Virus record (IMG/VR): IMGVR_UViG_3300009149_000086
Location: 1-41,994 of that record
DNA: 41,994 nt
Strand: one strand, 5' to 3'
DNA from: a virus
Shown here: positions 1 through 41,994 of the stretch, one piece after another
How positions within the stretch are numbered: the first letter of the stretch is position 1
Layout: the number at the start of each line of letters is the position of its first letter
Position numbers and translations under genes: made by a program
Notes under the pieces: generated by a model
What the model saw: only the letters and a program-made list of their open reading frames with translations
Told to the model about the DNA's origin: nothing
The model's database searches: none

Positions 1-1
1 A

Positions 2-2761
2 GGACCCGCATTTCAATCAGTATTCGTAACAAATTACGATGAATTTAAAACGTTCTTCGGTGGCCTTAATGCTACCAAGTTCAAAGATACTGGCTACCCA
101 AAGTACGAATTACCGTACATATCAAAATCATACCTATCACAATCAAATCAACTATTCGTAACTAGAATTCTTGGTTTTTCTGGATATGATGCTGGTGAAG
201 CATGGGGTATAACATTAGACGCAGCTTTAGACCCTAGTACTGTTGTTACCTCTACAGGTACAACTTATACTGGATTCTCAACTGATTCGCTTATAACTTA
301 CTCAGCAACAACTGGTGGTACCTTAGTATATGAGAGTGCTGAACCAATTGTTCAAGCATTGATTGATGATGGCGCTCTGACTTCAGACCTATCATTCCTT
401 TCAAACGCTTTATCTGGTACAACTACAAGTATAGATTGTACCTACGTTAAACTTGGTAACACTTTCAGTGGAGCTTCATTTAACTTATATGTAAGCGAGA
501 TTGTAACAGGTCTTAGTGGTGCGACAACAGGATATACTTCTGGTGTAACAACTACATGTACTGGTACATCATATACCGATGTGGACGATAAGATTGTAGC
601 ATTGCTACGTTCTAGAGGAGAGTACGGTGCAGAAGAAAACATTCAATTCGAAGTAACGGGTTCGACCTCAGCGGTTGACGATTATATTGAATTCGGTGCA
701 ACGCCAATTGATGCAGCAAGTGACCCATACGGTAACTTCGCACTATCAGGAAACGCGAGAACATTAGGAGCATTTAGCTACAACTGTTCATTTGACAAAA
801 CTAAGAGAAATTACCTACCTAAAGTATTGGGTAGAACAGAAAAAGATGGTAAGACTGCGGTATACGTAGAAGAACTTTACCAAAACATGATGGATAAGAA
901 TATTGAAGATGATAAGATTTACGGTATTAACCTTACACTTATTGACTATGCAACTGGATTACCACCATTTGATGACTACTTGGAAGAGTATCTTCCAGCG
1001 GTTTCTCCATACGTAGTTTCAGAACTTCGAGGAACTAACCTATTGAGATTGTTCAGACTTTGGACGATAGCTGATGGTGATTCTGCCAACCATCACGTTA
1101 AGATTTCTGTTACAAACATTAAGCCTGACGATAAAGAGTTCGATATTGAAGTTAGAAGCTTCTACGATACTGATGCTAACAAGGTTGTTCTTGAGAAGTA
1201 CTCACGATTAGTGATGGACCCAACCTCAAACAACTACATAGCTAAGAGAATTGGTACCCTTGACGGGAACTTTGCCTCTAAGTCTAGTTACATATTGGTT
1301 GAAATGGATGACACTTCAGATACTAGCGATACGTTCCCAGCAGGGTTCATCGGGGTACCTCAAAGAGATTACCATGAAGTGGCAAACAGTGGGGTTACAT
1401 TCCCAGACGTTTGTTACAAGCAAACTTACGGAACGTTCGAGAATAAGAGAAAAGCATACTTAGGTCTATCTAACATTGTTGGTATTGACCAAGACTTCTT
1501 CGACTACAAAGGACTTCCTAATGATTCAGACCTTTCAATGTGGACTGGTATCACTAAAGGATTCCACATGGATATTGACGCTACGGGCGCAACTATTGAT
1601 GGTGTGGAGGTTGTTTACAACTCATCAGGTGATACTTACTCACCAGTATTCTTATTCGACACAGGTAATGCTGAGTTCAGAACAGATGCTGGGATAGCTG
1701 GAACTGACTATGATAAGATTTACGCACGTAAGTTCACGTTTGCACCTTACGGTGGATTTGATGGATGGGACGTTTATCGAGATAGAAGAACTAATAAAGA
1801 TTTTTACCGAATCGATGGTACTAAAGGAGCTGAAGGTCTACTAAGTGGGTCATTCGCCAACAGAGCATTGACCAACGGTGATAACGGAATTACTTCCGAC
1901 TACTACGCTTACTTAGAGGCTATTTGGACATTCAACAACCCAGAATCTGTTAACATTAATGTGTTTGCGACTCCAGGAATTGATGACTTCGAAAACACCA
2001 ACTTGGTTGAAGAGACCATTGAGATGATTGAACAAGATAGAGCCGATTCACTATACATTGTTACAACACCAGACGTTGACGTTTCTGGAATCGTGTTGAC
2101 AGCAGAAGAAGTGGTGGAATCATTGGAGGACCAGTTCGACAGTAGTTATACTGCAACTTACTTCCCATGGGTTCAAGTCAATGACGCTGAAAACAACGTT
2201 TACATTTACTTACCAGTAACTAGAGACGTAGTAAGAAACATCGCCTTAACCGATAACATCGCATTCCCTTGGTATGCAGTTGCAGGTATTCAAAGAGGTA
2301 ATGTTGACGCAATCAAGGCTAGAGCTAAACTGACACTACAAGACAGAGACACTTTATACGCTGGAAGAGTTAACCCAGTTACTACCTTCGCATCTGACGG
2401 TATTAAGATTTGGGGTAACAAGACTCTTCAAGTTAAAGAATCTGCACTTGATAGAATTAATGTTAGAAGATTGTTACTACAAGCAAGAAAACTTATTTCT
2501 GCGGTATCTATTAGATTGTTATTCGAGCAAAACGATGACATCGTTAGAAACCAATTCCTTGGCCTAGTTAATCCTATTTTGGATAACATCAGGTCTGAGA
2601 GAGGACTTTCTGATTTCCGAGTTGAACTAGATGATACTCCAGAATCAAGAGACAGAAACGAGCTTTGTGGACGAATCTTCATCAAGCCAACGAGAGCTTT
2701 AGAGTTTATCTGTGTAGAATTCAACATTATGAACACTGGAGCATCTTTCGATGACATTTAA
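2..2761 (+). CDS. 18: Tail sheath protein, T4 gp18-like (5' partial)
   Basis: This is the contractile sheath that surrounds the tail tube and shortens on injection. The frame is open to the first base of the window, so the N-terminus lies outside and 919 residues are visible. The first visible residues, GPAFQSVFVTNYDEFKTFFG, match the usual sheath opening in which a GP..F/V.V.N..EF...FG pattern precedes a segment like YLSQSNQLFVTRILG. The C-terminal third (about residues 780-919) has the typical sheath core: RDTLYAGRVNPV, IKIWGNKTL, a long helix around INVRRLL, and a final strand region ending EFICVEFNIMN. The middle (about 40-600) is longer than in T4 gp18 (659 aa) and probably holds surface insertions rich in Thr, Ser, Gly and Asp. 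A strong terminator follows 22 nt after the stop. The family is clear; the exact length is not known. Confidence 0.93.
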   Translation, partial: GPAFQSVFVTNYDEFKTFFGGLNATKFKDTGYPKYELPYISKSYLSQSNQLFVTRILGFSGYDAGEAWGITLDAALDPSTVVTSTGTTYTGFSTDSLITYSATTGGTLVYESAEPIVQALIDDGALTSDLSFLSNALSGTTTSIDCTYVKLGNTFSGASFNLYVSEIVTGLSGATTGYTSGVTTTCTGTSYTDVDDKIVALLRSRGEYGAEENIQFEVTGSTSAVDDYIEFGATPIDAASDPYGNFALSGNARTLGAFSYNCSFDKTKRNYLPKVLGRTEKDGKTAVYVEELYQNMMDKNIEDDKIYGINLTLIDYATGLPPFDDYLEEYLPAVSPYVVSELRGTNLLRLFRLWTIADGDSANHHVKISVTNIKPDDKEFDIEVRSFYDTDANKVVLEKYSRLVMDPTSNNYIAKRIGTLDGNFASKSSYILVEMDDTSDTSDTFPAGFIGVPQRDYHEVANSGVTFPDVCYKQTYGTFENKRKAYLGLSNIVGIDQDFFDYKGLPNDSDLSMWTGITKGFHMDIDATGATIDGVEVVYNSSGDTYSPVFLFDTGNAEFRTDAGIAGTDYDKIYARKFTFAPYGGFDGWDVYRDRRTNKDFYRIDGTKGAEGLLSGSFANRALTNGDNGITSDYYAYLEAIWTFNNPESVNINVFATPGIDDFENTNLVEETIEMIEQDRADSLYIVTTPDVDVSGIVLTAEEVVESLEDQFDSSYTATYFPWVQVNDAENNVYIYLPVTRDVVRNIALTDNIAFPWYAVAGIQRGNVDAIKARAKLTLQDRDTLYAGRVNPVTTFASDGIKIWGNKTLQVKESALDRINVRRLLLQARKLISAVSIRLLFEQNDDIVRNQFLGLVNPILDNIRSERGLSDFRVELDDTPESRDRNELCGRIFIKPTRALEFICVEFNIMNTGASFDDI

Positions 2762-2783
2762 TCGAGACTAAATTCAAATTAGT

Positions 2784-2813
2784 AAAAGCGGTACTTCGGT
2801 GCCGCTTTTCTTT
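2784..2813 (+). terminator. Rho-independent terminator after tail sheath gene
   Basis: An 11-bp stem AAAAGCGGTAC / GTGCCGCTTTT (one G-T wobble) is capped by a TTCG tetraloop closed by C-G and followed by CTTTTT. It ends the sheath transcript. The next gene has its own late-type motif just downstream. Confidence 0.9.
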
Positions 2814-2821
2814 TTATACGC

Positions 2822-2829
2822 TATTTACT
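2822..2829 (+). promoter_or_regulatory. Variant late-promoter octamer (TATTTACT)
   Basis: This is a near match to the TATTTATA octamer that precedes many structural genes here. It lies 17 nt before the ATG at 2847 and directly after a terminator, so the downstream gene needs a promoter of its own. Confidence 0.4.
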
Positions 2830-2846
2830 AATAAGAAAAGACAAAA

Positions 2847-3341
2847 ATGAGAAGAAGAGATAAAGCAATTAATATTGAGAAGGCTAATATATTGGCCGAA
2901 CAACGTTATCTTGAGACAAAAGGTATACTTACTGAAGCTGCTGGACAAGACAACGAATTAAAAGAGTTGGGTGGGATGTTACAAAAAGAACTTACTGGTG
3001 CTGGATTGGATGTTCGGTATCAAGATTTCTCATCTGGGGCACTTGGTTCTAATGATTTGAATGACCAACAGGTATTAACCTATATTGATGAAAGTGGACT
3101 ACTTAAAGTAGCTATCCCAGCAAAGCTTGGTGGGGAAACCGCTAAAAAGGTTCAATCCGCATACAATAATATTGCTGGTAGAATGAAAAATGGAAGTGGG
3201 ATAGACTTTGAAGCCAAGTACGGTAAAATGAAGGTTGGGGAGATGCCAGCTTACTCTATGTTGGTTAGATTAAAACCACAAGAACAGGCTGAACAACCAC
3301 AACAAACTGCACCTCCAGCTAGACCACCAGTATCACAGTAA
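2847..3341 (+). CDS. Small protein of unknown function between sheath and tube genes
   Basis: A 164-aa protein I do not recognise. The N-terminus is basic (MRRRDK) followed by a helix-forming stretch with ILAEQRYLETKGILTEAAG at 15-33. That stretch contains L-T-E/A, a match to the (I/L)-x-E cleavage consensus of T4-type prohead protease. The middle (about 35-140) is mixed alpha/beta with no clear motif, and the last 20 residues are a Gln/Pro-rich tail. No signal peptide or membrane segment is seen. The start follows an A-rich leader (GACAAAAATG) without a Shine-Dalgarno site. The stop overlaps the next start by one base (TAATG), so the two are probably translationally coupled. Position suggests a virion or assembly role; this is inference only. 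Confidence 0.75.
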   Translation: MRRRDKAINIEKANILAEQRYLETKGILTEAAGQDNELKELGGMLQKELTGAGLDVRYQDFSSGALGSNDLNDQQVLTYIDESGLLKVAIPAKLGGETAKKVQSAYNNIAGRMKNGSGIDFEAKYGKMKVGEMPAYSMLVRLKPQEQAEQPQQTAPPARPPVSQ

Positions 3342-3715
3342 TGAAACGAAAAGTAATTATACGAGAGAGTCAACTGAAGAACTTGGTGGATTATATCAAA
3401 TCTAGGGTACTCAAAGAGGACGCACAAGACGTTTTAATGGGGTCTGCGGTGCTTTTAGGAGTAAAGCTTAGCGGTTTCAACGAAAAGATTGCAAAAGACG
3501 CTCTATCGTCTCCTAAAGTGCTTAACATGATTAAGACTAAATTAGAGTCTTCTGATATTAATGACATCGTTACTGGTTTAGAAGGGATGGGGATGAAAGA
3601 TGTGATGGGTAAACTAGAGAATGATAGGTATGAAATCCAAAAACGATTTGATGATATCGCCTTTGAAATCGATGGTGTAAAGGGCGGATTAGTCCTAAAT
3701 GTTGGCGACAATTAA
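3341..3715 (+). CDS. Small protein of unknown function, helical N-terminal motif
   Basis: A 124-aa protein of unknown function. It opens MKRKVIIRESQLKNLVDYIK, an 'xIxIxExQL' helix start also seen in the protein at 9434 (MRIKITEHQFNRILLED). Both reach an L-x-E motif followed by D (VLKED at 23-27 here), compatible with removal of an N-terminal targeting peptide by a prohead protease. The rest is mostly helical with many Lys, Asp and Met residues. It is coupled to the preceding gene by a TAATG overlap. Its last 21 bases overlap the 3' end of the minus-strand endonuclease gene, so insertion of that gene may have reshaped this C-terminus. Confidence 0.7.
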   Translation: MKRKVIIRESQLKNLVDYIKSRVLKEDAQDVLMGSAVLLGVKLSGFNEKIAKDALSSPKVLNMIKTKLESSDINDIVTGLEGMGMKDVMGKLENDRYEIQKRFDDIAFEIDGVKGGLVLNVGDN

Positions 3716-5347
3716 TTCGTAACGTATTGTACCACAATCATATATTCTATAAATACCTCTTTCTAACATTATCTGATGTTCGGTTTTGTTTTCGGTATCA
3801 TACCCATGTTTTGCTAAGGTATGTTTTCTAAATCCAAACCTATGTTTCCGATTTTTACCGATAATATACCAATAATTTGGTTTATTAGCGGTACTAGCAT
3901 CAAACCTCAAATTATCATATAATTGACCTTGACTCCATCGCCTATCAGCGTAGCTTATTATTTTGTTAGGTTTGTAATTCGATATGAAATGTTTCAATAA
4001 TTTACTAGCACCACCTATAACGCTGGTATCTAATAGGTTACAAAACCTACTAAGTTCATAATAATCACCAGCTTTACCTATACCTAATCTGGGCTTGGTG
4101 AATGTCATAATGCTAACCAATAGATTATTATTATATAACCCCATATTGACACTAGACCCAACAGTTCCTTGTATGTGATTTATATTTAAGAATTCTGTTT
4201 TATCTTTAGTTGACACTTCACGCACTTCACAATTCCTACCATAAATCCTACTATCGGTTAACCCTAATATATTTTTAAGTCTAGATTTAACTATTTCCTC
4301 CTTATTTAGCCACTCATCTTCAAATATATGTATTAATCGAATGTCCTGACTTTTACATGCTTCAGTTTTCTTCAAATGATAATCCTTTGATTTGAATTCC
4401 TCTGAGTGCCAATACAAGCCGTCAAATTCAATGGCCAATTTATGTGACGAGATATAAATATCTAACTCTAGGGGAGGTATAATATTTCTTGACGAGGTAA
4501 TCGTTGATAAGCCAATAGATTTTAGATAATCGTTCAACTCAATCTCAATATTAGATACTGATGAAGTACATTTGGAACAACCATGACCATCTAAGTGGTC
4601 ATACGTCACTTGTTTAAATTCGCCATGTGTCGGACACGTAATATTTAATTTATCATGAGTATTACGATAATTAATACCACTATACTTGTATTTATGCTCG
4701 TGTTTTCTATTTGCTATGTCTACAACATCAGTTATCGATAACGTTAATTTATTTCCAGCTAAGGAACGCCCACATAGAGGACACCCTTTACCCCTTAAGT
4801 GATTATAAGCCAATTGTTCAAAATCACCATGCGTTGGGCATGTAATGGTGACCATATCGGTATTCGTTACATATATTGTCTTCGAATAGTCGTATTTATT
4901 GTCATGTATTAAATTACATTTAGTAATATAATTATCAGTATTCGAATTATGTCTACTTGCCCTAGTTTTTATACCACATGTTGGGCAGCCTTGTCCCAAC
5001 ATATGGTTTGTCGGTAATTGTTTAAAATCCCCATGCTCATTACATATGACTACAACTTTAGTTGAACTATTAGCGTATGTAACCTTTGAGTAGTCATACT
5101 TATCACCATGTATTGACCTACACTTAACGATAAAACTATCGGTACTATATTTTGGGGACCGTTTACATAGATTACAACCACGTTTCCCCCTCAAATGTTC
5201 GGCTGGTGCCTGTGAGAACTCATTATCATGCTCAACACATCGTATAACTATTTTCGTAGTACTATTAACGTAGTTGATTTTTGAATAATCATACTTATCA
5301 CCATATTTCAAATCACATTTAGTAAGGAAGGTCATTAATTTATTCAC
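3695..5347 (-). CDS. Homing-type endonuclease: four DUF723-like zinc repeats plus Vsr-like (EDxHD) nuclease
   Basis: A 550-aa free-standing mobile endonuclease on the strand opposite the structural genes. Four repeats (about 7-61, 72-124, 140-192, 207-260) follow the pattern KYDYSK..Y.N...K..I.C..HG.F.Q....H..G.GC..C. Each has paired Cys/His zinc-ligand candidates, as in DUF723-type DNA-binding repeats. Residues 266-362 form a very-short-patch-repair-like nuclease core: E270, ELDIYI with D296, AIEFDGLYWHSE with D309 and H314, then LIHIFEDEW. Residues 370-550 are a conserved C-terminal module (ELSRFCN, GGASKLLKHFI, ISYADRRWSQG, IYRIYDCG) that accompanies such nucleases; its role is unknown. 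A paralogue lies at 35865-37484 minus. The gene has its own Bacteroidetes-type promoter. Nuclease function is inferred from motifs. Confidence 0.88.
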   Translation of the reverse strand: MNKLMTFLTKCDLKYGDKYDYSKINYVNSTTKIVIRCVEHDNEFSQAPAEHLRGKRGCNLCKRSPKYSTDSFIVKCRSIHGDKYDYSKVTYANSSTKVVVICNEHGDFKQLPTNHMLGQGCPTCGIKTRASRHNSNTDNYITKCNLIHDNKYDYSKTIYVTNTDMVTITCPTHGDFEQLAYNHLRGKGCPLCGRSLAGNKLTLSITDVVDIANRKHEHKYKYSGINYRNTHDKLNITCPTHGEFKQVTYDHLDGHGCSKCTSSVSNIEIELNDYLKSIGLSTITSSRNIIPPLELDIYISSHKLAIEFDGLYWHSEEFKSKDYHLKKTEACKSQDIRLIHIFEDEWLNKEEIVKSRLKNILGLTDSRIYGRNCEVREVSTKDKTEFLNINHIQGTVGSSVNMGLYNNNLLVSIMTFTKPRLGIGKAGDYYELSRFCNLLDTSVIGGASKLLKHFISNYKPNKIISYADRRWSQGQLYDNLRFDASTANKPNYWYIIGKNRKHRFGFRKHTLAKHGYDTENKTEHQIMLERGIYRIYDCGTIRYELIVANI

Positions 5348-5375
5348 TATAATACTTTTTTTTCTACTTATACCA

Positions 5376-5383
5376 TATTTATA
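5376..5383 (+). promoter_or_regulatory. Late-promoter octamer TATTTATA before tail tube gene
   Basis: Exact TATTTATA 36 nt upstream of the tail tube ATG at 5420. The same octamer recurs before most structural genes in the window. It lies beside the minus-strand -7 box of the endonuclease promoter. Confidence 0.6.
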
Positions 5384-5385
5384 TA

Positions 5386-5415
5386 CAAAGATACTAATAA
5401 ATATATAAAAAACAA
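5386..5415 (-). promoter_or_regulatory. Bacteroidetes-type promoter for the minus-strand endonuclease
   Basis: On the minus strand TTG (5415-5413) is followed after 19 nt by TATCTTTG (5393-5386), a full match to TTG-N19/20-TAnnTTTG. It faces the endonuclease start at 5347 and overlaps the region holding the opposite-facing late motif of the tail tube gene. Confidence 0.75.
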
Positions 5416-5419
5416 GAAA

Positions 5420-5908
5420 ATGGCTGATTTATTGATGAAAATGCCCGTACCGTACGAGCCAAAGAAAAAGAACCGATGGATGCTTAGATTTCCATCAGAA
5501 TTGGGAATCCAAGAGTGGTGGTTAGCGTCATCATCTAGACCATCAATTACACAGAACGAAGTTGAAATTCCATTCTTGAACACATCAACATGGGTTATTG
5601 GTCGTTTTGTTTGGGAGTCTATCGATGTTACATTTAGAGATGCTATCGGACCTTCTTCCGCGCAAGCGATTATGGAATGGGTTCGATTACAATCTGAATC
5701 TGTTACAGGAAGACAAGGTTACGCTGCTGGATACAAGAAAGATATCGAACTAGAAATGCTTGACCCAACAGGAGTTGTCATTGAAAAGTGGGTACTTCAA
5801 GGTACAATGCTTACTAACGTTAACTTCGGTGACCTTAGTATGGATGACGATGCGATAGCTGATATTACTACAACACTCCGATTCGACAGAGCTATATTAT
5901 TGTTTTGA
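5420..5908 (+). CDS. 19: Tail tube protein, T4 gp19-like
   Basis: A 162-aa tail tube subunit that polymerises into the inner tube inside the sheath; T4 gp19 is 163 aa. Residues 18-60 (NRWMLRFPSELGIQEWWLAS, then VEIPFLNTSTWVIGRF) and 85-130 (EWVRLQSESVTGRQGYAAGY, then KKDIELEMLDPTGVVIEKW) carry the tube-protein signature. It ends with a strand pattern LTNVNFGDLSMDDDAIADIT leading to a final TTLRFDRAILL. The start follows an A-rich leader (AAAAACAAGAAAATG). In T4, genes 18 and 19 are adjacent; here two small genes and a minus-strand endonuclease separate them. A long hairpin terminator follows. Confidence 0.93.
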   Translation: MADLLMKMPVPYEPKKKNRWMLRFPSELGIQEWWLASSSRPSITQNEVEIPFLNTSTWVIGRFVWESIDVTFRDAIGPSSAQAIMEWVRLQSESVTGRQGYAAGYKKDIELEMLDPTGVVIEKWVLQGTMLTNVNFGDLSMDDDAIADITTTLRFDRAILLF

Positions 5909-5946
5909 TTTTCAAATAGTAGAACTGTTCTACCAAAAACTAACTT

Positions 5947-6001
5947 TCCTTGACTTTACGGATACTTATAAGTATACTTGTAGAGTTAAGGATTTTTTTT
6001 T
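5947..6001 (+). terminator. Long hairpin terminator after tail tube gene
   Basis: Arms 5947-5959 (TCCTTGACTTTAC) and 5980-5992 (GTAGAGTTAAGGA) pair over 13 bp with two G-U pairs. An inner perfect palindrome ATACTTATAAGTAT (5962-5975) extends the hairpin, and nine T follow (5993-6001). The ATG of the next gene begins at the base after the T-run. A related hairpin with the same flanking ATGGG lies at 7678-7729. Confidence 0.85.
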
Positions 6002-6874
6002 ATGGGAAATATTAAGTGTAAGGAGTGTGATAATACATTCAAAAGTGTTGATTCTGTCAGAAGACATAGAGTCCAAAAACACGGCATATCTGCCGAACAG
6101 ACATACGTTGATTATATGTTAAATGGTAAGTACCCAACCTGTAAATGTGGTTGTGGTGAGAAACCTAATTTTTTATCCATCAGTAAGGGTTATGTTGATT
6201 ATATACGAGGTCATGCAGCCAGAGTTAATAATAATTGGGGTCATAACCCAGAAGCAATCCGAAAATCTCATGAAACTCAGAAGAAGATGCATACGTCAGG
6301 TGAATTGACGATGTGGAATAAAGGGTTAGATATCTCAGACCCTAGGGTTAAGAATAACGTTGATAAAATATTATCCAATCCTGATAGGGGTAATAATATC
6401 TCCAAAGCGTTAAGTGGTGTTGAGAAATCGGATGAACATAAGCTAGCCATATCAATAGCTGCTACCGAACGATGGTCAGACCCAAAGGAACGAGAAAAGC
6501 AGCGATATAGGCGATTAGAATATTTCACTAACAAAATGTTTAACGAAAAGTCTAAATTAGAAGTTAAATTTGAGGGGTTATTAATCGACTTAGGCGTAGA
6601 ATTTGATTCCCAATATTCAGTTAAAGGTTATCTATATGACATCTATGTGCCACATAAAAAATTATTAATAGAGGTGGATGGTGATTGGTACCATTTCAAT
6701 GAGTCCGTACATAAAAAACCATTATCACCAATTCAAATAAATAACCTTAAAAATGATGAACGTAAGAACGCTATAGCGGAAAAAGAGGGTTATACGTTAA
6801 TTAGGTTCTGGGAAAATGATATTAACAACAATACCAATAACGTAATTAACATACTTAAAGGTTTAATGAAATGA
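6002..6874 (+). CDS. Homing-type endonuclease with C2H2 finger and Vsr-like/DUF559-like nuclease domain
   Basis: A 290-aa mobile endonuclease. Residues 5-28 are a C2H2 zinc finger (CKECDNTF...HRVQKHG). A second Cys cluster (CKCGCGEK) is near 48-55. The middle (about 75-185) has repeated short helices with EAIRKSH and EHKLAISIAATERW, resembling NUMOD3-type DNA-binding modules. The C-terminal 100 residues form a nuclease core: KLEVKFEGLL, YLYDIYVPHKKLLIEVDGDW with a following YHF, then NDERKNAIAEKEGYTLIRFW. That is the E...D...E-x-D-G order of the Vsr/DUF559 branch of the PD-(D/E)XK fold. The start codon touches the T-run of the upstream terminator, so its transcription source is unclear. The stop overlaps the next gene by ATGA. 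Base composition is more AT-rich than in the tail genes, consistent with recent gain. Confidence 0.85.
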   Translation: MGNIKCKECDNTFKSVDSVRRHRVQKHGISAEQTYVDYMLNGKYPTCKCGCGEKPNFLSISKGYVDYIRGHAARVNNNWGHNPEAIRKSHETQKKMHTSGELTMWNKGLDISDPRVKNNVDKILSNPDRGNNISKALSGVEKSDEHKLAISIAATERWSDPKEREKQRYRRLEYFTNKMFNEKSKLEVKFEGLLIDLGVEFDSQYSVKGYLYDIYVPHKKLLIEVDGDWYHFNESVHKKPLSPIQINNLKNDERKNAIAEKEGYTLIRFWENDINNNTNNVINILKGLMK

Positions 6875-7653
6875 AATGTTGCACTAAATGTAAGGAAACT
6901 TTTGAATTATCTTACTTCGGTAAATCAAAACACAATACGGATGGGTTGTATCATTGGTGTAAAGGTTGTGTTAAAGCTGATAATAAAAAAAGACGTAATG
7001 TGGCGGATAAAGGTTTAATTTGGAAGCAGAGTTTATACGATAATAATGAGAAGTATTGTAGTGTATGTTCCAGTATAAAGAAATTTTCAGAATTTCATAA
7101 ACACAAACACTCAGTTTCAGGTTTTAGTTCCATGTGTAAGATTTGTAAACGAAAAAGTGACGCAAATTATAGACAAAAATTAAAAGATGATGGGGTTTAT
7201 AAAGAACGAAGGCGAAAACAATATCTAGATAATATTGACCAGTACCGTGAATATGGGTTAAAATACAATAAAAATGGTAGGGACTATAAACGTGAATACC
7301 AAAGAGTTCTAAAACTTAGAGATAAAAATCCGCTAGCTAAATTAAAAAATGCGTTAAGGAATAGGATATTAATAGCGATTAAGTATCATGGGTATAGGAA
7401 AAACTTAAGAACCGAAGAAATCTTAGGAGCTAAGTGGGGTATTGTAAAGTCACATATAGAGACTCAATTCACCGATGGTATGTCTTGGGGTAATCATGGT
7501 GAGTGGCATATAGACCATATTATATCACTTAAAACTGCAACTACGAAATCTGAGATGATTGAGCTTAACCACTATACCAATTTACAACCTTTATGGGCAA
7601 CGACTAGAGAGATTAACGGTACTCTATATGAAGGTAATCTTAATAAGGGATAA
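6871..7653 (+). CDS. HNH homing-type endonuclease with paired zinc-binding motifs
   Basis: A 260-aa HNH nuclease. The N-terminus has two CxxC pairs around CCTKCKETF...F...WCKGC (3-33). A second similar unit follows (CSVCSSIKKFSEFHKHK...MCKICKR, about 63-98). Both look like zinc-binding HNH-accessory domains. A Lys/Arg-rich helix covers about 100-165. The catalytic region is near the C-terminus: WHIDHIISLKTA (about 212-223), then LNHYTNLQPLWATTREING, the usual H-N-H order. The ATG overlaps the stop of the preceding endonuclease gene (ATGA), so the pair forms one small operon and a single inserted cassette. Translation probably depends on reinitiation from the upstream gene. Confidence 0.88.
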   Translation: MKCCTKCKETFELSYFGKSKHNTDGLYHWCKGCVKADNKKRRNVADKGLIWKQSLYDNNEKYCSVCSSIKKFSEFHKHKHSVSGFSSMCKICKRKSDANYRQKLKDDGVYKERRRKQYLDNIDQYREYGLKYNKNGRDYKREYQRVLKLRDKNPLAKLKNALRNRILIAIKYHGYRKNLRTEEILGAKWGIVKSHIETQFTDGMSWGNHGEWHIDHIISLKTATTKSEMIELNHYTNLQPLWATTREINGTLYEGNLNKG

Positions 7654-7677
7654 GGGTTAGATAATTAAACTATAGAC

Positions 7678-7729
7678 AATCCTTTACTTAATTATACGCA
7701 TTACGTATACTTAGGTGAAGGATTTTTTT
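7678..7729 (+). terminator. Second long hairpin terminator, similar to that at 5947-6001
   Basis: Arms 7678-7691 (AATCCTTTACTTAA) and 7711-7724 (TTAGGTGAAGGATT) pair over 14 bp with two G-U pairs. An inner 6-bp stem TATACG/CGTATA has loop CATTA, and the T-run is 7723-7729. As upstream, it is followed at once by ATGGG, here a 4-codon dead end. It closes the endonuclease cassette. Confidence 0.8.
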
Positions 7730-7770
7730 ATGGGTAAACCGTAGGTTTTAACCGAAAAATGAGTTCACAC

Positions 7771-7778
7771 TATTTATT
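7771..7778 (+). promoter_or_regulatory. Variant late-promoter octamer (TATTTATT)
   Basis: One mismatch from TATTTATA, 33 nt before the ATG at 7812 and downstream of a terminator. It is the only promoter candidate seen for the small gene and the tail-assembly gene that follow. Confidence 0.4.
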
Positions 7779-7811
7779 ACTATAGAATTACAACCATAAA
7801 AGTAACACACT

Positions 7812-8075
7812 ATGAGCAAATTTGTACAACTAAGCAAAACTGAAATCTACGAGAATTTCGATGTGCCATATATCAGACAACTGATTGAATATACCGATAA
7901 TCAATACCCAATTAGACTTAAAACGACAATTCATAAAGCATTGTTCGAAGAGGTAGAAACACAAGAAGTGGTTCAACCAGAAAACAAAAAGCAAATGTCT
8001 AAAGAACAAGAGATGGTGAACATCCCAAAAGACTTGTACGAGCAAATGCTAAAGTATATGAAGAGTCAAGAATAA
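7812..8075 (+). CDS. Small unknown protein before tail-assembly gene
   Basis: An 87-aa protein I do not recognise. It is hydrophilic and predicted helical, with Tyr/Ile/Glu-rich patches (TEIYENFDVPYIRQLIEYT near 10-28). A Gln/Glu/Lys-rich linker (about 47-66) and a short C-terminal helix (KDLYEQMLKYMKSQE) follow. There is no membrane segment or metal motif. It begins after an A-rich leader (AAAGTAACACACTATG) and ends 21 nt before the tail-assembly gene, so the two are probably cotranscribed. It may be a small tail-assembly factor, but only position supports that. Confidence 0.65.
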   Translation: MSKFVQLSKTEIYENFDVPYIRQLIEYTDNQYPIRLKTTIHKALFEEVETQEVVQPENKKQMSKEQEMVNIPKDLYEQMLKYMKSQE

Positions 8076-8096
8076 CGAATAAATAAAGTTTTAACA

Positions 8097-9107
8097 ATGG
8101 CAACAGAAAAAAGACCAAATGTGCTTCCTCAAAATTTGGGGAAACCAAAAGTAGAAGAACCTACAACACACGGGTCTGGTGTTTCAACTGCGGAAATGGA
8201 GTCAGCTCAAGCAATGCTTGAGGCTACTCGTAAGCAGATGGAAGAAATGAATACCCAACCAGAACAATTACAAGCAGCTCAATTAGAGGCTGTACCATCA
8301 GAAATACCATTATCGCCATTGGCTGGAACCAACTATGCTCCAGACTTAAGCGCAAGATATGGTGACATGATGACCCCTAAATGGGATTCACCTTATGACT
8401 TAATTCCTTTACCATCTAAAGGTAAACTATATCAAGGCGTAAAAGATAAGGTTATGGTTTCATATATGACGGGTTCTGATGAGAACATCCTAACATCTCC
8501 AAATCTAATAGAAAGTGGGGATTTCTTAGAGATTCTAATGAGTCGGAACCTTCTAGAGAAGAATTTAAAATATAACGACCTACATTTAGGTGATAGAAAC
8601 GCTATCATGATTTGGTTAAGAGGGACGGCATTCGGAAATATGTACCCAGTATCTGTTTACAGTAAAACTGGTGAGATAGTAGAAGACGTTGTTAACCTTT
8701 CTGAGTTGAAGTATATTCCTCTTGGAGCTGAACCAGACGAACAAGGTCAATTTGACTTTACATGTCCTAAAAGTAATGACAAACTTAAGTTTACTTTCCT
8801 AACTGTCGGTGATGAAAATTATATCGAAGATAAACTAGTAAAGAAACAAGAAGCAGGTGTTGAGATTAATAATCGCTCAACGTACACCCTAACGAGACAA
8901 ATAGAATCTGTTAACGGTAATTCCGATTCAGAATATTTGACTAACTATATCAAGAACATGAGACTAACCGACATCAAGGCGTTTAGAAATTATGTGGATG
9001 AAATCGAATCAGGTATAGACTTAAAAATCGAAGTGAAGACGGCTGGGGGTGCAACCGTCAGCACGTTTCTTCCCCTTAACCTCAAGTTTTTTTGGCCTGA
9101 CATCTGA
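8097..9107 (+). CDS. Tail/baseplate hub assembly protein, T4 gp26/gp51-type region (zero-frame product)
   Basis: A 336-aa protein with a disordered Gln/Glu/Met/Pro-rich N-terminus (about 1-90). From about 95 a conserved core follows: YDLIPLPSKGKLYQGVKDKV, YMTGSDENILTSPNLIESGD, FLEILMSRNLL. This pattern (SKGxxY..., DENIL) belongs to the T4-type baseplate/hub-assembly family placed before tape measure genes. The zero frame ends LKFFWPDI, but seven T residues at 9087-9093 lie just before the stop, and the +1 frame continues with a sequence that resembles the rest of the family. The protein therefore probably exists in a short form (336 aa) and a frameshifted form (about 430 aa), as with the lambda G/GT tail chaperones. 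The exact T4 equivalent is uncertain. Confidence 0.8.
   Translation: MATEKRPNVLPQNLGKPKVEEPTTHGSGVSTAEMESAQAMLEATRKQMEEMNTQPEQLQAAQLEAVPSEIPLSPLAGTNYAPDLSARYGDMMTPKWDSPYDLIPLPSKGKLYQGVKDKVMVSYMTGSDENILTSPNLIESGDFLEILMSRNLLEKNLKYNDLHLGDRNAIMIWLRGTAFGNMYPVSVYSKTGEIVEDVVNLSELKYIPLGAEPDEQGQFDFTCPKSNDKLKFTFLTVGDENYIEDKLVKKQEAGVEINNRSTYTLTRQIESVNGNSDSEYLTNYIKNMRLTDIKAFRNYVDEIESGIDLKIEVKTAGGATVSTFLPLNLKFFWPDI
9087..9093 (+). promoter_or_regulatory. Putative programmed ribosomal frameshift site (TTTTTTT)
   Basis: In the zero frame this reads AAG TTT TTT TGG, with the stop TGA at 9105-9107. The downstream frame is +1 relative to the zero frame, equivalent to -2. A phenylalanine tRNA can re-pair on TTT in either direction within the T-run. 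Only five codons remain before the zero-frame stop. Confidence 0.65.
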
Positions 9108-9390
9108 ATACCAGAAGTGGTTCGAGGAGGAAGTTTTCATGTGTGTTAAACACATAGGATTTACTTATCAAGATGTGTTGTCTATGCGTACTAGCACTAG
9201 ACGACATCAACTGACTTTACTCATAAACGAACAGACAGCTAAGAGGGAGCATATTGAAGATGAGCAGCACAAACATTCTAATTCTAGCAAGAGGGGCGAG
9301 AGGACCTCAAAAGTGGGTGGGGATATGTTAAAAGCTGAACTTAAAAACCCTAATTCTAAATTAGGTAATATGATTCGCGGACAAAACTAA
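9094..9390 (+). CDS. Frameshift extension of the tail-assembly protein (+1 frame)
   Basis: The visible continuation is 98 aa, beginning GLTSEYQKWFEEEVF and running through CVKHIGFTYQDVLSMRTSTRR. It resembles the C-terminal part of tail-assembly/gp51-type proteins, which carry a (P/S)EYxxxxxEEVFxxVKHxGFTxxDVLxM pattern. The similarity starts upstream of any sensible in-frame ATG. The ATG at 9049 lies deep inside the zero-frame gene. The ATG at 9139 falls inside the conserved helix, although a GAGGAGG sequence 8 nt before it would make a good Shine-Dalgarno site in other hosts. The best reading is a fusion with the 8097 frame through the T-run; separate initiation at 9139 (83 aa) is the alternative. 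The tail is Lys/Asn-rich. It ends 43 nt before the next gene. Confidence 0.7.
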   Translation, partial: GLTSEYQKWFEEEVFMCVKHIGFTYQDVLSMRTSTRRHQLTLLINEQTAKREHIEDEQHKHSNSSKRGERTSKVGGDMLKAELKNPNSKLGNMIRGQN

Positions 9391-9409
9391 ATGTTTTACC
9401 TTCTCTCGA

Positions 9410-9417
9410 TATTTATA
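9410..9417 (+). promoter_or_regulatory. Late-promoter octamer TATTTATA
   Basis: Exact octamer 16 nt upstream of the ATG at 9434, in the short gap after the frameshift extension. Confidence 0.6.
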
Positions 9418-9433
9418 GTTATACTCTACTAAT

Positions 9434-10723
9434 ATGAGAATCAAAATAACCGAACATCAATTTAATAGAATACTGTTGGAGGACTCGTCTGAGGGTATAT
9501 TCTATGACCTTAACGATGGTGATAATATTGCCTTTGTTAGTGGTGGTGATAACCTATCATTTAAAGTGATAGACCAAACCGATAATGCAATATGGATGAC
9601 CAGCAATGATAAGGGGTCGGTCCATACTTCTTTCACATATCTATTAGCCAAAAGTGAGAAACTAGACGATAATAATATAACATTATTCAGGTACCAACCA
9701 AGTAAGGGGGAATCACAAGAGGATAAGAAACAATTTACGTTCAACACCGTAACTAAGGTAGACGTATACGATTATAGGGGTAAACTTAAAGACAGTTACA
9801 CCGTTGGTGGTGAGGAGGACGATGGTGAAGATAATGTTGGCTATAATCTAGTTGATGTCCTTGCAGAATTCTCTAGTATGAAAGTGGACGATAGGTACTT
9901 TTTCGAATTAGATAATGGGACCAATGTACTATTCAAGGTATTAGATAAATCTAATGCTGAAGCAAAGCTTAAGTTAGTCTCTGTAAATGGTTCAGACAAA
10001 GCCACTTATGAGCCTTTAAAAGGTCAAACATTTACATTAAGATTTGATGCAGATAGTTTAGCCGCTTCTGAATCAACACCTAAAGGTATTGATGTAGTAT
10101 TTACCGATGAGTCTGGTAATCCTTTAAAATTGTCCGACATTAAGGATTGGGGAGATTATTACTCTACAATACAAGATGTTAATCCAGATAGCGATACTGG
10201 CGAATTATCAGATACAATGTCTAAGGATGAAATCCTAAACACTATTATGTCTAATCCAGTGCTTAGAGACACGTTCTATAAGCAACCAAAGCTTATGGGA
10301 TTCATAAATTCTGGCGAACCAGTTGGTATTGCCACAGCTAATCAAATATTAGCTAAGTTCAAGTCACAGTCTACAAATGGTGAGGAGGATAAATCAACCA
10401 ATAATGCGAACTTCAAGAATTTCAAGAATGGTAAAAAGGTAAGTTTCCGACTGATGAGTGATGTTATGTTCTCATTCGGAAATGGTGCCGATAGTATTAA
10501 ATTAGAGGCTGGTAATTCATATCAAGGAAAGGTGTTTAAAGATGAGAAAAATACATATCTAAAGAGTGATGAGGGTAGTAAAAAGTGGTCGATAATGTTG
10601 AAATCATCGGTTGGTAATCACAAATATGATGCTAATATTAAAGCCTATGTTAAGGGTAAATACGGTAAACTAGATGAGCAAAATAAGAATATCCAGATAA
10701 GAGTAACTAATTATAATGGATAA
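9434..10723 (+). CDS. Unknown protein upstream of tape measure, duplicated beta-type domain
   Basis: A 429-aa protein I cannot assign. It starts MRIKITEHQFNRILLED, the same kind of helical 'IxITExQ...LxED' opening as the protein at 3341, with L-L-E/D as a possible prohead-protease site. Two similar segments follow: about 25-70 (DGDNIAFVSGGDNLSFKVID) and about 155-195 (DDRYFFELDNGTNVLFKVLD), suggesting an internal duplication of a beta-rich domain. An acidic Glu/Asp linker (GGEEDDGEDN) sits between them near 135. A helical segment (about 258-310, KDEILNTIMSNPVLRDTFYK) and a C-terminal beta region (about 335-429) complete it. The last 8 bases overlap the tape measure start, so the two are probably coupled. 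A virion or tail-assembly role is likely from position only. Confidence 0.75.
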   Translation: MRIKITEHQFNRILLEDSSEGIFYDLNDGDNIAFVSGGDNLSFKVIDQTDNAIWMTSNDKGSVHTSFTYLLAKSEKLDDNNITLFRYQPSKGESQEDKKQFTFNTVTKVDVYDYRGKLKDSYTVGGEEDDGEDNVGYNLVDVLAEFSSMKVDDRYFFELDNGTNVLFKVLDKSNAEAKLKLVSVNGSDKATYEPLKGQTFTLRFDADSLAASESTPKGIDVVFTDESGNPLKLSDIKDWGDYYSTIQDVNPDSDTGELSDTMSKDEILNTIMSNPVLRDTFYKQPKLMGFINSGEPVGIATANQILAKFKSQSTNGEEDKSTNNANFKNFKNGKKVSFRLMSDVMFSFGNGADSIKLEAGNSYQGKVFKDEKNTYLKSDEGSKKWSIMLKSSVGNHKYDANIKAYVKGKYGKLDEQNKNIQIRVTNYNG

Positions 10724-13205
10724 GTATAGTAAAGAAGAGTTAAGGGAGATTGGTCGGCTTGTCAAGGACAATGCTGAGAACACCGCTAAGATGGAGAAGA
10801 GTATCCAAGGATACGTTCAAGGCATCAAGGCGATTGGTCAAGAACAAGCTCGTATAAAACACTTAAAAGAACAAGAGGTTAAGCTGAGTGAGGAGATAAA
10901 CACTCTTTCGGCCCAGCGTAAGAAATTATTGGATGAGGAGCACGGTTTAGAGGGCACTGCGTTAACTGCGGCAACCAAAAGACGTAGCATACTCGAAAAC
11001 CAACTATCGACAGCACAAGCATTGGCTGCGGCTAATGCGGCTAACTTAGTTACGGCTAAGGCAACTTTAGCAACACAAACACAATTAGCCAATCAAGCTA
11101 ACGGTATGACACTCGCCTATAACCAAATGGGCGATACGTGGAATAGGCTTCCAGGATTAGCTAAGAAATTCTATGGTTGGATTAAAGGGTTTGAAGCCCT
11201 TGAGATGTCTAAGGAGATTAAGAAGGCCGAGCTTTCTATGGGTATCCTTTCGAACCAATCTAAGTTCTTCGGAAAGACTATGATGAACGCTTCACAAACT
11301 ACCCAACAACTCGGTGTTAGTGTTAGCGACTTAGCAATAGCTCAAAGAGGATATGCTGATGAAATTGGTCGTGGGGTAATTCTAAGTGAGAGTGAACTCC
11401 AAGCAATGGCCGAAATTGGTAAAGGTACTATGCTTGGTATGGAAGGTGCTGTTGGTATGGCTGCCGCAATGGAAAACTTCGGTCTAAATGCCACGGCAGC
11501 AAGAGATGGAGTTCAAGAAACTGTTGATATAGCTCACAAGATGGGCGTCAACGCAAACAGTGCAATTAAAGAATTAGGTAAGACACTCAAACTAGCTCAA
11601 CGCTACCACTTTAAGGGTGGAGTTAAGGGTATGGCATCTATGGCTAATTATGCCGCTATGATGAAGATGGACATGGAAGGTGTGGCTGGCATGGCCGATA
11701 AAGCTTTTAGACCTGAAGGTGCTGTTGAAATGGCTGCTCGTTTAGCTACTATGGGTGGGGATTTTGCAAAAATAGGAGACCCGTTCACTTTAATGTTCAA
11801 GGCTAGAAATGATTTTGAAGGTTTTGCCAAAGATGTTGGTGATGCCACGGCTGAGTTTGCACAATTCAATAAGAAGACAGGTGAATTTGATATTACTGGA
11901 CTTCAATTGGATAGAATTAAAGAGATTGGTGAGATTACAGGTATAGGTGCCGAGAATATGGCTGAAATGGCCAAACAATCGGCTAAGTTTAATATGCTAA
12001 AATCTCAAGTAAACTTCGCTGTCGCTGACGAGGATAGGGAGATGATAGCGCATATGGCAAATTTCGATAAAGATTCTGGTCAATGGATGGTACAATTCGA
12101 TGGTAAGAAACAACTATTGAGTGATATGAATAAAGCTGATTTGGAAACCTATAGAAGAGAACAAAAATCACTTAAAGAAAGAGCCGAACAAGCACAAACC
12201 TTTGACGAGGCATATACTAATCTAACAATGCAATTCAAGACGATGGCACTACCATTCATTGAGTCGTTGAATACTGGATTGGTACAGCCCATGATTAAGT
12301 TCCAAGAACAGATGAAAGGTTCTGAATTTTTGGAGAATGTTAGAAATCTAGGAGCTAGTTTAGGTAAATTCGTTGGTGCTGTTGGTGGGTTTATATTGGA
12401 ATTCCCTAAATTATCATTAGCTATAGCTGCTGGTGGAACCATTTTCTTCAATCTTGGTAAATGGTATGCTAACGGTAAGATGCTAGGCATGGGATTCAAT
12501 TCGGTAGCTAACGCTGGAGGTGGTAGTATGATGGACATGCTTCCAGGTGGTAAAAGTATGAGAGTGGGCGGCAAGATGATGAGGGGTGGTAAGATGTTGA
12601 AGGGTGCTAGTACAATGATAAAGGGTGCTGGTAAGTTTGCAGCTCCATTAGCTGTCGCTGGTATGGGTATGGACGCTTACAGTAACTCCCAAGATGATAG
12701 TTTAAGTGGAGGTCAGGCATTTGCTAAGACTTTAGACCAAAACAAATTAGCTATTTTAGGTGGAATCATAGGTGCATTGGGAGGACCAGCAGGTGTCGCA
12801 GCAGGTATTGGTCTTGGTGGAATGGCTGATATGGCATTGAATGGTGTTGCTGGTGATGATGCATTAATTGGACATCATACTGGTGACTATAACATGAATG
12901 ATGGTATCATTAAATTCAATCCTCAAGATAAATTCTTGAAGATGAATGATGGGTTGGTTGCCTCTACTGATAAAGGTAAAATTGATGATATTGCTAAAAC
13001 TTCCAAAAGTGGTGGTTCTGGTGGTAAAATTACCTTTGGTGACTTGAAGATTAAAGGTACTATTAAGATTGATATGCCTGATGGTAAAGATATGTCTGTA
13101 GATTTGACTAAAGACCCATTCTTTATTAGAGAAATCACCAAACTAATTCAGGAACAATTGAGGACAGATATTGGTGGTGGTAAGTTGAATCCTAATCCTA
13201 TGTAA
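10716..13205 (+). CDS. Tape measure protein
   Basis: An 829-aa protein that sets tail length and later leaves through the tube. Residues 1-130 are coiled-coil-like and Lys/Glu/Gln/Ala-rich. The middle (about 150-530) is helical with many Ala/Met/Gly turns. Hydrophobic stretches occur at about 565-590 (LGKFVGAVGGFILEF, LSLAIAAGGTIFF) and 685-720 (KLAILGGIIGALGGPAGVAA), separated by a Gly/Met-rich basic segment (GGKSMRVGGKMMRGGKMLKG). These are typical of tape measures, which insert in the membrane. The C-terminal 60 residues (DLKIKGTIKIDMPDG...) are probably the hub-binding end. At about 1.5 angstrom per residue a fully helical ruler would give a tail near 120 nm, longer than T4. It follows the frameshifted assembly gene, as tape measures usually do. 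Confidence 0.87.
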   Translation: MDKYSKEELREIGRLVKDNAENTAKMEKSIQGYVQGIKAIGQEQARIKHLKEQEVKLSEEINTLSAQRKKLLDEEHGLEGTALTAATKRRSILENQLSTAQALAAANAANLVTAKATLATQTQLANQANGMTLAYNQMGDTWNRLPGLAKKFYGWIKGFEALEMSKEIKKAELSMGILSNQSKFFGKTMMNASQTTQQLGVSVSDLAIAQRGYADEIGRGVILSESELQAMAEIGKGTMLGMEGAVGMAAAMENFGLNATAARDGVQETVDIAHKMGVNANSAIKELGKTLKLAQRYHFKGGVKGMASMANYAAMMKMDMEGVAGMADKAFRPEGAVEMAARLATMGGDFAKIGDPFTLMFKARNDFEGFAKDVGDATAEFAQFNKKTGEFDITGLQLDRIKEIGEITGIGAENMAEMAKQSAKFNMLKSQVNFAVADEDREMIAHMANFDKDSGQWMVQFDGKKQLLSDMNKADLETYRREQKSLKERAEQAQTFDEAYTNLTMQFKTMALPFIESLNTGLVQPMIKFQEQMKGSEFLENVRNLGASLGKFVGAVGGFILEFPKLSLAIAAGGTIFFNLGKWYANGKMLGMGFNSVANAGGGSMMDMLPGGKSMRVGGKMMRGGKMLKGASTMIKGAGKFAAPLAVAGMGMDAYSNSQDDSLSGGQAFAKTLDQNKLAILGGIIGALGGPAGVAAGIGLGGMADMALNGVAGDDALIGHHTGDYNMNDGIIKFNPQDKFLKMNDGLVASTDKGKIDDIAKTSKSGGSGGKITFGDLKIKGTIKIDMPDGKDMSVDLTKDPFFIREITKLIQEQLRTDIGGGKLNPNPM

Positions 13206-13238
13206 GTCAGTCAATTGAGATTTATTTTCTCTCAAGAC

Positions 13239-13269
13239 TTGACATTGTCAAATAAATTGTGTTTCTTTG
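13239..13269 (+). promoter_or_regulatory. Possible Bacteroidetes-type promoter in the intergenic region
   Basis: TTG, 20-nt spacer, then TTTCTTTG, one mismatch from TAnnTTTG. It would start a transcript near 13276 running through the G-rich hairpins, well upstream of the next gene. Confidence 0.35.
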
Positions 13270-13482
13270 CATTGTCTTTTGGGGGACAACAGGGGGTAAG
13301 ATTACCCGAAGGGCAGACAAGCCTACGGCAATATCTTATATAAAGATAAATATATAAAGAATATATATATATAGTACTACGTAGTACTTATATATAGATA
13401 TATATATTATATATATGTAAATTATTCTGGCTGATTTTCGAATCTAAGTCCTTTACTTCCGACAAATTTTGGTTACCGTTAG

Positions 13483-13490
13483 TATTTATA
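13483..13490 (+). promoter_or_regulatory. Late-promoter octamer TATTTATA
   Basis: Exact octamer 19 nt before the ATG at 13510, followed by ...TACAAACC as at the tail tube promoter (TATTTATATACAAA in both). Confidence 0.6.
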
Positions 13491-13509
13491 TACAAACCTA
13501 TGAGTTGTT

Positions 13510-16500
13510 ATGGATATTAATTCACTATCACCAAGTATAAGACAAGCCTTACTAAGTAGAAATATCGTTTCAGATACTGTTTCTGAAAATGGATTATCTG
13601 CATTGCTTTACGGAATATCCAATTTCGTATCAATTGGTGAGGTAACACAAAGTGTTCAAGCTTCTCCAAACCTAGAGGAAATAGGTGAGCTGTACGAAGA
13701 CCTATTAATCATCAACAATAAGTACCAAGGTTCTTTGGATGAGAGGATGAGAATCTCAATAATAAGTTCAAGTAATAATGGGATTGAATCAACGGGAGAG
13801 AAGTACGGACCATTGGATGCAAATCTACTAGAGGATAGTAGCTTCACCAATGATTTGAATACTCTTAGAAATAAGTATAAGAATAGTCTAGGTACCAACC
13901 AAGTAATCGACATTGGGTACTACCAACCATTAGATTCCAACATAGTACCTCAGCCATACTCACAAGATGATACTGATAAGAATCTAGAGGCATCTGAAGA
14001 ATATCGAAAGAACCTAACGGTGAAATCTAAATATTTAGACTTTGATGCTCAAATACTTAAAGACATTGTTACTAGTTCTGTGGTCACAGATAAGAATTAC
14101 TCCAACTACCTTGAGGAAACTAATGGGATTGCTGGGGGTGGAGTAGTAAGGACTGCTTCAAGTGTGATTGATGGGATATTAGGTGGGGTTCTACCTAGTA
14201 ATAATCAGATAGGTTCACCAAATCCATATTTTGAGATTGAGGGTATCCTAGCTAGTAGAAACGTAGACTCCAATGAGACCCCTTTAGGTTTGATAGGGGC
14301 AAATCAATTAGCGTTTGCAATACAAGCCAATGTAGGGGCAAATCTATACGAAGAGACTATTGGTAATATCAATACCAATCCACTAAGTGTTATGATGGGT
14401 AATGATATTATTGTACAGAATTACTCAATCACTGTCGGTAAAGGTGGTGGAGGTGCATTTTTGAATTACGCTGAGAAGATATTAGGGGTTGAAAGTCCTG
14501 TTAGTTTATTGGCTAATGATTCTTCAATCTTCCAAAGTGAAAACCCTGTTGGGAATATCGAACGAGGTAATAATCAAATTGAAAATACTGGTAGAGGACA
14601 GGTCTTGAGTCTGTTCGCTAATTTACAAGCTAGTTTACGTAGTAGTAACGCTACAAAGAGTGGATATGCTCCAGGATTTGTGGGTGATAAAGACCCTAAT
14701 GGAGGTATAAATCCTAATATTTATGCCTTCGCCAATAATACAGGTGGAGTTATCGATATGTTACACGGCACGGATAATAACCCTATGTCGCAAAGTAATT
14801 ACCGTTTGGAGAGTATGGTCACGGGTTCTGGTTTTAGGGGGTTAGGCGACCTTAAAAGTACCTTAGATTCAGTAGATGGAGGTGGTACTGGGGTAGATTT
14901 TGCGTGGGACGACCCCAAACAGGCTGTTGTCACCAAGAATGCTAACTTCAAGAAGAAGAGTATTTTAGCTAAGACCCAAGCGTTATTCAATGACTCCAAT
15001 AAGATGATTAATCTTATGACCACCAAATATGAGAATGTTGTCCTTAAGAATGGTGAGACTGGTTATAAGTCAAAGGGTAGTGCTATTAAGAAATTCAATG
15101 GCAATGAAATAGAAACGGACCCACAGAAGATGTTTTCAAGAGCTTGGACAACTTTTGACCGATACGATGGAGTGGATAAACTGCAAAAGCATTCTGGGTT
15201 GGATAATAACGCAGGTGTGAACCAACGGGGTAATCTAGTTGGTTCAGTATTAGACGATAACGGATTTGTTAGAGTTGCACCATTTGAGGGTGATGATTCT
15301 TCGTATTCCAATCAGGCCGATAGTAAAGTTCGAAACCATATGTTCTCAATCGAGAACTTAGCGTGGGCTGATGACCTAACTAAACTAATTCCTAGTGAGG
15401 TCGGTCCAGGAGATATCACCAACGGTAAACGTGGTAGAATTATGTGGTTTCCGCCATATGATATGAACTTTGTTGATAATACCAATGTGAATTGGGAGAA
15501 GACTGATTTCATTGGTAGAGGTGAGCCGATATATACGTACAATAACACGGAGAGAACTGGTAATCTACAATTCAAGATAATAATCGACCACCCAGCGTAC
15601 TTGAATAGTCTTAAGGGTGAGAGTGATGATTTAATTAACTCATTCTTTGCAGGTGCTAAAGATTTAGACCCAAGAGTTTCTGGTAACCTAAGTCCAGACG
15701 AATTGAATACTATGGAATTGGCTAATAATTCTATAATTGATGAGGTAAATAACACCCCACAAACACCGCCATCAGATTTCAGTGTGTATTACCCATACGA
15801 CAAAGCGTTTACTGTGTCAGAATTAATTTCTTCTGGTTATGAGAATGGGTTAGACTCCAATGGTGACCCGATGGGGATTAATAACCCTACGGGAGAAGGA
15901 GAGGGTATTGTGTTTTATGACTCAGATAATGGTGTTACAATAAATGATGATACCAACTACGGTTATAATGATGGGATTACTTCTGATTTAACCACTGAAT
16001 TACAGTCAGCTTTAAGTGGCGAATGCCGAGCATGTAAAGTAACGATTACGGTTTATGGTAATAACTTAGAGACCAGTGCAATGAAAGATGCTAGAATACA
16101 ATCCGTATTCGGTTGGTTCAATGATGAAATATTAGACCCTAACGACCCAATTAAGGCTAAACGTTTGGTTAGTGGTGGTGATGGTGGAAGTTTAGGTCCT
16201 TTATTGACAGCCGCGATACCTAGTAATTTTCCTCAAGACCCAGATGTTTTGATGAATGGAGCATTGAAGATTGGAAGAAAGGTCACGATTAAATTTGAGT
16301 GGGATAGTAAGTTGGCAGAAGAATTAAATCCAAATAAGAAGATTCCAGTTACAGATGAAGCTGAAATTGGGTTTACTGATAGGCTTAAGGCTAGATTCTA
16401 CAATGAGATAGGGTTCTTCCAAAAGCTACAAGAGGATGATAAAGTCGTGTACGACAGCTTATCTCAGAAGATTCATTTCTTCCACCCAAGTTTCCATTCT

Positions 16501-17514
16501 ATCACACCAGAAGGATTCAATTCAAGATTAACTTTCTTACAACAATATACCAGACAAGGACCGACACATTTCACTGAGTCAGAATCCTTCCAGAATGATT
16601 TATCTAAACCAGGTAATCTAGCATTTGGTAGACCACCAGTTTGTATTTTACGAATCGGTGACTTCTATCATACGAAGATAGTAATCGATACGGTTAACTT
16701 CAGCTACGAACCATTGGTTTGGGACCTAAACCCAGAGGGTGTAGGTGTACAACCAATGATATGTACAGTAGATTTGAACTTCAGCTTTATTGGTGGGTCT
16801 AGTTTACAAGGTCCGATTAACAGGTTGCAGAATGCGGTTAGTTTTAACTACTTCGCCAATACTCAGATATATGACCCAAGGGCTGATAGTATTAAGTTAT
16901 CTAACGACCCAGCACATAGACTTGTTGATGGTATATTTCCGACTACTAAATTCCCACCTGATAATGGTAATACAAGTGCTCCAGATACCAATCAAACAGG
17001 TGTCGCTGCACAAGTGGATGGTAGTAATCCGACAGCAGGTGGAGGTGCAACGACACCGCCAGCTACGTCAAATAGTGCTACCACTTCAGATATTGATATT
17101 ATCAAGAATGCTACATTACAATTACAATCCGATACAGAGGGTAAGATTCAACTTACATTAGGTACGAATATGACCTCATTGAGTCAAGATTATAACGGTA
17201 AATTGCAGATGAATAATCGTTTTTATTGGGTGGATGTTACCACAGGAACTATTGGTAATGCAGATGATGTGGCTAGATTTACAAGTAATGTTACGTGGAG
17301 GTTACCATTAAAGAATGCGACATCGATTGGTTTCCCTAAAATTAATTTCAGGTTGAATATAACTGGTGGAAGTGTGAATGAGGTTAAGACTACATCTAGT
17401 GAAGTGGCACAATATAATTGTGCTAATATGGATGTGGTGCGAGGTGACTTAATCACCCCAGAGAATAACGTAATACTGGTACAATCAGTAGATAATAATG
17501 AATGTAACGAGTAA
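13510..17514 (+). CDS. Large baseplate-associated structural protein
   Basis: A 1334-aa protein placed between the tape measure and the LysM-like/hub genes, where baseplate hub and wedge proteins are expected. The N-terminal 130 residues are helical. A long region (about 130-600) is Asn/Gly/Ser-rich. Residues about 610-730 contain IMWFPPYDMNFVDN and GEPIYTYNNTERTGNLQFKI, and residues about 1035-1115 contain RPPVCILRIGDFYHTKIVID, NFSYEPLVWDLNPEGVGVQP and VDLNFSFIGGSSLQGPINRL. These look like paired peptidoglycan-contact or hub-type folds found in large marine myovirus baseplate proteins. A Thr/Pro/Gly/Ala-rich linker (about 1155-1190) leads to a C-terminal beta domain (1195-1334) with Ig-like composition. 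The stop overlaps the next start (TAATG). The precise role is unknown. Confidence 0.7.
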   Translation: MDINSLSPSIRQALLSRNIVSDTVSENGLSALLYGISNFVSIGEVTQSVQASPNLEEIGELYEDLLIINNKYQGSLDERMRISIISSSNNGIESTGEKYGPLDANLLEDSSFTNDLNTLRNKYKNSLGTNQVIDIGYYQPLDSNIVPQPYSQDDTDKNLEASEEYRKNLTVKSKYLDFDAQILKDIVTSSVVTDKNYSNYLEETNGIAGGGVVRTASSVIDGILGGVLPSNNQIGSPNPYFEIEGILASRNVDSNETPLGLIGANQLAFAIQANVGANLYEETIGNINTNPLSVMMGNDIIVQNYSITVGKGGGGAFLNYAEKILGVESPVSLLANDSSIFQSENPVGNIERGNNQIENTGRGQVLSLFANLQASLRSSNATKSGYAPGFVGDKDPNGGINPNIYAFANNTGGVIDMLHGTDNNPMSQSNYRLESMVTGSGFRGLGDLKSTLDSVDGGGTGVDFAWDDPKQAVVTKNANFKKKSILAKTQALFNDSNKMINLMTTKYENVVLKNGETGYKSKGSAIKKFNGNEIETDPQKMFSRAWTTFDRYDGVDKLQKHSGLDNNAGVNQRGNLVGSVLDDNGFVRVAPFEGDDSSYSNQADSKVRNHMFSIENLAWADDLTKLIPSEVGPGDITNGKRGRIMWFPPYDMNFVDNTNVNWEKTDFIGRGEPIYTYNNTERTGNLQFKIIIDHPAYLNSLKGESDDLINSFFAGAKDLDPRVSGNLSPDELNTMELANNSIIDEVNNTPQTPPSDFSVYYPYDKAFTVSELISSGYENGLDSNGDPMGINNPTGEGEGIVFYDSDNGVTINDDTNYGYNDGITSDLTTELQSALSGECRACKVTITVYGNNLETSAMKDARIQSVFGWFNDEILDPNDPIKAKRLVSGGDGGSLGPLLTAAIPSNFPQDPDVLMNGALKIGRKVTIKFEWDSKLAEELNPNKKIPVTDEAEIGFTDRLKARFYNEIGFFQKLQEDDKVVYDSLSQKIHFFHPSFHSITPEGFNSRLTFLQQYTRQGPTHFTESESFQNDLSKPGNLAFGRPPVCILRIGDFYHTKIVIDTVNFSYEPLVWDLNPEGVGVQPMICTVDLNFSFIGGSSLQGPINRLQNAVSFNYFANTQIYDPRADSIKLSNDPAHRLVDGIFPTTKFPPDNGNTSAPDTNQTGVAAQVDGSNPTAGGGATTPPATSNSATTSDIDIIKNATLQLQSDTEGKIQLTLGTNMTSLSQDYNGKLQMNNRFYWVDVTTGTIGNADDVARFTSNVTWRLPLKNATSIGFPKINFRLNITGGSVNEVKTTSSEVAQYNCANMDVVRGDLITPENNVILVQSVDNNECNE

Positions 17515-17834
17515 TGGCTGAATATTTCGATAGGTACAAAGAGTTTAGAACTAATGGAAGTGTTAAGCCCATTCCTGGACTTTTACTATCCGTACAGAGT
17601 AGTGATAAGCAAGTAGTATACAAAGTTGGTGAGACAAGACTTGACATATTGAGTCAAAGGTATTATAATAATCCATACCATGGCTTCTTAATCATGCTAG
17701 CTAATCCCCAATATGGAGGATTGGAGTTTGATATTAAAGACCGTGATGTTATAAGAATACCATTTCCACTCAACAATGCGATTGAGAGATATGTTAATGC
17801 AGTAGAAGAATACAAGAGATTATATGGCGAGTAA
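17514..17834 (+). CDS. LysM-like baseplate protein, gp53/tail protein X type
   Basis: A 106-aa protein. Residues 36-80 (KVGETRLDILSQRYYNNPYH, then GFLIMLANPQYGGLEFDIKD and RDVIRIPFPL) have the LysM-like layout of tail protein X and of the LysM part of T4 baseplate wedge protein gp53: an entry strand, a D-x-[IL]-[AS]-x-x-[YF]-Y helix, a second helix with N..., and an exit strand with I.IP. It would help join baseplate parts rather than bind cell wall. It is shorter than T4 gp53 (196 aa). The start overlaps the preceding stop (TAATG), and its own last 11 bases overlap the hub gene, so the three are tightly coupled. Assignment to gp53 specifically is inference. Confidence 0.75.
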   Translation: MAEYFDRYKEFRTNGSVKPIPGLLLSVQSSDKQVVYKVGETRLDILSQRYYNNPYHGFLIMLANPQYGGLEFDIKDRDVIRIPFPLNNAIERYVNAVEEYKRLYGE

Positions 17835-20800
17835 GGAGAACCTTCCCGATAGTAGAGGAAGGTTATTATATATAGACCCAAACCCTGAAGGTCAAGAATT
17901 TATTGACCCAGAGGACCTATCAATCTTAGTTGAATTAAGTACTGATAGAAAATCTAGGTCCACTATTTCTAGTGGTGGCAACATCACCAGTAGTGGTGGT
18001 GATAGCGGTAGTGTGTCATTCTTGGAAGGAAGTCCGACTGGTAGTGGTGGAAAACGCTCTCTAACGACAAGTTACATCGAAATTGGTACAACCTTTAGCA
18101 AACCTAGCGATGATAGCTTAGAAGGCTTCGGAATGACCGACATCGACATCCAGTTCAACACTTCATATGCCCCATTGGTTAAAATTAAGTTTGTTGATAT
18201 TCGTGGTGGCGCATTAACCAGAGGTAATGAATCAAAATATGGGGTGTTCTTCGAACTTCCGTATCCGATATTCAGATTGAAGGTTAAAGGTTACTACGGT
18301 AAGACTGTGTTGTATTGTCTACACATGACCAAGTGGAATGCAGAATTCAATACGAAGACTGGTAATTTTGAAATCGAGGCAGAATTCATAGGGTATACAT
18401 ACGCTATGTTGACTGATATACTTATGGGGTATCTTAAAGCGGTACCCTACACCGAGCTAGGTGCTCAAGAATTCGCGACACTGAAAGCAGAATTCGAAAC
18501 AACATCGAGTAGTGGGACTACAAGTCCGATTATTACCATCGATGAAATGCTTGCCAGTATATCAACACTTAACGAAAATATTGATAAGTTCAAGCAGAGT
18601 GACCCGACATATAAAAAATTATTAGATATCAATAAGGCTAATAATATTATTGGTGAGATTAAACAAATCATTGGTAGGTTCTTCAGTCAGACCCAAGTAT
18701 CTAATGCTAAGATTCTATCTGGTGACGGAGAAAAGTGGACGGCTGTTCAAAATGATGATGATAATAAAACAGATAGCTTTGTTAAATCATATACCGAAGA
18801 GGTGGATAAGAAAGTAGACGAACTTAAGAAAGTAGTTAAGTCGACTAATATTGCGAAGAATAAGTTCCACGTAATAACAACTGGTCCTATGAACAGATTG
18901 GACCCTATGGAAGACTTCAAGAATAATGATAAGTATGAAACAAGTGGCCGTAAGGGTGGTGATATAACCCATACAAATAATATGGCTAAGGACTTAAAGA
19001 GTGGGGTGCCAAATGATGAATTGAAGTTCAAGGTTTATGATTTATTCAAAGCGGCCACGGAGATTAATAGTATACTAGACAAGAACCGAGAGCTTGAAGC
19101 ACAAGCTAAGGCGGATTTATCTGTTAAACTGAGAGATGTGGCCAAGACTGGTGGTAATTTCAACCCAACCATTAGAAACGTTTTCAGAATATTAACTGTA
19201 CATTGTGAGGTTTTGATGCGAACAATACAAAAAGTGGCCAAGAATGCGGAAGATTCTGGAAATACAGATAGACATGAAGCGTTAACGGGTTTAGGTAGGA
19301 AAAACCTAAACGTACCGTCTAATAGTACGATATATGCGTTTCCAGAATATGATGAAGGTGGTGAGGAGAAATATTTGGGTAACCGAGTATCTTCTTCGGA
19401 TGTGGACGAAATAGGATTGGTTGAGGATTTCCTATCAGCTTTCATCAAGTCCAAGCAGACTGACCTAACCGCAGACACGTTACGATTGAATTCAGAAGTG
19501 GATTGGTTTGCCCTTACCCCTATGGATACGAAAGCGTCTCAAGTGGGTGGAGTAGCTACAAATCCATATCGTATAGAGATGGTTAAACATCCTGACGAGT
19601 TATTACGTAAATTAATGTTCAGGACCTTCATGTATATGGGTAATGGTAATGACAGTATAGATGATGAACTAATACAGTACATGGCCAAATTAGAGGCTAA
19701 TAACATGTATTTCGGTACTAGAGACTTATCAGTTAGAGACGCCATGGCCACAAATTATGATAGCGGTGATGCGATTAAATCTAACTTCATAAGTGGGTCA
19801 AAAAACATCACCAATCGAGACGGATTATCTGAAGCCATCCCATATATGACTGAGACGGGAGGGACTTATACTTACCAGTACATATCGGATGGTAAACGAG
19901 CGTATCTTCCAGTGAATGGTGATTGGGATGGTCAAAATTTCTATGATAGGGGACAACTTAAATCGACTACAGACTTGAATAGTTTGGGTGATAACAGGTT
20001 ATTCATTGGTAACTACATCAATGGTAATTCTGACGATGTTAAAGTAAATGATGGTGCTAAGTACCTAAAGATACTAGACCGTTCAGAATATTTGAACTAC
20101 AAATTTAATCTACCATTGGACAGTATTGTTGACTTGAAAGAGAGTTATGATGAGAAGTACGAACCAGGAACTAGGGCGAAACAAAATGATATCGAGAACG
20201 GACTAAAGGCAGATTCCCCAATAAAAGGAATTAATCCTTTAGATACTAAATTCGGTGTTACTGAATTCTTTGAGGTAGCTGCTGGTGGTGGCGCACCTAT
20301 TGCCGACTTATCGTCAATTAAGAATGATGACGATAAGTCATTGGTGATGCCAGCGTTCTACGTTAACAACAACTATGGTGATGTTGATGAAAGAACTGGT
20401 ACCAGAATTAGAGAAACGTCTGAATATTTAGATATAGAAGCTGAGACTAACAGAGAAAGCAAATTAGAAGAACTTAGAGTTGGTGAGACTATGTCATTGA
20501 TTAATGATGGATTGTTAACTGGTTCTACTGGGTTGGTGGTGGATAAGATTGAGTTCGGGTTCATGGATAAGCGAGGTCGTCAAGGAGAGTTAACCACACA
20601 ATCATTATTTGGTAGTGCATTATATTACGCTCAAGAAGCGTCACGCGAACCAGAATTAGCCAAAGCATTTTTATTCGTTAATACTTTCCCATTGGAAGGT
20701 ATGAAATTAGATTTATTCAGTGATACTACATCTGATAGGACCATATTGGGTATCCTAGCAACGAATTCTGCATTTGTATCTACACCTTCATTGTGGACTT

Positions 20801-23800
20801 ACTGGATTGGTAGTCTATTGTGGAGAGATAAATATTTTACCGATAACGGTATAGACCCTATCATTACGAAAGTGTTCCATAGTTTTAATATTCCTAGCTC
20901 TGGACATTTATCGCCAGTGCCAACGGTGTCCACATTCCCAACAACTAAAGAAATGTGGTACGCCACAGGTATTGAAAGATTTTCTTCTAACCAAGGGCCA
21001 ACTATGTTGCTTTGTGGTAATGGAGAAGGTACTGCAACATATCGCTCCATTGAAAGTACGATACTTAATTTACCAGAACAAGTCAAAGATGAGTTTATTA
21101 GTAAATTCGAAGCGTTCTCAGAGGTGGATTTCATCACAATTAAAGATGAGTTAGAATATTTTAACACTGAGGTGAATATGGTTAATAATGATGTGGCTGA
21201 GATGAATGAATGGTTCAACATGGGTAGCGACCTTATTACTGATGGTTGCACTGGTAGTGATATATTAGGCGATATATGGATTTCTACTAGCGCTAGTACG
21301 TCTGGTAATCGTAATTACCGTAGACTCAACCCACAATTATTTTCCTTTGGTGAGGACCTTGGTTGTACTGAATATTCTGACGGTATCACACCAGTGTGGT
21401 TTGATTTGGATATAGTTGAGGACGTACCTGTTAACCGAAGAGTAGTAGACTTAATGTTAAAGAGGTCGGTAATTATGAACTATTCTCCATATACCTTTAG
21501 GGCTAGCGATGTATCTGGAAGTACGGCACCTATTACTATTAATCAAGAGAAAGCTGATACGTTTTTAGATTTAGTTGCGAAGGAGTATAAGGATATACAT
21601 GAGAAATATAAGACGGAGGTTCGTGATGAACAATCCATTAAGAATAAGATATTCCAGAGTAGTAGCAATGAGACGATTAAACTTAACATTTATCGTCACC
21701 TAGCCGCATTGAATAATAAATGGCTTGGGGATAATAATGACCCAGACAACATATTCTTCACCTGTCAAATATCCGACCCAACAACGGCACAAGCTAATGC
21801 TAATGCTAGAATACCTAGATTGATTGATACCTTCTTCTTTTTGAATAAAGCCTATACTGATATCGGTGATGACTTCCTATTGAATCCGAAGGTGTTATCA
21901 GATATGATTACAGGTAACTACAATCAATCTTTCTTCGATTATATCAACAGAGTATTGGCTGATAATAATTTCAACTTCATCCCACTACCTACATTTGTTA
22001 ATTTCAAAACTGTAGAGGGTATGAATGAAATATTCGAACCATATTCGTATAAGGACGTAGCGCAAAATGGGGCCAACTTAAGTTCTGGCCCTAGCTTCGT
22101 ATGTGTGTATGTTGGTCAAACATCTAAGCATTTAGACTTAGGTAGAGACGCTGATTACCCAGATGATGGAGTAGATTTATCTCCTAGAGGAATCTCTAGA
22201 AAAGATACCCAGTTTACGTTACCACCAGATGGTAAGACTGGTGGTTTATCATTACCAGTATTTGCGGTTAACTACGCACAACAGAACCAAAACTACTTCA
22301 AGGATATTAAACTTGACCAAAAGGAATTTACAGAAACTGAGGAAGGGTTACAAATCATCGATGAGATTAGTAAGTCTGGGGACAAGAATAAGTCGACCTA
22401 TGTGGGTCAAAACCTATTCAACGTATATCAAACTAGGTCATATAGTGCCGAAGTAGAAGCACTTGGAATGCCATTGGTTCAACCAATGATGTATTTCCAA
22501 TTGAATAACATACCAATGTTCCGTGGGGCGTACTTGATTATTAATACTAGTCATAGTATAAAACCTAACCATATGACAACCAAGTTTAAGGGTGTCAGGA
22601 TTAGGGATGTAAGACCACCTAAAATTGAAAGTGTATTTGAAATCTCTGATTTGCTTGGAGAAATTGATGGTGCCGAATCGTTGGAGTATTCTATTGACGA
22701 AACGATATATAGTGATTCAGTTAAGACATCTGGGGACACGTTACCAGATGATAAATTGACCGATAGTACCAGAGATTATTACAATTTAGGGTACCAAGAA
22801 GGGTATAGATTTGATAATAAGGACTTCGACTTACCTTCAAACACCAAACGTAATGGTTCGTACCTAACATATACGCAGATATTCCAAGAGGTGTCTGATA
22901 TCACTAAAGTACCAGTAAATACACTTAAAGCTATGTCGGTTATAGAATCGGCCATTGGACAAGTCAAGGGAAATACCAACCAACAGACTGGTATTGGAAA
23001 CGAAATTAACTCGTCTGGATTCGTTGGGCTTATGCAATTCGGAAGACCAGCTACGGTACAAGTAAAATCTGAGGTAGAGAAAAGTATATTTGGATTAGGT
23101 TTGGAGTTCTACGCGGTGGTGGACGAAACCAATAAGAAGTTAATAATACCACCTATCACCAGTACAGAAGGTAACCAATGGGCTACTGGATGGCAAACCA
23201 ATACAAAGGATGTGAATTCTATGTTTGATGATTTCATATCAGCCATGGCATCAGCATATTTGGCGATTAATAATATAGACGTTGGAGACCCTTCAAATCT
23301 AGATAACAAAACGGTACTAGACGTATACTTATCCCATCAACAAGGTGAGACTGGATATGGTAAGATTAGGAGTAATCCTATAGCGTCATTATGTGACCCA
23401 GATGAAAGTGATTTAACTAGTGTCGCTAAAAAAATGCGTGGTAATCCACCGATTAAAGAATTAAATACTAACGGTGGTTTGAATTGTGGTACGTCAGATA
23501 ATAAAAAGATAGTATTTGAACAATGGGTCGCGGCATGGGAAGGTAAAATTGATACGGTATTAGAACAAATCGACCCATCCCATAGCGTCCCTAATCCAAA
23601 TGCGAATAATCTTAGACGAGTATTAGCTGAATTAGGTTACACTGAGAAAGGTACTGAATTAGATGGCGGTGGTGATATAACTAAAGAAATGTCTGTTGCG
23701 GCTGCTTCAGTATTCAGAACTATATCTTCAGAATTACCTAACTTAAAAGTTAGGGTTACGGCTGGTAATGATAATTACCATCAAAACTTTCAAAATTCAA

Positions 23801-24072
23801 ACAGTAGACATAAATCTGGTAGAGCAGTGGACTTTACTATTACACCAGCTACTAGTTCTAACATTAGTGAGATTAATACCATCTTGCAAGGGTATGCTGT
23901 TGGAAATAACGCTAAATTCAGATTCTTAGATGAATATACTAACGCTACTGCTAATGCGACTGGTGGCCACTTCCATATGTCTTGGGGCGCTGGTACCGAA
24001 GGTCAGGCTAATCTTGCCAATGCAATTGCATTGGCACAATCTTCCAGTGGATTCCAACCATACACCGTTTAA
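17824..24072 (+). CDS. Giant baseplate hub protein with lytic transglycosylase and M15-type peptidase domains
   Basis: A 2082-aa protein, the largest in the window. The N-terminal part (about 75-215) includes FGMTDIDIQFNTSYAPLVKI and FFELPYPIFRLKVKGYYGKT, a conserved hub-type fold. A helical insert covers about 235-420. Near 1550-1610 a second hub-like motif occurs (VEALGMPLVQPMMYFQLNNI, PMFRGAYLIINTSHSI). Residues about 1678-1860 are a lytic transglycosylase-like domain: KAMSVIESAIG with E1708 as the likely catalytic acid, GFVGLMQFGRPA, and LSHQQGETGYGKI. Residues about 1950-2075 are an M15-type zinc peptidase: SRHKSGRAVDF (H1996, D2003) and GGHFHMSWG (H2049, H2051). It would hold the needle base and open peptidoglycan during injection, the job done by gp5 lysozyme with gp27 in T4. 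Enzyme activity is inferred from motifs. Confidence 0.83.
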   Translation: MASKENLPDSRGRLLYIDPNPEGQEFIDPEDLSILVELSTDRKSRSTISSGGNITSSGGDSGSVSFLEGSPTGSGGKRSLTTSYIEIGTTFSKPSDDSLEGFGMTDIDIQFNTSYAPLVKIKFVDIRGGALTRGNESKYGVFFELPYPIFRLKVKGYYGKTVLYCLHMTKWNAEFNTKTGNFEIEAEFIGYTYAMLTDILMGYLKAVPYTELGAQEFATLKAEFETTSSSGTTSPIITIDEMLASISTLNENIDKFKQSDPTYKKLLDINKANNIIGEIKQIIGRFFSQTQVSNAKILSGDGEKWTAVQNDDDNKTDSFVKSYTEEVDKKVDELKKVVKSTNIAKNKFHVITTGPMNRLDPMEDFKNNDKYETSGRKGGDITHTNNMAKDLKSGVPNDELKFKVYDLFKAATEINSILDKNRELEAQAKADLSVKLRDVAKTGGNFNPTIRNVFRILTVHCEVLMRTIQKVAKNAEDSGNTDRHEALTGLGRKNLNVPSNSTIYAFPEYDEGGEEKYLGNRVSSSDVDEIGLVEDFLSAFIKSKQTDLTADTLRLNSEVDWFALTPMDTKASQVGGVATNPYRIEMVKHPDELLRKLMFRTFMYMGNGNDSIDDELIQYMAKLEANNMYFGTRDLSVRDAMATNYDSGDAIKSNFISGSKNITNRDGLSEAIPYMTETGGTYTYQYISDGKRAYLPVNGDWDGQNFYDRGQLKSTTDLNSLGDNRLFIGNYINGNSDDVKVNDGAKYLKILDRSEYLNYKFNLPLDSIVDLKESYDEKYEPGTRAKQNDIENGLKADSPIKGINPLDTKFGVTEFFEVAAGGGAPIADLSSIKNDDDKSLVMPAFYVNNNYGDVDERTGTRIRETSEYLDIEAETNRESKLEELRVGETMSLINDGLLTGSTGLVVDKIEFGFMDKRGRQGELTTQSLFGSALYYAQEASREPELAKAFLFVNTFPLEGMKLDLFSDTTSDRTILGILATNSAFVSTPSLWTYWIGSLLWRDKYFTDNGIDPIITKVFHSFNIPSSGHLSPVPTVSTFPTTKEMWYATGIERFSSNQGPTMLLCGNGEGTATYRSIESTILNLPEQVKDEFISKFEAFSEVDFITIKDELEYFNTEVNMVNNDVAEMNEWFNMGSDLITDGCTGSDILGDIWISTSASTSGNRNYRRLNPQLFSFGEDLGCTEYSDGITPVWFDLDIVEDVPVNRRVVDLMLKRSVIMNYSPYTFRASDVSGSTAPITINQEKADTFLDLVAKEYKDIHEKYKTEVRDEQSIKNKIFQSSSNETIKLNIYRHLAALNNKWLGDNNDPDNIFFTCQISDPTTAQANANARIPRLIDTFFFLNKAYTDIGDDFLLNPKVLSDMITGNYNQSFFDYINRVLADNNFNFIPLPTFVNFKTVEGMNEIFEPYSYKDVAQNGANLSSGPSFVCVYVGQTSKHLDLGRDADYPDDGVDLSPRGISRKDTQFTLPPDGKTGGLSLPVFAVNYAQQNQNYFKDIKLDQKEFTETEEGLQIIDEISKSGDKNKSTYVGQNLFNVYQTRSYSAEVEALGMPLVQPMMYFQLNNIPMFRGAYLIINTSHSIKPNHMTTKFKGVRIRDVRPPKIESVFEISDLLGEIDGAESLEYSIDETIYSDSVKTSGDTLPDDKLTDSTRDYYNLGYQEGYRFDNKDFDLPSNTKRNGSYLTYTQIFQEVSDITKVPVNTLKAMSVIESAIGQVKGNTNQQTGIGNEINSSGFVGLMQFGRPATVQVKSEVEKSIFGLGLEFYAVVDETNKKLIIPPITSTEGNQWATGWQTNTKDVNSMFDDFISAMASAYLAINNIDVGDPSNLDNKTVLDVYLSHQQGETGYGKIRSNPIASLCDPDESDLTSVAKKMRGNPPIKELNTNGGLNCGTSDNKKIVFEQWVAAWEGKIDTVLEQIDPSHSVPNPNANNLRRVLAELGYTEKGTELDGGGDITKEMSVAAASVFRTISSELPNLKVRVTAGNDNYHQNFQNSNSRHKSGRAVDFTITPATSSNISEINTILQGYAVGNNAKFRFLDEYTNATANATGGHFHMSWGAGTEGQANLANAIALAQSSSGFQPYTV

Positions 24073-24075
24073 GGG

Positions 24076-24106
24076 TGGAAAAACTCGAAAATTAATAGTA
24101 TCTTTG
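24076..24106 (+). promoter_or_regulatory. Bacteroidetes-type promoter directly before the 24.1-kb gene block
   Basis: TATCTTTG (24099-24106) exactly matches TAnnTTTG. The -33 position has TGG instead of TTG, with a 20-nt spacer. The segment closely resembles the gp32 promoter at 26169-26199 (both have AAATTAAT...AGTATCTTTGTA). The downstream ATG begins only 4 nt after the box. Confidence 0.65.
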
Positions 24107-24110
24107 TAAC

Positions 24111-24719
24111 ATGTTACTAGGCTACATCATATCGGAGGAAATTTACGACTTTGGAGAGAGGTTCGTATGTGGTTCTTATGAGGACAGCCTAAAGTATCCA
24201 GACCTACCTAAGTTAATCGTTGGTATGGCGCTTGCAGATGAGATTTCTGACGAGGAAACGGACATCCTAGACCGAGTATTGGTTGATGGCACGTTCTGGA
24301 CCTTCACCAAGAAGGAGCAACGAAAATATCACAACGAGGACGCTGAGGACTTCAAACAACACTGTTATGATAAGCTATTGGGAGGGTTCGAATACGAATT
24401 TCTAGACCCTTTGATGGAGAGTTATGAGGAACATAAGGTACGATTCGACAATATTAAGGGTGATAGCGACCTAGTGACCTACCATAACCGAGATATGGTT
24501 TATATTGATACTGGTGCAATGGTATATGGTTTAAATCTAATGTTTTACGAATTTCTAGGCTCAAACAGGGCTGATTTGATTGATAAATTAAAAGACATTT
24601 CTTCAGTCTTTCTTAGTGGAGAAGACATAATTATAGAGTACAAAGATTATATGGACCGTTTCGATAACGAAGAGCGATATATTCCCTATTTGTATTCTAT
24701 GGTTAACTATGTCAAATAA
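24111..24719 (+). CDS. Unknown acidic protein at start of a host-promoter operon
   Basis: A 202-aa protein I do not recognise. It is rich in Asp, Glu, Tyr and Phe, predicted mostly helical, without membrane segments or metal motifs (for example FGERFVCGSYEDSLKYPDLP near 15-34, WTFTKKEQRKYHNEDAEDFK near 63-82). The start follows a consensus host -7 box by 4 nt, so the transcript may be leaderless or have only a few bases before ATG. The next in-frame Met is residue 39. Its end overlaps the next gene by 11 bases. Placement under a host-type promoter points to expression before or alongside replication genes rather than strictly late. Confidence 0.7.
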   Translation: MLLGYIISEEIYDFGERFVCGSYEDSLKYPDLPKLIVGMALADEISDEETDILDRVLVDGTFWTFTKKEQRKYHNEDAEDFKQHCYDKLLGGFEYEFLDPLMESYEEHKVRFDNIKGDSDLVTYHNRDMVYIDTGAMVYGLNLMFYEFLGSNRADLIDKLKDISSVFLSGEDIIIEYKDYMDRFDNEERYIPYLYSMVNYVK

Positions 24720-25116
24720 ACAAGTATTACTAGCTTCATTTGTAGATTTCGGTGATATCGAATGGTTCTACGGATTCCTAAACGGTCGAGTCGGACTGAA
24801 ACGCGATGAGGTCTTCCTATATGAGGACCTATCAGCGGATGATAAATTCATAATGACGTATAGGTATAATATTAGCCGAAGCGAGAAGGTCAACTTCAAT
24901 GAAATCTTCCCAAACGCCCTATTAATACACAAAAAGGGAGATGCGTTGTATACTATAAATGGATTGAACAAACTCATCGAATATGAGAACCCCAACCTAA
25001 CGGGTAAAATTAATCATGCTAGTATAACAGTTGATTGGTCCAAATATCAAAATACCATCATTATGTCTGATAGTGGAAATCTGATAATAAACGACATAGA
25101 CCGAGTTTTTAGTTGA
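24709..25116 (+). CDS. Unknown protein, second gene of the 24.1-kb operon
   Basis: A 135-aa protein. The opening (VLLASFVDFGDIEWFYGFLN) and the later FNEIFPNALLIHKKGDALYT, INGLNKLIE look like a compact alpha/beta fold that I associate with conserved hypothetical proteins of T4-like phages, but I cannot name a function. No catalytic motif is evident. It overlaps the previous gene by 11 bases, which indicates coupled translation. No terminator separates it from the next gene, but a TATTTATA motif begins 9 nt after its stop. Confidence 0.7.
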   Translation: MSNKQVLLASFVDFGDIEWFYGFLNGRVGLKRDEVFLYEDLSADDKFIMTYRYNISRSEKVNFNEIFPNALLIHKKGDALYTINGLNKLIEYENPNLTGKINHASITVDWSKYQNTIIMSDSGNLIINDIDRVFS

Positions 25117-25124
25117 TTTTCAGA

Positions 25125-25132
25125 TATTTATA
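25125..25132 (+). promoter_or_regulatory. Late-promoter octamer TATTTATA
   Basis: Exact octamer 30 nt before the ATG at 25163. It provides a late start for the two genes that follow. Confidence 0.55.
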
Positions 25133-25162
25133 TGTATAACAAGAATAAAAAACTCCTCTAAC

Positions 25163-25345
25163 ATGGCTAAAGATAAGCAAATAGACGTAGAAAAGTTGGA
25201 CGACTTCTTAGGTGAAGCTAACGACAATGCAGACAACCTTGAATGTAAGGATGATGTTTGCATAATTAAGAATGACAAGAGTCTAATCGAAGTGGTTAGA
25301 ACTAAGAAAGTCATTACTGACGATGGTAGACAATTATTAATGTAA
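25163..25345 (+). CDS. Small acidic protein of unknown function
   Basis: A 60-aa charged protein (DKQIDVEKLDDFLGEANDNA at the N-terminus, then ECKDDVCIIKNDKSLIEVVR). One CxxxxC pair is present (ECKDDVC), too little to call a zinc site. The last base of its stop is the first base of the next ATG (TAATG), so it is translationally coupled to the acidic protein that follows. It may act with that protein; no function can be given. Confidence 0.65.
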   Translation: MAKDKQIDVEKLDDFLGEANDNADNLECKDDVCIIKNDKSLIEVVRTKKVITDDGRQLLM

Positions 25346-26109
25346 TGGCTAAGAAGACACAAGAAGAAATAGATAATCTAATCGCGGAATCAGCAAAGAG
25401 AATGATGGTTCTTACTGAGTACTCATTTATTGTGAACGAAGACGATGAAGATTTGGATACTGAAGAACCAGCACCAGAGGACGACCTAGGTGGCGATGAC
25501 GCTGCTCCTGAAGGTGAAGTAGATTTGAGTGGCGAAGTAGACGATGTTGAAGCTGACTTAGGTATCGCTGATGAACCAGCACCAGAAGGTGAAGAAGGAT
25601 TCGGTGATGAGGGTGGCTTTGGTGAAGAAATGCCAGCAGAGGAACCTTTACCAGCAGAACCTGTTGAGGACGAAGTGGAATTAGATGTTACCGATTTGGT
25701 AAACAGCACTGAAGAAGCTAAACTAACCGCAGATGAGACCAATGCTAGTGTAGCAAACCTAATCAACCAATTCAACGCATTACAAGGACAACTATCTAAG
25801 ATGGATGGTCTGAGTAAGAATATTGAAGCACTAGGTGGTAAGGTAACTGATTTGGAGCACGACATCGAAAGACGTAACCCAACACCAGAAGAGCAAATCG
25901 AGATGAGGTCTTTAGATTCATACCCGTACAACTTGAAATTGAGTGATTATTGGTTGGACAACGAAGATAAGTTGAAGATTCCGAACCAAACTATTGACGG
26001 GAAGGAAAAAGAATATGTTTTGACTAAGGATGAGGTTAACACCTACTCACCTAACGAGATTAAGAAGAGTTTCGGTGCAGACTACGATGAAGAGGATATC
26101 GAAAGCTAA
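25345..26109 (+). CDS. Highly acidic virion or scaffold-like protein
   Basis: A 254-aa protein. The first 30 residues form a helix with two L-x-E-type sites (NLIAES at 11-16, VLTEYS at 22-27), then a long Glu/Asp/Pro/Gly-rich low-complexity stretch (about 34-115) with repeated A-P-E-x-E and D-E-P-A-P elements. A coiled-coil segment follows (about 125-172, NLINQFNALQGQLSKMDGLS). Then comes a conserved-looking RRNPTPEEQIEMRSLDSYPY region (about 176-195) and a compact C-terminus. Acidic region plus coiled coil plus candidate protease sites would suit a scaffold or internal head protein, but this is inference. A strong terminator follows 23 nt after the stop. Confidence 0.7.
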   Translation: MAKKTQEEIDNLIAESAKRMMVLTEYSFIVNEDDEDLDTEEPAPEDDLGGDDAAPEGEVDLSGEVDDVEADLGIADEPAPEGEEGFGDEGGFGEEMPAEEPLPAEPVEDEVELDVTDLVNSTEEAKLTADETNASVANLINQFNALQGQLSKMDGLSKNIEALGGKVTDLEHDIERRNPTPEEQIEMRSLDSYPYNLKLSDYWLDNEDKLKIPNQTIDGKEKEYVLTKDEVNTYSPNEIKKSFGADYDEEDIES

Positions 26110-26132
26110 ATGTTCGATGTTATAAAAAAATT

Positions 26133-26159
26133 AAAAAGCGGGTTTTCCCGCTTTTTTTT
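26133..26159 (+). terminator. Rho-independent terminator after acidic protein gene
   Basis: A 10-bp stem AAAAAGCGGG / CCCGCTTTTT with loop TTTT and a T-run to 26159. It separates the 24-26 kb block from the gp32 promoter. Confidence 0.92.
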
Positions 26160-26168
26160 GTTAGGGGG

Positions 26169-26199
26169 TTGACAAAACGAAATTAATTGAGTATCTTTG
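26169..26199 (+). promoter_or_regulatory. Bacteroidetes-type promoter for gp32
   Basis: TTG (26169-26171), 20-nt spacer, TATCTTTG (26192-26199): a full match to the Bacteroidetes housekeeping consensus. It lies about 150 nt before the gp32 ATG and leaves a long A/T-rich leader. Confidence 0.85.
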
Positions 26200-26283
26200 T
26201 ACCAGTTAAGTTCGACACTAATAATGGATGAAATTAATTGAAAAAAAGTTGATATTTACTTGACTTTTTGGGTATTAAAACTA

Positions 26284-26291
26284 TATTTATA
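26284..26291 (+). promoter_or_regulatory. Late-promoter octamer TATTTATA before gp32
   Basis: Exact octamer 59 nt before the gp32 ATG, downstream of the host-type promoter. gp32 may therefore be made both early and late, as in T4. Confidence 0.5.
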
Positions 26292-26350
26292 ATAGTTCGA
26301 ACATAAACAATAAACAATGTACAAAAACATTAATAACGTACAAAAACAAC

Positions 26351-27286
26351 ATGGATAAACAATTAGAAGCACTCTTGTCTCAATATGAAGAGACAACAAA
26401 GCCAAGGTCAAACAACAAATACGACCTTAAAAATTATTTCACAACACATCTAGCAGACGGTATAAATTCAGGCGAGAAAAGGATTCGAATCATTCCAGCA
26501 CTTGAAGGTGAAAACACACCATTCGCAATCATGCATGGTCACCGTTTCAAATTAGATACATCTTGGAAAACATTCCCTTGCTTGAAGAATAACGATGAGC
26601 ATGAAGAATGTCCTTTCTGTGAAGCTAGAACAATCCTTTTGAAGACTGGTAAAGACACTGACAAGGAAAAGGCAAAGCAGTACAGTTCTCGTAAATTCTT
26701 CGTAACGAAAGTTATCGATAGAGACAACGAAGCTGATGGTCCTAAATTCTGGAGATTCGCTGAGAATTACAAGAAAGAAGGTACTTATGATAAAATCTAC
26801 AGCCTTTATAAGGCACTAAAGAGAGATATCGCAAATCCTGATACAGGTATGGACTTGATTGTCAACATCGCAAGAAACGACAAAGGATACCCAACTGTTC
26901 AAGGTGTAGTACCTTTGACTGAAGGTGTAATCAGTGAAAACGCTGAACTTAAAACAAGCTGGTTAGCTGATGCAAGGACATGGAGAGATGTTTACAGCGT
27001 TAGAACCTATGAGTATCTTGAAATCGTAGTAAGAGGTGGAATGCCGTACTACGACAAGGAGAACAACAAGTGGGTAGACAAGAATACTATGGAAGAGACA
27101 CCAGTGGCAAACAACACCGCTGGATTAGAGTCTGAACTATCCGTAGGTGGTAATACAAATGCTGATTTGGTTGTACCAACAGTAGAAGCGTCTCCAACAA
27201 CTGAAGTACCAGAAACAGTAGTGGCTCCTAGTACAACAACAGGTGAGCCGAAGGTTACCGTCAGCGATGACGACCTACCATTCTAA
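26351..27286 (+). CDS. 32: Single-stranded DNA-binding protein, T4 gp32-like
   Basis: A 311-aa protein (T4 gp32 is 301). It coats single strands during replication and recombination and organises the UvsX and helicase machinery. The zinc site is H64-x12-C77-x9-C87-x2-C90, the same spacing and numbering as the T4 protein. The surrounding aromatic/basic binding core (KRIRIIPA, FKLDTSWKTFPC, SRKFFVTKVID) is conserved. A Thr/Val/Pro-rich linker (about 245-300) leads to an acidic tip, SDDDLPF, which resembles the C-terminal tip of bacterial SSB (DDDIPF) used to bind partner proteins. It has a host-type promoter, a late motif and its own terminator, so it is probably a heavily expressed single-gene unit. 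Confidence 0.95.
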   Translation: MDKQLEALLSQYEETTKPRSNNKYDLKNYFTTHLADGINSGEKRIRIIPALEGENTPFAIMHGHRFKLDTSWKTFPCLKNNDEHEECPFCEARTILLKTGKDTDKEKAKQYSSRKFFVTKVIDRDNEADGPKFWRFAENYKKEGTYDKIYSLYKALKRDIANPDTGMDLIVNIARNDKGYPTVQGVVPLTEGVISENAELKTSWLADARTWRDVYSVRTYEYLEIVVRGGMPYYDKENNKWVDKNTMEETPVANNTAGLESELSVGGNTNADLVVPTVEASPTTEVPETVVAPSTTTGEPKVTVSDDDLPF

Positions 27287-27309
27287 TGGTAGTCACCTAA
27301 TAACTAAAG

Positions 27310-27338
27310 AAAGAGTGACTTAATTGTCACTCTTTTTT
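27310..27338 (+). terminator. Rho-independent terminator between gp32 and uvsX
   Basis: A 10-bp stem AAAGAGTGAC / GTCACTCTTT, loop TTAATT, T-run to 27338. Only 20 nt separate it from the uvsX ATG and no promoter is visible there, so uvsX may depend on read-through. Confidence 0.9.
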
Positions 27339-27358
27339 TCTCTAATAAACACAACACA

Positions 27359-28513
27359 ATGGCAACAAGACCCACAAAGAAAACAGCAGCAAAGAAACCA
27401 ACTAAGAAAAATCCTTATGACCCTACCACTTTTAAGAAAGAGATGGGAATTGACGAAACGTCACAGAAAATGAAGCCAATTACTTGGCTTAAGTTCTCAG
27501 ATGGATATAATAAAGCGTTGGGGGTTCCAGGAATTCCAATCGGGTTCGGGTCTCAATTTATTGGGTTTAGTGATACTGGTAAGTCTACCGCAATGTATGA
27601 GGCAGTAGTAGCCGCACAAAAGATTGGTACATTTCCAATTATTGTAGATACTGAAGGTAACTGGTCTTGGGATTATGCTAAGAGTGTTGGTATCGAGTTT
27701 GAAGAATTCGTTAACGATAGTGGGGATGAAGATGTTAGAGGAGATTTCCTTTTCTTCCAAGATTATGATTTGGTTTCCATGTATGAGAAATTCGATTATA
27801 AAGCAGGTAAGATGACTTCTAAGCCGTTGAGAACTGTTGCCGTTATTGAGGACGTTGCGAGACTATTCAATGAGTTTGCGGATAAGGTCCTATTAGGACA
27901 ATTGGAACGAGATGTATTATTCATCTGGGATTCAGTAGGAACGGTAGATTGTTTCGCAAGCGTTCAATCATTGGTCGGTAACAACCAATGGAATGCTGGT
28001 GTGATGAAGAGAGCTTTCCAATCGTTCTTCAAGAAGATTACAAGAACAAGGAGAATCGACTTCCCTTATAATATGAGTATTGCTTCGGTAAACAAAGTGT
28101 GGTTAGATAATTCTAACATGCACCCAATTGTGAAGCAAGCTGGTGGTGAGGCATGGAGATTCTACAACCGATTCATTGTGCATACTGGCGGTAAGACCAC
28201 CTCAAGTGCTGCAAGAAAGGAAGTGCAAGCAGATGGCCAAGTTATGAACTTTGGTGTTGAAACTGCAATCGAGGTAATCAAGAACCAAATCAATGGTCTT
28301 TCTAATAAGAAAGCTAAGATTTGTTCGACTCCTCATGGTTTCGTACATCCAGACGATTTGACTAAGTATAAGGCTGATAATAAAGCTTATTTCCAAAAGT
28401 TATTGGGAGTTGGTTCAGATGCTGAATTATCATTTACTACGATTGAGGCTACCGATAAGGACCCAGATTTCGAAGAGAATGATATGATTCAAATACAAGA
28501 CGAAGATGTTTAA
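27359..28513 (+). CDS. uvsX: UvsX recombinase (RecA family)
   Basis: A 384-aa strand-exchange ATPase (T4 UvsX 391 aa) that drives recombination-dependent replication and repair, loading onto gp32-covered DNA. Walker A is GFSDTGKST at 69-77. An acidic residue follows in IIVDTEGNWSWD (about 97-108), and the Walker B-type strand is VLFIWDSVG (about 181-190). The L1/L2 region and later strand (GEAWRFYNRFIVHTGG) are typical. The N-terminus is Lys/Thr-rich, and the C-terminus is acidic (DFEENDMIQIQDEDV). Start: ATG after AACACAACACA, no Shine-Dalgarno site. The gene lies directly after the gp32 terminator and 18 nt before the RNase H gene, the start of a replication operon. Confidence 0.95.
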   Translation: MATRPTKKTAAKKPTKKNPYDPTTFKKEMGIDETSQKMKPITWLKFSDGYNKALGVPGIPIGFGSQFIGFSDTGKSTAMYEAVVAAQKIGTFPIIVDTEGNWSWDYAKSVGIEFEEFVNDSGDEDVRGDFLFFQDYDLVSMYEKFDYKAGKMTSKPLRTVAVIEDVARLFNEFADKVLLGQLERDVLFIWDSVGTVDCFASVQSLVGNNQWNAGVMKRAFQSFFKKITRTRRIDFPYNMSIASVNKVWLDNSNMHPIVKQAGGEAWRFYNRFIVHTGGKTTSSAARKEVQADGQVMNFGVETAIEVIKNQINGLSNKKAKICSTPHGFVHPDDLTKYKADNKAYFQKLLGVGSDAELSFTTIEATDKDPDFEENDMIQIQDEDV

Positions 28514-28531
28514 TCCTTTAAAGATAATGCA

Positions 28532-29599
28532 GTGCGTAAATTGCCACCAAGAAATGGTGTAAAAGTTGAGAAACTAAACACTTTATTGATAGACGGGAAC
28601 GCTCTCTTTAAGAGAGGTTATCTCGGTAGTCCAGATGCTCTTAACAACAATGGTGACCACGTAGGTGGAATATACCAATTCGTTACAGTACTCAAGAAGT
28701 TATTATTGAAAGATGTATTCCATAAGGTCTATGTCTTTTGGGATGGTAATTTCAGCGGTAAACTGAGATGGGAGATATATAGCGATTATAAGATTGCTAG
28801 AGGTAAAGACTATGAAAATGGTACTGAGCCAGAGGATATAAATGAAAAGTATCAACAGTTCTTAGTTAAAGGATATCTTCACGACTTATCTATACGACAG
28901 TTAACAGACGAGGTTATCGAAGCCGATGATTTCATAGCGTTCTATTGCCTATCCAAACTAGATAATGAAGATATTACAATCTGCACTAGTGATAGGGATA
29001 TTTGTCAATTGATATCTGACGATATCAAGATATATCTTTGTGATAAGAAAGAGTATGTAACAACGAAGAATTATAATGACTATTTCAAACACTATTATAA
29101 GAATGTTGTTTTAATTAAGCAGATTGCTGGTGATGACTCAGATAGTATTGTGGGGATACAAGGTGTTAAAGAACCAACGTTGTTGAAACACTTCCCGATA
29201 CTGAAAGAGCGTGAATGTACGCTAGATGAGATATTGTTGGAAGCCCAACGACTTCAAGATGAGAGAAAGGCTGAAAAGAAGAAACCTCTTAAGGCTCTGA
29301 CGAACATTATAGAACGAGTTACGGTAGGCGTACAAGGAACTGCAATATATGAAGTGAATGACAGATTGGTTAATCTCACACAACCAATGTTAACTAAGAG
29401 TGGTATTGAGGACTTTCATACAATGTTGGAAGAACCTCTAAGTGAAGACAGAGATATTAAGAACGTCTACAAAATGATGGAAAGAGACGGAGTGGACCAA
29501 TTATTATCAGAGTATTATATGACGGATTACTTCCTTCCGTTCAAGAAATTGATAGATAGGGAGAATAGAATGACAAATAAACAACGAATAGAATCATGA
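28532..29599 (+). CDS. rnh: 5'-3' exonuclease / RNase H, T4 Rnh (FEN-1-like) family
   Basis: A 355-aa nuclease (T4 RNase H 305 aa) that removes RNA primers and adjacent DNA from lagging-strand fragments. Acidic metal-binding clusters in family order: LLIDGNALFKRGY (18-30), EADD (130-133), CTSDRDICQLI (about 151-161) and GDDSDSIVGIQGVK (about 200-213), the last being the helix-hairpin-helix entry. The start is GTG; no closer in-frame ATG precedes the first conserved strand, so GTG is accepted. A Lys-rich segment (about 245-255) may contact DNA. It ends with an ATGA overlap into the next gene, so translation is coupled within the replication operon. Confidence 0.88.
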   Translation: MRKLPPRNGVKVEKLNTLLIDGNALFKRGYLGSPDALNNNGDHVGGIYQFVTVLKKLLLKDVFHKVYVFWDGNFSGKLRWEIYSDYKIARGKDYENGTEPEDINEKYQQFLVKGYLHDLSIRQLTDEVIEADDFIAFYCLSKLDNEDITICTSDRDICQLISDDIKIYLCDKKEYVTTKNYNDYFKHYYKNVVLIKQIAGDDSDSIVGIQGVKEPTLLKHFPILKERECTLDEILLEAQRLQDERKAEKKKPLKALTNIIERVTVGVQGTAIYEVNDRLVNLTQPMLTKSGIEDFHTMLEEPLSEDRDIKNVYKMMERDGVDQLLSEYYMTDYFLPFKKLIDRENRMTNKQRIES

Positions 29600-30117
29600 A
29601 GAAAGAATATTACAATAGTAGAGACCGAAGAGACGAGGGTAAATTCGAATTCAAACTAACCATCAATGACCATATCATATGTCAGCGATACTTCCCTATC
29701 AATAATTACGATATGGAGGAGACATACGATGTTAAGGGTATGATGGATAGCCTAATGGGTATGCATAATAATGGTATGATGGGAAGTTTAGGTTTGATAC
29801 CTAACTACCTTAAGGAACGTTCGGTAGATTATCTATGGAAACACTATCGAGCATATGAGAAGCAAACTCCAGAGGATATTAATAGACAAGACATTTTCGA
29901 GAACGAAGATATCATAGGCTTCGAATTGAGATGTGATGGCCGACTAGTCGGCCAGAGTGCCTTTAGCGGTAACTTCTTCCCAACTAAGGTTAGATACGAT
30001 ATCAATATAAAAGGTAAAAATGACAGTAGGGGAAACGTTATTGTTAAGGGAATAATCCCAGAAATCTTCTCTGAGGTAAGAGGTTACATGTCAACTCCAA
30101 TAGAAGAGACTGTATGA
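29596..30117 (+). CDS. Unknown protein in the replication operon
   Basis: A 173-aa protein between RNase H and the helicase, overlapping both by ATGA. I do not recognise it. It begins with a charged strand region (KFEFKLTINDHIICQRYFPI). A Met/Gly-rich loop follows (MMDSLMGMHNNGMMGSLG, about 48-65), then a helix and a beta-rich C-terminal half (IIGFELRCDGRLVGQSAFSG, about 105-124). There is no catalytic or zinc motif. Coupling on both sides suggests a replication accessory role, for example a helicase loader (gp59 position in T4 is different), but sequence gives no support for a specific name. Confidence 0.7.
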   Translation: MKKEYYNSRDRRDEGKFEFKLTINDHIICQRYFPINNYDMEETYDVKGMMDSLMGMHNNGMMGSLGLIPNYLKERSVDYLWKHYRAYEKQTPEDINRQDIFENEDIIGFELRCDGRLVGQSAFSGNFFPTKVRYDINIKGKNDSRGNVIVKGIIPEIFSEVRGYMSTPIEETV

Positions 30118-31589
30118 GTACGAACCCAACAGACTTTGGATATCTAGATACGGATTTCCAAAGACGACTACTCAACCAAGTACTGGTCGATAGAAAGTAT
30201 GCGGAGGTCATCATTGAAATATTAGACCCGAACTATTTTAGTACGGAGCATCTAAGAAATGTGATGGTCGTAATCAAGAATGCTTATGAGAAGCATGAGG
30301 CTATACCAGACTTTGAAAGTCTTAAGGCTAGAGCATCGGCTAATATTAAGAGTGAGACCACACGTAAGTTCGCTCTTGCTGAAATAGGTAGAGTACAAGA
30401 GGCTAATCCTAACGATGCCCCTTGGGTTCAAGAGCAAGCATTGAAGTTCTGTAAACAACAAGAGCTTAGTAAGTCCGTACGAGAGATTCAGAGGATTATT
30501 GATGTAGGAGACTTAGATTCGTACGAAGAGTGCGTAGAAATCATCCAGAAGGCTTTACAAGCAGGTTCTAACGGTGATTTAGACATCTCTGTTACTTCTA
30601 ATGTAGAAGCGGTATTAGCAGACGACTTCCGTCAACCAGTACCAACAGGTATCAAAGGGTTGGATGACCTTATGAATGGTGGACTTGGACGAGCAGAACT
30701 TGGTATTATATTGGCACCATTTGGTGTGGGTAAAACTACTATGATTACTAAGATTGCTAACACAGCGATGGAGCAAGACCTAAATGTGTTACAAATCTTT
30801 TTCGAAGACCTACCAAAAGTTATACAGCGTAAGCACTATTCTTGTTGGACGGGATATGAACTAAACGACCTTCCTAATCATAAGGAAGAGATTATTGAAT
30901 TGGTCGCTAAGAAGGACGCTCAGAAGGGAGAAATCCGATTGGCCAAATTCTCTAGTGATGATACAACTATTCCTAAGATTCGTCAGTATATAAAGAAGAA
31001 GATTGCACAAGGTTTCCGACCTGATGTTATCCTATTGGATTACATTGACTGCGTACAGCCTAGTAAGACCTATGCTGATGCTAACGTAGCAGAAGGTTCT
31101 GTTATGCGACAGTTCGAGACTATGTTATCTGATTTCGATATCGTAGGATGGACCGCAATTCAAGGTAATAGAAGTTCAATCGGTGCTGAGGTAGTTCAGG
31201 CAGACCAAATGGCTGGCTCTATTAAGAAAGAAATGATTGGTCACTTCATTGTGAGTGTGGCTAAAACATTACCTCAGAAGGACAATGACACCGCAACACT
31301 TGCGATTCTTAAATCTAGATTCGGTAAGGACGGTATTACATTCCCTGACTGCACCTTTAATAATGCTACTATTCAAATTGATATTAGTGAAAGAAATGAC
31401 GTCCAAACGTTCATGGAACGACACGATGTTGAGGAGGCTAATCAGCAAGTAATGATTAATGCTGTATTAGATGAAGCTAACAAAAGAAGACAAGCTAGAG
31501 CAGAAAAAGAGGCTGCAAAGGAGGTGAATGTTGCATCTGAAAATAATACTGAAGAGGAAGTTACTGATACTGAGCAGGGTAAGTCGTAA
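30114..31589 (+). CDS. 41: Replicative DNA helicase, T4 gp41 / DnaB family
   Basis: A 491-aa hexameric helicase (T4 gp41 475 aa) that unwinds the fork and partners with primase. The helical N-domain spans about 1-165. The RecA-like motor begins VPTGIKGLDDLMNGGLGRAE, with Walker A APFGVGKTT at 201-209. Also present are IFFEDLPKVIQRK (motif 1a-like), Walker B DVILLDYIDCV (about 304-314) and WTAIQGNR (motif 3). It ends in a Glu/Lys/Thr-rich acidic tail. The start overlaps the previous gene (ATGA). A separate primase gene is not in the window. It is followed by the gp25 late gene after a 63-nt gap containing a TATTTATA motif. Confidence 0.92.
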   Translation: MSTNPTDFGYLDTDFQRRLLNQVLVDRKYAEVIIEILDPNYFSTEHLRNVMVVIKNAYEKHEAIPDFESLKARASANIKSETTRKFALAEIGRVQEANPNDAPWVQEQALKFCKQQELSKSVREIQRIIDVGDLDSYEECVEIIQKALQAGSNGDLDISVTSNVEAVLADDFRQPVPTGIKGLDDLMNGGLGRAELGIILAPFGVGKTTMITKIANTAMEQDLNVLQIFFEDLPKVIQRKHYSCWTGYELNDLPNHKEEIIELVAKKDAQKGEIRLAKFSSDDTTIPKIRQYIKKKIAQGFRPDVILLDYIDCVQPSKTYADANVAEGSVMRQFETMLSDFDIVGWTAIQGNRSSIGAEVVQADQMAGSIKKEMIGHFIVSVAKTLPQKDNDTATLAILKSRFGKDGITFPDCTFNNATIQIDISERNDVQTFMERHDVEEANQQVMINAVLDEANKRRQARAEKEAAKEVNVASENNTEEEVTDTEQGKS

Positions 31590-31626
31590 GTAGATAAATT
31601 ATTGGTCTTTTATTTGGCTAGCGGTA

Positions 31627-31634
31627 TATTTATA
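31627..31634 (+). promoter_or_regulatory. Late-promoter octamer TATTTATA before gp25
   Basis: Exact octamer 18 nt before the GTG start at 31653. It marks the switch from the replication block back to structural genes. Confidence 0.6.
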
Positions 31635-31652
31635 TTATGATAAACACTTACA

Positions 31653-32039
31653 GTGGCTCAAGGTAAATTCATAAATATAAATTATCCGTTTAAGGACAGT
31701 GTTGAGGGATTCTTCTTAGATTTAACTAAGACAGACTCTACTGCTATTAAAGCAGACCTAATGCACCTAATTCTTACAAGGAAAGGTCAAAGACTATACA
31801 TGCCAAATTTCGGCACGGACCTAATGTTATACATATTCGAGCCAAGTGACGCAAAAACTTTCTCTGAGATTAAGCTAGATATAAAGGAAACGGTAAAGAA
31901 ATATATTCCTAATCTGGTAATCGAAGACGTTATTGTAGAACAAGACCCTACTTCAGAGCATAGAGCTACTATACGGATTGACTACACTATAACGGATGAC
32001 GTTTTTGAAGAAAAAGACTTCGTGTTAATCAACTTATAA
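31653..32039 (+). CDS. 25: Baseplate wedge protein, T4 gp25 / GPW family
   Basis: A 128-aa wedge subunit (T4 gp25 132 aa) that sits where the sheath meets the baseplate and starts sheath assembly. The fold signature is clear: DLMHLILTRKGQRLYMPNFG (about 38-57) with the R.GQR...P.FG element, then LYIFEP, and a C-terminal strand-helix-strand set (IPNLVIEDVIVEQDP, ATIRIDYTI). The start is GTG, placed 18 nt after the late motif; no ATG lies near the conserved N-terminus. It is followed by the ribonucleotide reductase gene after an 87-nt gap. Confidence 0.9.
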   Translation: MAQGKFININYPFKDSVEGFFLDLTKTDSTAIKADLMHLILTRKGQRLYMPNFGTDLMLYIFEPSDAKTFSEIKLDIKETVKKYIPNLVIEDVIVEQDPTSEHRATIRIDYTITDDVFEEKDFVLINL

Positions 32040-32126
32040 TAAGCGTTTAAAGCGCATTTCTTGACAATATGAGCGAAAGCGGATACCATATTGTACGGGA
32101 TAATATTTTCTTTAAAAACAAAATTA

Positions 32127-35100
32127 ATGAAAGGAACAAAAATACTGTCTGATATTAAATTCTACAATGATTACTCGAAATACGATGAGGTCCTTGATAG
32201 AAAGCAGACATGGGAAGAGAAGGTTGAAATGGTTATGGATATGCACCGCCAGAACCCAAAATTTAAGAGTGCATTTGAAAACCCACAATTTGTGGGTTTC
32301 TTCGATGAGGCGGTAGAAGCATATAAGGATAAGCTAGTATTAGCGTCACAACGCTCACTACAATTCAGTGGTAAGCCAATCATGAAACATAACGCTAAGA
32401 TGTACAACTGTACTGTGTCATACTGTGACAGAAGTAGAGTATTCCAAGAGGCTATGTATATGTTGTTATGTGGGTGCGGTGTTGGTATGTCATTCATGAA
32501 AGAACACGTAGTTAAAATGCCTACGATTTCTAAAAGAACAAACGGAACTAAGACATATGTAATCGAAGACTCAATCGAAGGATGGGCTGATGCGGTTGGT
32601 GTATTGATGTCGTCATATTTTGACAGTGACCATACGTTTCCAGAATATGAAAATAGTGTGGTACACTTTGATTATTCACAGATAAGACCTAAAGGTGCGT
32701 TAATTTCTGGAGGCTTCAAAGCTCCTGGACCTGATGGCTTAAAACAGTCGCTTGAGAGGATTGAAACATTGATGGAGGGTGTAGTTACCGATGCACCTGC
32801 GAAGTGGCGCCCAATCGTGGCTTATGACGTTCTAATGCATTGTTCTGATGCAGTGTTGAGTGGTGGAGTTAGACGTTCAGCGACTATCGCATTATTCAGT
32901 CACGATGACGAAGAAATGATGAACGCTAAGACGGGTGACTGGCTTGGAGAAAATCCACAAAGAGCGAGGTCTAACAATTCAGTTGTTTTGATAAAGGACC
33001 AGATTGAAAGATTGGCATTTGATGAGATTTTTAAGGCCACTAAAGAGTTCGGAGAGCCAGGATTTGTGTTCTCAGAATCGCATGAGGTCGTATATAATCC
33101 TTGTGTTACTAAGGACACTACAGTATTAACGTCTGATGGTGTTAGAACTGTCGAAGAACTAATAGGGAAAGAATTCAAAGCCGTTGTAGATGGTAAAGAA
33201 TACGACACGCTATCTGAAGGATTCTGGAAAACTGGAGTCAAGCAAGTATACGAATTATCTACTTTAGAGGGTAATAAACTTAGATTAACTGACAATCATA
33301 AATTATTATGTGTTAATAATGACGGTAATGAAGAGTGGGTAGAACTTAAAGATATAGAGATAGGTGGTAAAATTAAGTTAAATCGGCATACCGATTATTC
33401 TTGGGGTGGAGACGATGAGAAAGATACTCAAAGAGGATGGTTATTGGGTAGTTTAGTTGGAGATGGAACATTTGATGATACATCGGCAATATTGAGATAT
33501 TGGGGTGGAGACGATAGCGTTAAAGAACAGGCGGTATCCTATTTGAATGACAATTATAAGAAAGCTAAAACGTTAGTGGGTACCACATATAAAGACATAT
33601 TAAGTATCTATAGTTCTGGTTTAGCGGAAGAAGCTAGCGAATATGGTATTATTAGGAACGATAAAACCCCTAATGTGGAGTTAGAAAGAGAGTCGTCTAA
33701 CTTCCTTATAGGATATTTAAGGGGGTTATTTGACGCTGATGGGTCAATGCAAGGAACCCAAATTAAAGGTGGGTCAGTGAGGTTAACGCAGGTTAATTTA
33801 GAAATACTGGAACAAGTCCAGCGTATTTTATTAAGATTAGGTATTAATACTACCATATATAAGAATAGGCGGGATGCTGGTTGGTATAGTTTACCAGACG
33901 GAAAAGGTGGTATGGCTGATTATTATTGTAAAGCGGTACACGAATTAATAATATCTAAGGTAAATATAATAACCTTTAACGATAGAGTTGGGTTTTCAGT
34001 TACCGAAAAGCAAAATAAGTTAAGTAAATTCATATCTAATTATAAGCGTAAACCCAATAAAGATAATTTTACTGTAACAGTCGCCTCAATTATTGAAGAT
34101 GGTATTGAAGATGTTTATGATGTTACAGTGGATGAAGTACATAGATTTGATGCTAATGGTATAGTCGCCCATAATTGCGTGGAAATAGGTATGGTTCCTA
34201 GAACCGAAGATGGTAGAAGTGGGTGGCAAGTATGTAACCTAACTGAAATCAATGGTGGTAAATGTGATGATGCTGAGACCTTCTATAAGGCTTGTGTTGC
34301 GTCAGCGTTTATCGGTACACTACAAGCATCTTATACTGACTTTAGATACCTGACACCAGAGAGTAAAGAAATCTGCGATAGAGAGGCTCTAATTGGATGT
34401 TCTATCACAGGGTTTATGAATAACCCTAAGATATTATTTGACCCAGAGATTCTTGAAAATGGTGCGAATATGATTAAAGAAATTAACGCAGTTATTTCAA
34501 AGATGATTGGTATTAATAAAGCAGCAAGAACTACTTGTGTTAAACCTAGTGGAAACGCTTCTGTATTGTTAGAGACTACATCTGGAATTCATGGTGACCA
34601 CTCTAAGAACTACTTCCGTATTATGCAAATTAATAAGGAGGAAGAAATTGCTCAATATCTTAACAACAAATATCCAGACCTTATCGAGGACTCTGTGTGG
34701 TCATCTACAAATGCCGACTACGCTTTGTTTGTTCCGATTAAAGCTGATAAGAAAACTAGACTTAAAGAGGACCTATTGGGTGTTAAACAATTGGAGTATG
34801 TTAAGTTAGTTCAACAACATTGGGTGGAAACAGGTACTAACGAAAACTTATGTTTGATTCCAGAAGTTCGTCACAATGTATCTAATACTATCACAGTGGA
34901 TAACTGGGAAGAAGTACAAGAATATATTTGGGAAAACAAGAAGTGGTTCTCAGGTATTAGTCTATTATCTCATCATGGTGATAAAGTATTCAACCAAGCT
35001 CCGTTTACTGAAGTGTTGCAAGTTGATGAAATCATCGATAAGTATGGTCACGCATCAATGTTTGTTTCGGGATTAATTGTAGACGCACTTCACCTGTTCG

Positions 35101-35420
35101 ATAACAACCTGTGGAAAGCATGTGACTACCTAGTAAACTCCGAACTACCAATTGAAGGTACTAGGCAATCAGTTCTATTGAAGAAAGACTGGATAAGTAA
35201 AGCCAAGAAATTCGGTAAGAAGCACTACCAAGATGTACAAGAGCTAACATTCTGTATGAAGGATGTGCATTTGGCCCATAAGTGGATGAAGACCAGTCGG
35301 TCAATCGGAAACTTGGACGTTGCACCTATTTTGGAGAAGATAAAGCCAGAATATGTAGAAGTGAACAAATTCTCTGCTGTTGCTTGCAGTGGTGGAAGTT
35401 GTGAAATTACGTATTTATAA
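32127..35420 (+). CDS. nrdJ: Class II (adenosylcobalamin-dependent) ribonucleotide reductase containing an intein
   Basis: The precursor is 1097 aa; after removal of a 358-aa intein the enzyme is about 739 aa, the size of monomeric B12-dependent reductases of the Lactobacillus leichmannii type. It makes deoxyribonucleotides. Visible features: KMYNCTVSYC with the first redox Cys, MLLCGCGVGMSF, SGGVRRSATIALFSHDD, and the catalytic N-P-C-x-E motif rebuilt across the splice junction (NP before the intein, CVEIG after). Later come TCVKPSGNASVLLETTSGIHG and a C-terminal CSGGSC (CX4C) thiol pair for re-reduction. I start at the ATG at 32127 after an A-rich leader; the frame is open to a TTG at 32091, which is less likely. 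No second subunit gene is nearby, as expected for class II. A strong terminator follows. Confidence 0.92.
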   Translation: MKGTKILSDIKFYNDYSKYDEVLDRKQTWEEKVEMVMDMHRQNPKFKSAFENPQFVGFFDEAVEAYKDKLVLASQRSLQFSGKPIMKHNAKMYNCTVSYCDRSRVFQEAMYMLLCGCGVGMSFMKEHVVKMPTISKRTNGTKTYVIEDSIEGWADAVGVLMSSYFDSDHTFPEYENSVVHFDYSQIRPKGALISGGFKAPGPDGLKQSLERIETLMEGVVTDAPAKWRPIVAYDVLMHCSDAVLSGGVRRSATIALFSHDDEEMMNAKTGDWLGENPQRARSNNSVVLIKDQIERLAFDEIFKATKEFGEPGFVFSESHEVVYNPCVTKDTTVLTSDGVRTVEELIGKEFKAVVDGKEYDTLSEGFWKTGVKQVYELSTLEGNKLRLTDNHKLLCVNNDGNEEWVELKDIEIGGKIKLNRHTDYSWGGDDEKDTQRGWLLGSLVGDGTFDDTSAILRYWGGDDSVKEQAVSYLNDNYKKAKTLVGTTYKDILSIYSSGLAEEASEYGIIRNDKTPNVELERESSNFLIGYLRGLFDADGSMQGTQIKGGSVRLTQVNLEILEQVQRILLRLGINTTIYKNRRDAGWYSLPDGKGGMADYYCKAVHELIISKVNIITFNDRVGFSVTEKQNKLSKFISNYKRKPNKDNFTVTVASIIEDGIEDVYDVTVDEVHRFDANGIVAHNCVEIGMVPRTEDGRSGWQVCNLTEINGGKCDDAETFYKACVASAFIGTLQASYTDFRYLTPESKEICDREALIGCSITGFMNNPKILFDPEILENGANMIKEINAVISKMIGINKAARTTCVKPSGNASVLLETTSGIHGDHSKNYFRIMQINKEEEIAQYLNNKYPDLIEDSVWSSTNADYALFVPIKADKKTRLKEDLLGVKQLEYVKLVQQHWVETGTNENLCLIPEVRHNVSNTITVDNWEEVQEYIWENKKWFSGISLLSHHGDKVFNQAPFTEVLQVDEIIDKYGHASMFVSGLIVDALHLFDNNLWKACDYLVNSELPIEGTRQSVLLKKDWISKAKKFGKKHYQDVQELTFCMKDVHLAHKWMKTSRSIGNLDVAPILEKIKPEYVEVNKFSAVACSGGSCEITYL
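33102..34175 (+). mobile_element. Intein with LAGLIDADG homing endonuclease, in the reductase active site
   Basis: 358 codons in frame. Residue 1 is Cys (CVTKDTTVLTSDG, block A). Block B is RLTDNHKLL (T-x-x-H). Two LAGLIDADG motifs are present: GWLLGSLVGDG (Asp at intein residue 121) and YLRGLFDADG (Asp-Ala-Asp, last Asp at 213). Block F/G is VYDVTVDEVHRFDANGIVAHN, ending His-Asn. The +1 residue is Cys, which is also the reductase radical cysteine. All residues needed for class 1 splicing are present and the endonuclease motifs keep their acidic residues, so both activities are probably intact. Boundaries are set by C1 and HN/C+1 and by the rejoined NPCVEIG motif. Confidence 0.93.
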
Positions 35421-35439
35421 TCATCACTAATTAAATGTT

Positions 35440-35467
35440 AAAAAGAGACTTCGGTCTCTTTTTTTTT
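35440..35467 (+). terminator. Rho-independent terminator after the reductase gene
   Basis: A 10-bp stem AAAAAGAGAC / GTCTCTTTTT with a TTCG tetraloop closed by C-G, and a T-run to 35467. Same design as the terminator after the sheath gene. Confidence 0.93.
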
Positions 35468-35496
35468 GAATTATTCATAATGTCTACCTGTGGAAA

Positions 35497-35607
35497 CCCA
35501 CTCATCAACCTTGCTGTGGGTGGTAGTCAACCACCCAATCGCATGTCAGTCACCGCAAGGTGCCTTGCAAGCCCATTCATCGCTTTAGCGTGGATGGGTA
35601 GTTGACT
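35497..35607 (+). ncRNA. Structured RNA-like element: two related, covarying hairpins
   Basis: Two similar units (35497-35531 and 35572-35606) each fold as a bulged hairpin. Unit 1: CCACTCA-T-CA / TG-TGGGTGG (35498-35523). Unit 2: CCATTCA-T-CGC-TTTA-GCG-TGGATGG (35573-35597). A C-G pair in unit 1 is T-A in unit 2, so pairing is kept. Sequence after unit 1 (AGTCAAC, 35525-35531) can pair with sequence after unit 2 (GTTGACT, 35601-35607), enclosing the whole. Between them CACC-GCAA-GGTG (35551-35562) is a GNRA-type hairpin. Its GCAAGG can also pair with CCTTGC in the loop of unit 1 or at 35563-35568. No known RNA class was recognised. Confidence 0.45.
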
Positions 35608-35608
35608 C

Positions 35609-35616
35609 TATTTACT
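35609..35616 (+). promoter_or_regulatory. Variant late-promoter octamer (TATTTACT)
   Basis: Same variant as at 2822, 28 nt before the ATG at 35645 and immediately after the hairpin element. Confidence 0.3.
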
Positions 35617-35644
35617 TTATTAACAGTATTCTTATATTAGCATC

Positions 35645-35836
35645 ATGAATGAATATTATGATAATTATACCTTATTAAAAGAATTAAACGTTGGTGATAG
35701 GTATATTACTAAATTAGATAGTGAATGTATATACTTAAAGTGGTTAGGAGAAGACCGACACTTAGTATTTAATATTGATGCTGGTACTGTATATGAAGTA
35801 CCACATGGAAGATTCCCAGTTTTTAAGATAAAATAA
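35645..35836 (+). CDS. Small protein of unknown function
   Basis: A 63-aa protein (NEYYDNYTLLKELNVGDRYI near the N-terminus, then KWLGEDRHLVFNIDAGTVYE). The pattern of short strands with Gly turns suggests a small beta-barrel, but no family is recognised. It is AT-rich in base composition, like the endonucleases. It stands alone between the hairpin element and the convergent 3' end of the minus-strand endonuclease (28 nt apart), with no other gene in its unit. It could be a real small phage gene or part of the mobile cassette. Confidence 0.55.
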   Translation: MNEYYDNYTLLKELNVGDRYITKLDSECIYLKWLGEDRHLVFNIDAGTVYEVPHGRFPVFKIK

Positions 35837-35864
35837 TTTGGTATGAGAGTTAATTACTACCCTA

Positions 35865-37484
35865 TTAAGTATATAGGGCATATTTTTTGTGTCCACAATC
35901 ATATATTCTGTAATAACCATTTTCAAACATTATTTCGTTAGCGGTTTTATTTTTGTCAAAACCCATTTCAACTAATTTATGTTTTTGGTATTTAATTCTA
36001 TTATCTCGATATTTTCCCCTTATGTAGTGGAAATTTGGTTTAGTGTCATATACAAACTCCATATTCAAAGAGTTGTATAGTTCACCCTGACTCCAACGCC
36101 TATCGGCATAACTTACTATTTCTGCTGGTTTATGGGTTTTGATGAAGTGGTTTAATAATCTACTAGCACCACCCACAACTGTTGTGTTTAATTTATTACA
36201 GAACCTCAGTAGTTCATATTCGGAGGGTTGTAAGATGGGTCTATGACCAAATGTCATCATGGACACAAGTTCTTCGTTATGATATAACCCTAAGTTAATC
36301 TTACTACCCACAGTGTCTTGAATGTGGTTACAACTTAAGAAAGCCCTCTTATCTTTATTATTAACTTCCTTAATTTCACATTTTCTGGCATATATCTTAG
36401 TATCAAGAATACCCAATATAGATTTTAATCTACTTTCTACTATCCCCCTTTTATGCAACCATTCATCTTCAAATATGTGAATCAATTGAACCCCTTTAGA
36501 TTCACATAATTCAGTCTTATTCAAATGGTAATTCTTATCGATAAATAATTCAGAATGCCAATATAGACCATTGAACTCAATGGCGAGGTTGTGAGATGGT
36601 ATATAAATGTCTAACTCCTTACCGTTTAACATACCCCTATCTTTTGTAATAACAGTCAAATCCAATGACTCTATAAACTCTACTAGTTCATTTTCTAACG
36701 TTGATTCAGAATTAGAACATGATTTACAACCATAATTGGTTAAGTGGTAGTTAGGTGTTATTAATTGTTCACCATGTTCTGGACATATTACAATCATAGG
36801 GGTTAACCAGTTCACATACATTACCTTAGAATAATCGTATTTATCCCCATGCATTTCTTTGGCTCTTCTAATAAAAGATTCGGTATCGAATACTTTATCT
36901 AAACATCTAAAACAACCTTGTCGTTTAGATATGTGGTTATTAGGTGATTGGCTGAACTCACCATGTTCTGGACATATAATAGTTACTGGCATACGGGATG
37001 CTTTATATACCACTTTAGAATAATCATACTTATCTCCATGCGTTTCTTTACCTTTTAATTTGAAAAGTTTACTATCTAATTTAGTTGTCCCACCACAGTA
37101 TTTACAACCCTTACCACTTAAATGGTTAGTTGGTGTTTGTTCAAACTCACCATGTATTGGACAAATAATAGTTACATTTAACCTATTGGTCACATAGTTC
37201 ACTTTAGAATAATTATACTTACCACCATGAATCGTTGTCGCTTCATGGATGAAATTGGTGATACCTTTACGCTGTTTTTTGATTCTAGACTCTTCACCAC
37301 ACTTGGGACATCCCTGTTTATTATTCACATGTTTCAATGGTTTCTGTTCGAATCCCCCATGTTCTGGACATATGATGGTTAATTTAGTGTTATTATTAAC
37401 ATAAACCGATTTAGTATAATCATACTTATCACCATGTATCATTATGGATTCCTCTATGAATTCTTTAGTTGTTTTCTTTTTCAT
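35865..37484 (-). CDS. Second homing-type endonuclease: DUF723-like repeats plus Vsr-like nuclease
   Basis: A 539-aa paralogue of the 3695-5347 protein, with the same order. Four zinc-type repeats lie at about 9-62, 78-130, 143-194 and 203-256 (HGDKYDYSK..Y, CPEHGEF, GC..C). The nuclease core at about 260-358 has KELDIYIPSHNLAIEFNGLY, then WHSE, HLNKTELC and LIHIFEDEW. The conserved C-terminal module carries ELLRFCN, GGASRLLNHFI, SYADRRWSQGELY and YYRIYDCG. The FDGLYWH Asp of the first copy is Asn here (FNGLYWH). I use the ATG at 37484; the frame stays open to 37544, but that extension lies across its own promoter. It sits immediately upstream of gp6, facing away. Confidence 0.88.
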   Translation of the reverse strand: MKKKTTKEFIEESIMIHGDKYDYTKSVYVNNNTKLTIICPEHGGFEQKPLKHVNNKQGCPKCGEESRIKKQRKGITNFIHEATTIHGGKYNYSKVNYVTNRLNVTIICPIHGEFEQTPTNHLSGKGCKYCGGTTKLDSKLFKLKGKETHGDKYDYSKVVYKASRMPVTIICPEHGEFSQSPNNHISKRQGCFRCLDKVFDTESFIRRAKEMHGDKYDYSKVMYVNWLTPMIVICPEHGEQLITPNYHLTNYGCKSCSNSESTLENELVEFIESLDLTVITKDRGMLNGKELDIYIPSHNLAIEFNGLYWHSELFIDKNYHLNKTELCESKGVQLIHIFEDEWLHKRGIVESRLKSILGILDTKIYARKCEIKEVNNKDKRAFLSCNHIQDTVGSKINLGLYHNEELVSMMTFGHRPILQPSEYELLRFCNKLNTTVVGGASRLLNHFIKTHKPAEIVSYADRRWSQGELYNSLNMEFVYDTKPNFHYIRGKYRDNRIKYQKHKLVEMGFDKNKTANEIMFENGYYRIYDCGHKKYALYT

Positions 37485-37501
37485 ACCTTCTAACGCATAC
37501 T

Positions 37502-37509
37502 TATAAATA
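37502..37509 (-). promoter_or_regulatory. TATTTATA octamer on the minus strand before the endonuclease
   Basis: The late octamer in the orientation of the endonuclease gene, 17 nt before its ATG and just downstream of its host-type -7 box. It may add late expression or may be chance in an AT-rich leader. Confidence 0.4.
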
Positions 37510-37513
37510 TACA

Positions 37514-37544
37514 CAAATATACAAAAAATTATTGACATTGACAA
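37514..37544 (-). promoter_or_regulatory. Bacteroidetes-type promoter for the second minus-strand endonuclease
   Basis: On the minus strand, TTG (37544-37542), 20-nt spacer, TATATTTG (37521-37514): a full TTG-N20-TAnnTTTG match about 30 nt before the ATG at 37484. Confidence 0.75.
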
Positions 37545-37560
37545 TTAAACGATTACCCTA

Positions 37561-37568
37561 TATTTATA
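37561..37568 (+). promoter_or_regulatory. Late-promoter octamer TATTTATA before gp6
   Basis: Exact octamer 12 nt before the gp6 ATG at 37581, close beside the divergent endonuclease promoter. Confidence 0.6.
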
Positions 37569-37580
37569 TGAAAAGACACA

Positions 37581-39401
37581 ATGGCTAGAAAAATACCCTA
37601 TTTCGCAAGAAACTTTGCTGACATCAGAACCGAACTTGTTTCTTATGTTAGACAATATTACCCAGATATTTTTAATGATTTCAACGATGCCTCTGTAGGT
37701 ATGATGTTATTGGAATTGAATGCTGCGGTTGGTGATATGCTATCATTCCAGACCGACAGAATGTTCCAAGAGACTCAAATCAACTACGCTCAAGAACGTT
37801 CAAGTATTTTAAGTATGGCTAGAACATTTGGGTTGAAGATTCCAGGACGTAGACCATCAGTCACCATCTGTGACTTCAGCGTTATTGTACCAGTAAACGG
37901 AGATTCATTTGACCTATCATACGCACCACTTATTAGACGTGGGGCACAAGTATCAGGTGCTGGTAAAGTATTCGAATCACTCAATGATATCGATTTCTCC
38001 TCACCGTTCACAGTGGGAGGAATTCCAAATAGAATTGTCCTTCCTAATATAGATAGTTCTGGAAACATTATTAATTATACGTTGACCAAGCGAGAAATAT
38101 TTATAAATGGCGTTACGAAGGTGTTTAATCGAGTTATTAATGAAAATGATGTAAAGCCCTTCTTCGAATTAGTTCTACCCGACAATGACGTTATATCGAT
38201 TAATTCGATTATCGCAATAGAAGGAACTAACTTCACAGTAACACCTACTATTGACCAATTCTTGGACGAGGACTTAAGATGGTATGAAATGGACGCACTG
38301 GCTGAAGATAAAATTTTCATTCCAGATGACTCTATTGGTTCTGATAACCCATCAGTACAAATCGGAAGATGGTTAAGAGTTAATAGGAGATTTATTCGTG
38401 AATACACTGACGTAGGTTTCATTAAAATTATATTTGGTGGTGGTTCGCAAGATATCGGCTCATTATGTGATTTCGATGTCGATGAGGCGTTAGTTGGTAG
38501 AATAGGTGACTTTATTAATAATCTAAGTCTTGGACAAACATTGGAGCCGAGTACAACAATGTTCATTAGTTATAGAGTTGGAGGCGGTGCGGCCACGAAT
38601 ATTGGACCTAATGTTATTACACAAGTAAACAATGTTAATATGTCTGTTAACGGCTCTGACCCATCTATTAATGGTTCGGTACAAGCTTCGTTAACTGTTA
38701 ATAATCCACTACCTGCATTGGGCGGTAAAGATGAACCATCGGTATCCGAATTAAGGAACTTGGTTAGATATAATTTTGCTGCTCAAAATAGGGCGGTAAC
38801 ACTAAAGGATTATAAGTCTAGAATTGCTCTAATGCCAGGAGAGTTTGGCGTTCCATTTAGAAGTGGAATACTAGAACAACAGAATAAAATCAGTATCTAC
38901 GTATTGTCTCTAGGGAGTGACGGCACACTAACCAATCAATCTACAAGTGCTCTAAGAAGTAATATCGCCAACTACCTATCTGACTATAGAATGATTAACG
39001 ACTATGTTGAAGTTAACAATGGTAAAATCATTAATCTAGCATTTGAGTGTGGGTTATATATCGATAAGCAATTTTCTGAGAGTCAGATAATTTCTGAGGT
39101 AATCAGTAAAATACAAGAATACTTCGACATTAATGGTTGGGATATGGGTGAAAACATCTATATGAGTCCACTAATTGAAGTAATAAACAATGTTGGTGGG
39201 GTATTGAATGTTATGGAACTAAAAGTCTTTAATAAGGTAGGTGATGGATATTCACTTAATGAGAGTCCACAACCATTATTAAATGAAACCACTGGGGAAT
39301 TGGACTTGTCTGATAATTTTGCATTAATTGATGACCCAGTTAGTATGTTTGAAATTAAAAATCCAAGTGTGGATATTCGCGTCCGAGTTAAGACTAATTA
39401 A
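37581..39401 (+). CDS. 6: Baseplate wedge protein, T4 gp6-like
   Basis: A 606-aa wedge protein (T4 gp6 660 aa) that dimerises to form the ring holding the baseplate wedges together. The N-terminal signature is strong: ADIRTELVSYVRQYYPDIFN, then DASVGMMLLELNAAVGDMLS and FQTDRMFQET (about 13-67). The middle is a set of beta domains. The C-terminal half contains the gpJ/gp6-type element VSELRNLVRYNFAAQNRAVT with LKDYKSRIALMPGEFG (about 390-428), followed by a ferredoxin-like fold with YVEVNNGKIINLAFECGLYI. The start follows AAAAGACACAATG. The last 15 bases (GTTAAGACTAATTAA) are nearly repeated at the end of the following HNH gene. Confidence 0.92.
   Translation: MARKIPYFARNFADIRTELVSYVRQYYPDIFNDFNDASVGMMLLELNAAVGDMLSFQTDRMFQETQINYAQERSSILSMARTFGLKIPGRRPSVTICDFSVIVPVNGDSFDLSYAPLIRRGAQVSGAGKVFESLNDIDFSSPFTVGGIPNRIVLPNIDSSGNIINYTLTKREIFINGVTKVFNRVINENDVKPFFELVLPDNDVISINSIIAIEGTNFTVTPTIDQFLDEDLRWYEMDALAEDKIFIPDDSIGSDNPSVQIGRWLRVNRRFIREYTDVGFIKIIFGGGSQDIGSLCDFDVDEALVGRIGDFINNLSLGQTLEPSTTMFISYRVGGGAATNIGPNVITQVNNVNMSVNGSDPSINGSVQASLTVNNPLPALGGKDEPSVSELRNLVRYNFAAQNRAVTLKDYKSRIALMPGEFGVPFRSGILEQQNKISIYVLSLGSDGTLTNQSTSALRSNIANYLSDYRMINDYVEVNNGKIINLAFECGLYIDKQFSESQIISEVISKIQEYFDINGWDMGENIYMSPLIEVINNVGGVLNVMELKVFNKVGDGYSLNESPQPLLNETTGELDLSDNFALIDDPVSMFEIKNPSVDIRVRVKTN
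39387..39401 (+). repeat. Direct repeat, copy 1 (end of gp6)
   Basis: GTTAAGACTAATTAA encodes the last residues and stop of gp6. Copy 2 at 40340-40354 (GTTAAGACTAACTAA) matches at 14 of 15 bases and ends the inserted HNH gene, so both proteins end VKTN. Confidence 0.6.
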
Positions 39402-39435
39402 TTCAAATAATAATGTTGTTTTAATGACGGCCACC

Positions 39436-39443
39436 TATTTATA
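39436..39443 (+). promoter_or_regulatory. Late-promoter octamer TATTTATA before HNH gene
   Basis: Exact octamer 14 nt before the ATG at 39458. The inserted endonuclease therefore uses the phage late signal, unlike the minus-strand ones. Confidence 0.55.
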
Positions 39444-39457
39444 ATAAACGGATAACA

Positions 39458-40354
39458 ATGAATTGTATTAAATGTGATGGTAAGGTAACTAAGTTTGGTA
39501 AGATAAATAAGGAGCAGAGGTATCGATGTGGTGATTGTAATATTACGTTTACCGACACCTCTTTGATTAAAATTAAGGAGCGAAAACTTAAATATGAAAA
39601 AATTATAGATATGTACACCATAAGTGGTATGTCAACAACTGAAATAGGTAAGGTGTTAGGTACTTCATCTACGGTACCACAAAGAATATTAAAAGGTATG
39701 GGTATTACTAGAACTATAAGTGAAGCTAAGAAGGGTAAATTAAGAGGTACTTCATTACCCACAGATAAAATAATAAGGTTGTATTGTGAAGGTACTCCAA
39801 CAACAAAAATAGCTAAAGATTTGGGTTATTCTAAGACTTCTGTTTTAAAAGTGCTCATGAGTAATAATATACCTAGAGATAATGAGTATGAATATCATCA
39901 CCCATATGATGACGCCATAAAATGGCTATACATAGAAGGCAGCTCAATGTTAGAGGTATCAAAACTACTTAAAATACCATACACCACCATTAATACTAGA
40001 TTACATAAGTTTGGTTTGGTTAGAACTGAGGATAAATTTAAGATTGGTATGGATTACGATACTTATTTGGAAAATCTACCAGCTTATGATAAATATCGTA
40101 ATGATGTTAATAAGGTAACGAATGAGCAACCTATAGAGATATTAGATAATTGTGATAAGCGTGGGTTATGTGGTGTGGATGGTGCGTACCAATTAGACCA
40201 TAAGTTTTCGATATTAGAAGGCTTTAAACAAGGTGTCGAACCAGAAGTTATTGGTAATATAACTAATTTGGGGTTTATCCCTTGGGAAGATAATCTTAAT
40301 AAGGGTAGTGACTGTTCTATCACTTTAGAAGAATTAAGGGTTAAGACTAACTAA
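39458..40354 (+). CDS. HNH homing-type endonuclease with zinc ribbon and helix-turn-helix repeats
   Basis: A 298-aa protein. The N-terminal zinc ribbon has C3, C6, C24 and C27 (CIKC...RCGDCNITF), followed by helix-turn-helix-like units: MSTTEIGKVLGTSSTVPQRI (about 58-77), TPTTKIAKDLGYSKTSVLKV (about 112-131) and SSMLEVSKLLKIPYTTINTR (about 162-181). This ribbon plus HTH front end is like that of transposase DNA-binding subunits. The C-terminal HNH core is YQLDHKFSILEGFKQGVEP, then IGNITNLGFIPWEDNLNKGS (about 244-284), the usual D-H...N...H/N-K layout of T4-type HNH nucleases. Inserted directly after gp6 and ended by a near copy of the gp6 3' end. Nuclease activity is inferred. Confidence 0.88.
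   Translation: MNCIKCDGKVTKFGKINKEQRYRCGDCNITFTDTSLIKIKERKLKYEKIIDMYTISGMSTTEIGKVLGTSSTVPQRILKGMGITRTISEAKKGKLRGTSLPTDKIIRLYCEGTPTTKIAKDLGYSKTSVLKVLMSNNIPRDNEYEYHHPYDDAIKWLYIEGSSMLEVSKLLKIPYTTINTRLHKFGLVRTEDKFKIGMDYDTYLENLPAYDKYRNDVNKVTNEQPIEILDNCDKRGLCGVDGAYQLDHKFSILEGFKQGVEPEVIGNITNLGFIPWEDNLNKGSDCSITLEELRVKTN
40340..40354 (+). repeat. Direct repeat, copy 2 (end of HNH gene)
   Basis: GTTAAGACTAACTAA, 14 of 15 bases identical to the end of gp6 at 39387-39401. The two copies bracket a 938-base segment that holds the HNH gene. Confidence 0.6.
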
Positions 40355-40381
40355 CCTTTAGTTTGTGAAATAATAGTACTA

Positions 40382-40389
40382 TATTTAAA
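40382..40389 (+). promoter_or_regulatory. Variant late-promoter octamer (TATTTAAA)
   Basis: Two mismatches from TATTTATA, 10 nt before the GIY-YIG gene ATG at 40400. Confidence 0.3.
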
Positions 40390-40399
40390 AGAAAAAGTT

Positions 40400-40921
40400 A
40401 TGAGTTGTGGAATCTATAAAATTATTAATGATGTTGATGGTAAGATGTATATAGGTAGCTCAATCACGTTAGGTAAAAGATTAAAACATCATGAATATAG
40501 GTTGTTATCTAATGCTCACCATAACAACTATTTACAGAATTCTGTAAATAAGTACGGTATCGATAAATTTAGGTTTGAAATTATCGAAGAATGTAATGAA
40601 GATAATTTAGTAGATAGAGAGAATTATCATATTAAACTTAATAAAGCTAACGATTCGACATTTGGATTTAACTTAGCTACAGTTAACGAATTTAGACGTA
40701 ATTGCTATAATAATGAGGTTAAAGTAAAAAATTCTAAACTAGGGTTGAAACTGAACGGTAATTTCACTAAATTTAAAGCCATTAATGTCGATACTGATGA
40801 TGAAATGATATTTGATAATTTAGTGGATGCTGCAACCTACTTGATACAGGAAGGGTTTATAACCGCTAAAAAGGCTGTGCTTAGCAAAGAATTTCCGAAT
40901 GTCTTAGAGGTATTAAGATAA
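40400..40921 (+). CDS. GIY-YIG homing-type endonuclease
   Basis: A 173-aa nuclease of the segA/I-TevI type. The N-terminal GIY-YIG domain covers about 1-95: GIYKI at 4-8, KMYIGSS near 15-21, LGKRLKHHEYRLLS with the conserved Arg (about 24-37), KYGIDKFRFEIIEEC (about 52-66), then a Glu-containing helix LVDRENYHIKLNKA. The C-terminal 75 residues contain a NUMOD-like DNA-binding segment (FKAINVDTDDEMIFDNLVDA, then ATYLIQEG). It directly follows the HNH gene, so two unrelated nucleases lie in tandem between gp6 and the membrane-protein gene. No terminator separates them. Confidence 0.9.
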   Translation: MSCGIYKIINDVDGKMYIGSSITLGKRLKHHEYRLLSNAHHNNYLQNSVNKYGIDKFRFEIIEECNEDNLVDRENYHIKLNKANDSTFGFNLATVNEFRRNCYNNEVKVKNSKLGLKLNGNFTKFKAINVDTDDEMIFDNLVDAATYLIQEGFITAKKAVLSKEFPNVLEVLR

Positions 40922-41002
40922 ACACTGGTAGTAATTGGACTATAAGAAAAATGGTTGCAAACCATAAGTGGATAATAATAGAGTAAAAAAAGATATAATA
41001 TA

Positions 41003-41341
41003 ATGTCGTGTGGATGTAAATCAAATGTTAAGACTAAAGAGCCAGAGGTTCGAGTGAATAAAGGGTTCGAATGGAAATTTGATGGTAATACGGCAGCAAA
41101 ATGGGCGACATTTGTCTTATTTTCGGTATTATCTCCATTAATGTTACCATTCATCGTTGTTGCGCTGTATTATGCAATAATCAAGAATAAGAAACTGGAT
41201 GTTATGCAAACATTTCGTGTTCTTCTTAGAACTGCGATAAATATGCGGAATAAAGAACAAGACGCACTAGAAGAACTAGATTTGGATAGCGCTGAAGTAC
41301 TTGAAAAGGTAGTAGAATCGGTAGTACAAGAGAATGTCTAA
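41003..41341 (+). CDS. Small membrane protein of unknown function
   Basis: A 112-aa protein. A hydrophobic segment at about 33-58 (WATFVLFSVLSPLMLPFIVV and following ALYYAII) could form one long or two short membrane passes. It is flanked by a basic N-terminal part with a CxC (MSCGCKSNVK) and a basic stretch after it (KNKKLDV). The C-terminal third is acidic and helical (KEQDALEELDLDSAEVLEKV). No lipobox or signal peptide of a known type is seen. The last 8 bases overlap the start of the next, very large structural gene. The function is unknown; a role at the host membrane is plausible from the topology. Confidence 0.7.
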   Translation: MSCGCKSNVKTKEPEVRVNKGFEWKFDGNTAAKWATFVLFSVLSPLMLPFIVVALYYAIIKNKKLDVMQTFRVLLRTAINMRNKEQDALEELDLDSAEVLEKVVESVVQENV

Positions 41342-41994
41342 ATCAATACGAATACGTACAACACCTAATGGTGGTGATAAATTTGTGAAGATAAATCTTG
41401 AACAAGATTTCGACTTTGTAGAAATATTATCGCTTAAGATTTCTCAGAAAGAGCTTTATACTAAGTTCTGCTCTGATTATGGGGCAATAGTGGGCCGAGT
41501 CATTGTTAATAATGGTTTTGGTGTTCCTAATGCTAAGGTAAGCGTATTCGTACCAGTATCTGACATAGATTCGTTAGACCCAGAGATTGCTGGGTTATAT
41601 CCGTTTGAAACAATTGCGGATACGGACGTTGATGGTACTAGATACAACCTACTACCAAATAGTAATGAAACGAATGACGATTGTTTCACACCAGTCGGCA
41701 CATTCCCAGACAAACGACAGTTTTTAGATAATGACGAGCTATTGGACATTTATTGTGAGTATTATAAATTCACAACGACAACCAATGAAGCTGGTGACTA
41801 CATGATTTTCGGAGTACCTACTGGTGCTCATATCATATATGTCGAGGCTGATATGTCTGACATCGGAGTGATAACTCAGAAGCCATATGACTACATTCGT
41901 AGAGGTTCGTCTGAAGAGAACTTTGATTCGACAACTAAATTCAGAAGAGAGGACAATATGGACTCTATGAATAACATTGTTAATCGGTCTCCCG
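41334..41994 (+). CDS. Large virion protein, N-terminal part (3' partial)
   Basis: The frame is open from the ATG at 41334 to the window end (220 residues seen). It begins MSKSIRIRTTPNGGDKFVKI with a strand-rich head. Then comes a region like a carboxypeptidase-regulatory or Ig-type beta sandwich: GRVIVNNGFGVPNAKVSVFV (about 53-72) and a second half TNEAGDYMIFGVPTGAHIIY (about 151-170). Such domains decorate large baseplate or tail proteins of marine T4-like phages. In T4 the genes after gp6 are gp7 and gp8, so a wedge role is possible but not shown. It starts inside the 3' end of the membrane-protein gene (8-base overlap), which suggests coupled translation. Confidence 0.75.
   Translation, partial: MSKSIRIRTTPNGGDKFVKINLEQDFDFVEILSLKISQKELYTKFCSDYGAIVGRVIVNNGFGVPNAKVSVFVPVSDIDSLDPEIAGLYPFETIADTDVDGTRYNLLPNSNETNDDCFTPVGTFPDKRQFLDNDELLDIYCEYYKFTTTTNEAGDYMIFGVPTGAHIIYVEADMSDIGVITQKPYDYIRRGSSEENFDSTTKFRREDNMDSMNNIVNRSP

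Follow-up and report, generated by a model that had tools for sequence, protein, structure and literature searches.

A probable tail-chaperone gene in two reading frames

The window, that is, the whole 41,994-nucleotide stretch of viral DNA that was analysed, carries a probable tail-chaperone gene divided between two reading frames (8097-9390, + strand). This architecture, the site at which the frames meet and the homology of the gene are established by the sequence itself. The zero-frame ORF (8097..9107, +) encodes a short product of 336 residues with a gp26-like tail-assembly chaperone domain of the PF12322/phrog_150 family and ends ...KFFWPDI. From position 9084 its codons are AAG TTT TTT TGG CCT GAC ATC TGA, the proposed slip site being a run of seven T (T7, 9087..9093, +) read in frame 0 as TTT TTT TGG. 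With 9090-9092 as P-site codon and TGG (9093-9095) as A-site codon, +1 reading would restart at GGC 9094 and enter a second ORF of 98 residues plus stop (9094..9390, +), the C-terminal domain of a long gp51-like fusion. Its translation is GLTSEYQKWFEEEVF...GFTYQDVL, up to the stop at 9388-9390. The zero-frame stop TGA (9105..9107, +) lies four sense codons past the slip codon, a distance of 3-7 in relatives. The window has no canonical -1 heptamer X_XXY_YYZ followed by an ORF at -1.

The gene lies in a tail region in which sheath (359..2761, +) and gp19-like tube (5420..5908, +) genes were recognized by family matches. Two genes (6002-7653, +) separate the tube gene from a small ORF (7812-8075) just before the two-frame gene; the first is endonuclease-like and the second (6871-7653) has no family match. 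Downstream, a 429-aa gene (9434-10723) precedes the probable tape measure (829 aa, 10716..13205, +), which is identified by position and composition and is without a family match; in two relatives (L007 and L011) an annotated tape measure follows soon downstream of the two-frame gene. An overlapping ORF pair between the major tail protein and tape measure genes is thus present, in an order that includes endonuclease-like genes after the tube gene and one extra gene before the tape measure. An initial sequence-only reading had recognized a zero frame that ends soon after T7 and a conserved domain that runs on in +1, both of which are confirmed; its count of five codons after the T-run is corrected to four sense codons past the second TTT, and its placement of the gene before the tape measure is amended by the intervening 429-aa gene.

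Several probable mobile endonuclease genes are dispersed in the tail region of the window (3695-5347, -; 6002-7653, +; 35865-37544, -; 40400-40921, +), the endonuclease-type families being DUF559, GIY-YIG and DUF723/DUF4379 zinc-finger repeat proteins. A ribonucleotide reductase with a B12-type insertion domain (32091-35420) is split by a LAGLIDADG intein.

Frame offset and slip motif in relatives

Relatives were collected by profile search (80 IMG/VR loci and three MAG contigs), a second profile adding 80 more on partly overlapping contigs. Each junction was assigned a frame by scoring all three against a profile of the shifted domain. ORF length was rejected as the sole criterion: it miscalled 13 TTT TTT TGG loci as -1, the opposite ORF being slightly longer. 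The domain lies at +1 in 122 of the 145 distinct junctions sorted, at a shared Phe-Phe (or Phe-Leu) position. The +1 sites comprise TTT TTT TGG (104), TTT TTT TAC (6), TTT CTT TGG (5), TTC TTT TGG (2) and single variants; an in-frame YTT_T is almost always kept among the variants, and the T run is exactly seven long in 110 of the 122. Of 67 divergent +1 representatives, 62 have TTT as their slip codon, a bias with a nominal chance of 10^-9.7 given each gene's own Phe usage and ignoring relatedness. The close relatives L002 and L003, with 74% identity in the N-part, share the offset and the last 14 codons before the stop, and at about 30% identity L006 and Microcystis phage Mel-JY01 still retain TTTTTTTGGCCT. 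Flavobacterium phage immuto has TTTCTTTGGCCT at the junction and a non-homopolymer TTTCTTTGG site; the genomes of immuto and Mel-JY01 are complete isolate genomes with the +1 architecture. Between the window and its nearest relative, L003, most differences (43 of 67) affect third codon positions in the +1 frame, which evolves as coding sequence under purifying selection.

The domain lies at -1 in twelve junctions, all of the form GTA/ACA/GCA AAT TTC TTC/T TGG and containing the canonical heptamer A_AAT_TTC (among them L110, truncated and with a score of only 1.4 bits). In the tree this -1 clade (support 100/100) is nested within the main +1 group (100/90). Among distant T4-superfamily phages, cyanophages, vibriophage nt-1, Atu_ph07 and Stenotrophomonas phage Mendera have a -1 domain with T_TTT_TTC; each of the Firmicutes and jumbo-phage sites is based on a single genome. 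In the Ackermannviridae loci L191 and L194 the shifted domain is at -1 by position, no canonical heptamer was found, and neither was counted as support; the junction with the gp51-like C-part is TAATG in L191 and includes no ATG in L194. Programmed frameshifting is inferred because frame offset and slip motif change together.

A +1 slip and its alternatives

On comparative evidence only, it is very likely that this T4-related phage expresses the gene by a +1 slip of the P-site tRNA-Phe. Most ribosomes would remain in frame 0 and terminate at 9105, yielding the short gp26-like product. A minority would slip with tRNA-Phe on UUU 9090-9092 and UGG in the A site; the tRNA would re-pair on the overlapping UUU and decoding would resume at GGC 9094, giving a gp51-like fusion 430 aa long (...NLKFF-GLTSEYQKWF...). 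If lambda G/GT is a guide, the tape measure may be coated by the short form, and the long form, which would be rarer, may use its helical C-domain to recruit a tail or hub component. That ribosomes actually slip, that they do so by +1 and not -2, the product ratio and the chaperone role are all inferred, without protein, ribosome profiling or reporter data. Release factor 2 genes have CUU_U and, in a minority, UUU_U at the P site (PMC5009743), and UUU-pyrimidine sites are reported to be prone to +1 slips in E. coli (Schwartz and Curran 1997). Against the model, the A-site codons in some relatives are TAC or TTC, which are not rare, and no Shine-Dalgarno sequence of the release factor 2 type was seen upstream of the window site, where the sequence is CTTAACCTCAAG.

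A -2 slip on the T-run, as in Mu, would add one Phe (KFFF-GL). On T7 it would re-pair as well as a +1 slip and lead into an identical downstream frame. However, at TTC TTT_TGG (L027, L064) and TTC TTT_CGT (L012) it would leave a middle-position mismatch where +1 pairs well, and the resemblance to YUU_U sites of the release factor 2 type favours +1 (PMC5009743). Direct evidence against -2 is confined to these TTC TTT_T/C variants at three loci; a -2 slip is considered unlikely.

Slippage of RNA polymerase on the T-run could leave some mRNAs one U short and place the fusion in frame, and the constancy of the seven-T run is in its favour. Nevertheless, the +1 frame is also used by eight relatives whose T runs are just 3-4 long, the -1 clade has changed to a ribosomal heptamer, and a covarying hairpin lies downstream of the site in part of the +1 group. 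This explanation therefore appears very improbable.

The C-part might instead be a separate gene, begun at a GTG (9049..9051, +) in the +1 frame, at an ATG (9139..9141, +), or by re-initiation past the zero-frame stop. In favour of this, the GTG is available and is the sole possible upstream start in the window, an ATG overlaps the gp26 stop in several distant -1 relatives (Vibrio nt-1, Vibrio 1.244, Mendera and Rhizobium I34), and annotators call the C-part a gene of its own (in the records inspected, the C-half is either a separate small gene or unannotated). Yet in 30 of the 67 divergent +1 relatives the part of the +1 ORF that precedes the slip contains no ATG, GTG or TTG, and in 26 of the 67 a start is also lacking from the first 15 codons past the slip. 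Furthermore, conservation starts at the slip point, and frame and slippery motif covary. The C-domain is predicted to form three helices, the first starting at residue 4 past the slip, so that a start at 9139, which lies inside that helix and is not conserved, would truncate the domain. Separate expression is accordingly rated very unlikely.

Finally, a sequencing error or a decayed gene might be suspected in a homopolymer, homopolymers being error-prone. This is all but excluded by the same offset at 122 distinct loci, by isolates with non-homopolymer sites and by purifying selection on both parts.

The claim of the sequence-only reading, a programmed frameshift in a tail-assembly gene upstream of the tape measure, is thus strongly supported by comparative evidence; of the two slips it allowed, +1 is favoured over -2 and remains unproven for the T7 site itself. 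Its statement that conservation begins before any plausible start codon held in part: the window alone offers the GTG, and many relatives have no upstream start. None of the observations that it had named as potential refutations, among them a conserved homologue of the ATG at 9139 and loss of the T-run in relatives with separate genes, was made, and the relatives that lost the T-run acquired a -1 site instead. The alignment of homologues that it had proposed as a check finds the T-run/YTT_T site and the +1 offset conserved.

A covarying hairpin downstream of the site

Of 61 divergent +1 representatives, 11 carry a hairpin (7-bp stem, 4-nt loop) that begins 7 nt past the slip codon. Shuffling of the arms gave a mean of 1.5 and a maximum of 6 in 2000 shuffles; slid registers gave 0-1, and any other stem position of equal length gave at most 3. 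The arm pairs are compensatory (GGGCCTA/TAGGCCC, GGGCTTA/TAAGCCC, GGGCTTG/CAAGCCC, GGTCCTA/TAGGGCC and GCCTCTA/TAGGGGC), some of the changes altering the encoded amino acids. It seems likely that the hairpin stimulates the slip in this subset; it is absent from the window, and upstream of the slip no clear excess of structure was found. The carriers include L020, L041, L056, L054, L066 and others, in which the hairpin occupies nucleotides 7-24 past the slip codon, inside the two-frame overlap, and uses the otherwise rare codons AGG, CCC and GGG.

Relationship to T4 gp26 and gp51

Matches to PF12322 (T4_baseplate) and phrog_150, a family that holds both gp26 and gp51 of T4, were obtained with relatives of the N-part. 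Against the PF12322 cut-off of 24.5 bits, L006 scores 39.8 (5e-10), L039 30.7 and L097 100.4 (1.5e-28). The window protein itself has no Pfam match and only a weak match to phrog_150 (E 0.018); it is tied to PF12322 through these relatives. T4 gp26 and the N-part of Bacillus phage SP-15 cover the phrog_150 profile to position 235, and gp51 goes on to 280 of 282. In profile comparisons the C-domain matches the short cyanophage gp51 (E 1.4e-6, probability 90), which in turn matches the tail of T4 gp51 (E 1.2e-9, probability 96); the direct comparison of the C-domain with T4 gp51 is weak (probability 41), and the cyanophage intermediates are needed. In an alignment of conceptual fusions all FF slip points fall in one column, at which T4 gp26 ends (EFFELL) and gp51 continues.

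In cyanophages KBS-M-1A, P-SSM2 and P-HM2, vibriophage nt-1 and Mendera, the end of gp26 reads ...T_TTT_TTC_Gxx_stop and is followed by a short 'gp51' in the -1 frame. The C-domain profile picks this frame in the first four (17-27 bits versus at most 2 in the other frames), but not in Mendera, for which the assignment is based on position and alignment. It is therefore probable, with the C-domain linked through cyanophage intermediates, that the short product is the counterpart of gp26 and the long one that of gp51, as with lambda G and GT. Cyanophage and marine vibriophage gp51 proteins have been described as being without about 200 N-terminal residues (Sullivan et al. 2010, PMC3037559), and a frameshift would furnish the missing residues from gp26. 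The literature counts T4 gp26 and gp51 among the hub assembly chaperones (PMC3004832); their role there is in hub assembly, and direct binding to the tape measure has not been shown. In Citrobacter phage Moon (L106, 850 onward) annotators combined gp27 with gp28 into a 'GT-like fusion protein'; the present comparisons suggest that the G/GT pair is gp26/gp51 rather than this annotated fusion.

The N and C parts were modelled separately, the joint alignment of both being misaligned. In the PDB the N-part model comes closest to 2ob9, the HK97 tail assembly chaperone, though only weakly (E 0.49, probability 0.47); a fold search with the C-domain gave nothing significant, and a sequence search of solved structures found no relative. 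Searched alone against Pfam and PHROGs, the window C-part has only sub-threshold matches, to DUF6760 (E 0.12) and phrog_1957 (0.041). The +1 C-part of L095, on an Actinomycetes MAG contig, reaches E 7.2e-4 against DUF6760, also below the cut-off. Kinship between the C-domain and DUF6760 is possible.

Evolutionary scenario and comparison with known systems

A bolder reading combines these observations and, taken as a whole, is likely. A single frameshifted gp26-51 gene would be ancestral to the T4 superfamily, and the direction of the shift would have switched between +1 (UUU_U, CUU_U) and -1 (A_AAU_UUC, U_UUU_UUC) at a fixed Phe-Phe position. T4 would have put a pair of paralogues, genes 26 and 51, in its place, the cyanophage 'truncated gp51' would be the shifted half, and the covarying hairpin would stimulate +1 shifting in part of the group. 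Two oddities would thereby be accounted for, that gp26 and gp51 are members of one family and that cyanophage gp51 is short of its first 200 residues, and gp26 and gp51 would gain a testable role. Moreover, a natural series in which one gene changes its frameshift direction is useful for the study of how +1 and -1 sites evolve. No report of a frameshift in gp26/gp51 genes was found in the openly licensed literature searched, although one may already have been published. The new elements are the gene family, the occurrence of a UUU_U/CUU_U site within a phage tail gene, the +1/-1 switching and the link to T4 gp26/gp51.

Frameshifted tail chaperones using -1, -2 or +1 are already known, and +1 sites have been described in Listeria phage PSA and release factor 2 and very likely occur in halovirus HSTV-2 (PMC5009743); the suggestion in the sequence-only reading that a poly-T site would represent a distinct mechanism was accordingly overstated. 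The PSA sites (CCC_UGA, ACA_CCC_UCC) are likewise +1 sites in phage structural genes, but they involve a proline codon and lie in the major tail and capsid genes. As at the release factor 2 site, a P-site YUU would slip onto UUU; unlike that site, the A-site codon is UGG rather than a stop and no Shine-Dalgarno stimulator is apparent. The product ratio is presumed to be constant, in contrast to the autoregulated ratio of release factor 2.

The gene resembles lambda gpG/gpGT and related tail-assembly chaperone genes (Xu, Hendrix and Duda 2004; PMC5009743) in its overlapping ORFs between tube and tape measure genes, its short and frameshifted long products and a conserved slip site close to the end of the first ORF. 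It differs in belonging to the PF12322 family, without significant similarity to gpG or gpT being seen, and in its +1 shift at UUU_U/CUU_U instead of -1 (-2 in Mu). The short 'gp51' of cyanophages and vibriophages similarly consists of the C-domain only, directly past gp26 in a different frame, but uses the -1 frame with T_TTT_TTC; it was described only as missing its first ~200 residues and not as a frameshift product (PMC3037559). T4 gp26 and gp51 share the N-part family, and the C-terminus of gp51 matches the shifted domain via the cyanophage proteins; in contrast to the window gene, they are encoded by two separate, divergently transcribed genes without a frameshift. G/GT frameshifting has been reviewed as conserved in long-tailed phages 'except T4' (PMC5009743). 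The present data suggest that this exception is merely apparent: relatives of T4 would frameshift the chaperone gene, and T4 would have both products as separate genes.

Follow-up and report, generated by a model that had tools for sequence, protein, structure and literature searches.

A 128-bp phage segment read as a non-autonomous IS200/IS605-family insertion with a TnpB omegaRNA scaffold

Introduction

Shortly after the terminator of a ribonucleotide reductase (nrd) gene, the phage DNA analysed here carries two similar hairpins, and the question that they raise is whether they belong to an RNA of a new kind or to something already known. The window, by which we mean the whole stretch of 41,994 nucleotides that was analysed, had received a first-pass annotation in which the hairpins were tandem units of a new RNA element kept for its structure. 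The units lie where they had been placed (CCCACTCATC..TGGGTGG at 35497 and CCCATTCATC..TGGATGG at 35572), they do share a bulged T and differ by a C-G/T-A exchange, and a GNRA-type hairpin with a GCAA tetraloop (35551-35562) does lie between them. The name given to the whole had to be abandoned, as the hairpins correspond to the left end (LE) and right end (RE) of an IS200/IS605 element that is absent from sibling phages. The 128-bp segment at 35479-35606 on the + strand is read here as a non-autonomous IS200/IS605-family insertion with a complete TnpB omegaRNA scaffold, an identity that we consider close to certain (probability about 0.9). What looked like a new RNA is thereby explained as a known mobile element in its minimal form. 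Its parts are listed in Table 1.

Boundaries and ends of the element

The segment is missing from sibling phages. In two of these (G003 and G005), identity of 70-81% runs along both flanks of the site and the element is skipped, and empty sites are present in L002, L004 and L005. An unbiased boundary scan against the empty sites of three siblings confined the left edge to 35470-35480 and the right one to 35605-35607. Its best combined solutions gave a missing block of 124-137 bases, the right edge of which mostly coincided with the GTTGAC end. The ends themselves are fixed by TTCAT on the left and TTGAC on the right. A left edge after TTAT (35474/35475), a sequence at which IS605 cleavage has been reported (PMC9956272), fitted the boundary scan about equally well; 35479 is preferred because all LEs share TTCAT. 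The extent first annotated is corrected accordingly on its left side, where the true start lies about 18 bases earlier.

In all six related LEs, TTCAT stands 11-17 nt before a foot of the G(G/A)GAAAC type, and such sharing was reached in none of 2000 shuffles; five further distinct LE flanks, found later, fit TTCAT as judged by eye. There is no duplication of the flank at either element edge, and the insertion lies 3' of a fixed short target.

Table 1. Features of the insertion and its flanks (window coordinates)
Feature	Position	Strand	Basis
Whole non-autonomous IS200/IS605 element, 128 bp	35479..35606	+	Boundary scan, TTCAT and TTGAC ends, absence from siblings
TTCAT, insertion target and left cleavage site (C_L), presumed TAM; outside the element	35474..35478	+	Comparison of LE flanks
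LE foot GGAAAC (putative G_L)	35492..35497	+	Kept in LEs of L073, L078, L080, L110 and others
LE hairpin (hairpin A; putative TnpA substrate), bulged T	35498..35523	+	84% identity to L073 LE over 51 bases
omegaRNA stem 1, GGGTGG 35518-35523 / CCACCC 35531-35536; loop holds pseudoknot strand	35518..35536	+	Covariation in 14 omegaRNAs; formed in MFE fold
Relic of tnpB 3' end, last 21 codons and stop (VVNHPIACQSPQGALQAHSSL*)	35523..35588	+	tblastn of L073 TnpB, 21/21 identical; translation
GTCAAC, 5' strand of the pseudoknot, paired to GTTGAC 35601-35606	35526..35531	+	C-G to T-A compensatory change in L078/L080
omegaRNA stem 3 region, including GCAA-tetraloop hairpin 35551-35562	35541..35569	+	MFE fold; covariance-model alignment
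RE foot GCAAG (putative G_R)	35567..35571	+	CAAG precedes the RE hairpin in all aligned TnpB REs
RE hairpin (hairpin B), also omegaRNA stem 4, bulged T, TTTA tetraloop	35572..35598	+	Identical in L073
GTTGAC, 3' strand of the pseudoknot; its TTGAC is the element end and right cleavage site (C_R)	35601..35606	+	All related REs end in TTGAC; boundary scan
Host flank TCTATTTACTTTATTA, would-be 16-nt guide of the omegaRNA	35607..35622	+	Position by ISDra2 analogy

Both ends of the element have subterminal imperfect hairpins that match those of a tnpB-carrying element, L073, described below, and the bulged T common to hairpins A and B is the bulge of related ends too. The exchanged base pair is the fifth pair of the LE and RE hairpins and reads C-G, T-A or A-T across both ends of four related elements. 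Folded as DNA, the RE hairpin reaches a z of -3.3, and the LE hairpin, which has lost its outermost base pair, is weak (z -1.5). Each foot is complementary to a cleavage site, GAA of GGAAAC to the TTC of TTCAT and CAA of GCAAG to the TTG of TTGAC. Such complementarity is presumably what is expected if the transposase reads its sites by base pairing in the manner of IS608, and from that mechanism we infer a pairing role for both feet.

Genomic neighbourhood

The nrd terminator sits just upstream of the element, and the element is without an internal promoter, so its transcription is uncertain. The class II ribonucleotide reductase gene itself (32091-35420) is split by an intein with a LAGLIDADG domain. 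A 63-aa gene starts downstream of the element at 35645 and may be subject to a secondary effect of it. Farther along, the - strand at 35865-37544 encodes a 559-aa zinc-finger-repeat protein (DUF723, treble clef) that is probably a homing endonuclease. In sibling L005 the 559-aa zinc-finger-repeat gene comes directly after the nrd terminator, and in L002 and L003 another gene is found there; because of this difference, the site after the terminator looks like an insertion hot spot.

Origin from a tnpB-carrying element

A search of viral contigs with a pattern containing an IS200/IS605-type end (GTCAAC..AAGCCC..GGGTAGTTGAC) gave 18 loci. Some of these are true HEARO loci; in the others, which are of the TnpB type, the match extends over the 3' end of a tnpB gene. 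The window falls with the TnpB-type loci, on the + strand. A second pattern, specific to that type, found L073 on another viral contig (G001), a 1,333-bp element that runs from TTCAT to TTGAC and encodes a 385-aa TnpB (Pfam Cas12f1-like TNB and OrfB_IS605). Over the omegaRNA and RE, the window and L073 are identical at 80 of 81 bases, and the element is the only sequence shared between the L073 contig and window positions 24000-41900. The overlap of the omegaRNA with the 3' end of tnpB is present in the window only as a relic of 21 C-terminal codons. The window element is shown to be an internally deleted derivative of an L073-like tnpB insertion sequence, with about 1.2 kb and almost all of tnpB gone.

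The deletion fused the left-end hairpin to the start of the guide RNA, and the whole scaffold from stem 1 onward was retained. The LE (GTGGGTGG) and the guide RNA have GGGTG in common at the junction, a sign that the deletion may have arisen through microhomology. The guide RNA is joined to the LE at GGGTG, and therefore the stem-1 arm that was lost is supplied by the LE hairpin, the 3' arm of which doubles as the 5' arm of omegaRNA stem 1. A single arm of DNA would be put to two uses, in the left-end transposase hairpin and in stem 1 of the guide RNA. As a separate observation, the usual zinc-finger cysteines of the TNB region are absent from the L073 TnpB (5312-6469, - strand) and its relatives (the L053, L056 and L070 group), in which the RuvC-like D/E/D residues are kept, as judged by eye.

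The omegaRNA scaffold

The + strand holds a complete TnpB omegaRNA scaffold at 35518-35606 that agrees with TnpB omegaRNAs in sequence and structure, with stem 1, the pseudoknot, a stem 4 with a TTTA loop and the TTGAC end. Ten other TnpB omegaRNAs, a set to which L073, L078, L080 and the window did not belong, were used to build a covariance model; within the window it matches once, at 35515-35606 (50.8 bits, E=1.8e-12). Across 14 omegaRNAs including the window (nine distinct rows, with columns picked by hand), 99% of cells in stem 1 and the pseudoknot are paired and four pairs have compensatory changes. These helices have a covariation score of 0.419; shuffles gave 0.114, and sliding gave no more than 0.063.

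These results also bear on what had been proposed about the fold. The outer helix AGTCAAC/GTTGACT does pair, and its identity is that of the omegaRNA pseudoknot. The covariation that the first-pass annotation had named as a check exists in relatives, although these are homologous mobile elements at other loci and not syntenic leaders. Selection on RNA structure is borne out for the middle and right part, where stem 1 and the pseudoknot of the omegaRNA have compensatory changes, but not for the two hairpins as such, which are an LE and an RE.

Folded as RNA, the + strand beats all 200 shuffles (z -3.9), and so does the - strand (z -3.2); therefore fold energy alone gives no choice of strand and no identity. 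Hairpin A is not part of the minimum-energy RNA fold, in which its 3' arm pairs with 35531-35536 to form guide-RNA stem 1. This stem is the counterpart of stem 1 in ISDra2, for which cryo-EM has established the same stem order, a pseudoknot that joins the loop of stem 1 to the pre-guide region, and a UUUA loop in stem 4 (PMC10097598). ISDra2 RNA that begins at stem 1 (Trim1) is fully active, making stem 1 its 5' limit (PMC10097598). Within the flank that would serve as guide, CTATTTA is preserved in the empty sites of siblings L002 and L004.

Alternative identities

Two other identities were weighed. The first-pass annotation had suggested a cis-acting leader or a separate regulatory phage RNA, unrelated to transposition, and such an RNA would suit both the stability of the fold and the location, after the nrd terminator and ahead of a small gene. 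However, siblings do without the segment at the same site, an unrelated contig carries a transposon homologous to it, and no Rfam family is reached in it at the gathering threshold (a tRNA search of the segment likewise gave nothing), so a 5' leader or other regulatory RNA is very unlikely. A HEARO/IscB-type omegaRNA on the - strand had in its favour an Rfam match there to HEARO (RF02033; 24.4 bits, E=0.0025, in E-value mode) and a - strand flank that reads ATGA, like the NTGA TAM of IsrB (PMC9581776). The 24.4 bits nevertheless fall far short of the gathering score of 83, the alignment passes over most of the middle of the 211-position model, and true HEARO loci that have the same end pattern reach 127-178 bits. 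The TnpB-type model, by comparison, gives its 50.8 bits on the + strand, although it also matches HEARO loci through the shared transposon end, and the parent element encodes a TnpB by its Pfam TNB and OrfB_IS605 matches. HEARO RNAs contain an IS200/IS605-type transposon end. The comparison shows that the weak Rfam call on the other strand came from this shared end, and a HEARO RNA at this locus is extremely improbable. In the surroundings of such an RNA, the nrd gene would come after it, and the nearest - strand ORF, at 35865-37544 on its 5' side, matches zinc-finger families.

Proposed mechanism and function

The likeliest role is that of an element of the MITE/PATE kind that relies on TnpA in trans for its movement and possibly offers the guide TCTATTTACTTTATTA to a TnpB in trans. 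In the single-stranded DNA form, a Y1 transposase (TnpA) provided in trans would bind both bulged hairpins, excise the element and insert it 3' of TTCAT. An RNA from the + strand would be made up of the complete, minimal omegaRNA scaffold and, after it, a 16-nt guide derived from the flank. TnpB provided in trans by the host or by an element of a co-infecting phage could then be directed by this guide to cleave the empty site, and such cleavage would favour copying of the element. That the window element has a functioning guide RNA is a tentative proposal, which we hold to be somewhat improbable. It is also conceivable, though unlikely in our judgement, that guide-only IS200/IS605 elements form a class in phages, without the nuclease gene but still with a complete, selectable TnpB guide RNA; these would parasitise the TnpB and TnpA of the host or a co-infecting phage, so that TnpB would cut the empty sites of rival phages to the benefit of a 128-bp element. 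Were the guide used in trans, the element would amount to a selfish gene drive of very small size in phages, and TnpB guides would be separable from their nuclease in nature.

The same identity allows a different view of the functional half, namely that the segment is a dead scar, an immobile deleted copy with no working guide RNA and a structure that was inherited rather than selected. The missing promoter and the lost base pair of the LE hairpin agree with this, as do the facts that the element is single-copy and that no TnpB is encoded in the window. Against it, both cleavage sites and both feet are intact, the deletion spared the whole scaffold from stem 1, the omegaRNA and RE match an intact element at 80 of 81 bases in a phage contig otherwise unlike the compared half of the window, and two further guide-only elements occur in another phage. 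We regard a dead scar as quite possible, a little short of an even chance.

TnpA was not found in the related and sibling phage contigs searched, a set to which the window did not belong. No close TnpB relative was found at E<1e-40 in 296 sampled genomes from the phylum of G017 (one host guess, searched with no positive control), and at E<1e-30 the L073 TnpB matched nothing in named phages. In nucleotide searches of phages and plasmids there was no match, or none over the element itself that merited attention, and exact patterns of the specific hairpin stem gave none in viral contigs. A scan of a genome collection produced a single match, inside a SusC-like gene, that was judged to be chance.

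Related elements and comparison with known systems

The two further guide-only elements are L063 (reverse complement of 7241-7600) and L110 (1217-1611), tnpB-less omegaRNA elements of roughly 360-400 bp on phage contig G027, in which only distant TnpBs were found. Like the window element, they consist of an LE, an omegaRNA and an RE at a TTCAT target with no tnpB; unlike it, they keep an LE-proximal leader of about 190 bp. The two have LE and leader in common over about 190 bp. Their guides differ. A near-consensus promoter-like site (TTGACA-17-TATATT) lies in the right orientation in L063, while L110 fails the same scan. Guide-only derivatives are thus recurrent in phages.

Isolated ends were also seen. 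Solo right-end hairpins of another IS605 family (GTGAACTACCC..GGGCTTC) lie in G001 at 7235-7312, 9131-9227, 18249-18316 (-) and 2651-2728 (+), and in G015 at 15284-15377 (-). At least two of those in G001 (9131 and 18249) are at the stop codon of a phage gene, with TGA inside GTGAAC, and the element end may supply the stop of the gene. In L119/L122, L121/L127 and L124/L125, LEs identical or nearly identical to those of tnpB elements are followed by other DNA and not by tnpB; each is either an LE on its own or part of an element with different cargo.

The literature searched, which took in only a minority of subscription papers, yielded no account of a guide-only TnpB element carried by a phage. 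Standalone omegaRNAs are known for IscB (PMC9581776) and resemble that of the window in being guide RNAs without an adjacent nuclease gene, but RNA of the HEARO/IscB type has its guide on the 5' side, whereas the TnpB-type RNA of the window has it on the 3' side. The omegaRNA of ISDra2 TnpB has the same stem 1, pseudoknot, stem 3 and stem 4 with a UUUA loop, although ISDra2 is a full tnpA/tnpB element with a TTGAT target and the window element has no tnpB and a TTCAT target (PMC10097598). The layout of an LE, a tnpB tail and an RE is itself already known from a PATE-like IS605 element of Halanaerobium hydrogeniformans, which lacks tnpA and retains 28 nt of LE, hairpin included, the final 58 nt of tnpB and an entire RE (PMC7290912). 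That element resides in a bacterial chromosome where full copies are present, has an RE of 160 nt and was described as ends only (PMC7290912). The window element, by contrast, measures 128 bp in total, is carried by a phage, and reuses an arm of its LE as stem 1 of the omegaRNA.
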